A DNA stretch of 36,425 bases from Candidatus Zhuqueibacterota bacterium. GTDB taxonomy: Bacteria > Zhuqueibacterota > QNDG01 > JABMRT01. The stretch is taken from contig JABMRT010000084.1 in the NCBI GenBank assembly GCA_013202295.1, positions 1 to 36,425 on the forward strand, given 5' to 3'. Shown here in pieces: positions 1 to 36,425 of this stretch. The position numbers and the translations under genes were made by a program. A model generated the notes under the pieces. The model ran no database searches and was not told the DNA's origin. It saw nothing but the letters and a program-made list of their open reading frames with translations. Numbering within the stretch: the stretch's first letter is position 1; every line of letters starts with the position of its first letter.

Positions 1-1494
1 GTATACTGCAACTTTAACTTCTGTGGCTCTAGATAAGTAATACTGGATTTCTGTATTTGAGTTAAAAGGATTTGGATAGTTCTGACTAAGTATAAAATTT
101 TTCATTTGGACAGTTTCCACATCAATTTCTGTAACTTCCCCTCTTTTTTCATAAACTTTATACGACCACCCGGGGAGTACAACATTGGATCCCTGGTCAA
201 ATGAAATTGTATCGTTTGCAAAGACATCTGTATAAGTACCATAAAAAAGGGTGTCCAGCAGGGTTGCATCGTGTAAATCGGAAGAAAGATTAAATATGGC
301 AAATAGTTTATCATCTTCTTTTTCTCTGATAAATGCAAAAATATTCTCATCATCCGATGTGGATACCCGCTGCAATTCACCCCCGTTTTCCCCATTCCAT
401 AAGGCCTTATTCTCCTTTTTCAAATTGAATAATGTCCTGTAAATGTTTTCGAAAGGATGATCCTGCCATTCAATCTCGTCTTTATCAAAAAATGAAAGCC
501 TTTCATCAAGGCCTGCTTCCTGACCGCTGTAAAGTAGCGGCATACCATTAATCACAGAAGTTAATACACCAAATGTTTCTGCGGCGTCGCCAAACTGTTC
601 AAAGACCGTTCCATACCAGGAATTCTCATCATGATTGGATGTGAAATACATCCGGTAATGTTCATCGGAATAGTTATTTTGTTGATAGTCAATATAGTTT
701 GATAATGAGTTTGCATTACTTGATCCATTCACAATTCGTTTTAAGACACCATTGCCAAATCCATGATATCCCCAGGCGTAAGTCATATCAAATCCAAGCG
801 ACTGATATTGTGTGCCATCATCTTCTGCAAGCATGAGGATCTCTGGTTTGATATCCTTCAGTTGAGTAATCGCATCTGACCAGAAATCACCGGGGACAAA
901 GCTCACTGCATCACAACGAAATCCATCGATATTGGCCTCATATATCCAAAAGGCCATGGCATCAATCATATAATCACGCAATTCCTGCTGGCCATAGTCA
1001 AGTTGAATCACATCTGTCCAATCGGTTCCAGGGGGTGGTACAAAATTTCCATACTCATCAGTCACATACCATTCAGGATATGTAATTGTGAGTGAGTTAT
1101 CCCATGCCGTATGGTTTGCAACCCAGTCCATGATCACATACATGCCCTTGGCATGAATGGAGTCGACCAGCGTGATAAAATCGTACAAATCACCAAATTC
1201 CGAATTTACGTCATAATAATCTTTGACGGAATAATAACTGCCCAGACTTCCCAGGCGATTTTGTTCGCCGATAGGATAAATCGGCATAAACCACAGAATG
1301 CCAACTCCCAACTCTTTCAACCGATCCAGATGCTCTTCGAAAGCAGCGAATGTGCCTTCCTCAGTATATTGCCTAACGTTCACTTCGTAGATATTCAGAT
1401 TGTAACTCCAATTCTGATGGCCCTGAGAGAAGGAAGTTATAGGTGCCAGAATCAGTATGGATAAATTTAATATAACTGTTTTCCAGTTCTTCAA
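1..1494 (-). CDS. Secreted alpha-amylase (GH13), partial at the window start
   Basis: Glycoside hydrolase family 13 enzyme predicted to cut alpha-1,4-glucans outside the cytoplasm. Translated by eye from the minus strand. An N-terminal signal peptide ends near TSFSQ. The conserved GH13 regions follow: VIMDWVANH (about residue 122), GFRCDAV with the nucleophile near Asp195, LMLAEDD with the acid/base near Glu224, and TSNHDEN with the third acid near Asp289. From about residue 474 the sequence QNYPNPFN begins an FlgD-like/type IX secretion sorting tail, which is cut by the window edge. I chose a TTG start at 1494 because AAGGAT lies 5 bases upstream and it gives a classical signal peptide; an in-frame ATG at 1521 is the alternative. 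It seems unrelated to the sulfur and redox genes downstream. Confidence 0.88.
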   Translation of the reverse strand, partial: MKNWKTVILNLSILILAPITSFSQGHQNWSYNLNIYEVNVRQYTEEGTFAAFEEHLDRLKELGVGILWFMPIYPIGEQNRLGSLGSYYSVKDYYDVNSEFGDLYDFITLVDSIHAKGMYVIMDWVANHTAWDNSLTITYPEWYVTDEYGNFVPPPGTDWTDVIQLDYGQQELRDYMIDAMAFWIYEANIDGFRCDAVSFVPGDFWSDAITQLKDIKPEILMLAEDDGTQYQSLGFDMTYAWGYHGFGNGVLKRIVNGSSNANSLSNYIDYQQNNYSDEHYRMYFTSNHDENSWYGTVFEQFGDAAETFGVLTSVINGMPLLYSGQEAGLDERLSFFDKDEIEWQDHPFENIYRTLFNLKKENKALWNGENGGELQRVSTSDDENIFAFIREKEDDKLFAIFNLSSDLHDATLLDTLFYGTYTDVFANDTISFDQGSNVVLPGWSYKVYEKRGEVTEIDVETVQMKNFILSQNYPNPFNSNTEIQYYLSRATEVKVAVY

Positions 1495-1711
1495 ATGATA
1501 TCCTTTTTTTAAATATAACATTTATATTGACTCACAGATTATAAAACTGCAACTCAACTTATATGTCTAAATCAAAATAAATACAGAAATCCGGTTTTAA
1601 AAACGTTAATTAATATCGTACAAAATTATGATAAGCTGAGTATAATTTACAAATCCTGATTAGAAATACAAATATTTTTATGTGATCAATCTTTTTTGCC
1701 CGGTTCGATGC

Positions 1712-1747
1712 ATACAAAAAGAAAAAGCCCGGCTCTCACCGGGCTTT
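1712..1747 (-). terminator. Rho-independent terminator after the small secreted protein
   Basis: On the minus strand, AAAGCCCGG and CCGGGCTTT form a 9-bp stem with a 6-base loop (1724-1747), followed by a T-rich run. It lies just past the stop codon at 1772. Confidence 0.85.
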
Positions 1748-1771
1748 ACCTTCATTGATTTATAAAGTGGA

Positions 1772-2707
1772 TTATTTCATTAAAATCATACGCTGTGTTT
1801 CAGTCATCGAACCGGATTTCAATTGACACAGATACACGCCGCTCGGCACAGCATTTCCACGACTGTCAAGACCATCCCAGTCGATGGAGTATGTTCCTGA
1901 ATTTAACGTTTCGTGCATGAGTGTACGAACCAGTCGCCCGTTTACATCATAAATGGACAATGCCATTTCGGACGCCGCTGATAGTGCAAAACGGATCGTC
2001 GTCGATGGATTGAACGGATTGGGGAAATTGGGATGCAATATAAACTCAGTCGGCCGTGCTGCAGGCTGTGGATTAACCGCACTCCCACCACCCCTTTTAA
2101 CCATAGTCATCTCGTCAACCGCAACTTCATACAAGATGGGATCTGCATTGTCTGGATAGATTCCTGTTTTGATCATGAAGTAAACAGTGTCACTCTCAAG
2201 ATCATTTGGTGCAATCCATATTGAATCAGCCGGCGCGACACAGCCGTCTTCCTTAAATGTGCCATCTATGCCAGCAGCACAGCCATCCCAAGTTTTAAAA
2301 CCATTCAAAATACCTTTTTCAGCCGGATAATCCGTATCTATGATAGGTTCATCGAAGCCGACATACAGTTCCATCCACCAGGTATTAAGCTCCCCTCCTG
2401 TCATATCCTTGAATGCGCCATCAATATCGAAAGTATCTCCCGGCTGAACAATAATAGGCTGGTAGATACACTGGTTCATGTAAGAGGTTCCTTCACAGAA
2501 CATCCAGAGATAGGGTCCACTTCCCATAGCAGGTCCGTCTCCATCGTCAGTCCCATCTACCTCGCCTTCATGATTCCCATCCATCAGTGGAAAATGGGTC
2601 CACCCATCTAATCCGTTGTCAAAGGTACCATTCACAAGCATCTCCTGCGCAAAAAGTATGGATGTGATGCTCAAGCAAACTACGATAATCCAAATCGCTT
2701 TTTTCAT
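1772..2707 (-). CDS. Secreted protein with C-terminal sorting (FlgD-like) domain
   Basis: 311 residues. The N-terminus (MKKAIWIIVVCL to ILFAQ) is a signal peptide. The next ~200 residues start with VNGTFDNGLDGWT, a pattern typical of carbohydrate-binding-type beta-sandwich domains (CBM4/9-like), but no catalytic motif is visible. The last ~85 residues start at HPNFPNPFNPSTTI and end in VYLCQLKSG...MILMK, the FlgD-like Ig fold used as a type IX secretion sorting tail in the FCB superphylum. The ribosome site AAAGGAGAC lies 6 bases before the ATG. It ends in a strong terminator. It may bind polysaccharide near the cell surface, which would suit the neighbouring amylase; the ligand is not known. 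Confidence 0.8.
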   Translation of the reverse strand: MKKAIWIIVVCLSITSILFAQEMLVNGTFDNGLDGWTHFPLMDGNHEGEVDGTDDGDGPAMGSGPYLWMFCEGTSYMNQCIYQPIIVQPGDTFDIDGAFKDMTGGELNTWWMELYVGFDEPIIDTDYPAEKGILNGFKTWDGCAAGIDGTFKEDGCVAPADSIWIAPNDLESDTVYFMIKTGIYPDNADPILYEVAVDEMTMVKRGGGSAVNPQPAARPTEFILHPNFPNPFNPSTTIRFALSAASEMALSIYDVNGRLVRTLMHETLNSGTYSIDWDGLDSRGNAVPSGVYLCQLKSGSMTETQRMILMK

Positions 2708-2923
2708 TATTGTCTCCTTTTAATATTGTTTAAGCGGTTAACCTGAATATATAAAAAAGTTTTTCAAATAAAAACATAATTTGTTTTTAAAGAGATTTTT
2801 TTTGGCTCCGATTACAATCTCTTAAATTGATGATGGATCAGGGTAAATCAAGCGATGATGGAAGAATTTATATATTATCCTGGATCTACTTTAACCTAAA
2901 TACTACTCAAATTGCCTTCCCCC
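2708..2923. other. Non-coding gap with AT-rich leader
   Basis: About 215 bases without a credible gene. It holds the AT-rich upstream region of the secreted protein at 1772-2707. No convincing terminator for the upstream gene (2924-4213) and no clear -35/-10 pair were found. Confidence 0.5.
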
Positions 2924-4213
2924 TCAGAATCGCGGATTCACCACATTATTATAGATCGATCCGAATGTATAACTGATCCCTATAGACGTGTAATAGTAAT
3001 AGGAAGTTTCCAGCTCGCGTCGTCTTGTTAGAATCTCCTCGAGTGACGCGCCGCTTGCGGGCAAAGAGAGCTGATCCCTCAAAAACGTCATATATCCATA
3101 AATGTCCAAGGAGAAGCCTTTGATTAGTTTAAGCTCAATGGAATTTTGCAAGCGGATATTAAATTTTTCAATATCATGCAGATAATGTGATCCATTCAGA
3201 GAGGAATAGATAGAACCCCAGGGTTTCTTGATTTTGTAGGCTATATTGAGTCGCTGGGTGAAACGTTGTCCCGACATTTTTAAATAAATAGTTTCTTCGT
3301 GGTAGTCGTAATAATGCACACCCACCAGATATTGAAATGTGAACTGTCGTTGTGTCGATTCGGAATAAGGATACACATTAAACTCAATGCCGGGCCGGAA
3401 CGACGTCGACAAATCATAATTGTTGTATGTTGATTTTGAAGCGTACGACTGCAGGGCCAAGGACCAGTGCGTCGTCAAGCTTTTCACCACTGATCCTTCA
3501 AAATAATTGCTTCGCCGGTCATCCGTATAAGACATATCATCGCCATAATCGTAAATGGTTCGCGTTTTACTGATTGAAAAATAGAGATAATGTTTCCACG
3601 CTTCAGTCACACGGTTGGCGGTGAATGAAGAATTGAGATAATTATATTTGTAGGATTTTTCCCCATTGAAATACCCCCTCACCCGTGTGCGGAACGTCCA
3701 ATAATTCCAGGGATCATCAATGGGCTTTGACATGTTCTGTCCATCAGCAGGTTTTTTATATGTCACATCAATCTGCCCGACTGCGGGCGACTGAGATACA
3801 AACTGCATGAGCCCGATCTTAAAGTATCTCGCTAATTCTTTACGGATGATATCGTCTGTATCTGTTTGCACCGAGGTATATTTCAGGGTGTTCGTCTGGC
3901 CCTTAAATTTCTGTAGCCCGATGAAATTAATCGTGAATTCTCTGCCCCCTCCTCCTGTGGACTGTGTTGTGGTCAGAATGTGCAGATCCGCATCGGCCCG
4001 ATCGCGCATGTAATTCACAAACGGGATCTCGGTTCTGAAATAATCAAGATCCATCCACCAATCAGGCGAATCAATATATATATTGATTACATCTGGATTC
4101 AGATCAGTTTTAGTGCTGGCTTGAGTGTATCCGTTTACACATAGTATAACCAGTGATACAAGCAGGATTCTTGCAAGGAGATGACATGTTGTATTGCAGA
4201 AGTCATAAATCAT
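2924..4213 (-). CDS. Predicted outer-membrane beta-barrel protein of unknown function
   Basis: I do not recognise a named family. From the ATG at 4213 (strong AAGGAGG 5 bases upstream) the protein has 429 residues; a longer in-frame start at 4258 lacks a better ribosome site. A hydrophobic stretch (LLARILLVSLVILCVNGY) near residues 12-30 is the export signal. The mature part opens with DVINIYIDSPDWWMDLDYFRTEIPFVNYMRD in pieces typical of periplasmic beta structure, has a glycine run STGGGGREF, and continues with many alternating aromatic strands rich in Tyr, Ser and Arg. It ends in a short aromatic strand (VVNPRF); a terminal Phe is typical of outer-membrane barrels. A perfect 14-bp palindrome lies 46 bases upstream. 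Probably an envelope protein; substrate unknown. Confidence 0.65.
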   Translation of the reverse strand: MIYDFCNTTCHLLARILLVSLVILCVNGYTQASTKTDLNPDVINIYIDSPDWWMDLDYFRTEIPFVNYMRDRADADLHILTTTQSTGGGGREFTINFIGLQKFKGQTNTLKYTSVQTDTDDIIRKELARYFKIGLMQFVSQSPAVGQIDVTYKKPADGQNMSKPIDDPWNYWTFRTRVRGYFNGEKSYKYNYLNSSFTANRVTEAWKHYLYFSISKTRTIYDYGDDMSYTDDRRSNYFEGSVVKSLTTHWSLALQSYASKSTYNNYDLSTSFRPGIEFNVYPYSESTQRQFTFQYLVGVHYYDYHEETIYLKMSGQRFTQRLNIAYKIKKPWGSIYSSLNGSHYLHDIEKFNIRLQNSIELKLIKGFSLDIYGYMTFLRDQLSLPASGASLEEILTRRRELETSYYYYTSIGISYTFGSIYNNVVNPRF

Positions 4214-4258
4214 TCCGGCCTCCTTATATAGACAAACGGATTTTTCTGATACTATCAA

Positions 4259-4272
4259 TTACAGATCTGTAA
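4259..4272. promoter_or_regulatory. Perfect 14-bp palindrome upstream of the outer-membrane gene
   Basis: TTACAGATCTGTAA reads the same on both strands and lies 45-60 bases upstream of the start at 4213. A dimeric regulator could bind here, but no matching regulator is identified. Confidence 0.35.
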
Positions 4273-4386
4273 AACACAGTACTTCGATTTTTAAAAAGTG
4301 TCTTAAAATGTTGCGCAAAAGGAAGATAGGTTGACTACAATTTATAAATCTATATTGGAAATGCAAGTGCTTTGTAATGATTCATC

Positions 4387-4424
4387 AAAAAAAGAAAAAG
4401 CCCGCAGCATTTTGCCTACGGACT
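4387..4424 (-). terminator. Rho-independent terminator ending the long redox operon
   Basis: On the minus strand AGTCCGTAG pairs with CTGCGGGCT (9 bp, two G-T wobbles) around an 8-base loop, followed by TTTTTCTTTTTTT. It is the first strong terminator downstream of the long minus-strand gene series, about 210 bases past the stop at 4637. Confidence 0.7.
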
Positions 4425-4636
4425 CATTTGGTGGTGCCTCACATAATCCCTGACTGCCGACAGGCTGGAAACTGGGGACATATGGATTTTCAGTAATTTA
4501 TAAGGTTTTGTTATTATTGATCTTAGTTTTTGTTATTATTGCACTTGTCTTGTATCTATTTATTTCTATTTGTATCCATTTATATCTATTTATATAAATC
4601 AGTGGGCACGTATTGGGCACATGAGAAAAGTATATA
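4425..4636. other. Untranslated 3' region with AT-rich repeats
   Basis: No credible gene. It contains two copies of TTGTTATTATTG (about 4508 and 4530), a four-fold 10-bp repeat (4554-4593), and the doublet TGGGCAC-GTAT-TGGGCAC (about 4603-4620). Its role is unknown. Confidence 0.5.
4554..4593. repeat. Four tandem 10-bp AT-rich repeats
   Basis: Consecutive units ATCTATTTAT, TTCTATTTGT, ATCCATTTAT and ATCTATTTAT. The 10-bp period matches about one helical turn, so it could be a bend or a protein-binding array. Confidence 0.6.
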
Positions 4637-7600
4637 TTATAGTAACGACAGCGCCTCATAAACCATTTCCAGAGTCTGCTCTTCCTTGAAACCCAATTGC
4701 TGCATGGCCCCGGAAGGACAAACGGTTGAACAACTGCCACACCCTTTGCACAACGCAGTGTTGATCCGGCAGATCTCACGTCCATTTCTGGCAATTAACT
4801 CCAGAGCGCTGTATGGGCAGACAGACACACACATGCCACAGCCAGCACATAATTCCGTATCCACACTAGCAATATTAGCTTCAGAAATATACTCACTGGA
4901 GCTGATAATCGAACAAGCCCGCTCAGCAGCGGCCTTTGCCTGTGAGATGGTCTCATCCATCATCTTGGGTGCATGGGCCAAACCGGCAAGAAAGATACCT
5001 TCGGCAGAGAAATCTACAGGACGCAATTTCACATGTGCTTCCATATAGAAGTTGTCTTCATTTAATGGAATTTTCAACATTTGAGAAAGGTCATTGGCAT
5101 CTGCCTGCGGTATCATGGCCGGAGCCAGCACGATTTTATCAGGACGAATCACAACCTTTGCACCCAGTACATGATCAGTGACTGAAACCTTCAACACCTC
5201 TTTTTCTTTCACCACCTCCCGACTGACCACAGGTTTTTTATCTTCATCGTAACGGATGAAAGTGATCCCCATTCCCCTGGCCTTCTGATAATAAATTTCA
5301 TTAAAACCATAGGTTCTAACATCCCTGTATATAATATAGATATTCATTTTAGGATTCAGTTTTTTTAGACGGATTGCATTCTTCACCGCCTGTGTACAGC
5401 ACACTCTCGAACAATAGGTATGCTCCTCATCTCTTGATCCCACACATTGAATCATGACCACATTTTTTGTCTTAGTAAAAGGCTTGGGATCTGTCTCCAT
5501 GGAGGCTTCCAGTTCCAGTTGCGTCAGCACATTCTCGCCGTCATAAAGATATTCTTTAGGTTGTGTCTCGTTTGCTCCTGTGGTAATCACTATAATCCCA
5601 TGCTCTATTTCTTCGGTTTGTTTATTTTTAGAGCTCTTAAGTGTGGTCAGATAGTTACCGAGATACCCTTCCACACTGGTGATCGTGGCACCCTTATAAA
5701 CGTCAACTTTTGGATGTTCTTCAACACGCTTTATTAACGCACCCAGTATTTCCGTAACATCCTGGCCATCCGAGGTAACTTTCAACCGTCGGAGATTTCC
5801 ACCCAATTGCTCCTGACGCTCAACAAGGGCCACTTCAAATCCCTGTTCGGCAATTGACAATGCAGCGGTCATGCCAGCCAATCCACCGCCGACCACCAGA
5901 CCTGTTTGAGTGACTGGCAGAGCGATTGTATGAAGTGGTTCCAATAATCGGACTTTACCGATGGCAATGCGAGTCAGTATTTTTGCCTTCTCTGTCGCCA
6001 TTTTGGGATCATCCCGATGAACCCAACTGCAGTGATTCCGGATATTGGCCATATCAAATAGATAGGGATTCAAACCCGCATCTCGAAGCGTTTCTTGAAA
6101 CAGAGGTTCATGGGTGCTTGGAGAACAGGATGAAACCACAACACGGTTGAGTTTGTATTTTTCTATAGCTTCCTTGATATGAACCTGCGTATCCTGAGAA
6201 CAGGTAAACAAATTCTCATCTACAAAGACCACATTGGAAAGGCTCCTCACATATTCAACCACATCCGGGACGTTGACAATGCTGCCGATATTGATGCCGC
6301 AATGACAGACAAAAACACCTATTCGAGGTTCCTGTCCACGAACATCCTTTTCATCGGGATATTTCTTATCAATAATTTCAGTGCCGCGCACATTAGCGAG
6401 CAGTTCTGCAGCGCCGGCTACCGCACCTGAAGCCTGTATCACTGTTTCAGGGATGTCCTTGGGTGAAACAGCCGGACCGCAAACAAATATTCCCGGACGC
6501 GTCGTTTCAATTGGTGACTCAGCCACATGTTCAATAAAATGGTAGGGATTCAATTGGATTCCCAATTTATCAGTCAGATCAGCACAGTTCTCATGAGCAC
6601 TGAGCCCCACTGAAAGCACTACCAAATCAAATTCCTCAACACACGAATCGCCTTTTTCATTAGCGAAATGCACTTCAAGATTACCCGTCTTTTTAATCTC
6701 TGTAATTTTACTGACCCTGGCTCTTTTAAAGGTCACACCCGTCTGTTTGGCCTTATCGAAGTACTTGTCAAAATCTTTACCATGAGCGCGCATATCCATG
6801 TAAAAAATAGTCGGTTCTACTGTACTCACATGTTCACGGGCGATGATCGCTTCTTTCATCGCATACATACAACATACGGATGAACAGTATGGCATATGCG
6901 TGTTCTCTGTGCGTGAACCAACGCACTGCAGCCATGCAATTTTAACCGGAACCTTGCCATCCGAGGGGCGTTGCAGGTGTCCAGCGAACGGCCCTGAAGC
7001 AGCCAGCACTCGTTCAAACTGAATACTGGTGAGCACATTTTTGTATCTCCCAAAACCGTATTCGTGCATCGCAGAAGGATCATACTTTGCAGAACCGGTA
7101 GAGATTATTACTGCTCCAACATTTAATTTATAATTCTCTTCCTTCTGGTCAAAATTGATCGCGTCTGCCTCACAAAATTCCTTACAGATCTCACATTCTC
7201 CTGTTTGAAGATGAATACAATGTTCCTCATCTACGTGTGCATAATTGGGTACTGCCTGAGCATACAGTCTGTAAATCGCCGATCTTTCCACCAGTCCCGC
7301 ATCAAATTCTGATAATATTGAAACCGGTTTATTGGGTGTGATCTCTTCAAATTTAATCGCATTTGTCGGACAAACATTGTCACAAGCTCCACATGTTTGA
7401 CACACTTCCGACTGTTTGTCGAACGCAGGTTGTACTTTACGTTCACTACCCCTGTGGGTAAAGCTGATAACACCTCTTCCCATCCTTTCACTGCACATAC
7501 GAACACATAGACCGCACAGTATACAATCCTCTTTCTTTAGCTCAATCCTCGGCTTCCCTACTCCCATTTCTTCCGCAAGACGCTGTATCACCTCAGAATC

Positions 7601-7894
7601 AGGACATTTGGCCAATAATAATTCGACCATAATTTTACGCGCTTTTAAAACTCTTTCACTATCGGTCTTGATCACAAGTCCTTCAGAAGCAGGATAAGTA
7701 CATGAGGCCTGGACAGAAGAAGACCCGCTATTCCGACTGACTTCTACCAAGCAAAGACGGCATGCTCCATATGCTGGCAATGCTTTATGATAGCATAAAG
7801 TTGGGATCCTGATACCCAGTGCTTCGGCTGCTTTCAGTATGGAAACACCCTCTTCAACCTGAACTTTTTTATCGTTAATTGTAATGTGGATCAT
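4637..7894 (-). CDS. NuoG/HydA-type ferredoxin domain fused to HdrA (1085 residues)
   Basis: A cytoplasmic flavin and iron-sulfur electron-transfer protein. Residues 1-70 form a [2Fe-2S] domain (Cys34, 45, 48, 65). Two [4Fe-4S] motifs follow (Cys124/127/130/134 and Cys165/168/171/175), as in NuoG or the N-terminus of [FeFe] hydrogenase HydA. From about residue 203 it aligns with the first half of the double HdrA at 19155-22205, but lacks that protein's first ~130 residues with the FAD GxGxxG loop. The second half is a complete HdrA: a VCHCGINI domain, a VVGGGLAGM FAD motif, the CSRVCC cysteines, and two C-terminal [4Fe-4S] motifs. No H-cluster motifs are present. The start ATG overlaps the upstream stop (ATGA). 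It is the last gene of the long operon and sits where hydA would stand in a HydABC operon, so it likely accepts electrons from NuoEF-type subunits. Confidence 0.9.
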   Translation of the reverse strand: MIHITINDKKVQVEEGVSILKAAEALGIRIPTLCYHKALPAYGACRLCLVEVSRNSGSSSVQASCTYPASEGLVIKTDSERVLKARKIMVELLLAKCPDSEVIQRLAEEMGVGKPRIELKKEDCILCGLCVRMCSERMGRGVISFTHRGSERKVQPAFDKQSEVCQTCGACDNVCPTNAIKFEEITPNKPVSILSEFDAGLVERSAIYRLYAQAVPNYAHVDEEHCIHLQTGECEICKEFCEADAINFDQKEENYKLNVGAVIISTGSAKYDPSAMHEYGFGRYKNVLTSIQFERVLAASGPFAGHLQRPSDGKVPVKIAWLQCVGSRTENTHMPYCSSVCCMYAMKEAIIAREHVSTVEPTIFYMDMRAHGKDFDKYFDKAKQTGVTFKRARVSKITEIKKTGNLEVHFANEKGDSCVEEFDLVVLSVGLSAHENCADLTDKLGIQLNPYHFIEHVAESPIETTRPGIFVCGPAVSPKDIPETVIQASGAVAGAAELLANVRGTEIIDKKYPDEKDVRGQEPRIGVFVCHCGINIGSIVNVPDVVEYVRSLSNVVFVDENLFTCSQDTQVHIKEAIEKYKLNRVVVSSCSPSTHEPLFQETLRDAGLNPYLFDMANIRNHCSWVHRDDPKMATEKAKILTRIAIGKVRLLEPLHTIALPVTQTGLVVGGGLAGMTAALSIAEQGFEVALVERQEQLGGNLRRLKVTSDGQDVTEILGALIKRVEEHPKVDVYKGATITSVEGYLGNYLTTLKSSKNKQTEEIEHGIIVITTGANETQPKEYLYDGENVLTQLELEASMETDPKPFTKTKNVVMIQCVGSRDEEHTYCSRVCCTQAVKNAIRLKKLNPKMNIYIIYRDVRTYGFNEIYYQKARGMGITFIRYDEDKKPVVSREVVKEKEVLKVSVTDHVLGAKVVIRPDKIVLAPAMIPQADANDLSQMLKIPLNEDNFYMEAHVKLRPVDFSAEGIFLAGLAHAPKMMDETISQAKAAAERACSIISSSEYISEANIASVDTELCAGCGMCVSVCPYSALELIARNGREICRINTALCKGCGSCSTVCPSGAMQQLGFKEEQTLEMVYEALSLL

Positions 7895-8343
7895 GATACT
7901 TCCTCAGTGTCTAAATAAAATTTTGTCTCAGCATTCTTGAAATCAACTATAAAATTAATCTCTGGATGTGCGGCTATTAATGTCACCAATGTTGCATTTA
8001 AATCACCCAACGGTTTTCGGTCGATATGGCTGTTTTGAAAAATGGCTTTTATTGACGTTCCCTTGCTAATTTCTGATTTGATCTTAAACGTCCCTCCGCA
8101 TTCCCGGGTCGCCTGTTTCAGGAGGGAGAGACCCAAACCCACCTTTCGTGTGTTCCGTGTAGTAAAAAAAGGATTCACTGCCTTTTTTAAAATTTCTCTA
8201 TTCATCCCTTTACCATTGTCTTTTATTTCAATAACAAGCAAATCGTTCTTCATGTCCTGATCAATGCTAATAAAAATCCTGGTGGCTTTCGCCTCAATTG
8301 AATTTTCAACAATGTCCAAAATGTGTAGTGAAAGATCTTCCAT
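7891..8343 (-). CDS. Histidine-kinase-type ATPase (HATPase_c) accessory protein
   Basis: About 150 residues of the GHKL ATPase fold with no kinase phospho-acceptor domain. Visible boxes are the N box IVENSIEA, the G1 box IKDNGKGM, and the G2 box VGLGLSLLKQA. Small ATP-binding proteins of this kind occur next to electron-bifurcating [FeFe] hydrogenase genes (for example beside Thermotoga hydABC); their role is unproven. I chose the ATG at 8343 because MEDLSLHILDIVENS matches the usual family start; a GTG at 8349 is also in frame. It overlaps the PHP gene upstream and the HdrA fusion downstream, so these genes are probably translationally coupled. Confidence 0.8.
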   Translation of the reverse strand: MEDLSLHILDIVENSIEAKATRIFISIDQDMKNDLLVIEIKDNGKGMNREILKKAVNPFFTTRNTRKVGLGLSLLKQATRECGGTFKIKSEISKGTSIKAIFQNSHIDRKPLGDLNATLVTLIAAHPEINFIVDFKNAETKFYLDTEEVS

Positions 8344-9070
8344 GTTCACCCAATAACGCTTTTTTTAACTCATCCACTTGTATTGCGTCAACGATAAAAG
8401 TTGTTGAGTTTTTACCAATATCATTTAAATAATGCGCATCAGAAAATGTGACGACTGGATAATTGACACTAGTCAAATCCTCCTTGTTCGGACTTAATTC
8501 TGATGACAATTCAAGACCGTCCAATAACAAACCTTCAGGGATAATACCTAATTGACCGATGATACCAAACCTTTCGCGATCCACATGAGAGGCAATGACT
8601 ATCCCATTCAAAGAATGGACCTTATCCACAATTTCATCAATTGATAGTTCAGTAGCTCCAATTAATAGTCGCTCATTGGAAGACTGTATAGTATCCTGCT
8701 CATCAACGACTAACTGTGAACCAAACAGGTCCTCATCATTGACTCCTTGTAAATTCTCATATATCATCATCTGAAATTCATCTAAATCTTTATCATTTTC
8801 AAACAGAGCTAATATGTGCACTTCTTCTCTCGATGTGACCTCAATTCCACCTAAAACCGTTAAATTGGCTCTTTTCCCAATTTTTTTTATAGCAGTGACA
8901 TTTTCCGATGAGTTATGATCGCATATCCCGATCACATCCAGCCCTTCCAATTTTGCCTTCTGTACGATTTTCGTTGGCAGCATCTCCAAATCAGCGCAGG
9001 GAGAAAGACAAGTATGAATATGCAAATCCGCCCTAAAGGCATTTAATATTCTCGGATTATCGGTCAACAC
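8306..9070 (-). CDS. PHP-domain metal-dependent phosphoesterase
   Basis: 254 residues of the polymerase and histidinol phosphatase (PHP) fold. Metal-binding motifs in order are DLHIHTCLSPC near the N-terminus, GICDHNSSEN, GIEVTSREEVHILAL, SHVDRERFG in the middle, and VVTFSDAHYL near the C-terminus. The substrate is unknown. The start is a GTG at 9070 (or TTG at 9067), as no ATG precedes the first motif; it overlaps the upstream DRTGG gene by 14 bases and the downstream ATPase gene. PHP, DRTGG and ATPase genes often sit together near NADH-linked hydrogenases, so a regulatory or assembly role for the redox complex is plausible. Confidence 0.85.
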   Translation of the reverse strand: MLTDNPRILNAFRADLHIHTCLSPCADLEMLPTKIVQKAKLEGLDVIGICDHNSSENVTAIKKIGKRANLTVLGGIEVTSREEVHILALFENDKDLDEFQMMIYENLQGVNDEDLFGSQLVVDEQDTIQSSNERLLIGATELSIDEIVDKVHSLNGIVIASHVDRERFGIIGQLGIIPEGLLLDGLELSSELSPNKEDLTSVNYPVVTFSDAHYLNDIGKNSTTFIVDAIQVDELKKALLGEHGRSFTTHFGHC

Positions 9071-9395
9071 CTAACTCATACAATTTCCCAATGATTTCAA
9101 AAGCCGGTAATTCCGTCACCATGATCGGCAATCCTACTTCTTTTGCCTTTTTCAGAGTCTCAACCTCAATATTTCTATTATTAACAATGATGATCCCACT
9201 CAGCTCCTTTAATTGTGCAACGGCGACTATATTTTGATGGATTTGCAGGGTAACCCATAAGTCGCCTTCCTTTGAGTTAGCAATGACATCACTCATTAAA
9301 TCACTTGCATAACCACCTGTGACTTCCCTATCAAGTTGACTTGATCCTGATACGACTTTCATGTTCATTTTTTCTACGATTGCTTCAAGTTTCAT
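9057..9395 (-). CDS. DRTGG-domain protein (small, copy 2)
   Basis: 112 residues matching the DRTGG domain: a start resembling LEAIVEKMNMKVVSG, the variant motif REVTGGYASDLMSD, and a Rossmann-like second half (ELSGIIIVNNRN, VGLPIMVT). This domain is found in phosphotransacetylase regulatory regions and as stand-alone proteins beside iron hydrogenase genes. Ligand unknown. The ribosome site GGTGAG precedes the ATG at 9395. A paralogue lies at 10361-10738, on the other side of the CBS-ATPase gene. Confidence 0.8.
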   Translation of the reverse strand: MKLEAIVEKMNMKVVSGSSQLDREVTGGYASDLMSDVIANSKEGDLWVTLQIHQNIVAVAQLKELSGIIIVNNRNIEVETLKKAKEVGLPIMVTELPAFEIIGKLYELGVDR

Positions 9396-9450
9396 GGAAT
9401 CTCACCGGTTGAGGATTGTGTATCGCTTTATTTATTTTCCATCTGCATCA

Positions 9451-10374
9451 TTACTTTTTATTGTTCAGATAAATAATTGCCGTAATATGTGTTCCCTTAC
9501 CAATTTCTGACTGTATATCCATCTTATCAGTACAGTTTTTAATATTCATCAATCCCATGCCTGCACCAAATCCCAATTCTTGCACCCAATCCGGTGCAGT
9601 GGAATAACCTGGCTGCATGGCTTTCTCAATATCAGGAATGCCCGGTCCGGAATCAGATGCTGTAAGCTTAATCTGACTTGTTTGTACGGCTGCTGATAAT
9701 CTGCCTCCATCGGCAAAAACGACAATATTCATCTCTGCCTCATATGCAGCAATTGCTGAACGCCTGACTAAATCAGGTTGAATACCCAGACAATTAAGTG
9801 CCTTTTTAAGTTGACTCGAAGACTCTCCGGCTCTATTAAAATCTTTACTCTTTATATTATATTGAAAAGACAAAGTCGTTTGATCGGCAACAATGTCATC
9901 AAAAATATAACTCGCCCTGTGCCTCTGTATCTCCTCCTCGTGGTAATGGATCTCTAATTTTTCAAGTATCCCTTTGATAATATCACCTTTAGTGATAACA
10001 CCAGCCAACTTGCCGCCGTCCCGTTCAATCACAGGAAAACGACCAAATCCAGATTTATTAAATTTACTTACAGCATGAACGAGCGGTTCATCAGGGCGCA
10101 ACACTTCAACATTGGTACTCATCTTGTCCGCTACAATAGCATCCATTTCCCCTTCTGATAAACAATTGATAACATCTTCAATACTTATTATCCCGATTAA
10201 TTTACCTTTATCCTCAACCGGAGTCCCGGAGATACGATTGTCCCGAAATATCTCTCTTAATTCATTTATTGTTGTCTTTGGGCTAACAGCAACCACAGTC
10301 CTATTCATTACATCTTTAACTCTTAATTCATAGGTTAACTCTTGAGTCTTTGTATATTTCTTATTCTCTGCCAT
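9451..10374 (-). CDS. CBS-domain pair fused to HATPase_c (anti-sigma-like) regulator
   Basis: About 307 residues. The N-terminal half holds two CBS repeats (VKDVMNRTVVAVSPKTT... and ADKMSTNVEVLRPDEP..., each ending in GxIxxxDxI), which usually bind adenine nucleotides. The C-terminal half (from about residue 165) is a GHKL ATPase of the anti-sigma kinase type, with RRSAIAAYEAEMN as N box, ASDSGPGIPDIE as G1 and LGFGAGMGLMNIKN as G2. This suggests a sensor of energy charge that acts on a partner protein. I chose ATG 10374; an in-frame TTG at 10383 is possible. The gene overlaps the DRTGG gene upstream. Confidence 0.85.
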   Translation of the reverse strand: MAENKKYTKTQELTYELRVKDVMNRTVVAVSPKTTINELREIFRDNRISGTPVEDKGKLIGIISIEDVINCLSEGEMDAIVADKMSTNVEVLRPDEPLVHAVSKFNKSGFGRFPVIERDGGKLAGVITKGDIIKGILEKLEIHYHEEEIQRHRASYIFDDIVADQTTLSFQYNIKSKDFNRAGESSSQLKKALNCLGIQPDLVRRSAIAAYEAEMNIVVFADGGRLSAAVQTSQIKLTASDSGPGIPDIEKAMQPGYSTAPDWVQELGFGAGMGLMNIKNCTDKMDIQSEIGKGTHITAIIYLNNKK

Positions 10375-10738
10375 TTTTATCAATACCCAAATTGTCTATG
10401 CTAACAATTCCCTCTTTATACAATCGCCCACAACTTTCAAACATTGGTAAATCTGTCCTTAATAAAACCATGTTAAGATCATCAGCCATTGTAGTAATTG
10501 TATTATCTGGCTTCTTCGCCCGAACAAAGCAAATTGCCTTAATATCAATCATTTCTGCGGTACGGATAACCTGTGGATTTGTTAATCCTGTCAACAGAAG
10601 AGCACCGGGGCTGGAAAAAGCCAATATGTCACTCATTAAATCAGCAGCACATCCTATTTGTATTTTCATGTTTAATTTGTCTGCGCCTGTGACAACCTCT
10701 GCCTTAAGGATCACTATTATTTCTTTTAATGTCATCAT
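10361..10738 (-). CDS. DRTGG-domain protein (small, copy 1)
   Basis: 125 residues, paralogous to the protein at 9057-9395. It starts with TLKEIIVILKAEVVTGADKL and has the motif IQIGCAADLMSDIL where the other copy has VTGGYASDLMSDV, so the name-giving DRTGG residues are degenerate. It shares the two-strand Rossmann-like end (IDIKAICFVRAK). Its ATG overlaps the NuoF stop codon (ATGA). Found in this position beside hydrogenase-type NuoEF genes in other anaerobes; function unknown. Confidence 0.78.
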   Translation of the reverse strand: MMTLKEIIVILKAEVVTGADKLNMKIQIGCAADLMSDILAFSSPGALLLTGLTNPQVIRTAEMIDIKAICFVRAKKPDNTITTMADDLNMVLLRTDLPMFESCGRLYKEGIVSIDNLGIDKNGRE

Positions 10739-12537
10739 GATTTTCCTGTCTCAACTAGTACTGCATTAAATTTACATACATCGTAACAAATACCACATTT
10801 TATACATTGGCTCTGATCGATAACGTGAGGTTCCTTTACTTCACCGGTGATGGCATTCGCAGGGCATTTCCTTGAACATAATTTGCAGCCAGTACATTTC
10901 TCGCTTTCTATTCTATAACTTATTAGAGGTTTACAAACATGAGCCGGACACTTTTTCTCCTTTATATGAGCCTCATATTCATCTCTAAAATGCGCTATAG
11001 TTGAAAGTACCGGATTAGGTAGTGTTTGACCAAGCCCACATTGTGAAGCATCTTTAATAGCCCTCCCCAATTCTTCAAGGAGCTCGATGTCGCCTTCTTT
11101 CCCATTGCCATCTGATATTCTTGTTAAAATCTCAAGCATCGCCGCACTACCGTCTCGACAACTTGTACATTTTCCACAACTCTCATCATTCGTAAATTCA
11201 AGAAAATATCTCGCAATATCAACCATACAAGTATCTTCATCAGTGACAACCATACCTCCGGAACCCATCATCGAACCCACCTCAACCAAACGCTCATAAT
11301 CCACGGGCAGGTCCAGTGATGAACTTGGAACAACACCCCCGGACGGGCCACCTATTTGAACACCTTTAAACGCTTTGCCCCCTGGAATTCCACCCCCTAT
11401 ATCATAAATAATCTCTTTTAAAGTAATTCCCATAGGCACTTCGACCAAACCCGTATTATTTATTTTGCCGACCAAAGAAAATACTTTGGTCCCCTTGCTT
11501 TTTTCGGTGCCTATGCTTGCAAACCACTCAGCACCACGAATAATGATTCTTGGCACATTCGCCCATGTTTCAACATTATTGATATTGGTTGGCTTCCCCC
11601 AAAGACCAGACTGGGCAGGAAACGGAGGCCTTTGTCTTGGCTCGGGTGATACACCTTCTATGGAGTGGATTAATGACGTTTCTTCTCCGCAAACAAATGC
11701 CCCGGCACCCTGTTTTATTTCGATATTAAAATCAAATCCTTGACCAAGTATATCATTCCCCAACAAACCATACTCACTTGCCTGTCTAATCGCTATTTCC
11801 AATCTACTTATTGCAAGTGGATATTCAGATCGTATATACACATAACCTTGATGCGCTCCGATTGCTTTTGCTCCAATGAGCATGCCCTCGATGACTGAAT
11901 GTGGATCTGACTCGATGATGCTCCTGTCCATGTACGCACCGGGATCACCTTCATCCGCATTGCATATGATATACTTCGGATTATCTTTAGACTTACTACA
12001 TATTTCCCACTTCAAACCGGTAGGGAACCCGCCTCCCCCTCTACCTCGTAATCCGGAAGTTTTTATTTCTTTGATTACATCTTCGGAAGTCATTGTACTC
12101 AATACTTTTGCTATAGCCTTATACCCATCCCTGCCGATATAATCATCAATTTTTTCAGGGTCAATCAATCCCTTATTTCTTAATGCAATTAAACGCTGTT
12201 TTTGAAAAAATCCGATTTCATTGATATTTGGAACGGGAGTTTCCTCACCAGGAGGCGTAAACATTAATCTCTTTACCGGTCGCCCTTTTAAAAAATGCTC
12301 TTCAACAAGTTCGGGTATATCCTCAGAAGTTAATTTTTGATAAAAAATCTCATCCGGTTGCACTACCATTACCGGACCCTGGGCGCAGAAACCTTGACAT
12401 CCGGTAGTCACAACCAATATTTCTTTCTCCAGCCCATGCTTCCGAATTTCCTGTTCCAATTCCTTCTTAATATCAAAGGAACCACACGATACACATGCTG
12501 TACCCGTACATATCATTAAATGAGTTCTATAGGCCAT
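10735..12537 (-). CDS. hydB: NuoF/HydB-type NADH-binding flavoprotein
   Basis: 600 residues. The N-terminus is a thioredoxin-like [2Fe-2S] domain (Cys10, 15, 18, then CQGFC). The FMN/NADH core follows, with GLRGRGGGGFPTGLKW, ADEGDPGAYMDRS and AFVCGEETSL, and a [4Fe-4S] site (ESCGKCTSCRDG plus SQCGLG). The C-terminus adds two ferredoxin motifs (CTGCKLCSRKCP and CIKCGICYDVCK). This is the layout of HydB in NAD-linked bifurcating hydrogenases and of HndC. It should oxidise NADH or reduce NAD+ and pass electrons to the ferredoxin domains of the 1085-residue HdrA fusion. I chose ATG 12537 because of GAGAGGG upstream; a GTG at 12555 is in frame. No HydA catalytic subunit is present. Confidence 0.93.
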   Translation of the reverse strand: MAYRTHLMICTGTACVSCGSFDIKKELEQEIRKHGLEKEILVVTTGCQGFCAQGPVMVVQPDEIFYQKLTSEDIPELVEEHFLKGRPVKRLMFTPPGEETPVPNINEIGFFQKQRLIALRNKGLIDPEKIDDYIGRDGYKAIAKVLSTMTSEDVIKEIKTSGLRGRGGGGFPTGLKWEICSKSKDNPKYIICNADEGDPGAYMDRSIIESDPHSVIEGMLIGAKAIGAHQGYVYIRSEYPLAISRLEIAIRQASEYGLLGNDILGQGFDFNIEIKQGAGAFVCGEETSLIHSIEGVSPEPRQRPPFPAQSGLWGKPTNINNVETWANVPRIIIRGAEWFASIGTEKSKGTKVFSLVGKINNTGLVEVPMGITLKEIIYDIGGGIPGGKAFKGVQIGGPSGGVVPSSSLDLPVDYERLVEVGSMMGSGGMVVTDEDTCMVDIARYFLEFTNDESCGKCTSCRDGSAAMLEILTRISDGNGKEGDIELLEELGRAIKDASQCGLGQTLPNPVLSTIAHFRDEYEAHIKEKKCPAHVCKPLISYRIESEKCTGCKLCSRKCPANAITGEVKEPHVIDQSQCIKCGICYDVCKFNAVLVETGKS

Positions 12538-12538
12538 A

Positions 12539-12922
12539 TTATGGTTCCCTCTCACTGCCTATGGACAGGGCGTATTCAGTAACGATTTCCCCATTTAGTA
12601 CATGTTTATTAAATATTTTTTCTATTTTCTCTTCAGTTAAATCAACATATTTCACGGGCGGTTTTCCCTTTAACTCCACCGTAGCCATGGGTTCTCGGCT
12701 ACAAAAGCCGGCGCAACCTGAAGTAGTCAGAATGATTTCCTTAGATTCCTTTCCTTCCATTTCTTTTAATAAGACGTTCATTATATTTCGTGCCCCTGCT
12801 GAAATGCCACAGGTCCCCATGTGAACGGTTATCTTCGCCCGGGCACTCCCCGATCGTAAGAGATTGGCTTTTTTAACCTTTTGACTTATTTTTTCCAGAT
12901 CTTCTATATTCAATTTACCCAT
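12539..12922 (-). CDS. Thioredoxin-like [2Fe-2S] ferredoxin
   Basis: 127 residues. After a short helical start it has the thioredoxin-like [2Fe-2S] fold seen in NuoE C-termini, with cysteines in MGTCGISAGA and TTSGCAGFCSREP. The protein lacks the NuoE helical domain. Small ferredoxins of this class sit beside hydB/hydC in hydrogenase operons (Thermotoga TM1420 type). It probably adds an electron relay for the NuoF subunit encoded two bases downstream. The start is supported by a GGGGGT ribosome site. Confidence 0.85.
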   Translation of the reverse strand: MGKLNIEDLEKISQKVKKANLLRSGSARAKITVHMGTCGISAGARNIMNVLLKEMEGKESKEIILTTSGCAGFCSREPMATVELKGKPPVKYVDLTEEKIEKIFNKHVLNGEIVTEYALSIGSEREP

Positions 12923-12935
12923 TTTATACCCCCAG

Positions 12936-13814
12936 CTACTCTTTATACTGTTTGAGAATATTTAGCACATCAGCGCGCTTCATAAGTCCATGTACATTTT
13001 CATCAACCGAAATCACCGGAGCCAATCCACAACAACCAAAACATCGGGCCGTCTCCAGAGTGAAATTCATGTCATCGGTCGTTTCTCCAACCTCAATACC
13101 TAATTCATTACTGAGAGCTTCAATAATACCTGGAGCTCCTTTTACATGACACGCTGTACCCACACATACATTAATGATATGCTTCCCTCTCGGCTCAAGA
13201 TTGAAAGCATTATAGAAAGTAGCGATGCTGTAAATCTCGGCTATTGGCATATTCAGTTCTTCAGCGATATAGAGTAAAATATCTCCTGGTAAATAATTGT
13301 ACTCCTTATTGATTTTCTGGAGTATCGGCATAATATTACCCTTCTGCTCGCGGTACTCCTTTATGATCGCTGTCACCCTCTTTAAATCATCTTCATTTAA
13401 AATCACACTCGGTGGTTCGATCGGATAAATCTCTTTTGTTACGGGACAATTTTCAGTACATGCACCACACCCTGTACATTTATCCTCATCGACATAACGT
13501 GGATTTTTTTTCACAGCTACCGTGAAGTTACCCGCTTCCCCTGATACCTCCTGTAATTCGCTGTTGGTGATAATTTCAATATTGGGGTGTCTTCCACAAT
13601 CAACAAGCTTGGGTGATACAATACACATGGCGCAGTCATTCGTCGGGAATGTTTTGTCGAGTTGTGCCATGGTACCGCCGATGGCCGGCGATTTTTCCAG
13701 CAGATAGACTTTGAAACCGGATTCGGCGAGATCAAGGGATGATTGTATACCAGCAATACCGCCACCGATGACCAGGACGGACCCTGATTTCTTCATATTC
13801 TTTTTATTCGTCAT
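12936..13814 (-). CDS. HdrA N-terminal fragment fused to NuoE/HydC
   Basis: 292 residues with two unrelated parts. Residues 11-125 match the N-terminus of HdrA: the FAD loop [19 protein letters not shown], and a [4Fe-4S] motif at Cys113/116/119/123. The HdrA match stops there. From about residue 140 the protein is a normal NuoE/HydC: the helical part ([27 protein letters not shown]) and the [2Fe-2S] thioredoxin fold with Cys217, 222, 258 and 262. The HdrA segment kept here is the very one missing from the fusion at 4637-7894. The reading frame is continuous, so this is a fusion rather than two overlapping genes. I chose ATG 13814 (AAGGAAT upstream); an earlier TTG at 13835 is possible. Confidence 0.88.
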
Positions 13815-13845
13815 ATAATCCGATTCCTTTTTCAAGTCAAGGATA

Positions 13846-14955
13846 TTAGTTGATATCCAGCTTTTTAAGTGTGGCTATCCCTCGTTTCATTTTCTTCTCT
13901 GCAAATTTATTCACCAGGGAAAGCATCTTTTCTTTCTCGGATTCAAATTTCTGAATACCGCCGTCGGACAGGGCATTAGCGATCATCCTCTTTCCGTCGA
14001 TGGTCCGGACCAGTACTGTAGTGTACCCCTCTGGCGAACCCAGTCCACCTACTGAGATATCCGCAAAATCGTTGGAAAAGCGTTTACAGGCCAGACAAGC
14101 AGGCCGGGCAATGGATTCAACCTCTTCCAGGGGAATATGAATGACCTCTCCCGTTTTCATATGAAGATAAAAGTCTTCTTTCACATTCATTTTTTTTATA
14201 TTTTGCAGATTGATATCATGAATTTCCAGAAAACGGCTGTCAATCAGGCGTTCCATAGAAAAACACTGCATGCAGAAAAGGCCGATTGTAAATTTAATGA
14301 TGTCGCTTGGTAATATGTTCAGAACCTGCATTTTACGCACTGCATCAATCTGGCAGGGTGTTCCTACAACGGCCAGTTTATTGAGCTTCTTCCGATTCTT
14401 GGAATATTCGTGTATCGTCTGTACCACGGGCGCACAAGATGTATATTCGGTCCCCATTTTGTTTAAATGGAGAGCTTCTGAAAAAGTGGATCCAGCCGCC
14501 TCTAAAAGTTCTTCAGATGTGGTTGCCACAACAGACTTCCGGTTGAACAGTCCATCGCGTTTGGAAACCACGGCTCCGTCAATAAAGTTATTTTTCAGCA
14601 TATGAACAAGAAGCGCCGTAACCAAGCCACCATCCGTTGCGACCTCTTGAATCTTGTTACTGGTTGCCCTAATTGAGTAGAGATCCTCCACATGGCCTAT
14701 GGGCGCTTTCCATCTGAATTCGTCTTTAAGGGTGTCATTGAGATCGATAGTCTGGGGGCAAATCAGATAACACAATCCACACTCCAGGCATTCTGCTTCT
14801 TTCTTGTATTGGGGAAATCCATCCTCACCGATCTCCAATGCTCCAATTCGGTTGGCGGTACAGAAAGAGACACAACCTCCGCAACGTCCGCAGGTTCCCT
14901 TGTCAATCACCTCTTTCTGCAGATGATCAAAACTGAGTTTCGGTTCTAACTTCAT
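13846..14955 (-). CDS. FrhB-family Fe-S flavoprotein (F420 hydrogenase/dehydrogenase beta type)
   Basis: 369 residues. Two [4Fe-4S] motifs open the protein ([11 protein letters not shown] and [12 protein letters not shown]). The FrhB core follows: [26 protein letters not shown], and the C-terminal [21 protein letters not shown] in which further cysteines bind a cluster. FrhB proteins bind FAD and pass electrons between a soluble partner (F420, ferredoxin or NAD-linked subunits) and Fe-S subunits. The partner is unknown here; in bacteria of this type ferredoxin is more likely than F420. It lies between hdrC and the NuoE fusion, 10-16 bases from each, so it is probably part of the same complex. 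Confidence 0.85.
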
Positions 14956-14971
14956 AAATCATCCCCTATAA

Positions 14972-15442
14972 TCACCATGCTTCGTTAAGGATCTCGTCCA
15001 CCATTTTCTTAATGGCCCCGGCCTGCTTCTCTTCGGGATGCAGCTTATGATTGATAATTTTGCACCGCAGTGACTGAATTTTATTGTCGAGGGTTTTGGC
15101 TTCATCCAGACGCTTTTGAGGGATGTATCCCTCCTTGACTGCCATGTCACGTAATATACTTATCACATCGGTAAACTTGACATTCTGTGGACAGAGCGCA
15201 TAGCAGGTATAACAACGGGAACACATCCAGAGAATGTCGGACGACAGGACTTCTTCACGCATACCCAGCATAACCATACGAATAATTTTTCGGGGATCGT
15301 ACTCATCATGGACTTCGGCAACCGGACAGGACGCCGTGCAGGTACCGCATGTAAAACATCGCATAATATTTTCTGAACCCGGCTGAGAAGCAATCTCATC
15401 TTTAAAGCTCTGGTCCAATTCTTCAAGAATAATTTGTTCCAT
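14972..15442 (-). CDS. hdrC: HdrC-like [4Fe-4S] dicluster subunit
   Basis: 156 residues with two ferredoxin motifs typical of HdrC: CFTCGTCTASCPVAEVH near residue 29 and CSRCYTCYALCPQNV near residue 73. The helical linker DPRKIIRMVMLGM between them is also typical. HdrC relays electrons from HdrA to the catalytic HdrB, yet no hdrB lies here or anywhere in the window. It follows flxA and precedes the FrhB-like gene. In FlxABCD-HdrABC operons hdrB normally adjoins hdrC, so the absence is notable. Confidence 0.88.
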   Translation of the reverse strand: MEQIILEELDQSFKDEIASQPGSENIMRCFTCGTCTASCPVAEVHDEYDPRKIIRMVMLGMREEVLSSDILWMCSRCYTCYALCPQNVKFTDVISILRDMAVKEGYIPQKRLDEAKTLDNKIQSLRCKIINHKLHPEEKQAGAIKKMVDEILNEAW

Positions 15443-15458
15443 TTATAAAATTCTCCTC

Positions 15459-16292
15459 TTATAACGCATCAGGAATTGTTTTCAACTGTGCCAGTGAAAA
15501 AACCGGCCCATCAATGCAAACATACTGAGATCCAATATTGCATCGCCCGCATTTTCCTATGCCGCATTTCATTCTCCGCTCAAGCGAAGTAATAATACGT
15601 TCATCCGGAAATTTCAGCTTCTCAATCACCGGCAGTGTGTATTTGATCATAATCGGGGGACCGCAGACCACGACCCAGGCTTTTTCTGCTGAAGGAGCAA
15701 GTTCCTCGGTCACAGCTGGCACAAAACCGACGTGATGTTGCCATCCATCCACCGCATTGTCAATGGTGAGATGAAGTTTCATGTCTGTTCGTTTCAGCCA
15801 TGCCTCCAGTTCGTTTTTGTAAATAAACAGATCCGGATTTCTTGCGCCATAAATCATCGTGATCTCACCATAATCATCACGATGGGCAAGCAGGTAGACC
15901 AATAGAGATCTTAATGTAGTAAAGGCAAATCCACCACCCACGATAACCACATTTTCTCCCTTAAAATCTTCAACTGGATACCAGTTGCCCAAAGGTCCCC
16001 GAATACCAACCGCATCCCCTTCACGAAGGTTATGGATCTCATTGGTAACCAGGCCCGTGCGGTTGATTGTGAATCGAAGGAAGCCCTCTTCAGTCGGTGA
16101 AGAGGCGATACCGAAAGGTGATTCACCCATACCAAGCAGGGACATCTCACAGAACTGACCCGGAAGATATTGAAACTTTTCCAAGTCTGATTTGTTGACA
16201 AAGTTGAGATCATAGGTTCTCAGGGTTTTTTCCGGATCCTCGGTCACAATTTTGTCGACCTTCATGGGAATCGGTATATAGGTGTTTTTCAT
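15459..16292 (-). CDS. flxA: FlxA-like FAD/NAD(P)-binding oxidoreductase
   Basis: 277 residues of the ferredoxin-NADP reductase fold. The FAD-binding barrel shows LPGQFCEMSLLG and SPFGIASSP; the NAD half shows VIVGGGFAFTTLRS, TMIYGARNPDLFIYK, and VVVCGPPIMI. A C-terminal [2Fe-2S] site follows (MKCGIGKCGRCNIG...YVCIDGP). Relatives are FlxA, AsrB of anaerobic sulfite reductase, and the gamma subunit of sulfhydrogenase. It should exchange electrons with NAD(P)H and hand them to FlxB. The order with the next three genes is flxD-C-B-A in transcription direction. The name is given by family and context. Confidence 0.85.
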   Translation of the reverse strand: MKNTYIPIPMKVDKIVTEDPEKTLRTYDLNFVNKSDLEKFQYLPGQFCEMSLLGMGESPFGIASSPTEEGFLRFTINRTGLVTNEIHNLREGDAVGIRGPLGNWYPVEDFKGENVVIVGGGFAFTTLRSLLVYLLAHRDDYGEITMIYGARNPDLFIYKNELEAWLKRTDMKLHLTIDNAVDGWQHHVGFVPAVTEELAPSAEKAWVVVCGPPIMIKYTLPVIEKLKFPDERIITSLERRMKCGIGKCGRCNIGSQYVCIDGPVFSLAQLKTIPDAL

Positions 16293-16329
16293 AAACGTTC
16301 CTCTCGTTATGGACTGGGCACTCGGACTT

Positions 16330-17367
16330 TTAAGCGGCAGAATCCGCTTCCAAGAGTTGCTTTGCGACTTCCCGAATATCCAGATTCACAGGGCAAACAC
16401 GAACACATCTGCCACAACCAGTGCAGAGCGACTCTCCGTATATCTCCCAGAAGTATCTAAACTTGTGCATCACGCGCTGCCTGACCCGCTCACGTGCAAG
16501 TGATCGCGGATTGTGCCCCGACGCCTCTTTTGTAAAAATCGGAAACATGCAGCAATCCCAGGTTCGAATACGTTTGCCCTTATCTTTTTTACCTTCATCC
16601 TGTATGTCAAAACAATAACAGGTCGGACAAATGAATGCACAGGCGCTGCAATTGACGCACTTTGCGCTCACTTCATCCCATAGTGGATCTTCCCAGGTTT
16701 GAGGTAGTTTTTCTTTCAGGGTTTCAGCATCCACAGCCGGCTGCAGATATGATTCTGCCTGCTTTTTAAGTTTCGCGATGCTTTGTTTGTCCTTCTCCGA
16801 GGCAGTATCATATCCACTCAAACCTTTAACAAATGCCTCTCCCTTTTCGGAGAGTGGTTCCACCAAATAAGCCGTTTCGGTTTCAACGGCCCAGAGATCT
16901 CCGGCATCTTTGGAGAACGGGCTCCCTCCGGTCCAGTTGCAGAAGCAGGTAGACGCCGGCTCATTGCATGCCAGTGTCAGGATGATTGCATCATCGAAAC
17001 GGGCCTTCCAGTAGGGATCCTGAAACGCAGGATCATCCGGCCGCTGCTTGGACTGCCCCATCACCTTGTCGAGCAAATTCAGACTCTTGGCATCACAGGA
17101 TCGTACTCCCCAGAAAAACATGGGCTTTGCAGGTTTTTCTTCGCTTTGGATATCGTCACCGCTAAATTCGAAGAGAACCTCCGTTTGGGGCAGGAAAACC
17201 GTCTTGGGCGAATTCTGTGTAATTTGGATGTGCGTATTGATCTGCTCAGCATTTTTTACTTCCCGGAAGGCGGATTGCTGGCCTTCTCCGACAGGGGCAA
17301 ACAGGCTATAATCAGCACTCAGGTTTTGGATGAATGTTCCGAAATTCGATTTCTCTATCTTGATCAT
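16330..17367 (-). CDS. flxB: FlxB/AsrA-like 4Fe-4S dicluster protein
   Basis: 345 residues. The N-terminal ~200 residues contain the family feature FWGVRSCDAKSLNLLDKV and CNEPASTCFCNWTGG. The C-terminal part holds two [4Fe-4S] motifs, CVNCSACAFICPTCYCFD and CTGCGRCVRVCPVNLDI. Homologous families are AsrA of anaerobic sulfite reductase, the beta subunit of Pyrococcus sulfhydrogenase, and FlxB. It is likely the electron bridge between FlxA (encoded 37 bases downstream) and FlxC/FlxD. No AsrC-type sirohaem subunit is present, so sulfite reductase is not indicated. Confidence 0.83.
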   Translation of the reverse strand: MIKIEKSNFGTFIQNLSADYSLFAPVGEGQQSAFREVKNAEQINTHIQITQNSPKTVFLPQTEVLFEFSGDDIQSEEKPAKPMFFWGVRSCDAKSLNLLDKVMGQSKQRPDDPAFQDPYWKARFDDAIILTLACNEPASTCFCNWTGGSPFSKDAGDLWAVETETAYLVEPLSEKGEAFVKGLSGYDTASEKDKQSIAKLKKQAESYLQPAVDAETLKEKLPQTWEDPLWDEVSAKCVNCSACAFICPTCYCFDIQDEGKKDKGKRIRTWDCCMFPIFTKEASGHNPRSLARERVRQRVMHKFRYFWEIYGESLCTGCGRCVRVCPVNLDIREVAKQLLEADSAA

Positions 17368-17372
17368 TCTTT

Positions 17373-18338
17373 TTACCCCATGATGAAATCTTGTTTTTCA
17401 TTTTCGCAAAAAGAGGCCAGTGCCGGTTTCTCATTAATATCAAGACCTGCCGTGAAATTGAAACGCTCTAAAATCTCTTTGGAAATTTTTCGGTTCAGCT
17501 TAAGCAGATCAATGTCTGCCGGACAGGCCCGTTCACAGGCCCCGCATTCCACGCAGCGTCCAGCCACATGCAGATTGCGACCCAAGTGAAAGATCAGAGT
17601 ATCTGTGATTTCAGGACTTTTACCGATCCACTGGGGATCGTTCTGGTCCACAAAGCACTCAGTGCAGTAGCAGGATGGACACACATTTCGACAGGCATAA
17701 CATCGGATGCATTTGGAATAGGCCTCGACCATGGTTTTCCATCGGGCTTCGGAATCAAGTTTCTCAAAAGCTTCCACATCCGGATAGACGTCTTCAACCG
17801 AATCTGATTTCCGTGGCTCTCCGATAAAGACATCAAACACAGGTGCATTTGGATGGTTGCAGTTCAGGCAGGAATCACTGAGCACATCGCATTTTGCTAT
17901 CTCGGTTTTAAAACCGCGTCCTTCGACAGTCATCCGGTCCGCTTCAAAACTGGCACTGAGCACCTCTTTGCCCTCAATATGCTTCAGCACTTTTTTCTTA
18001 TCAATCACTCCGGCGCAGGGCACACCGATAATTACTAAATTTTCACGTTGGATTTGATTTTCCACGGCGTACAGCACCAATGAGCGACCATCACAACCCT
18101 TGACAACAATCCCGATTTTCTGATCTGTTTTAACCAGTTGTCTTTTATCTTTGGTCAAATAAACAGCCAGATTGTTGGAACAGGTTTCGTCCCAGATAAG
18201 ACGCTCTGCATCCTCGGCCTTGTTTATAAAAATCGGCGTGGCGGTCATGGGAAGCGATCCTTTTCCCCAGCCAATGACCAGATCCACTTTCTTCTCTTCA
18301 AAGAGTCGTTTTACTTCTTCCCTCAGCGCCTTCACCAT
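17373..18338 (-). CDS. flxC: FlxC-like 4Fe-4S dicluster protein
   Basis: 321 residues. An FrhB-like N-terminal region has VVKGCDGRSLVLYAVE and VIIGVPCAGVID. Next comes an unusual cysteine-rich ferredoxin motif CIRCYACRNVCPSCYCTEC, and later CVECGACERACPADIDLLKL. The same layout recurs at 22704-23801 and 23794-24960, giving three paralogues in this window. It overlaps the flxD gene by 7 bases and lies 5 bases from flxB, so the four gene products are likely made in fixed ratio. Role: electron relay from FlxAB to the MvhD/FlxD and HdrA proteins. Confidence 0.82.
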   Translation of the reverse strand: MVKALREEVKRLFEEKKVDLVIGWGKGSLPMTATPIFINKAEDAERLIWDETCSNNLAVYLTKDKRQLVKTDQKIGIVVKGCDGRSLVLYAVENQIQRENLVIIGVPCAGVIDKKKVLKHIEGKEVLSASFEADRMTVEGRGFKTEIAKCDVLSDSCLNCNHPNAPVFDVFIGEPRKSDSVEDVYPDVEAFEKLDSEARWKTMVEAYSKCIRCYACRNVCPSCYCTECFVDQNDPQWIGKSPEITDTLIFHLGRNLHVAGRCVECGACERACPADIDLLKLNRKISKEILERFNFTAGLDINEKPALASFCENEKQDFIMG

Positions 18339-18775
18339 GAGACCACTCCCTTAACCAGTCGTTTTGCAGGTCCAACTTTGCGGATATCGTTTGTAACCTT
18401 TGTCACAACCTCAGCGAACCGTTCTCCTTCACCCGCAGAGACCCACGAAAACTGGACACGCTCCGTTTCAATGCCGATATACTCCAACAGAGGTTTGAGA
18501 ACGGCAAATTTCCTGCGTGCATTGTAATTTCCGGATAGATAATGACAATCTCCGGGATGGCAGCCGGAAACCAGCACTCCGTCAAATCCGTTTTGCAGGG
18601 ACTTCATGATAAACATGGGATCCACGCGTCCGGAACAGGGAACACGGAGAACCCGGATGTTCGGAGGATACTGAATCCGGGAGACACCCGCCAGATCGGC
18701 CCCCGCATAGGAACACCAGTTACATAAAATAGCCAGAATCTTCGGCTGCCAGTCTTTCTTATCTTTCTCCTGCAC
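18332..18775 (-). CDS. flxD: FlxD/MvhD-like hydrogenase iron-sulfur subunit
   Basis: 147 residues of the MvhD family, which carries a [2Fe-2S] cluster and docks electron donors onto HdrA. Conserved parts are ILCNWCSYAGADLAG, VPCSGRVDP, and SGCHPGDCHY. It starts with GTG at 18775, supported by AAGGA 7 bases upstream. It overlaps flxC. It is one of three MvhD-type genes here (others at 22232 and 28112), matching the three HdrA sets. Its likely HdrA partner is the 1016-residue protein encoded just upstream. Confidence 0.88.
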   Translation of the reverse strand: MQEKDKKDWQPKILAILCNWCSYAGADLAGVSRIQYPPNIRVLRVPCSGRVDPMFIMKSLQNGFDGVLVSGCHPGDCHYLSGNYNARRKFAVLKPLLEYIGIETERVQFSWVSAGEGERFAEVVTKVTNDIRKVGPAKRLVKGVVSW

Positions 18776-18795
18776 AGGACATTCCTTTTTAATTA

Positions 18796-19155
18796 TTAAA
18801 AACTCATGATTTTGTCAGCTTCTACCGACCATTGCGTAAATTCCTTCATATTGCTTATTTTAACGCCCTCTATCAGCTGGAGTTCAGCAAGACCTCTGGC
18901 CTGGGAACAGCCACCACAGGCTTTGACTTCACCGCCATTGTTCAGGACAGACTTCAGCATTCTCTCAATATTGTAGTACCCATCCGGAGTTTTCTGATTG
19001 GGCAGCGCCGCACCCACTGCATCGGCCATTAAAAATACCCGCACCTGAACATCGCGGTGTTCCTTCTGCAGGGTCATGGCAAGGCGCAGGGCATTGTAGG
19101 CCTTTTCCGTCCCATAGGGCGCGTCATTAATCACAATCAGGAAATTCATATTCAT
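18796..19155 (-). CDS. DsrE-family sulfur-relay-like protein
   Basis: 119 residues of the DsrE/YchN fold: MNFLIVINDAPYGTEKAYNALRLA in two typical segments, VFLMADAVGAAL, and the C-terminal ACGGCSQARGL cysteines, which are in the usual place for the sulfur-carrying thiol. DsrE-type proteins carry persulfide sulfur in pathways with TusA and rhodanese. The ATG at 19155 overlaps the HdrA stop by one base (TGATG). Placing a sulfur carrier between hdrA and flxD suggests direct sulfur delivery to, or from, this Hdr complex. Confidence 0.82.
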   Translation of the reverse strand: MNMNFLIVINDAPYGTEKAYNALRLAMTLQKEHRDVQVRVFLMADAVGAALPNQKTPDGYYNIERMLKSVLNNGGEVKACGGCSQARGLAELQLIEGVKISNMKEFTQWSVEADKIMSF

Positions 19156-22100
19156 CAATCTTCTTTGATTAATTCAAGCTCATTAAAAACACTGAATAGC
19201 TGCTTGTTGCTGAATCCCCGGAGATCCAGAGCGCCGCAACGGCAGGATGCCACACACGTGCCGCATCCCTTACAGAGAGCGTCATTCACTTCAGCCACCT
19301 GGGTTTCAGGATTCACCTCAATAGCCGTATAGGCGCAGACCTCTTCACAGTAGCCGCAACCCGAACAGAGATCAGCATTGATCTCGGCAATCGTCCCTTC
19401 AGCCAGTATGGATTCTTTGGTCAGAAAAGAGAGTGCGCGGCTTGCCGCTGCCTGGGCCTGAGCCATGGTTTCATCCATATCTTTTGGACCATGAGCCAGT
19501 CCGCAGACAAATATACCATCTGTTGCGAAATCCACGGGACGCAGCTTGACATGGGCTTCAAGGAACATGCCGTCTGCGTTGAGGGGTACTTTCAGCATTT
19601 TGGCCAATGTGGAATTCTCTTCCAAGGCATCAATCCCTGCGGACAGAACAACCAGATCAGCAGCGATGACAACCTCTTTCTCCATGATGGGATCAAAGGC
19701 AGTCACAGTCAGTTTACTGTTCGGATCATCAATTGTCTGCACTTCAACCTTGGGCTTGCCGTCCGGTTCAAACCGAAGGAACATTGCGCCTTTGTCCCTG
19801 AGCTCAGTATAATACTTCTCTTTAAATCCATAAGTCCGGATATCACGATAACAGACAAAGATGTCGGCGCGGGGATTCACTTTCTTCAGTTCCAGTCCGT
19901 TTTTCATGGCATCTGAACAGCAAACCCGGCTGCAGACCATTTTATCAGGCTCTCGGGATCCCACACACTGAATCATGACCACATTCCTCAGACGGCCTTT
20001 CGGGAAGGACTGATCATGAATCATCTTTTCGAATTCTGTTTGTGTCACAATTCGGGTTGACTGCCCATAACCATATTCAGATGGACGGTGTTCTTTGGCG
20101 CCTGTGGCTACAATGACCGCCCCATGTTCCACCGTGGTCTCTTTATCAGTTTTAGGAGAATGAATGGTGGTTGTAAAATTGCCTACATAACCATTTATCT
20201 GTTGTATTTCATGGTTGACAAGCAACTCAATAGCCTTATGTTTCTTTACTTTTTGGATTGTCTCTGAAAGCAGTGCCTGAGGATCCTTACCGCTTAAATG
20301 GTAGTACAGTTTTCTCACATGACCGCCGAGCTCTTTATCTTTTTCCACCAGCACGACTTCATGCCCGGCTTCAGCGATAGAGAGAGCGGCAATCATGCCA
20401 GCCAAACCGCCACCGATCACAAGCGCTTTTGGATTGATACCGATAGGCAGTCTTTCAAGAGGGGATAAATTCCGCGCCTTGGCCACGGCCATCTTAACCA
20501 GATCACCGGCCTTGGATGTGGCCAGTTCGGGCTCATCCATATGCGCCCAGGAGCACTGATCACGAATATTGGCCATTTCAAAAAGATAGGGATTCAAACC
20601 GGCTTCCTTGATGGTCTCCCGGAACAGGGGTTCATGGGTACGGGGTGTGCAGGCTGCCACCACGATCCGATTAAGATGATGTTCCTCAATGCGCTGTTTG
20701 ATGGTCTCAAGACAATCGGAGGAGCAGGCATACATGACATTTTCGGCATGCTCTACATTGGGCAGTTCGCCTGCTTCAGCAGCAACTTTTTTTACATCCA
20801 CCACACCGGCGATGTTGATGCCGCAGTGACAGACAAAGGTTCCGATACGGGGCCGTTCACCGATGACATTGATCTCACCGCTTTCACCATCTGATGCTGC
20901 CAGAGCCTGCCGTTCAATTTTAAGAGATTTCAAGGTACCTGCCACGGCGCCTGAGGCGGCCACAACCGACTCGGGTATATCTTTGGGGCCGTTCATTCCG
21001 CCGCACACATAAATGCCTGGTCTGGAGGTCTGCACCGGCTTGAAGGCTTCGGAACGGCAGAATCCGAACTCATTTAAATTGATATCCAGTTGACCGGCCA
21101 GTGCTTCCAGATTCTTGCGTGGCTCCAAGCCAATGGACAGCACTACCATATCAAACTGTTCATACCGGATCTCTCCGTTTTCCAGCGAATACTTCAGTTT
21201 CAGTGTGCCATCTTCCTTTTCCCTGATTTCCGAGATCTTGGACCGGATAAATTTTACACCATACTGATTCTGGGCCTTGTCATAGTATTTGTCAAAGTCT
21301 TTGCCAAAGGCACGGATATCCATATAAAATACAGTAGGCTCCAGAGCCTTGATATGCTCTTTGGCAATGATGGATTGTTTGATGGCAAACATGCAACAGG
21401 CAGAAGAACAATAGTTTTTATTGATGGATTCATCCCGTGAACCCACACACTGTATAAACGCAAGCTTTTTGGGCTCCTTTTGATCAGATGCCTTGACTAC
21501 ATGACCGCCAAAGGGCCCGGATGCAGAGAGCATACGTTCGAATTCCAGTGAAGTCACCACATTTTTATACAGATGGTAGCCAAAATGGCCAAATCCGATG
21601 GGATTAAAAGCATCAATGCCCGTGGCCATGATCACAGCTCCCACCTTGAGTTCTACTTCCTGATCCTTGTCATCAAACTTGATGGCTCCGGCCGGACAGG
21701 TCTTTTCACAAAGCTTACAAACGCCTTTGGTCAGATACAGACAGTGCTCTTTGTCAATCGTATATTCGGCAGGAATACTTTGCAGGAAATATCGTGAGAT
21801 GGCCTTGCGTTTACGAAGGGCCATGTCGAACGCGTCATCTACTTTTACCGGACACTTTTCTTCACACAGACCGCAGGCGACACATTTAACCGGATCCACA
21901 TACTTGGCTCTTTTAAGCACACGACATTTGAGATTGCCAGGATCACCCGTAATAGATGTTACCGAAGACAAGGTATGAAGTGTGATACCCGGGTGCCTCG
22001 CACATTCGCTCATTTTAGGAGAAAGGATACACATGGAACAGTCATTGGTAGGAAAGGTCTTGTCTAACTGGGGCATGCGTCCGCCAATAGTAGGCGATTC

Positions 22101-22205
22101 TTCCACCAAATGGACATCCAGACCCATTTCCGCCAGATCCAGCGAAGCCTGTATGCCAGCAATACCGGCACCTACAACCAGTACAGATTTACTTTTTTTG
22201 GCCAT
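19155..22205 (-). CDS. hdrA: Double HdrA (two HdrA-type flavoprotein halves in one chain)
   Basis: 1016 residues made of two HdrA-like halves. The first has the FAD loop VVGAGIAGIQ (residues 11-20), FPTNDCSMC, [4Fe-4S] Cys108/111/114/118, a second cysteine group at 155/163/166/170, and YCSSACCMFA. The second starts near residue 460 with RIGTFVCHCGINI, has its own FAD loop VIGGGLAGM (about 625) and CSRVCC, and ends with two ferredoxin motifs (CSGCGYCEEVC, CKGCGTCVASCRCG). HdrA is the flavin site of electron bifurcation in Hdr complexes; two FAD sites are expected here. The layout also equals QmoA plus the HdrA part of QmoB. It is followed by dsrE and flxDCBA and preceded by mvhD. Confidence 0.93.
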   Translation of the reverse strand: MAKKSKSVLVVGAGIAGIQASLDLAEMGLDVHLVEESPTIGGRMPQLDKTFPTNDCSMCILSPKMSECARHPGITLHTLSSVTSITGDPGNLKCRVLKRAKYVDPVKCVACGLCEEKCPVKVDDAFDMALRKRKAISRYFLQSIPAEYTIDKEHCLYLTKGVCKLCEKTCPAGAIKFDDKDQEVELKVGAVIMATGIDAFNPIGFGHFGYHLYKNVVTSLEFERMLSASGPFGGHVVKASDQKEPKKLAFIQCVGSRDESINKNYCSSACCMFAIKQSIIAKEHIKALEPTVFYMDIRAFGKDFDKYYDKAQNQYGVKFIRSKISEIREKEDGTLKLKYSLENGEIRYEQFDMVVLSIGLEPRKNLEALAGQLDINLNEFGFCRSEAFKPVQTSRPGIYVCGGMNGPKDIPESVVAASGAVAGTLKSLKIERQALAASDGESGEINVIGERPRIGTFVCHCGINIAGVVDVKKVAAEAGELPNVEHAENVMYACSSDCLETIKQRIEEHHLNRIVVAACTPRTHEPLFRETIKEAGLNPYLFEMANIRDQCSWAHMDEPELATSKAGDLVKMAVAKARNLSPLERLPIGINPKALVIGGGLAGMIAALSIAEAGHEVVLVEKDKELGGHVRKLYYHLSGKDPQALLSETIQKVKKHKAIELLVNHEIQQINGYVGNFTTTIHSPKTDKETTVEHGAVIVATGAKEHRPSEYGYGQSTRIVTQTEFEKMIHDQSFPKGRLRNVVMIQCVGSREPDKMVCSRVCCSDAMKNGLELKKVNPRADIFVCYRDIRTYGFKEKYYTELRDKGAMFLRFEPDGKPKVEVQTIDDPNSKLTVTAFDPIMEKEVVIAADLVVLSAGIDALEENSTLAKMLKVPLNADGMFLEAHVKLRPVDFATDGIFVCGLAHGPKDMDETMAQAQAAASRALSFLTKESILAEGTIAEINADLCSGCGYCEEVCAYTAIEVNPETQVAEVNDALCKGCGTCVASCRCGALDLRGFSNKQLFSVFNELELIKED

Positions 22206-22231
22206 AAATAGTCCTTTGTTGCCTTTTCGGT

Positions 22232-22657
22232 CTATATAAACATATTCTTTCGGGTCGGGTTTGGACCCATTTTTTGGATCTTGTCAGTAAACTCATTACA
22301 CACACGGGCGAACTTGGGTCCCTCAGAGGCCGATATCCATGACAGCCTCAACCGATCTTTCTCCAGGTTCAGCGAATCAAAAATGGATTGAAGGATGGCG
22401 AATCGCCGCCGTGTGTGATAGTTGCCCGATTCATAATGACAATCCCCCGGATGACAGCCGCCAATCAGCACGCCGTCAGCGCCTTTCAAAAAAGCCCGGA
22501 TTAAAAAAACCGGATCGACACGGCTTGAACACATCACCTTGATGGGGATAATGGCCGTGGGATACTGAAGCCGGCTGGTTCCTGCCAGATCCGCGCCTGT
22601 GTATGAACACCACTTGCATAAAAAAGCGGTTATTTTAGGATTGAATGTTTTTCCCAT
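22232..22657 (-). CDS. mvhD: MvhD-like hydrogenase iron-sulfur subunit (second copy)
   Basis: 141 residues. The cysteine motifs FLCKWCSYTGADLAG, VMCSSRVDP and GGCHPGDCHY match the MvhD family [2Fe-2S] protein. It is encoded 26 bases before the double HdrA and is its likely binding partner, while the FlxC-like genes upstream could supply electrons. No Mvh [NiFe] hydrogenase subunits are present, so the donor is not H2 via MvhAG. Confidence 0.88.
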   Translation of the reverse strand: MGKTFNPKITAFLCKWCSYTGADLAGTSRLQYPTAIIPIKVMCSSRVDPVFLIRAFLKGADGVLIGGCHPGDCHYESGNYHTRRRFAILQSIFDSLNLEKDRLRLSWISASEGPKFARVCNEFTDKIQKMGPNPTRKNMFI

Positions 22658-22703
22658 TTAACAAATTCTCCAATTATTTTCCATGAACATGACTGGTATG
22701 AAT

Positions 22704-23801
22704 TTATTCACCCAGTTCCTTGAATTCTTCCTCTTTAAATACCAAAACCGGGATATCCTCATTCACATCCTTCCCTGGCACATAATCAAATAATGCTGCC
22801 GTATTCTCACCAATTTTCTTGAAAACAGAGGCCACAGGAATATCTGCAGGACACACATCCGTGCATTGACCGCAGCCCACGCAGGAAAAGCTCATGTGAC
22901 TCATTCTGCCCAGATGAAAAAAGAGTGTGTCAGGAGGAAGACGAAGCGCCCCTTTTTGCTCCAGTTCTTTTTCGAAGAGCGAGACATTTTGATCAAAATT
23001 CCGGGACTCAAAATCACAAAGGAGGCAATAGCAGATGGGACAGACACGGCTGCATCCATGACAGCCGATACATTTACCGAAGACATCAATCATGCCATCC
23101 AGACCATCCTGCTTGAATTTTATAGATTCGAACAAGGCTTTCTTTTCTTTTTCACGCTTTTTAAGATGGTCATCCAGAATTTTAGCATCCAGATCACCAT
23201 TTTCGACACTGCCAAAACCTTCTGTCATTGAGACTGCTTTATCCGAATTCAGGATAAATCGGCATTTGGAATCCAGGTTCTGCTCACCCACAACCGAGAC
23301 CGTAATATCCGCGGTCATGGGGACAAAGTACTCACAGGCTTTGCAGGTAGGTCTTATACTCTCGGGTATTTCACCAGCCTTCACCTGTTTATAGTAATCT
23401 TTTGTCAGGTTGTCCTTGGATTTTTTAATATAAGTGTCGAGAGGAATCACTCCTCCACAGGTCGGGGATAGGGTCAGCACATTGTCCAGGCTCCCCTGCT
23501 CCCGTTTGATCCGTTCCACAAAACCACGGAGTTCACAGGGTTTAACCACCACAGCAATCGGTTTCTGGGTCGGTGTAATCAACGAGAGGCTCTGGGCCGC
23601 ATTCGCCGGCATGACCGGCATGAGCGGCACGGCCCGGTCGAGTTCCTGGCTCCGGGTCAATAAACCGTAATCCAGAGAGCCGCTGGTATTGGTTTTTCGA
23701 AGAGTAAGCACCCCACTGACTTTCTCTGTATCCAGTAAAAATCTTAATAAATCAACGACACTTTTATCAGCGCCGTGATCAGTGGTCAACATTTTACTCA
23801 T
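22704..23801 (-). CDS. FlxC-like 4Fe-4S dicluster protein (second copy)
   Basis: 365 residues. FrhB-like features are IAVVVKPCELRGFVERIKRE, LSPTCGGVIPLDTY, and RPTCKACEYFVPMTADITV. Two ferredoxin motifs follow: CIGCHGCSRVCPICYCLLC and CVGCGQCTDVCPADIPVASV. It is longer than the copy at 17373-18338 and most like the adjacent gene at 23794-24960, which it overlaps by 8 bases; the pair looks like a tandem duplication. Role inferred: electron relay to the MvhD/HdrA pair encoded downstream. No FlxA or FlxB gene accompanies this pair. Confidence 0.8.
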   Translation of the reverse strand: MSKMLTTDHGADKSVVDLLRFLLDTEKVSGVLTLRKTNTSGSLDYGLLTRSQELDRAVPLMPVMPANAAQSLSLITPTQKPIAVVVKPCELRGFVERIKREQGSLDNVLTLSPTCGGVIPLDTYIKKSKDNLTKDYYKQVKAGEIPESIRPTCKACEYFVPMTADITVSVVGEQNLDSKCRFILNSDKAVSMTEGFGSVENGDLDAKILDDHLKKREKEKKALFESIKFKQDGLDGMIDVFGKCIGCHGCSRVCPICYCLLCDFESRNFDQNVSLFEKELEQKGALRLPPDTLFFHLGRMSHMSFSCVGCGQCTDVCPADIPVASVFKKIGENTAALFDYVPGKDVNEDIPVLVFKEEEFKELGE

Positions 23802-24960
23802 GGGGACTCTCCTGTGATTCAGCGCTTTTTGTCATCTCGTGAATTTTTTTGAGTTCATCCTCTTTATATTCTTTCAACGGAATGGCTTCTCCTGCCGTCT
23901 TCCCGGCTTTATATTCAAATGCCTGTTGTGTTTGGGCTGCCACATAACTGAACACCTTGGCAACCGGAATGGAGACCGGACAGGCATCCGTGCACTGACC
24001 GCAGGATACACAGGAAAGCGACATGTGTGACAACCGCCCGACATGGAACATAAGCCGGTCATGCGGAAGAGAAATGCCGCCACGTTTTTCCGCTTTATCC
24101 AGGTAATAAGCGGATTCAAGACTGGATTCCTTTGAATCAGAATAGCACTGCCTGCAGTAACAGATGGGACAGGCACTCTGGCAGTTATGACAACCAATGC
24201 AGTTGGAAAAAGTGTCCGCCAGGTTGTCGAATCCTTCTACCATTGGCTGAATGGTTTGAAAGGCTTTGTCCATTTGCTGGATTCTCTTTTTCTGTATGGA
24301 ATCAGTCTGTTTTTCCCAGGCGGATGGTTCTTCATCAACCTTCAATCCTGTGGCTGACAGAAACGCAGTTCCTTTTTCTGATCCGGAGATCAACAGCAGT
24401 TGACTGGTATCCGGATCGGCCATGCCTATATGGACATCGGCTGCTCCCATTGAGAATTCCGTACAGAACTGACAGACCGGTTTAACTGCTGTACTTTCAA
24501 AGTTACGCTCAGAGAGCAGACCCATGAACGCCTCTTCTGTATCTTGGGGGGCGTCTGACATATCAGACAACGGCAAAGCGCCTGGACAGTCATAGCTGAT
24601 CAACGTTACGTTGTCGAGATTGATTTGATTTAATTTGGACAGCTCAATAGTCCCGCGCACTTCACAGGGACGCATCATGGCCGCCACACGAAGAGACCCG
24701 TTTCCTTTTCGTGTCAGGCTTTTCAGGGCCTTGGCACCCTGAACAGGCATCACCGCAGCCATAGGCGATGCTTCCTCCTCGACCAGGGCAGGATCCTGCA
24801 TCAGAATCCAAGCATAACTGTCTCCAGAGGGAACTTTAACAGGCAGGAGCAATGCATCAATCAGATCGCTCTTAAGGGACTCCTTCAATACTTTTCGAAG
24901 GGTTTGTTCAATTCCATTTTCTATGGGTATTCTACCACCAGATTTTGAGTCTGTACTCAT
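23794..24960 (-). CDS. FlxC-like 4Fe-4S dicluster protein (third copy)
   Basis: 388 residues. It shows VAAMMRPCEVRGTIELSKLN, SYDCPGALPLSDM, and VKPVCQFCTEFSMGAADVHIG (FrhB-like), then CIGCHNCQSACPICYCRQC and CVSCGQCTDACPVSIPVAKV. The start is ATG 24960 with AGGAGT 5 bases upstream (an in-frame TTG at 24963 is also possible). It lies between the QmoB-like HdrA gene and the second copy, so it could work with either HdrA set. The C-terminal tail is charged and has no clear domain. Confidence 0.8.
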   Translation of the reverse strand: MSTDSKSGGRIPIENGIEQTLRKVLKESLKSDLIDALLLPVKVPSGDSYAWILMQDPALVEEEASPMAAVMPVQGAKALKSLTRKGNGSLRVAAMMRPCEVRGTIELSKLNQINLDNVTLISYDCPGALPLSDMSDAPQDTEEAFMGLLSERNFESTAVKPVCQFCTEFSMGAADVHIGMADPDTSQLLLISGSEKGTAFLSATGLKVDEEPSAWEKQTDSIQKKRIQQMDKAFQTIQPMVEGFDNLADTFSNCIGCHNCQSACPICYCRQCYSDSKESSLESAYYLDKAEKRGGISLPHDRLMFHVGRLSHMSLSCVSCGQCTDACPVSIPVAKVFSYVAAQTQQAFEYKAGKTAGEAIPLKEYKEDELKKIHEMTKSAESQESPHE

Positions 24961-25007
24961 CAATGACTCCTAGCATACAATTTCAACATAATCCATTTTC
25001 ATTGGGC

Positions 25008-26696
25008 CTATTGCACGGCCTCAATCATTTCCTGGTAGAGCTGTGGGTTGGTGAAATGTTTAAGCTGAATGGCACCCGAGGGACAACTGCCCACACAGTT
25101 ACCACATCCCCGGCATACGGCTTCTTTCACCACAGATATCCCTTTGTCTTCATCAAAAACGATGGCCCCGTAATGGCAGACTTCCAGACAGGTTTTACAC
25201 CCCATGCAAAAGGCTTCCAGCGTTTCGGAAACCCTGACTTCGGGAACAATTTGTTCACCGGGAATAAGCTGTACCCTAATCTTGCTGGCCGCAGCTTGAG
25301 CCTGAAGCAGTGTTGCCTGGATTCCCCGTGGCCCGTGGGCCGTACCGACGATAAAAATACCGTCCGTGGCCGTGGCAACCGGATTGATGGCCTGATGGGC
25401 CTCCTGAAAAAATCCGGTTTCATGCAGCGAAATTCCAAGTTTTGTTGCAAGATCGGGTGTTCCATCAGCCGGTATCATGGCCGGAGCCAGAACCACCATA
25501 TCAAAGAGCTCGCTCCCCTCATTTTCATCCATGGTTGTGAATTTAATCTGACTTCCTTCTGTCGCGATCCGGTTGACACGAACAAATTCAACGCCCTGGG
25601 CTTTGATCTCATTATAAAATGCCTGATCATCCTGATGAGGCAGGCAAAGGTCTCGGAAAAAGACTTTAACTGTTGTATCAGGTGATTGTGTTTTGAATCG
25701 GGCGGCAAGCTTGATCATTGCATTACAACAGATCTGTGAGCAATATCCGACTTCCTCCCGTCCCACGCAGTGAATCATGGCCACCGACTTGGGTGCCTTA
25801 CCAGAACGTGTGGTCACCTGATTTTTTTCAGCGATCATTTGTTCAATTTGTAAAGCAGTGTACACTTCATCATCACCGCTGAAGATAAAATCCGGATGTG
25901 TGGACGCATCATACAGGCTGAAGCCCGAAGCCACGACCATAGCTCCGATTTTCAGTTCGGTCATTTTCTCAGCATCGTCTATACTGCGGACCTCCGCTTC
26001 AAAATTACCGAGAAATCCAATAATTCTGTCAAGGCGGGTATTCAGCATGACCTGAATATGCGGATGATCCTGAACCGTTTGAATTTTTAATTGGATGGCC
26101 TCTACTGCATCCTGCTGTTTGGGCAGTACCGTTTTAAAGGTGGCAGCTTTACCACCAAGCCGATCCGTTTTTTCAATCAGGAAAACCTGACGGTCGGCAT
26201 CCGCCAAAGACAATGCCGCCTCAATACCGGCAATACCGCCGCCGATTACCAATACATCCGGATTGGTGTCCAGCTTATTTTCGAACAATTCCGATTGATA
26301 CAGCACTCGCCGCAATCCGCCTCGTATGTATTGAATGGCTTTTTCTGTGGCTTTGTCTTTATCATGGATGATCCAGGCACAGTGCTCACGAATATTGATC
26401 AATTTATAAAGATAAGGATTGAGCGATGTCTCCTTGCAGACACCGATAAACGTGTTGTTATGGTCACGAGGTGAACAAGCACCGATGACCAAATGGGTCA
26501 ATCCATTTTCCTCAATCTCCTGCTTCAGATAGTCTTTCCCTTCGCCGGAACAGAGCAGGCCGTAAGGTTTGGCAACAATTTCCAAATCATCTGCATCGTT
26601 AAATGCGGATACACTCTCAATGATTTTATCGATATCCACATTGTCTGCAATATTGGGTCCGCATTGACAAATATAAATTCCAACTTTCTTCTTCAT
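25008..26696 (-). CDS. HdrA C-half (QmoB-like) flavoprotein
   Basis: 562 residues equal to the second half of the double HdrA. It starts directly with VGIYICQCGPNI, has GACSPRDHNNTF and INIREHCAW, the FAD loop [12 protein letters not shown] (about 150), CVGREE...YCSQICC, and two ferredoxin motifs at the end (CMGCKTCLEVC, CRGCGNCVGSCPSGA). QmoB of sulfate reducers is an HdrA of this kind with an extra MvhD-like part; here the MvhD part is a separate gene (28112-28549). It lies 41 bases after the QmoA-like gene. Electrons would pass between FAD, ferredoxin clusters and the MvhD protein. Confidence 0.9.
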   Translation of the reverse strand: MKKKVGIYICQCGPNIADNVDIDKIIESVSAFNDADDLEIVAKPYGLLCSGEGKDYLKQEIEENGLTHLVIGACSPRDHNNTFIGVCKETSLNPYLYKLINIREHCAWIIHDKDKATEKAIQYIRGGLRRVLYQSELFENKLDTNPDVLVIGGGIAGIEAALSLADADRQVFLIEKTDRLGGKAATFKTVLPKQQDAVEAIQLKIQTVQDHPHIQVMLNTRLDRIIGFLGNFEAEVRSIDDAEKMTELKIGAMVVASGFSLYDASTHPDFIFSGDDEVYTALQIEQMIAEKNQVTTRSGKAPKSVAMIHCVGREEVGYCSQICCNAMIKLAARFKTQSPDTTVKVFFRDLCLPHQDDQAFYNEIKAQGVEFVRVNRIATEGSQIKFTTMDENEGSELFDMVVLAPAMIPADGTPDLATKLGISLHETGFFQEAHQAINPVATATDGIFIVGTAHGPRGIQATLLQAQAAASKIRVQLIPGEQIVPEVRVSETLEAFCMGCKTCLEVCHYGAIVFDEDKGISVVKEAVCRGCGNCVGSCPSGAIQLKHFTNPQLYQEMIEAVQ

Positions 26697-26737
26697 GTTC
26701 TATCCCTGCTTTTAACTGAAAGTACCGATGACAGTGA

Positions 26738-28033
26738 TTAGGATGTCAAGGATGACAGGCGAGCCAGCATGCCGCCCACCGCAGATTCCGCCTGTGTAAC
26801 AGAACTTTGAACATCTTTGGGTCCTTCCGCGCATCCGGCTAAAAATACACCCTCCCTTGCTGTTTCCACAGTGCTTAATCCACCGGATTTGAGACCAAGG
26901 AAACCGATTTCTGTGGTTTCAATCCCTGCAATTCGGCTGAGCACCTCCGTATCTTTACCGGGAATGATGGCAGGTGCCAAAATCACCATATCCACATTCA
27001 GGGAAGCCTCCTTACCCTTTGCGTCGATATACGCCACATTCAGTACACTGTCAGCTTCCGTGACCTTGATATCTTTCATTGATGTATGGAAAATAGACTG
27101 GGTTTCTTCTATAATATTTTTTTGAAACTTCTGATGGGTTTTATCTGGGACACAAAAATCTGTATACAGGTTGAACAGTTTGACATCTCCCAACTTGTGC
27201 TTAAGAAAATGGGCATGTTTTAAGGAAACCATGCAGCAAACACCGGAACAATACCCCTGTTCCTCCCGACCCACACAATGAATCATGGCAACGGCCTTCG
27301 GCTGTCTGTCACTGTTCCTGATCTTGATTTCACCCAAAGTGGGACCGTTCGAAGCAAAAAGTCTCTCAAATTCAATGGATGTATAAACACTCGGATATTT
27401 GCCATATCCAAACTGTGTCAATTGACTGACATCAAAGAGATCAGAGCCGGTAGCAAGTAGTATGGCGCCCACTTCAAGCTGCATCTGCTCATCTGTCTCA
27501 CTGAGATCAATTGCGCCGAACATGCAGGCTTCTACACAGGCATTGCATTCCTTCTTGCCACTGAGCTGCAGGCAGTGCTCAGCCTCAATGGCAGGTACAT
27601 TAGGCAAGGAACCGGCTGTGGGCACATAGATGGCCTTTTTTTCTCCCAGATTTTCTTCCCACTCATTACTGAGTGAAACCGGGCAGGGTTCATAACACAT
27701 CCCGCAGCCTATGCAGTCAGTCATACTGGCATAACGGGCTTTTTTCAGAACAGATACCTCAAAATGACCCACATCCCCGTCAATCTTCTCCACGGTACTC
27801 AACGTCATCGTTTCAATGTTGGGATCCTGTAAAACAGCCTGCTGAATGGGAGCAACCATGCACGTCGAACATTCCAGATTGGGGAAACTCTCTTCATTTT
27901 TTATGACATTCCCGCCAATCAAAGAAAGTTTCTCAACTAAAAAGACTTTCTTGCCCGATTTTGCCAACATGAGACTTGCTTCCATGCCTGCAATACCAGC
28001 CCCTATGACCAAAACCTGATTGCTAAAACTCAT
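26738..28033 (-). CDS. HdrA N-half (QmoA-like) flavoprotein
   Basis: 431 residues equal to the first half of the double HdrA: FAD loop VIGAGIAGMEAS at residues 9-20, FPNLECSTCMVAP, [4Fe-4S] motif CIGCGMCYEPCP, a second cysteine group (HCLQLSGKKECNACVEAC), and YCSGVCCMVS. It ends with the usual FAD-domain end (GVFLAGCAEGPKD) and lacks C-terminal ferredoxin motifs. QmoA is of similar size and layout. With the next gene it makes a split version of the 1016-residue protein. A weak terminator-like hairpin lies just upstream (28064-28083). Confidence 0.9.
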   Translation of the reverse strand: MSFSNQVLVIGAGIAGMEASLMLAKSGKKVFLVEKLSLIGGNVIKNEESFPNLECSTCMVAPIQQAVLQDPNIETMTLSTVEKIDGDVGHFEVSVLKKARYASMTDCIGCGMCYEPCPVSLSNEWEENLGEKKAIYVPTAGSLPNVPAIEAEHCLQLSGKKECNACVEACMFGAIDLSETDEQMQLEVGAILLATGSDLFDVSQLTQFGYGKYPSVYTSIEFERLFASNGPTLGEIKIRNSDRQPKAVAMIHCVGREEQGYCSGVCCMVSLKHAHFLKHKLGDVKLFNLYTDFCVPDKTHQKFQKNIIEETQSIFHTSMKDIKVTEADSVLNVAYIDAKGKEASLNVDMVILAPAIIPGKDTEVLSRIAGIETTEIGFLGLKSGGLSTVETAREGVFLAGCAEGPKDVQSSVTQAESAVGGMLARLSSLTS

Positions 28034-28054
28034 GGTTGATTCCTTCTTTTATCG

Positions 28055-28083
28055 AAATACAAAAAAGTCTTTACTATGACTTT
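28055..28083 (-). terminator. Weak internal terminator or attenuator
   Basis: On the minus strand AAAGTC and GACTTT form a 6-bp stem with an 8-base loop (28064-28083), followed by TTTTG. The stem is AT-rich, so termination would be partial. It sits between the MvhD gene and the QmoA-like gene. Confidence 0.4.
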
Positions 28084-28111
28084 ATTACATCTGGATGGTA
28101 TCATATCCACC

Positions 28112-28549
28112 TTAGAACAGGCTGCTCTGGTTGATTGGATTTGGTCCAAGAGCTGTGATCTTTTCCGTAAATGCATTGACAACCTCGGCGTACCGATTCC
28201 CTTCCGCAGCTGAAATCCAGGATAATTGCAACCGCCCGGGATCAAGATTCAAAGTCTCAAATACTTGTTTCATCTGTGCATACCGTCTACGTGTAAAATA
28301 ATTACCCTTGCCATAGTGACAATCTCCGGGATGACAACCGGCAATAAGAATCCCGTCCGCACCATTAAAATAAATGGTTAATATTAGGTTCGGATCTACA
28401 CGGCTTGAACACATAACTCGAATCACAGTAAGCGCAGAATCAATCTCCATCTTGGAGGATCCGGCCAGGTCTGCTGCCGCATAGGTACACCAGTTGCATA
28501 GAAATCCGACAATTTTGGGTTTAAATTCATTTTGATTTGGCTTATCCAT
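28112..28549 (-). CDS. mvhD: MvhD-like hydrogenase iron-sulfur subunit (third copy)
   Basis: 145 residues with FLCNWCTYAAADLAG, VMCSSRVDP and AGCHPGDCHYGKG, as in the other two MvhD copies. It leads the QmoA/QmoB-like pair, and likely fills the place of the MvhD-like C-terminal part of QmoB. The ribosome site is weak. A hairpin (28589-28627) separates it from the tusA gene. Confidence 0.88.
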   Translation of the reverse strand: MDKPNQNEFKPKIVGFLCNWCTYAAADLAGSSKMEIDSALTVIRVMCSSRVDPNLILTIYFNGADGILIAGCHPGDCHYGKGNYFTRRRYAQMKQVFETLNLDPGRLQLSWISAAEGNRYAEVVNAFTEKITALGPNPINQSSLF

Positions 28550-28588
28550 GTTTTCTCACAACTATGTCTATCTGTTGTTATTGGATTT

Positions 28589-28627
28589 GGGAGCACCGGC
28601 ATCCGCACTTGAATGCCGAATGCTCCC
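28589..28627. other. Intergenic hairpin between tusA and mvhD
   Basis: GGGAGCA and CGGCAT on one side pair with ATGCCG and TGCTCCC on the other, with a small internal bulge and a 10-base loop. No T-run follows on either strand, so a terminator is unlikely; it may set mRNA stability or processing. Confidence 0.55.
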
Positions 28628-28633
28628 TGAAAA

Positions 28634-28858
28634 TTAAATCTGAATCTGGGCTGAGTGTTTGCCGTTTGCATCCGTACTGCACATCAGCAGAGTTTTCCCT
28701 GTTTTGCCACACCAGGCTTTGATATCAGGTGGAAACGAGGGACAATCGGCTTCAACTTCCAAAATGTCGCCTGCATTCATTGTTGGAATCAACGCCACAA
28801 CCTTCAGGATGGGCTGTGGACATTTTAGTCCTAATGCATCTAATTTCTGAGTCGCCAT
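28634..28858 (-). CDS. tusA: TusA-like sulfur carrier (cysteine-rich copy)
   Basis: 74 residues. The signature LDALGLKCPQPILK holds the sulfur-carrying cysteine; the later part (ILEVEADCPSFPPD, AWCGKTG, LLMCSTDANG) adds three more cysteines not seen in the second TusA at 34238-34471. TusA moves persulfide sulfur between rhodanese, DsrE and oxidoreductases. It precedes the third MvhD and the QmoA/B-like genes and follows the DsrE-like gene by 17 bases, as expected of a sulfur-feeding unit. The ribosome site AAAGGAGA supports the start. Confidence 0.9.
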   Translation of the reverse strand: MATQKLDALGLKCPQPILKVVALIPTMNAGDILEVEADCPSFPPDIKAWCGKTGKTLLMCSTDANGKHSAQIQI

Positions 28859-28875
28859 ATTGTTCTCCTTTACAA

Positions 28876-29235
28876 TTAAAACGAAAGACTTAGTTCACAT
28901 CCAGTCGCTTCCCCAACAAATGTGGTGGCACCCACGACTTCACAACCTTCACGTAAATCTTCTTCTTTAAAGCCATGAACATCAAAGGCCAGTTCACAAA
29001 CAAGCAGTTTAGCACCAAGCCCAATCAGACCTTCCAGCATTTCGACAATATCCGGCATATTCTTGGTCTCTTCCTTCAATTTCTCAATAGCTCCTTTCAC
29101 CATGGTTGGAGCCCCGCTTGGTGTAAAGAAGAGAACAACATCGTCCCCTGACGCTGCAGAGGACACACCGATGATAATGGCGGGGAAGATATTCTTACCC
29201 TCCGCACCATTGACAGTAATTACTGTTTTTGCCAT
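28876..29235 (-). CDS. DsrE/F-family protein (DsrE2-like)
   Basis: 119 residues. The fold is typical of DsrE/DsrF/DsrH-like proteins: INGAEGKNIFPAII-type start (here VNGAEGKNIFPAI), VLFFTPSGAPTMVKG, then LLVCELAFDVHGF with the likely active thiol, and FVGEATGCELSL. No transmembrane segment is seen. It sits next to tusA, and such pairs are common in sulfur oxidation gene sets, where DsrE-type proteins pass sulfur to TusA. The start has GGGAGG 7 bases upstream. Confidence 0.82.
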   Translation of the reverse strand: MAKTVITVNGAEGKNIFPAIIIGVSSAASGDDVVLFFTPSGAPTMVKGAIEKLKEETKNMPDIVEMLEGLIGLGAKLLVCELAFDVHGFKEEDLREGCEVVGATTFVGEATGCELSLSF

Positions 29236-29278
29236 AATAATGACCTCCCAAATTCAGAGATAATAAAACGTTTAACAG

Positions 29279-30136
29279 TTACTCAACCGGGCAGGAAGCA
29301 TCAGCAGCCCATTCGAAAAAGGCCCCGTCATAAACTTTCACTTTGGGATACTCGAGTAGTGCAGTCAATGCCATATAAACAATCCCGGCACGGGCACTGG
29401 TTTCACAGTACAGAATGACTTCCTTGTCACTGGTCACACCAGCATCCGCCATGATTTTGGCGATATCTTCTTTGGATTTAAGTGTTCCATCCTCATTAAG
29501 AATCAACTTATATTCAAAATTGATAGCTCCGGGGATGTGACCCATGCGAGCTGTGAGACCCTTTTCACCATCGAATTCGACTAAGGCTCGCACATCAACC
29601 AGAACGACTCCTGAATCCTCCAGATGAGCTTTCACATAATCCTTTTTCACAATCAGGGCTTCCTGTGGAGTCGCCGAAAAAGTTATCGCTGTAATCTCAG
29701 TGGCTTTTCTCGTCACGGGTTTCCGAGCTTTTCTCCAGTTCTTCATCCCTCCACCCAGAATCCGAACATCCTGACAGCCGAGATATTTCAACATCCAGTA
29801 GATTCTTCCTGAAGTAATATTCTTGCCACCATCATAGACAACCAGCGTTTTCTTTTCTGAGATGCCTTTGCTCCCCAATATCTTTGCGATCTCAGCAGGA
29901 CTTTTTAGCAAGCCCTTCACATCGCCTGCCTGATAGAGATCCGAATGCCAGACATTCACAGCACCTTTAATATGGACCTTATCATAATCAGCACTTTTTC
30001 TCGTAGAAATAACAACCACATTATCACCATCAATAATATTGGCCAGTTCTTTCGAAGAAATAAGCTGTGCACTTGCAAGTTGGGTGAGTACGAGTACCAA
30101 GGCAATCAAGCATTGAAAAACAATACGTTTTTTCAT
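29279..30136 (-). CDS. Secreted tandem-rhodanese sulfurtransferase
   Basis: 285 residues from ATG 30136 (AAAGGAGG upstream). Signal peptide up to LASAQ, then two rhodanese domains. The first has VVISTRKSADYDKVHIKGA and VVYDGGKNITSGR, with no cysteine in the active loop. The second has LVDVRALVEFDGE and ILYCETSARAG, with the catalytic Cys. Only the C-terminal domain is expected to be active, as in thiosulfate and mercaptopyruvate sulfurtransferases. It probably works in the periplasm on thiosulfate or polysulfide. It follows the porin by 30 bases and precedes the DsrE-like gene. Confidence 0.87.
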   Translation of the reverse strand: MKKRIVFQCLIALVLVLTQLASAQLISSKELANIIDGDNVVVISTRKSADYDKVHIKGAVNVWHSDLYQAGDVKGLLKSPAEIAKILGSKGISEKKTLVVYDGGKNITSGRIYWMLKYLGCQDVRILGGGMKNWRKARKPVTRKATEITAITFSATPQEALIVKKDYVKAHLEDSGVVLVDVRALVEFDGEKGLTARMGHIPGAINFEYKLILNEDGTLKSKEDIAKIMADAGVTSDKEVILYCETSARAGIVYMALTALLEYPKVKVYDGAFFEWAADASCPVE

Positions 30137-30166
30137 ACTGCCTCCTTTTATATTAAAACAGAACAA

Positions 30167-31195
30167 TTATTGAATAATGACCTGAGCCTGGACGAGCACT
30201 TGATCATTATCAATTTCCACGTTATCCGCTTCTGCACAATACCGGTAATTGACCTGAAGTCGCGTCCATTCATTCAGGAAATAATTGAAACCAAATGTAA
30301 TAATAGAACGCTGATCATTTTCAACATCGATATTCTGATCGAATGTTTCATATTTGACAACAGGCTGCAAGCTGAATGGAAGCATGTATAAGGCCTGTAC
30401 AAAATAGCCGTTCCGCTTCACCGAACCTTCATGAATCTCGAGTGGCTCACCACAACCACCGCCAGTTGTATACGAGCCAATATCTTCACGCTGGATATAT
30501 TCTCCCTGCACCAACAAATCACCCTTTTTAAAACTGACATCCCCGCCAAAAGCCTTGCGTTCATCATCGTCCGCATTGGCGACGGCAGCCTTGGCTGATC
30601 CAAAACGGAAACTGCCGCCAATATCGAGGCATTTTGTCGGTGAGAAAACAATCCGCCCTGTGATATCCTCGCCCTCATTGTCATCGCGCAGACCAACTCC
30701 CGTACCGTTCATCAGGGCCACGTTGTATTTCACCTTTTCCTTTACATTGCCCATTAACATCACACCCATATCACGATCCATGGCCAGTTGATTGACGACC
30801 ATCGACCGATTGATTGTGTGCAGTGCAGAGCAGCCGGTGTTCCGTTCGAGGCTGAAAGGAGCCTTAAACTGCCCCATTGATATCTTGAAGTAGGGAGCAA
30901 GGCGTGAATAGGTAATAAAAGCATCTAAAAGATAGGGATGCTCTCCTTTCGAAGGGCTATATTCTACAAACATATAATAGCTGATATCATAGGGCACATT
31001 CCCGACGAGTCCAATACGCGCCCGATTGAAATCAAAAGTCATCTCTTCGGTTTCCTGCAAATATTCAAACTGTGGCTGGAAAAATCCCATCACTGAGACA
31101 CCCTCTTCAGAAGATGCTTCCATACAACCCTGCCCCTGGGCTAAAAAGGGAATCATCATCAGAAATACCAGTAATATCAAGGTAAACCTACGCAT
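30167..31195 (-). CDS. Outer-membrane porin (phosphate-selective porin O/P family type)
   Basis: 342 residues from ATG 31195 (AAAGGAGT upstream). Signal peptide MRRFTLILLVFLMMIPFLAQG. Mature motifs such as GFFQPQFEYLQE, FDFNRARIGLVGNV, ISYYMFVEYSP, ISMGQFKAPFSLERN and the late TFGFNYFLNEWTRLQVNYRY are typical of the Porin O/P family. It ends in a short strand (VLVQAQVIIQ). Within a sulfur gene cluster it likely admits sulfur anions such as thiosulfate, but selectivity cannot be told from sequence. A strong hairpin (31212-31247) lies just before its ribosome site. Confidence 0.85.
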   Translation of the reverse strand: MRRFTLILLVFLMMIPFLAQGQGCMEASSEEGVSVMGFFQPQFEYLQETEEMTFDFNRARIGLVGNVPYDISYYMFVEYSPSKGEHPYLLDAFITYSRLAPYFKISMGQFKAPFSLERNTGCSALHTINRSMVVNQLAMDRDMGVMLMGNVKEKVKYNVALMNGTGVGLRDDNEGEDITGRIVFSPTKCLDIGGSFRFGSAKAAVANADDDERKAFGGDVSFKKGDLLVQGEYIQREDIGSYTTGGGCGEPLEIHEGSVKRNGYFVQALYMLPFSLQPVVKYETFDQNIDVENDQRSIITFGFNYFLNEWTRLQVNYRYCAEADNVEIDNDQVLVQAQVIIQ

Positions 31196-31211
31196 GTTCA
31201 CTCCTTTTCTG

Positions 31212-31247
31212 TCAGCCATTGGGGAGGCATACTTCCCCAATGGCTGA
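31212..31247. other. Strong hairpin directly before the porin ribosome site
   Basis: A perfect 14-bp inverted repeat (TCAGCCATTGGGGA and its complement TCCCCAATGGCTGA) with an 8-base loop. It lies 4 bases before the AAAGGAGT ribosome site of the porin. No T-run follows, so it is not a classical terminator; processing or stability control is more likely. Confidence 0.75.
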
Positions 31248-31294
31248 AACATCAAGAATTAATAGAAGGAAAAAATTCAATTGATGCAAAATAA

Positions 31295-32257
31295 TTAATT
31301 ACTCTCCACAGTATAATCACCGGATCCAGTCCATTTGTGCGCGGTCAAATTGTCGTAAATCAGACCGTTCACGCCGAACTTGAGACTTGTAGCATCAAAT
31401 CCTAGAACAGTCAGATAGGCTGTAATCATGGAAGATGTCTGACCGGTCCAGCAGTATGTTACCACTGTTTTTGTCGGATCCAAGTTACTGATTTCACCAT
31501 TCTCTAAAGTCAATGGATTGATTCGATATGCACCCGAAATATGACCATATGTCGCGACATCCGCTTCAGCAAAATAGTTATTGATAAAATAATTGGCGGG
31601 AGTGGTAAGGACATCTGATCCAGCAACGGCTTTAAATCCACCAGTAAGCATGGCTGTAACACGCTCTGCAAGGATAGCAGCTCCCTCGGAAGCGGTCACA
31701 GACAAGCCAGGAGCATCAAACACTGCCGGTGTTGCTGTGGCATCGGTTGACCAGTTGGCATGTCCAACCGCAATATTACCAGTATTGGATGTCCACCCAT
31801 CAAATGCGGCCGACCATGAACTCATTCCGAATTTCAGAACTTGTGCAGTAGAATACCCTGACAACCTGAGGGCAATCACAGCATGACCTGCAGTTTGGCC
31901 TGATTTACATACAACGATGATGGGGTTCCCGCCGCTGTTACCCGCATCGGTTACAATCGTACCCAGTGTTGATTGTACTGCTCCAGCGATACGACCAGCA
32001 GCAAAATCATCAGCTGAACGGATATCCATAATATAGTAGTTGGCTTCATTGCCGGCCACATCAGCCGCGACAATAAATCCAGCATTGAGCACATCCGACA
32101 GATCCATGTCATTGGCAACCAGATAATCAGTTAAAACTTCATAAGCGGCCGCTGCTGCCTCGGGTTCATTGACCTTCCCTTTACAACCGGCAAACAGAAT
32201 AGCCACTGCCATCAGAGCCAGTACAACATATCTCAGAACTTTTTGCTTCAAAACCAT
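31295..32257 (-). CDS. Rhodanese tandem lipoprotein
   Basis: 320 residues from ATG 32257 (AAGGAGG upstream). Signal peptide with lipobox LFAGC, lipidated Cys25. Two rhodanese domains follow, both with an active-site cysteine: IIVVCKSGQTAGHA in the first and VVTYCWTGQTSSM in the second, each with a preceding MDIRSADDF or related strand. It is membrane-anchored on the periplasmic side. Two active domains in one lipoprotein, next to a porin and a sulfur transporter, suit capture or transfer of sulfane sulfur at the envelope. Upstream is a 166-base gap with no clear promoter. Confidence 0.87.
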   Translation of the reverse strand: MVLKQKVLRYVVLALMAVAILFAGCKGKVNEPEAAAAAYEVLTDYLVANDMDLSDVLNAGFIVAADVAGNEANYYIMDIRSADDFAAGRIAGAVQSTLGTIVTDAGNSGGNPIIVVCKSGQTAGHAVIALRLSGYSTAQVLKFGMSSWSAAFDGWTSNTGNIAVGHANWSTDATATPAVFDAPGLSVTASEGAAILAERVTAMLTGGFKAVAGSDVLTTPANYFINNYFAEADVATYGHISGAYRINPLTLENGEISNLDPTKTVVTYCWTGQTSSMITAYLTVLGFDATSLKFGVNGLIYDNLTAHKWTGSGDYTVESN

Positions 32258-32423
32258 TATTACCTCCTTAATAAAATTTCGCCTTGTGATATAATAAAAC
32301 AATAACCAGTTCATCATTTTCTTTAACGTATCCTTCCTAACCTATCTGTTTTCACCCCTCCTCTCATGATAATAAAGCTAGAATATCACTTATTTATTTT
32401 TGATCTCTCAGACGGAATAAGGA
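32258..32423. other. Intergenic leader without a recognised site
   Basis: It holds the ribosome site of the rhodanese lipoprotein. A Rex-like stretch at 32284-32302 has a 5-base rather than 4-base spacer and is not called. Confidence 0.4.
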
Positions 32424-32942
32424 TCAGGCTCCGCAACCTTCTTCAACGACAACTTCTTCTTCAACCTCGAGAGCGTCCGGGCCGTGTTCCCATACAGTCC
32501 ATCCACCATAGAGGTATTTGACCTTGTTATACCCAAGTTTTACCAATGTTTCTGCAGCCATGGCTCCCCGGTCAATCTTCTGCCCATAAACAATAATTTC
32601 CTCATCCTTTTCGGGAGCAAACATGCCTTCATCATCCCAAAACGCCTCATCAGCAATTTTAAATTCCAGGAGTCCCCTTGAGATATTGACCGATCCTGCT
32701 ATATTTCCCTCGTCATACTCGTGGCGTTCTCTGATATCCAGAAGAATGAACATATCATCACTCTCCATCTTGGTATTAAACGCCTCGATTTCAATCTTTT
32801 CGATCCCTGCCTTCGCTTCGGCTACCATGACTTTTACTCCATCATAAGCATGAGGAGCTCTGCCATTGATACCGGCGCCTCCACAACCAATAATCAGCAA
32901 AAGGGATACTAAAAGCAACGTCGTCATGATGGTTTTCTTCAT
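32424..32942 (-). CDS. Single rhodanese-like lipoprotein lacking the catalytic cysteine
   Basis: 172 residues. Signal peptide with lipobox LLIIGC (Cys20). A single rhodanese fold runs from about residue 50 to 155: ILLDIRERHEYDEGNIAGSVNI is typical in segments, and the active loop reads VYGQKIDRGA, with Gly where Cys normally sits, so sulfur transfer is not expected. The C-terminus ends EEGCGA with a free cysteine. It may bind a sulfur compound or a partner protein. It is encoded 15 bases after the YedE-type transporter, so the two are likely co-made. Confidence 0.85.
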   Translation of the reverse strand: MKKTIMTTLLLVSLLLIIGCGGAGINGRAPHAYDGVKVMVAEAKAGIEKIEIEAFNTKMESDDMFILLDIRERHEYDEGNIAGSVNISRGLLEFKIADEAFWDDEGMFAPEKDEEIIVYGQKIDRGAMAAETLVKLGYNKVKYLYGGWTVWEHGPDALEVEEEVVVEEGCGA

Positions 32943-32957
32943 TCTTTCGTCCCTTTC

Positions 32958-34169
32958 TTATATTGCAGAAAATTTTCCGGTTCGTTCATTCCACTTAACA
33001 AATCCATACCAAAGTAGAATAAGAATGATAAAGATCAGAACCGCTCCCCAGTATCCGACATAATCAGGTAAGAAGATTTTCTGTTTCGCCCAGTCCGGTA
33101 AAAGAGCGGCAAATCCTGGCACAATAAACTTTTTTGATACCGGTGCCATCAGCATGAATCCAAGAACGGCAAACCAGAGTTTAACCTGCCCCTCACCTGT
33201 TCTCCACAGGGCTCCTACCGCACATCCCCCTGCGATTGTCATACCCACACCAAAGATGAGTCCTCCAATTAAAGCCCGAAGCCAGAAATGTGGATAAATC
33301 CAGGTTAAAGCCAGATTTCTTGCCGCACCCGGAGTTGCAGTTCCAATTCCCATATATTTAATTATTGCAAAACCAAACAATCCAACAATCAAAGCGGCCA
33401 TGATACCGATAGGCGCTTCTGATTCCCCAGTCATAAAGGGCTCGCGAAAAGCTCTTACAATACAAAAACGGGATCGTTGTAGAATAAGCCCCATTACAAG
33501 TCCAATGAGTGCAAACATGGCCAGGACATTGTTATCTTTATAATGTTGTCCGAAAAAGATCAACAGGAACAAAATGACAATGACTCCCAATATCGGCTGC
33601 CAAATACCAACCTTTCCTTTTGCGGCCAACCAAGTCACACTTTTACCGGAGCTCAATTTTGGTAAAGCTTCCATCTCCCAGAGTAAATAGCGAAGCGCAA
33701 AATAGGACCCGATCAAAAGACCCAAAGCAAGGACAATCGCACCGCCTGACAAGGATGCCCAACCACTAAGAAATCCTCCAATAGTACAGCCGATTCCCAT
33801 AGTGGAACCCAATGCCATGAGAATGCCACCGATAAAGCCTTTGCCGATTTCACCAAATGGCGGAATACGCAAGGCAAACTCTTTTCCGAGTAAAGCACCG
33901 GAAAATGCGCCGAGAAGTGTTAACAAGCCCAATAATCCATAAGGGTGCGTTATAATGTTTTTCAACGCGGGGATATGCATGATACCTAAAGTTTGATAAA
34001 GATTTTCTCCCCAGCTTATATAAGTACCACTCCCCCCCCAAGGTGATTTGACCAGGAAAAGGCAAACGTTCAATCCTGCCAGAAGAATTCCACCGATCCA
34101 CATCGGCCAGGTTTTACTGAAGAATAGAGACCATAATTCTAACCACACACTTTTTTCTTTTTCTGCCAT
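32958..34169 (-). CDS. yedE: YeeE/YedE-family sulfur (thiosulfate) transporter
   Basis: 403 residues, integral inner-membrane protein with about ten hydrophobic segments. Conserved cysteines appear in MGIGCTIGGFLSGW, QRSRFCIVRAF and AGGCAVGALWRTGEG, the pattern of thiosulfate channel TsuA (YeeE) and relatives. It likely brings in thiosulfate or a related sulfur compound and hands it to TusA, encoded just upstream (34238). The ribosome site TTAGGAGGTG precedes the ATG. A promoter at 34199-34226 could serve this gene and those below it. Confidence 0.9.
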   Translation of the reverse strand: MAEKEKSVWLELWSLFFSKTWPMWIGGILLAGLNVCLFLVKSPWGGSGTYISWGENLYQTLGIMHIPALKNIITHPYGLLGLLTLLGAFSGALLGKEFALRIPPFGEIGKGFIGGILMALGSTMGIGCTIGGFLSGWASLSGGAIVLALGLLIGSYFALRYLLWEMEALPKLSSGKSVTWLAAKGKVGIWQPILGVIVILFLLIFFGQHYKDNNVLAMFALIGLVMGLILQRSRFCIVRAFREPFMTGESEAPIGIMAALIVGLFGFAIIKYMGIGTATPGAARNLALTWIYPHFWLRALIGGLIFGVGMTIAGGCAVGALWRTGEGQVKLWFAVLGFMLMAPVSKKFIVPGFAALLPDWAKQKIFLPDYVGYWGAVLIFIILILLWYGFVKWNERTGKFSAI

Positions 34170-34198
34170 CCAACACCTCCTAACTGCTGTAAAATTCC

Positions 34199-34226
34199 AG
34201 TATACAACTACAATAGTATTTAGGAA
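34199..34226 (-). promoter_or_regulatory. Candidate promoter for the yedE gene with shared 12-bp element
   Basis: On the minus strand a -10 TATACT and a weak -35 TTCCTA are 16 bases apart. The -10 lies inside AGTTGTATACTG (34198-34209), whose reverse complement overlaps the -10 of the tusA promoter. Confidence 0.45.
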
Positions 34227-34237
34227 TGATTGCTAAT

Positions 34238-34471
34238 TTAATTTTTACGGATGTAGAACTTGTAAACACCACCCTCTTCGTCTGTTCCAAGTAACTCATT
34301 TCCTGTTTTATCGCACCATTTGGGTACATCTGATTTCGATCCAGGATCTGTTCCCAATAGTTCCAGTACCTGTCCTGAGTCCATGCCCTTAATCTCTTTT
34401 GCCAACTTCAAAATCGGCATCGGACAAGACAAACCTTTACAATCAAGCTGTTGATCTACTTTGACATCCAT
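34238..34471 (-). CDS. tusA: TusA-like sulfur carrier
   Basis: 77 residues from ATG 34471 (GGGAGG upstream). The signature LDCKGLSCPMPILKLAKEI-type start (here QLDCKGLSCPMPILK) holds the sulfur-carrying cysteine of the CPxP motif; the end reads VPKWCDKTGNELLGTDEEGG. TusA/YeeE pairs are a known functional unit for thiosulfate uptake, as here. It is the first gene of the long minus-strand series, and its promoter is visible. Confidence 0.92.
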   Translation of the reverse strand: MDVKVDQQLDCKGLSCPMPILKLAKEIKGMDSGQVLELLGTDPGSKSDVPKWCDKTGNELLGTDEEGGVYKFYIRKN

Positions 34472-34524
34472 TACTATGCCTCCCTTTTGGTACAAATGTA
34501 GTATGAGTTATAAAATTGAGCAGT

Positions 34525-34553
34525 TGTATACTGTGGACAAATTAGCAGTTCAA
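34525..34553 (-). promoter_or_regulatory. Promoter of the first tusA gene
   Basis: On the minus strand, -35 TTGAAC and -10 TATACA with an exact 17-base spacer. The 12-bp element (34522-34533, minus strand CAGTATACAACT) covers the -10 and is shared with the yedE promoter in opposite orientation. It probably starts the long operon. Confidence 0.65.
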
Positions 34554-34644
34554 ACATTATATTTCTAAAGCACCTATATCTATTTAATTTAATATTCAGT
34601 TACCGCTTTATTGTGATTATGCGATATATATTTCTAAAAATTTT

Positions 34645-34911
34645 TTATATTTTATCCAGCATCCTTACAATATCTCTTACTTCTTTACATTTCACCTTGT
34701 AACATATTTTTGTGCCGTCGCGTTTTCTTGTAATAAGACCTGCATTCTTCAGTATTTTAAGATGCTGTGAAATCGTAGATTGTGGCAATCCCAGATTTTC
34801 TTGAATTGTAGAAACATTGCACCCATCTTTTTCCAGCCGGATAACGATTTCCATCCTCGCCGGATTTGCCAAAGCTTTCAACATTTCACTTTTTTCTTCA
34901 TATGATTTCAA
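34645..34911 (-). CDS. ArsR-family winged-helix repressor (possible persulfide sensor)
   Basis: 88 residues of the ArsR/SmtB fold: ALANPARMEIVIRLEKD, helix-turn-helix QENLGLPQSTISQHLKILKNAG, and the wing LITRKRDGTKICYKV. Cysteines are at 31, 70 and 75. Cys31 sits near the position used by the sulfide-sensing ArsR proteins SqrR and BigR, but the second, C-terminal cysteine of those proteins is absent. It starts with TTG at 34911, supported by AGAGGA upstream. It is 43 bases after rex and upstream of sulfur genes, so control of them is likely. A candidate ATTC-N8-GAAT site lies in the rex promoter. Confidence 0.85.
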   Translation of the reverse strand: MKSYEEKSEMLKALANPARMEIVIRLEKDGCNVSTIQENLGLPQSTISQHLKILKNAGLITRKRDGTKICYKVKCKEVRDIVRMLDKI

Positions 34912-34954
34912 TTTAAAGATCCTCTGGAATTTCTAATTAATAGCTATGATTACA

Positions 34955-35590
34955 TTATTTATTCAGAAAAAATATCAGCCTCTCGAGCTCGCAATAAATA
35001 TCCATATTGGAAACATGGATATTCTCTGGTACATTCAAAATGACAGGAGCAAAATTCAATATAGCCTCAATTCCGGACTCAACGGCCAAATCAGTGACCG
35101 CCTGCGCATGGTCAAGAGGGACGCTGATAACACAAATTCTGATTTTTTTTTGTTTGATAATTTTTTTAAAATTGATAATATCATGAATATGAATACCGTT
35201 GACTGTTTTATCGATATTTTTTTTATCGCTGTCAAATGCCGCTGTTATTCTTACATTTAATTCAGAAAAATCCTGAGAATTCAACAAGGCGCATCCCAAC
35301 CGCCCCACACCAACCAAAGCAACTTGCCAAGCTTGATTCAATCCAAGTATTTTCTTTAATTCATATACCAGACTTTCTGTTTGATAACCTACTCCCCGTT
35401 TTCCAAATTCCCCGAAATAGGACAAATCTTTTCGAAATTGTTCTGGGCTGACATTGAGCAGTTTGGATATTTGTCCTGAAGAAACAACATCGACACCGTT
35501 TTTTATTAATCTTTCAAAGTTTTGAAGATAAACGGCAAGCCTTCTGACCGTCTCTGGAGAAAAACAATTTTTATCGGTGCAAATCATCAT
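34955..35590 (-). CDS. rex: Rex redox-sensing repressor
   Basis: 211 residues. The N-terminal winged helix shows SPETVRRLAVYLQNFERL and SSGQISKLLNVSPEQFRKDLSYFGEFGKRGVGY in segments, a Rex signature. The Rossmann part has VALVGVGRLGCALLN and FDSDKK, and the C-terminal swap helix ends the protein. Rex reads the NADH/NAD+ ratio and represses fermentation and respiration genes when NADH is low. The start (ATGATG at 35590) has almost no Shine-Dalgarno sequence. A near-perfect Rex operator is 9 bases upstream, pointing to self-control; the NADH-linked Hdr genes downstream are likely targets too. Confidence 0.95.
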   Translation of the reverse strand: MMICTDKNCFSPETVRRLAVYLQNFERLIKNGVDVVSSGQISKLLNVSPEQFRKDLSYFGEFGKRGVGYQTESLVYELKKILGLNQAWQVALVGVGRLGCALLNSQDFSELNVRITAAFDSDKKNIDKTVNGIHIHDIINFKKIIKQKKIRICVISVPLDHAQAVTDLAVESGIEAILNFAPVILNVPENIHVSNMDIYCELERLIFFLNK

Positions 35591-35598
35591 AGATAACT

Positions 35599-35616
35599 TT
35601 GTTAATTATTTCACAA
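35599..35616. promoter_or_regulatory. Rex operator
   Basis: TTGTTAATTATTTCACAA: two inverted 7-base half-sites, TTGTTAA and TTCACAA, matching at 6 of 7 positions, with the 4-base spacer of Rex sites. It lies directly downstream of the -10 box of promoter P1 and blocks the start of transcription when bound. Confidence 0.85.
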
Positions 35617-35645
35617 AATATATCAATTAGCTTTATCTTTGTCAA
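35617..35645 (-). promoter_or_regulatory. rex promoter P1
   Basis: On the minus strand -35 TTGACA and -10 TATATT with an exact 17-base spacer; the Rex operator follows at once. Confidence 0.8.
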
Positions 35646-35649
35646 GTCT

Positions 35650-35665
35650 ATTCAATTATCTGAAT
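35650..35665. promoter_or_regulatory. ATTC-N8-GAAT element, possible ArsR (SqrR/BigR-type) operator
   Basis: ATTCAATTATCTGAAT, an inverted repeat matching the ATTC-N8-GAAT pattern reported for SqrR-type sulfide-sensing repressors. It sits between the -10 of P2 and the -35 of P1. The neighbouring arsR gene is the natural candidate regulator. Confidence 0.5.
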
Positions 35666-35670
35666 ATATG

Positions 35671-35700
35671 AATATAGCGCTCATGTAATACTGATGTCAA
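35671..35700 (-). promoter_or_regulatory. Second rex promoter P2
   Basis: On the minus strand -35 TTGACA and -10 TATATT with an 18-base spacer. It lies upstream of P1 in tandem. Confidence 0.55.
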
Positions 35701-36080
35701 TCAAGATCAATATGCTCATCATGCGAAATCATTGTTTAGAATTTTTTTTACAATTATAGAAAAACTGCAAGGAACATTTAAAGGATGGAATACTGTTTAT
35801 ATACATTAAAGAACTTATTATCACAGTGAACGCTTTTAATCATTCATAAACCAATTACCAAAGGTATTATAATTTCTGAGCAAATTGGATATGCTATTTC
35901 CGGGTCTCAACCAAATTATATAACAACAAACACTATAAATTGCTACTATTAAATAAATTGAACAACTTATGACAAGGCACAATTTAGTCACATGCCACTC
36001 CTATTAATTAATAAGCCCAGCTTTCACCGTGCTTAACCATTTGTTTTTACTTGATAACTTTCAGAACTATACACAATAGA
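35701..36080. other. AT-rich non-coding stretch
   Basis: About 380 bases between the rex promoters and the recombinase remnant. No gene, RNA or clear terminator is seen. A 14-codon frame from ATG 35784 with AAAGG upstream on the plus strand is too short to call. Confidence 0.5.
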
Positions 36081-36103
36081 TCAACGGATTGTAACTCCGT
36101 TGA
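36081..36103. other. Hairpin after the recombinase remnant
   Basis: TCAACGGA and TCCGTTGA form an 8-bp stem with the 7-base loop TTGTAAC. It lies 8 bases past the recombinase stop. The downstream T content is low, so it is only a possible terminator or a site related to integration. Confidence 0.5.
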
Positions 36104-36110
36104 CCTCTGT

Positions 36111-36425
36111 TCATTCGGAGCTGACGGATTGGGGTGCAACCGCAGTATACTTTTTCCGCTCTTCAGTATCAAGCAAGTTCACCGCATCATGATAGGTCTC
36201 GGGAGCCAGATGAGCATAGATCTCAGTGGTTTTGGGGCTCGCATGTCCGAGCAGTTTTGAAACTACGTAGATGGATACCCCCCGCTGGACCAGATGCAAG
36301 GCAAAGGTATGCCGGAGGCAGTGAAAACTGTATCCTTTCCCTAGTCCTACTGAACGCAGCACTTTTTTAAAAGCTCATGTCATATAATGTTTGTCGCGCC
36401 TCCTGGTATCCAGACAGCTGAACAC
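36111..36425 (-). pseudogene. Tyrosine recombinase/integrase remnant with premature TGA
   Basis: C-terminal catalytic part of a phage-type (XerC/D-like) tyrosine recombinase, continuing past the window edge. It keeps the HCLRHTFA motif (H-x-x-R), LGHASPKTTE, and the nucleophile Tyr in EIYAHLAPE. In the same frame a TGA at 36375-36377 interrupts the chain between HYMT and AFKKVLRSVGL; related proteins usually have an Arg there, so a CGA to TGA change would explain it. TGA ends other genes in the window (for example the double HdrA), so recoding is unlikely. The longest open part downstream starts at a GTG (36362). Confidence 0.75.

Follow-up and report, generated by a model that had tools for sequence, protein, structure and literature searches.

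The 36,425-nt window analysed here, to which all coordinates refer, is a stretch of contig JABMRT010000084.1 of assembly GCA_013202295.1, a Candidatus Zhuqueibacterota MAG; all genomes compared with it were MAGs as well. Five tandem ORFs occupy 25008–29235 of the minus strand, encoding a DsrE-like sulfurtransferase of 119 aa (28876–29235; Pfam DrsE_2/DsrE), a TusA sulfur carrier of 74 aa (28634–28858; Pfam 4.6e-16), an MvhD (FlpD) protein of 145 aa (MvhD1, 28112–28549; Pfam 3.8e-48), and two HdrA-family proteins of 431 and 562 aa, termed QmoA_l (QmoA-like; 26738–28033; Pfam/NCBIfam, alignment and structure model) and QmoB_l (QmoB-like; 25008–26696; Pfam/NCBIfam and alignment). The gaps from dsrE to the 562-aa gene are 17, 84, 78 and 41 bp. 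The initial annotation had placed these genes correctly, and their domains were confirmed; the bounds it had given the module were too narrow, however, as the block is part of a run of about 25 genes extending both ways, which begins near 34911 and reaches 10735 or beyond. All genes of the window named below are likewise on the minus strand.

A Rex-family NADH/NAD+ sensing repressor is encoded upstream of the run (34955–35590; NCBIfam Rex models up to 245 bits, above cut-off; Pfam) and may be functionally linked to it. The run itself opens with an 88-aa ArsR-type repressor (34645–34911; Pfam HTH_5). Its only cysteines, Cys31 and Cys70, are both present in nine other module-near ArsR ORFs as well, a count that is partly built in because the set was gathered partly by a Cys-containing pattern; compared by spacing rather than by alignment, they appear to differ from Cys50/Cys116, the cysteine pair of SqrR/BigR/sHdrR-type sulfane sensors (positions from PMC12423496). 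There follows a presumptive import line comprising a second TusA (TusA2, 34238–34495; Pfam 1.3e-27), a YeeE/YedE-type sulfur transporter (32958–34169; Pfam Sulf_transp 6.6e-43; NCBIfam YedE and TsuA below cut-off), rhodanese 1 (32424–32942; Pfam) and the tandem rhodanese 2 (31295–32317; Pfam), both with lipoprotein-like N-termini, an outer-membrane porin (Porin_O_P, 30167–31255; Pfam 9.7e-18), and the tandem rhodanese 3 with a signal-like N-terminal stretch (29279–30166; Pfam 3.7e-38), which is separated from dsrE by 43 bp. Cysteines of these proteins are conserved: Cys80 of DsrE in 16/16 and Cys13 of TusA in 18/18 sequences, Cys45, Cys137 and Cys289 of rhodanese 2 in 4/4, and Cys254 of rhodanese 3 in 6/6. 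Rhodanese 1 retains Cys20 and Cys170 (4/4), but by our reading it appears to lack a Cys at the usual catalytic place. One Cys codon of mvhD1 is TGA in some relatives and probably encodes Sec.

Downstream of QmoB_l, the run encodes FdhB-like subunits 1 (23794–24963) and 2 (22704–23801; phmmer 9t1s_M 2e-34, 8rvu_E 4.9e-29, 7bkb_E 2.5e-24), MvhD2 (22232–22657; Pfam 3e-52), a 1016-aa HdrA-HdrA fusion (19155–22205; NCBIfam HdrA2 1006 bits, below cut-off), a second DsrE-family protein (18796–19158; Pfam 2e-23), MvhD3 (18332–18775; Pfam 8.2e-55), and FdhB-like subunit 3 (17373–18338; weak FrhB_FdhB_C and Fer4 matches). These are followed by proteins resembling sulfhydrogenase beta (HydB/AsrA; 16330–17367; 9nez_B 1.2e-44; NCBIfam HydB/ShyB/AsrA below cut-offs) and the NAD(P)H flavoprotein sulfhydrogenase gamma (HydG/AsrB; 15459–16292; domain/family matches), an HdrC-like protein (14972–15442; TIGR03290 1.5e-28, below cut-off), an FrhB-like flavoprotein (13846–14955; Pfam FrhB_FdhB_C 9.7e-38), an HdrA fragment fused to a NuoE-like 2Fe-2S domain (12936–13835; domain/family matches), and a NuoF-like NADH subunit (10735–12555; TIGR01959 507 bits, below cut-off; NF010120 above cut-off). 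A 1085-aa protein with a NuoG-like domain fused to HdrA is encoded at 4637–7894 (domain/family matches).

The structure model of FdhB-like subunit 1 was compared with 7bkb_E (Z 22.6, 335 aligned at rmsd 5.3) and 8rvu_E (Z 21.3, 321 aligned at rmsd 4.2); its predicted fold is closest to subunits of Hdr supercomplexes. With the HdrABC-MvhAGD, HdrABC-FdhAB and Elp-Hdr supercomplexes (5odc, 7bkb, 8rvu) the locus shares the HdrA fold, MvhD and FdhB-type subunits, but HdrA is split into a putative heterodimer, TusA and DsrE are in the operon, and neither a CCG protein (HdrB) nor FdhA/MvhAG was found on the contig. Elsewhere the genome encodes two CCG proteins, whose reading frames of 665 and 1035 aa do not resemble HdrB.

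Architecture of the HdrA pair

HdrA-type enzymes are best known from methane-makers. QmoA_l covers HdrA residues ~139–560, that is, the FAD module with inserted ferredoxin, and lacks the N-terminal domain and the C-terminal ferredoxin, while QmoB_l (549–573 aa in full orthologs) comprises an N-terminal cluster domain, an FAD module without the insert, and a C-terminal 2x[4Fe-4S] part. The two had been described as N- and C-terminal halves of HdrA; both are indeed of HdrA type, with HdrA fold and cluster cysteines (the QmoA_l model matched 8rwn_A with Z 41.2, rmsd 3.0 and 364 aligned), but each contains an FAD module and they differ in their ends, so that they are not simple halves.

Cys58 of QmoA_l aligns with residue 197 of HdrA in 5odc. 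This column is Cys in 16/16 QmoA_l, 0/16 QmoB_l and 18/18 QmoA sequences, and the N-terminal Cys set is kept in 16/16 QmoB_l. According to the rule proposed for heterodimeric HdrA, one partner has the N-terminal domain without Cys197 and the other the reverse (Chadwick et al., PMC9012536); QmoA_l and QmoB_l likewise carry the two features on opposite partners, suggesting that they form an obligate HdrA heterodimer. The same complementarity is described for heterodimeric or fused HdrA of ANME archaea (HdrA 5/6, 12/13, 3/4; PMC9012536), but there in an archaeal methane setting, and the terms “DsrE” and “sulfur carrier” are absent from the main text of that paper.

Conservation of the core and its link to TusA

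MAGs carrying the labels of numerous candidate phyla (Neomarinimicrobiota, Cloacimonadota, Delongbacteria, Eisenbacteria, Krumholzibacteriota, Fermentibacteria/Aegiribacteria and others) share the core dsrE-tusA-mvhD-qmoA_l-qmoB_l-fdhB-fdhB, and its gene order, found again in other phyla at about 49–80% protein identity, is not due to chance. The core is still joined to the import line (TusA2, YeeE/YedE, rhodaneses, porin) in MAGs of Neomarinimicrobiota, Eisenbacteria and Krumholzibacteriota; on a Neomarinimicrobiota contig (L055/L151) import line and core correspond nearly gene for gene, and TusA2 likewise precedes yedE in L055, L058 and L068. On two Cloacimonadota contigs, the import line occupies another place but is still found beside mvhD3-fdhB3-hydB-hydG-hdrC (L149) or hydB-hydG-hdrC (L150).

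Every one of the 28 module-bearing genomes contains the TusA type of the module (best E at most 2e-25). Among 289 relatives only 4 contain it (E ≤ 1e-20), and all four carry the cassette. Within 5 kb, a split QmoA-like gene accompanies 29 of the 35 TusA places, and a dsrE 33 of them. The link between module and TusA type is therefore strong, and the association with TusA and DsrE instead of APS reductase, as originally noted for this single locus, holds broadly across genomes. Genomes of Aegiribacteria/Fermentibacteria contain a diverged second cassette, arsR-dsrE-tusA-mvhD-qmoA_x-qmoB_x-fdhB-fdhB, the HdrA-type products of which fall into the same clade as QmoA_l/QmoB_l (100/100), although QmoA_x lacks the CXnCX3CC cysteines. 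Neither tusA nor dsrE is present at L065, L066, L069 and L084, four loci of the clade that follow HdrABC-type genes (Pfam confirmed HdrB for L065 and L144 only), indicating that the pair functions in a second context as well.

Related clusters have been described. The type II YTD cluster (yeeE-tusA-dsrEFH; PMC13293266) shares YeeE/YedE, TusA and DsrE, but its two further genes are DsrF/DsrH, whereas here MvhD and the split HdrA come directly next; two such CHPs beside dsrE are excluded because the gaps of 43, 17 and 84 bp leave no room. An Hdr-TusA-transporter-rhodanese (TST) cluster is already on record for Ace Lake Cloacimonadota, where it was taken to serve sulfur oxidation (PMC8542988). 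It is probably the same kind of locus, but the split HdrA, MvhD, FdhB and Qmo-like pair are not named in the part of that report considered here.

Proposed function and direction of electron flow

Core order, linkage to the import line, TusA co-occurrence, the second cassette, Cys58 complementarity and the FdhB-like fold support the following reading of the run. We are inclined to regard it as a sulfane-sulfur import line combined with an NAD(P)H/ferredoxin-linked HdrA supercomplex that acts, likely reductively, on persulfide bound to TusA/DsrE. What the data show directly is gene content, conservation, co-occurrence, residue complementarity and folds; complex formation, substrate, direction and bifurcation are inferred from these. 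Porin and exported rhodaneses would present polysulfide or thiosulfate sulfur to the YeeE/YedE transporter, and TusA2, DsrE and TusA would carry it inward as protein persulfide. In the supposed heterodimer, QmoB_l would contribute the N-terminal Fe-S domain and QmoA_l the trans cysteine Cys58. MvhD and the FdhB-like flavoproteins may link the dimer to HdrA-HdrA, HydB/HydG, FrhB and NuoEF, and thereby to NAD(P)H and ferredoxin. If electrons are exchanged with persulfide on TusA, as suggested in the initial annotation, the product would be sulfide, with part of the energy presumably kept as reduced ferredoxin via HdrA-type bifurcation. The failure to find a CCG protein on the contig, so that no persulfide-cleaving site can be assigned, the clade loci without tusA/dsrE, and QmoA_x without its cluster cysteines count against this model.

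The reductive direction appears more likely than the oxidative one because of the HydB/HydG pair, the nearby Rex gene, a [NiFe] hydrogenase large subunit encoded directly before dsrE-tusA in L139, and the failure to find AprA or DsrA. In agreement with the initial annotation, a genome-wide search did not find aprA, although a search of this kind did detect the gene in G017, a genome from the same phylum that served as positive control; DsrA was not found in the genome either, and in 28 relatives there was none at E ≤ 1e-40, a weak result since no positive control scored in that search.

Among characterised systems sHdr is the nearest analogue, and its oxidative direction counts against a reductive role. 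The sHdr-LbpA system of Hyphomicrobium similarly combines TusA, DsrE, rhodanese, a YeeE-like importer and an ArsR repressor around an HdrA-type flavoprotein. It is thus conceivable, if doubtful, that the same complex operates in reverse, imported sulfane sulfur being oxidised in the cytoplasm while NAD+ and ferredoxin receive the electrons, to be used in CO2 fixation or H2 production. The occurrence of sHdr gene sets with TusA, DsrE and rhodanese genes (PMC6067878), the import of sulfur for sHdr oxidation by a YeeE-like transporter (PMC11582611), the control of sHdr by ArsR-type repressors (PMC12423496), and the oxidative role proposed by the Cloacimonadota authors (PMC8542988) would fit such a direction. 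However, CCG-type HdrB, not seen on the contig, and the lipoate-binding, GcvH-like LbpA, without a match among its Pfam-annotated ORFs, are both tied to sHdr, and neither AprA nor DsrA was found to process sulfite.

If persulfide reduction applies, the substrates of HdrA-type bifurcation would widen from small heterodisulfides to persulfide on a carrier protein, and many uncultured anaerobes would have a testable candidate route for using sulfane sulfur without Dsr or Apr. Tentatively, an HdrB-less HdrA heterodimer might even represent a new class of cytoplasmic enzyme for sulfane sulfur, in which the persulfide on TusA/DsrE serves as the high-potential acceptor driving ferredoxin reduction by NAD(P)H. 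Many anaerobic phyla without cultured members would then conserve energy at this step when respiring sulfur.

Relation to QmoABC

The Qmo-like reading of the initial annotation stands as far as the QmoAB-shaped tandem of two short HdrA-type subunits and an MvhD-type module are concerned, but the data do not support that the pair is Qmo itself. True qmoAB was located beside aprBA in 9/9 loci examined, whereas AprA was not found here and, as first noted, QmoC was not seen, none of the contig's Pfam-annotated ORFs matching this membrane subunit. Full-length reference QmoB proteins have 714–754 aa with a Cys-bearing tail (8/8), MvhD1-like by blastp in four of the eight, whereas QmoB_l has no fused tail and MvhD is a separate gene. 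The spacing of the cluster-binding CXnCX3CC motif also differs, n being 8 here, 11 in QmoA (18/18) and 12 in HdrA (15/15), and AprBA-linked QmoA and QmoB (18 and 17 tree references, respectively) form clades apart from QmoA_l/QmoB_l (support 100). The label “Qmo” is thus architectural only, and annotators should note that a Qmo-shaped HdrA pair does not, on its own, indicate sulfate reduction.

A placement far from QmoAB, together with absence of any TusA interaction, had been named as evidence against the Qmo-like reading; joint grouping of Qmo and the Qmo-like clade was neither rejected by AU tests (p 0.547, 0.563, 0.229, 0.758) nor recovered in bootstrapped trees. It seems unlikely, though compatible with either direction of electron flow, that QmoA_l/QmoB_l descend from a true Qmo branch, as a sister of QmoAB or as type II QmoAB (the Vulcanisaeta/Ammonifex type), in which a persulfide partner replaced APS reductase. 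The split architecture and the Cys at the C58 column are shared, constrained trees had the better likelihood in three of the four comparisons (lnL +1.55, +2.24 and +15.17; p-AU 0.547, 0.563, 0.758), and type II QmoAB are reported to be nearer to HdrA and to occur without Apr/Dsr (PMC10504309). Against such descent, the bootstrapped LG+F+R4 trees joined QmoA to HdrA (73/89) and QmoB to hdrAA (21/56), the concatenated subset preferred Qmo-like plus hdrAA (support 88; Qmo-constrained tree 3.5 lnL lower, p 0.229), MvhD is unfused, the Cys spacing differs, and Pro occupies C55 in 18/18 QmoA.

TusA serves many roles, and with the four clade loci lacking tusA/dsrE this might suggest two merely neighbouring systems, the import line with TusA/DsrE feeding Fe-S, thiolation or selenium and the HdrA complex acting as a general NADH/ferredoxin converter with another third substrate, but this is improbable given the co-occurrence (28/28), the adjacency (29/35), a linkage that persists despite relocation of the import line in Cloacimonadota, and the renewed presence of dsrE-tusA in the second cassette.

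Gene order and partner subunits in the window

The five minus-strand genes at 25008–29235 proposed by the initial annotation, coding for a DsrE-like protein, TusA, MvhD (MvhD1, 28112–28549) and two HdrA-family proteins of 431 aa (QmoA_l, 28033–26738) and 562 aa (QmoB_l, 26696–25008), are real genes separated by gaps of 17–84 bp. They form the middle part of a longer gene run on contig C63 (36,425 bases, complete in the window) of a MAG of 5.15 Mb in 303 contigs, with a completeness of 95.65% and a contamination of 1.71%. The upstream order is Rex, an 88-aa ArsR repressor, a second TusA, a YeeE/YedE transporter, a rhodanese, a tandem rhodanese, a porin, and a third (tandem) rhodanese; the lipoprotein-like starts of the rhodanese and the first tandem rhodanese, like the other signal readings, were recognized by eye rather than with a predictor. 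Downstream follow two FdhB-like subunits, MvhD2 (22232–22657), a 1016-aa HdrA-HdrA fusion, a second DsrE, MvhD3, a third FdhB-like subunit, HydB/AsrA-like, HydG/AsrB-like, HdrC-like and FrhB-like proteins, HdrA/NuoE, NuoF and, later, a NuoG-HdrA fusion.

The gene of the Rex-type NADH sensor (34955–35590) is located closely upstream on the same strand, and the run is headed by the ArsR gene (34645–34911), whose product contains Cys31/Cys70, a spacing that differs from that of sHdrR/SoxR. The count of these cysteines in 10 of 10 ArsR proteins is biased, as the ORFs were found by a pattern partly containing Cys and that of locus L055 by eye. An ArsR gene directly precedes mvhD1 in loci L057, L061, L067, L070, and L085.

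The proteins encoded at 22704–24963 had been considered as AsrA; this naming was dropped, since they are FdhB-like by sequence (FdhB2) and by structure model (FdhB1). FdhB2 matches FdhB-type subunits of entries which also hold HdrA (9t1s, 2e-34; 8rvu, 4.9e-29; 7bkb, 2.5e-24). The FdhB1 model (pLDDT 69, last third poor) matched best to 7bkb_E (Z 22.6) and 8rvu_E (Z 21.3), with F420 hydrogenase beta chains at 16.5. The HydB-like protein matches the beta subunit of Pyrococcus sulfhydrogenase I (9nez, 1.2e-44).

Relation of the HdrA-type pair to Qmo

QmoA_l aligns with HdrA residues ~139–560 of solved structures, and its model, of middling quality like that of FdhB1 (pLDDT 71, ferredoxin parts low), superimposes on 8rwn_A with Z 41.2 and an rmsd of 3.0 over 364 residues. 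QmoB_l comprises an HdrA N-terminal domain, an FAD module lacking the ferredoxin insertion, and a C-terminal two-cluster part. Cys58 of QmoA_l aligns with residue 197 of 5odc; this alignment column holds Cys in all 16 QmoA_l sequences and in none of the 16 QmoB_l, while the N-terminal cysteines 10, 12, 49 and 74 are present in all 16 QmoB_l proteins and absent from QmoA_l. Chadwick et al. (PMC9012536) proposed such complementarity as the signature of an HdrA heterodimer, since the N-terminal cluster of one subunit is completed by Cys197 of the other. By the same column test, this complementarity is present inside the single chain of the window's HdrA-HdrA fusion. An earlier reading that QmoA lacks the trans cysteine was dropped, because the underlying pattern count had scored C55; the column test found C58 in 18/18 QmoA proteins, so that the heterodimer rule fits Qmo too and is not diagnostic between Qmo and the Qmo-like pair. 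Since most QmoB sequences end at ~490 aa, the limit of the fetched stretch, gaps after C497 in this test are uninformative.

For comparison, 309 genomes were searched with the QmoA of a member of the same phylum (G017), in which the contig with this gene also encodes an AprA that exceeds the curated cut-off. This yielded 22 QmoA places, each with a neighboring QmoB, and qmoAB adjoined aprBA in all nine places examined. The trees included 18 of the 22 QmoA and 17 of the 22 QmoB, 15 HdrA and 9 HdrA-HdrA proteins picked by hand, and 16 QmoA_l (the window, the related genome G008, and 14 of the other 31 orthologous loci, among which L086 is G008 again), with 5–7 sequences of the diverged relative QmoA_x in later trees. 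Simple membership in Qmo is rejected: the pair forms its own clade (support 100) outside QmoA, QmoB, HdrA and HdrA-HdrA, QmoB_l has 562 aa compared with 714–754 aa in full QmoB (n = 8), which carries an extra Cys-bearing tail, and the spacing in CXnCX3CC is 8 in 16/16 QmoA_l and 16/16 QmoB_l as opposed to 11 in 18/18 QmoA (12 in 15/15 HdrA). The QmoB tail was MvhD1-like in the blastp matches shown for four of the eight full QmoB.

Bootstrapped trees joined QmoA with HdrA (73/89) and QmoB with HdrA-HdrA (21/56). When a joint clade of Qmo and Qmo-like proteins was enforced, AU tests returned p values of 0.547, 0.563 and 0.758, with the constrained tree scoring higher, and of 0.229 for a concatenated subset (31 of 57 rows), with the constrained tree scoring lower. 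Given these values, the reading that a sister relation between the pair and Qmo is clearly excluded was dropped. The label "QmoAB-like" of the initial annotation describes the architecture of the pair, which does not fall inside the QmoA or QmoB clades. In line with its remark that no aprAB is seen, the whole genome gave no AprA match over the cut-off; a match to DsrA was likewise not found in the genome. "Type II" QmoAB are described in PMC10504309 as HdrA-like and as occurring without Apr or Dsr. A search of plasmid records for QmoA retrieved two partial HdrA-type matches.

Distribution and association with TusA and DsrE

A scan of 84,980 named species genomes yielded 33 loci, 32 of which encode close QmoA_l orthologs (52–67% identity). 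According to the depositors' own titles, the MAGs represent Neomarinimicrobiota, Latescibacterota, Eisenbacteria, Krumholzibacteriota, Aegiribacteria, Fermentibacteria, Cloacimonadota, Delongbacteria, an "Armatimonadetes" bin and an unclassified Zodletone bacterium; within the phylum of the window genome, the ortholog was found in 2 of 82 genomes. The core order (dsrE-tusA-mvhD-qmoA_l-qmoB_l-fdhB-fdhB) recurs across loci, preceded in L055, L058 and L068, as in the window, by yedE-rhd1-rhd2-porin-rhd3. The L055 contig follows the window almost gene by gene as far as the NuoG-HdrA fusion, but lacks the second DsrE; in the Cloacimonadota loci L149 and L150, the import genes are instead placed after hydB-hydG-hdrC. 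Locus L087 (Dehalococcoidia) contains at 6132–12835 three consecutive HdrA-type genes (575, 652 and 1005 aa) with MvhD.

The initial annotation had joined the Qmo-like unit to TusA and DsrE, and this association proved to be broad. The TusA type is present in 28/28 genomes behind the loci (best E at most 2e-25); among 289 relatives it occurs in four at E ≤ 1e-20 (the window genome, G008, G179 and G212), all of which have the cassette, G179 and G212 having been found solely via the TusA search. Since the 28 genomes were selected for having the module and belong to lineages other than most of the 289 relatives, this result is a co-occurrence, not a phylogenetically corrected test. Of 35 TusA places at ≥55% identity (38 rows minus three duplicates; the cut-off drops two places of 43–44%), 33 are accompanied by dsrE and 29 by a split QmoA-like gene at a distance of up to 5 kb in the same orientation; the places without the latter are two cut by contig ends, three extra copies elsewhere, and L139, whose "qmoA_l" is a 655-aa HdrA left out of the adjacency count.

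Relative to qmoA_l, tusA lies at most ~1.7 kb upstream in 17 of the 32 orthologous loci and is absent there in 15, four of which (L070, L074, L082, L083) have <1 kb of upstream sequence. Several genomes without adjacent tusA contain elsewhere a second, diverged cassette dsrE-tusA-mvhD-qmoA_x (L132–L138), mostly with an ArsR gene in front and followed by qmoB_x-fdhB-fdhB where the contig is long enough. QmoA_x and QmoA_l form one clade (100/100), as do QmoB_x and QmoB_l; QmoA_x (L132–L137, L143) no longer has the cysteines of CXnCX3CC but retains the positions of the ferredoxin and of Cys58. The association does not extend to L065, L066, L069 and L084, where the pair follows HdrC-HdrB-HdrA-type genes and tusA is lacking. 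Pfam matches verified HdrB in L065 and L144 (G212); in L144, HdrC/HdrB/HdrA genes directly precede dsrE-tusA-mvhD1-qmoA_l-qmoB_l in one run, joining both contexts of the pair.

In MvhD1 and MvhD2, one Cys of the CHPGDC motif is an in-frame TGA at 19 of the 45 sites listed, all from Cloacimonadota, Delongbacteria and the "Armatimonadetes" bin (L071–L081, L083), the two proteins switching together wherever both of a locus were listed. The TGA would most likely code for selenocysteine.

Described systems and direction of the proposed reaction

Identity with sHdr was rejected, as no match to CCG or, among the Pfam-annotated ORFs, to LbpA was seen on the contig. The locus also differs from the YTD cluster, defined in the available text of PMC13293266 as yeeE-tusA-dsrEFH type II, since there is no room for DsrF/DsrH beside dsrE. 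The portions of PMC4846661, PMC8248873 and PMC11129491 available mention Hdr in general terms only, and that of PMC12998232 deals with YTD/MOLY markers. Among the papers listed in searches of an open library, we recognized none on an association of TusA/DsrE with a split HdrA pair of the QmoAB-like kind, and names such as "Qmo-like" or "QmoAB-like" retrieved no paper; the HdrA(BC) review by Appel et al. (2021) may mention such clusters. In a Cloacimonadota MAG, PMC8542988 already reports Hdr genes clustered with those for TusA, a sulfur transporter and a thiosulfate sulfurtransferase that has a predicted signal peptide.

The content and order of the genes, their conservation and co-occurrence, the complementary residues and the folds are shown directly; it is inferred that QmoA_l, QmoB_l and their partners form one complex, the substrate of which would be sulfane sulfur bound on TusA/DsrE. 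Electrons would be supplied by NAD(P)H and ferredoxin-linked parts, and the HdrA flavins may bifurcate. The net direction is the weakest step. Sulfur oxidation has the precedent of sHdr and was suggested for the Cloacimonadota set in the text available of PMC8542988, but HdrB and LbpA of sHdr were not seen on the contig, nor AprA or DsrA found in the genome. We favor reduction to sulfide because of these absences, because the HydB/HydG pair as well as Rex suggest a link to NAD(P)H, and because L139 has a hydrogenase in the corresponding place. In that locus (G332, 1116–6685), genes for HdrA (655 aa), MvhD, a 326-aa ORF and a [NiFe] hydrogenase large subunit are located directly before dsrE-tusA; it is possibly an H2-driven version of the system.

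According to PMC9304861, modules of the HdrA type are part of many complexes and also join up with bifurcating cores that resemble NuoEF (Bam-Bfu). In the window, 4637–13835 codes for NuoG-HdrA (1085 aa) and HdrA/NuoE (299 aa) fusions, NuoF, and DRTGG, CBS/HATPase and PHP proteins; this set resembles a Bfu-type core for bifurcation with regulators, joined to HdrA.
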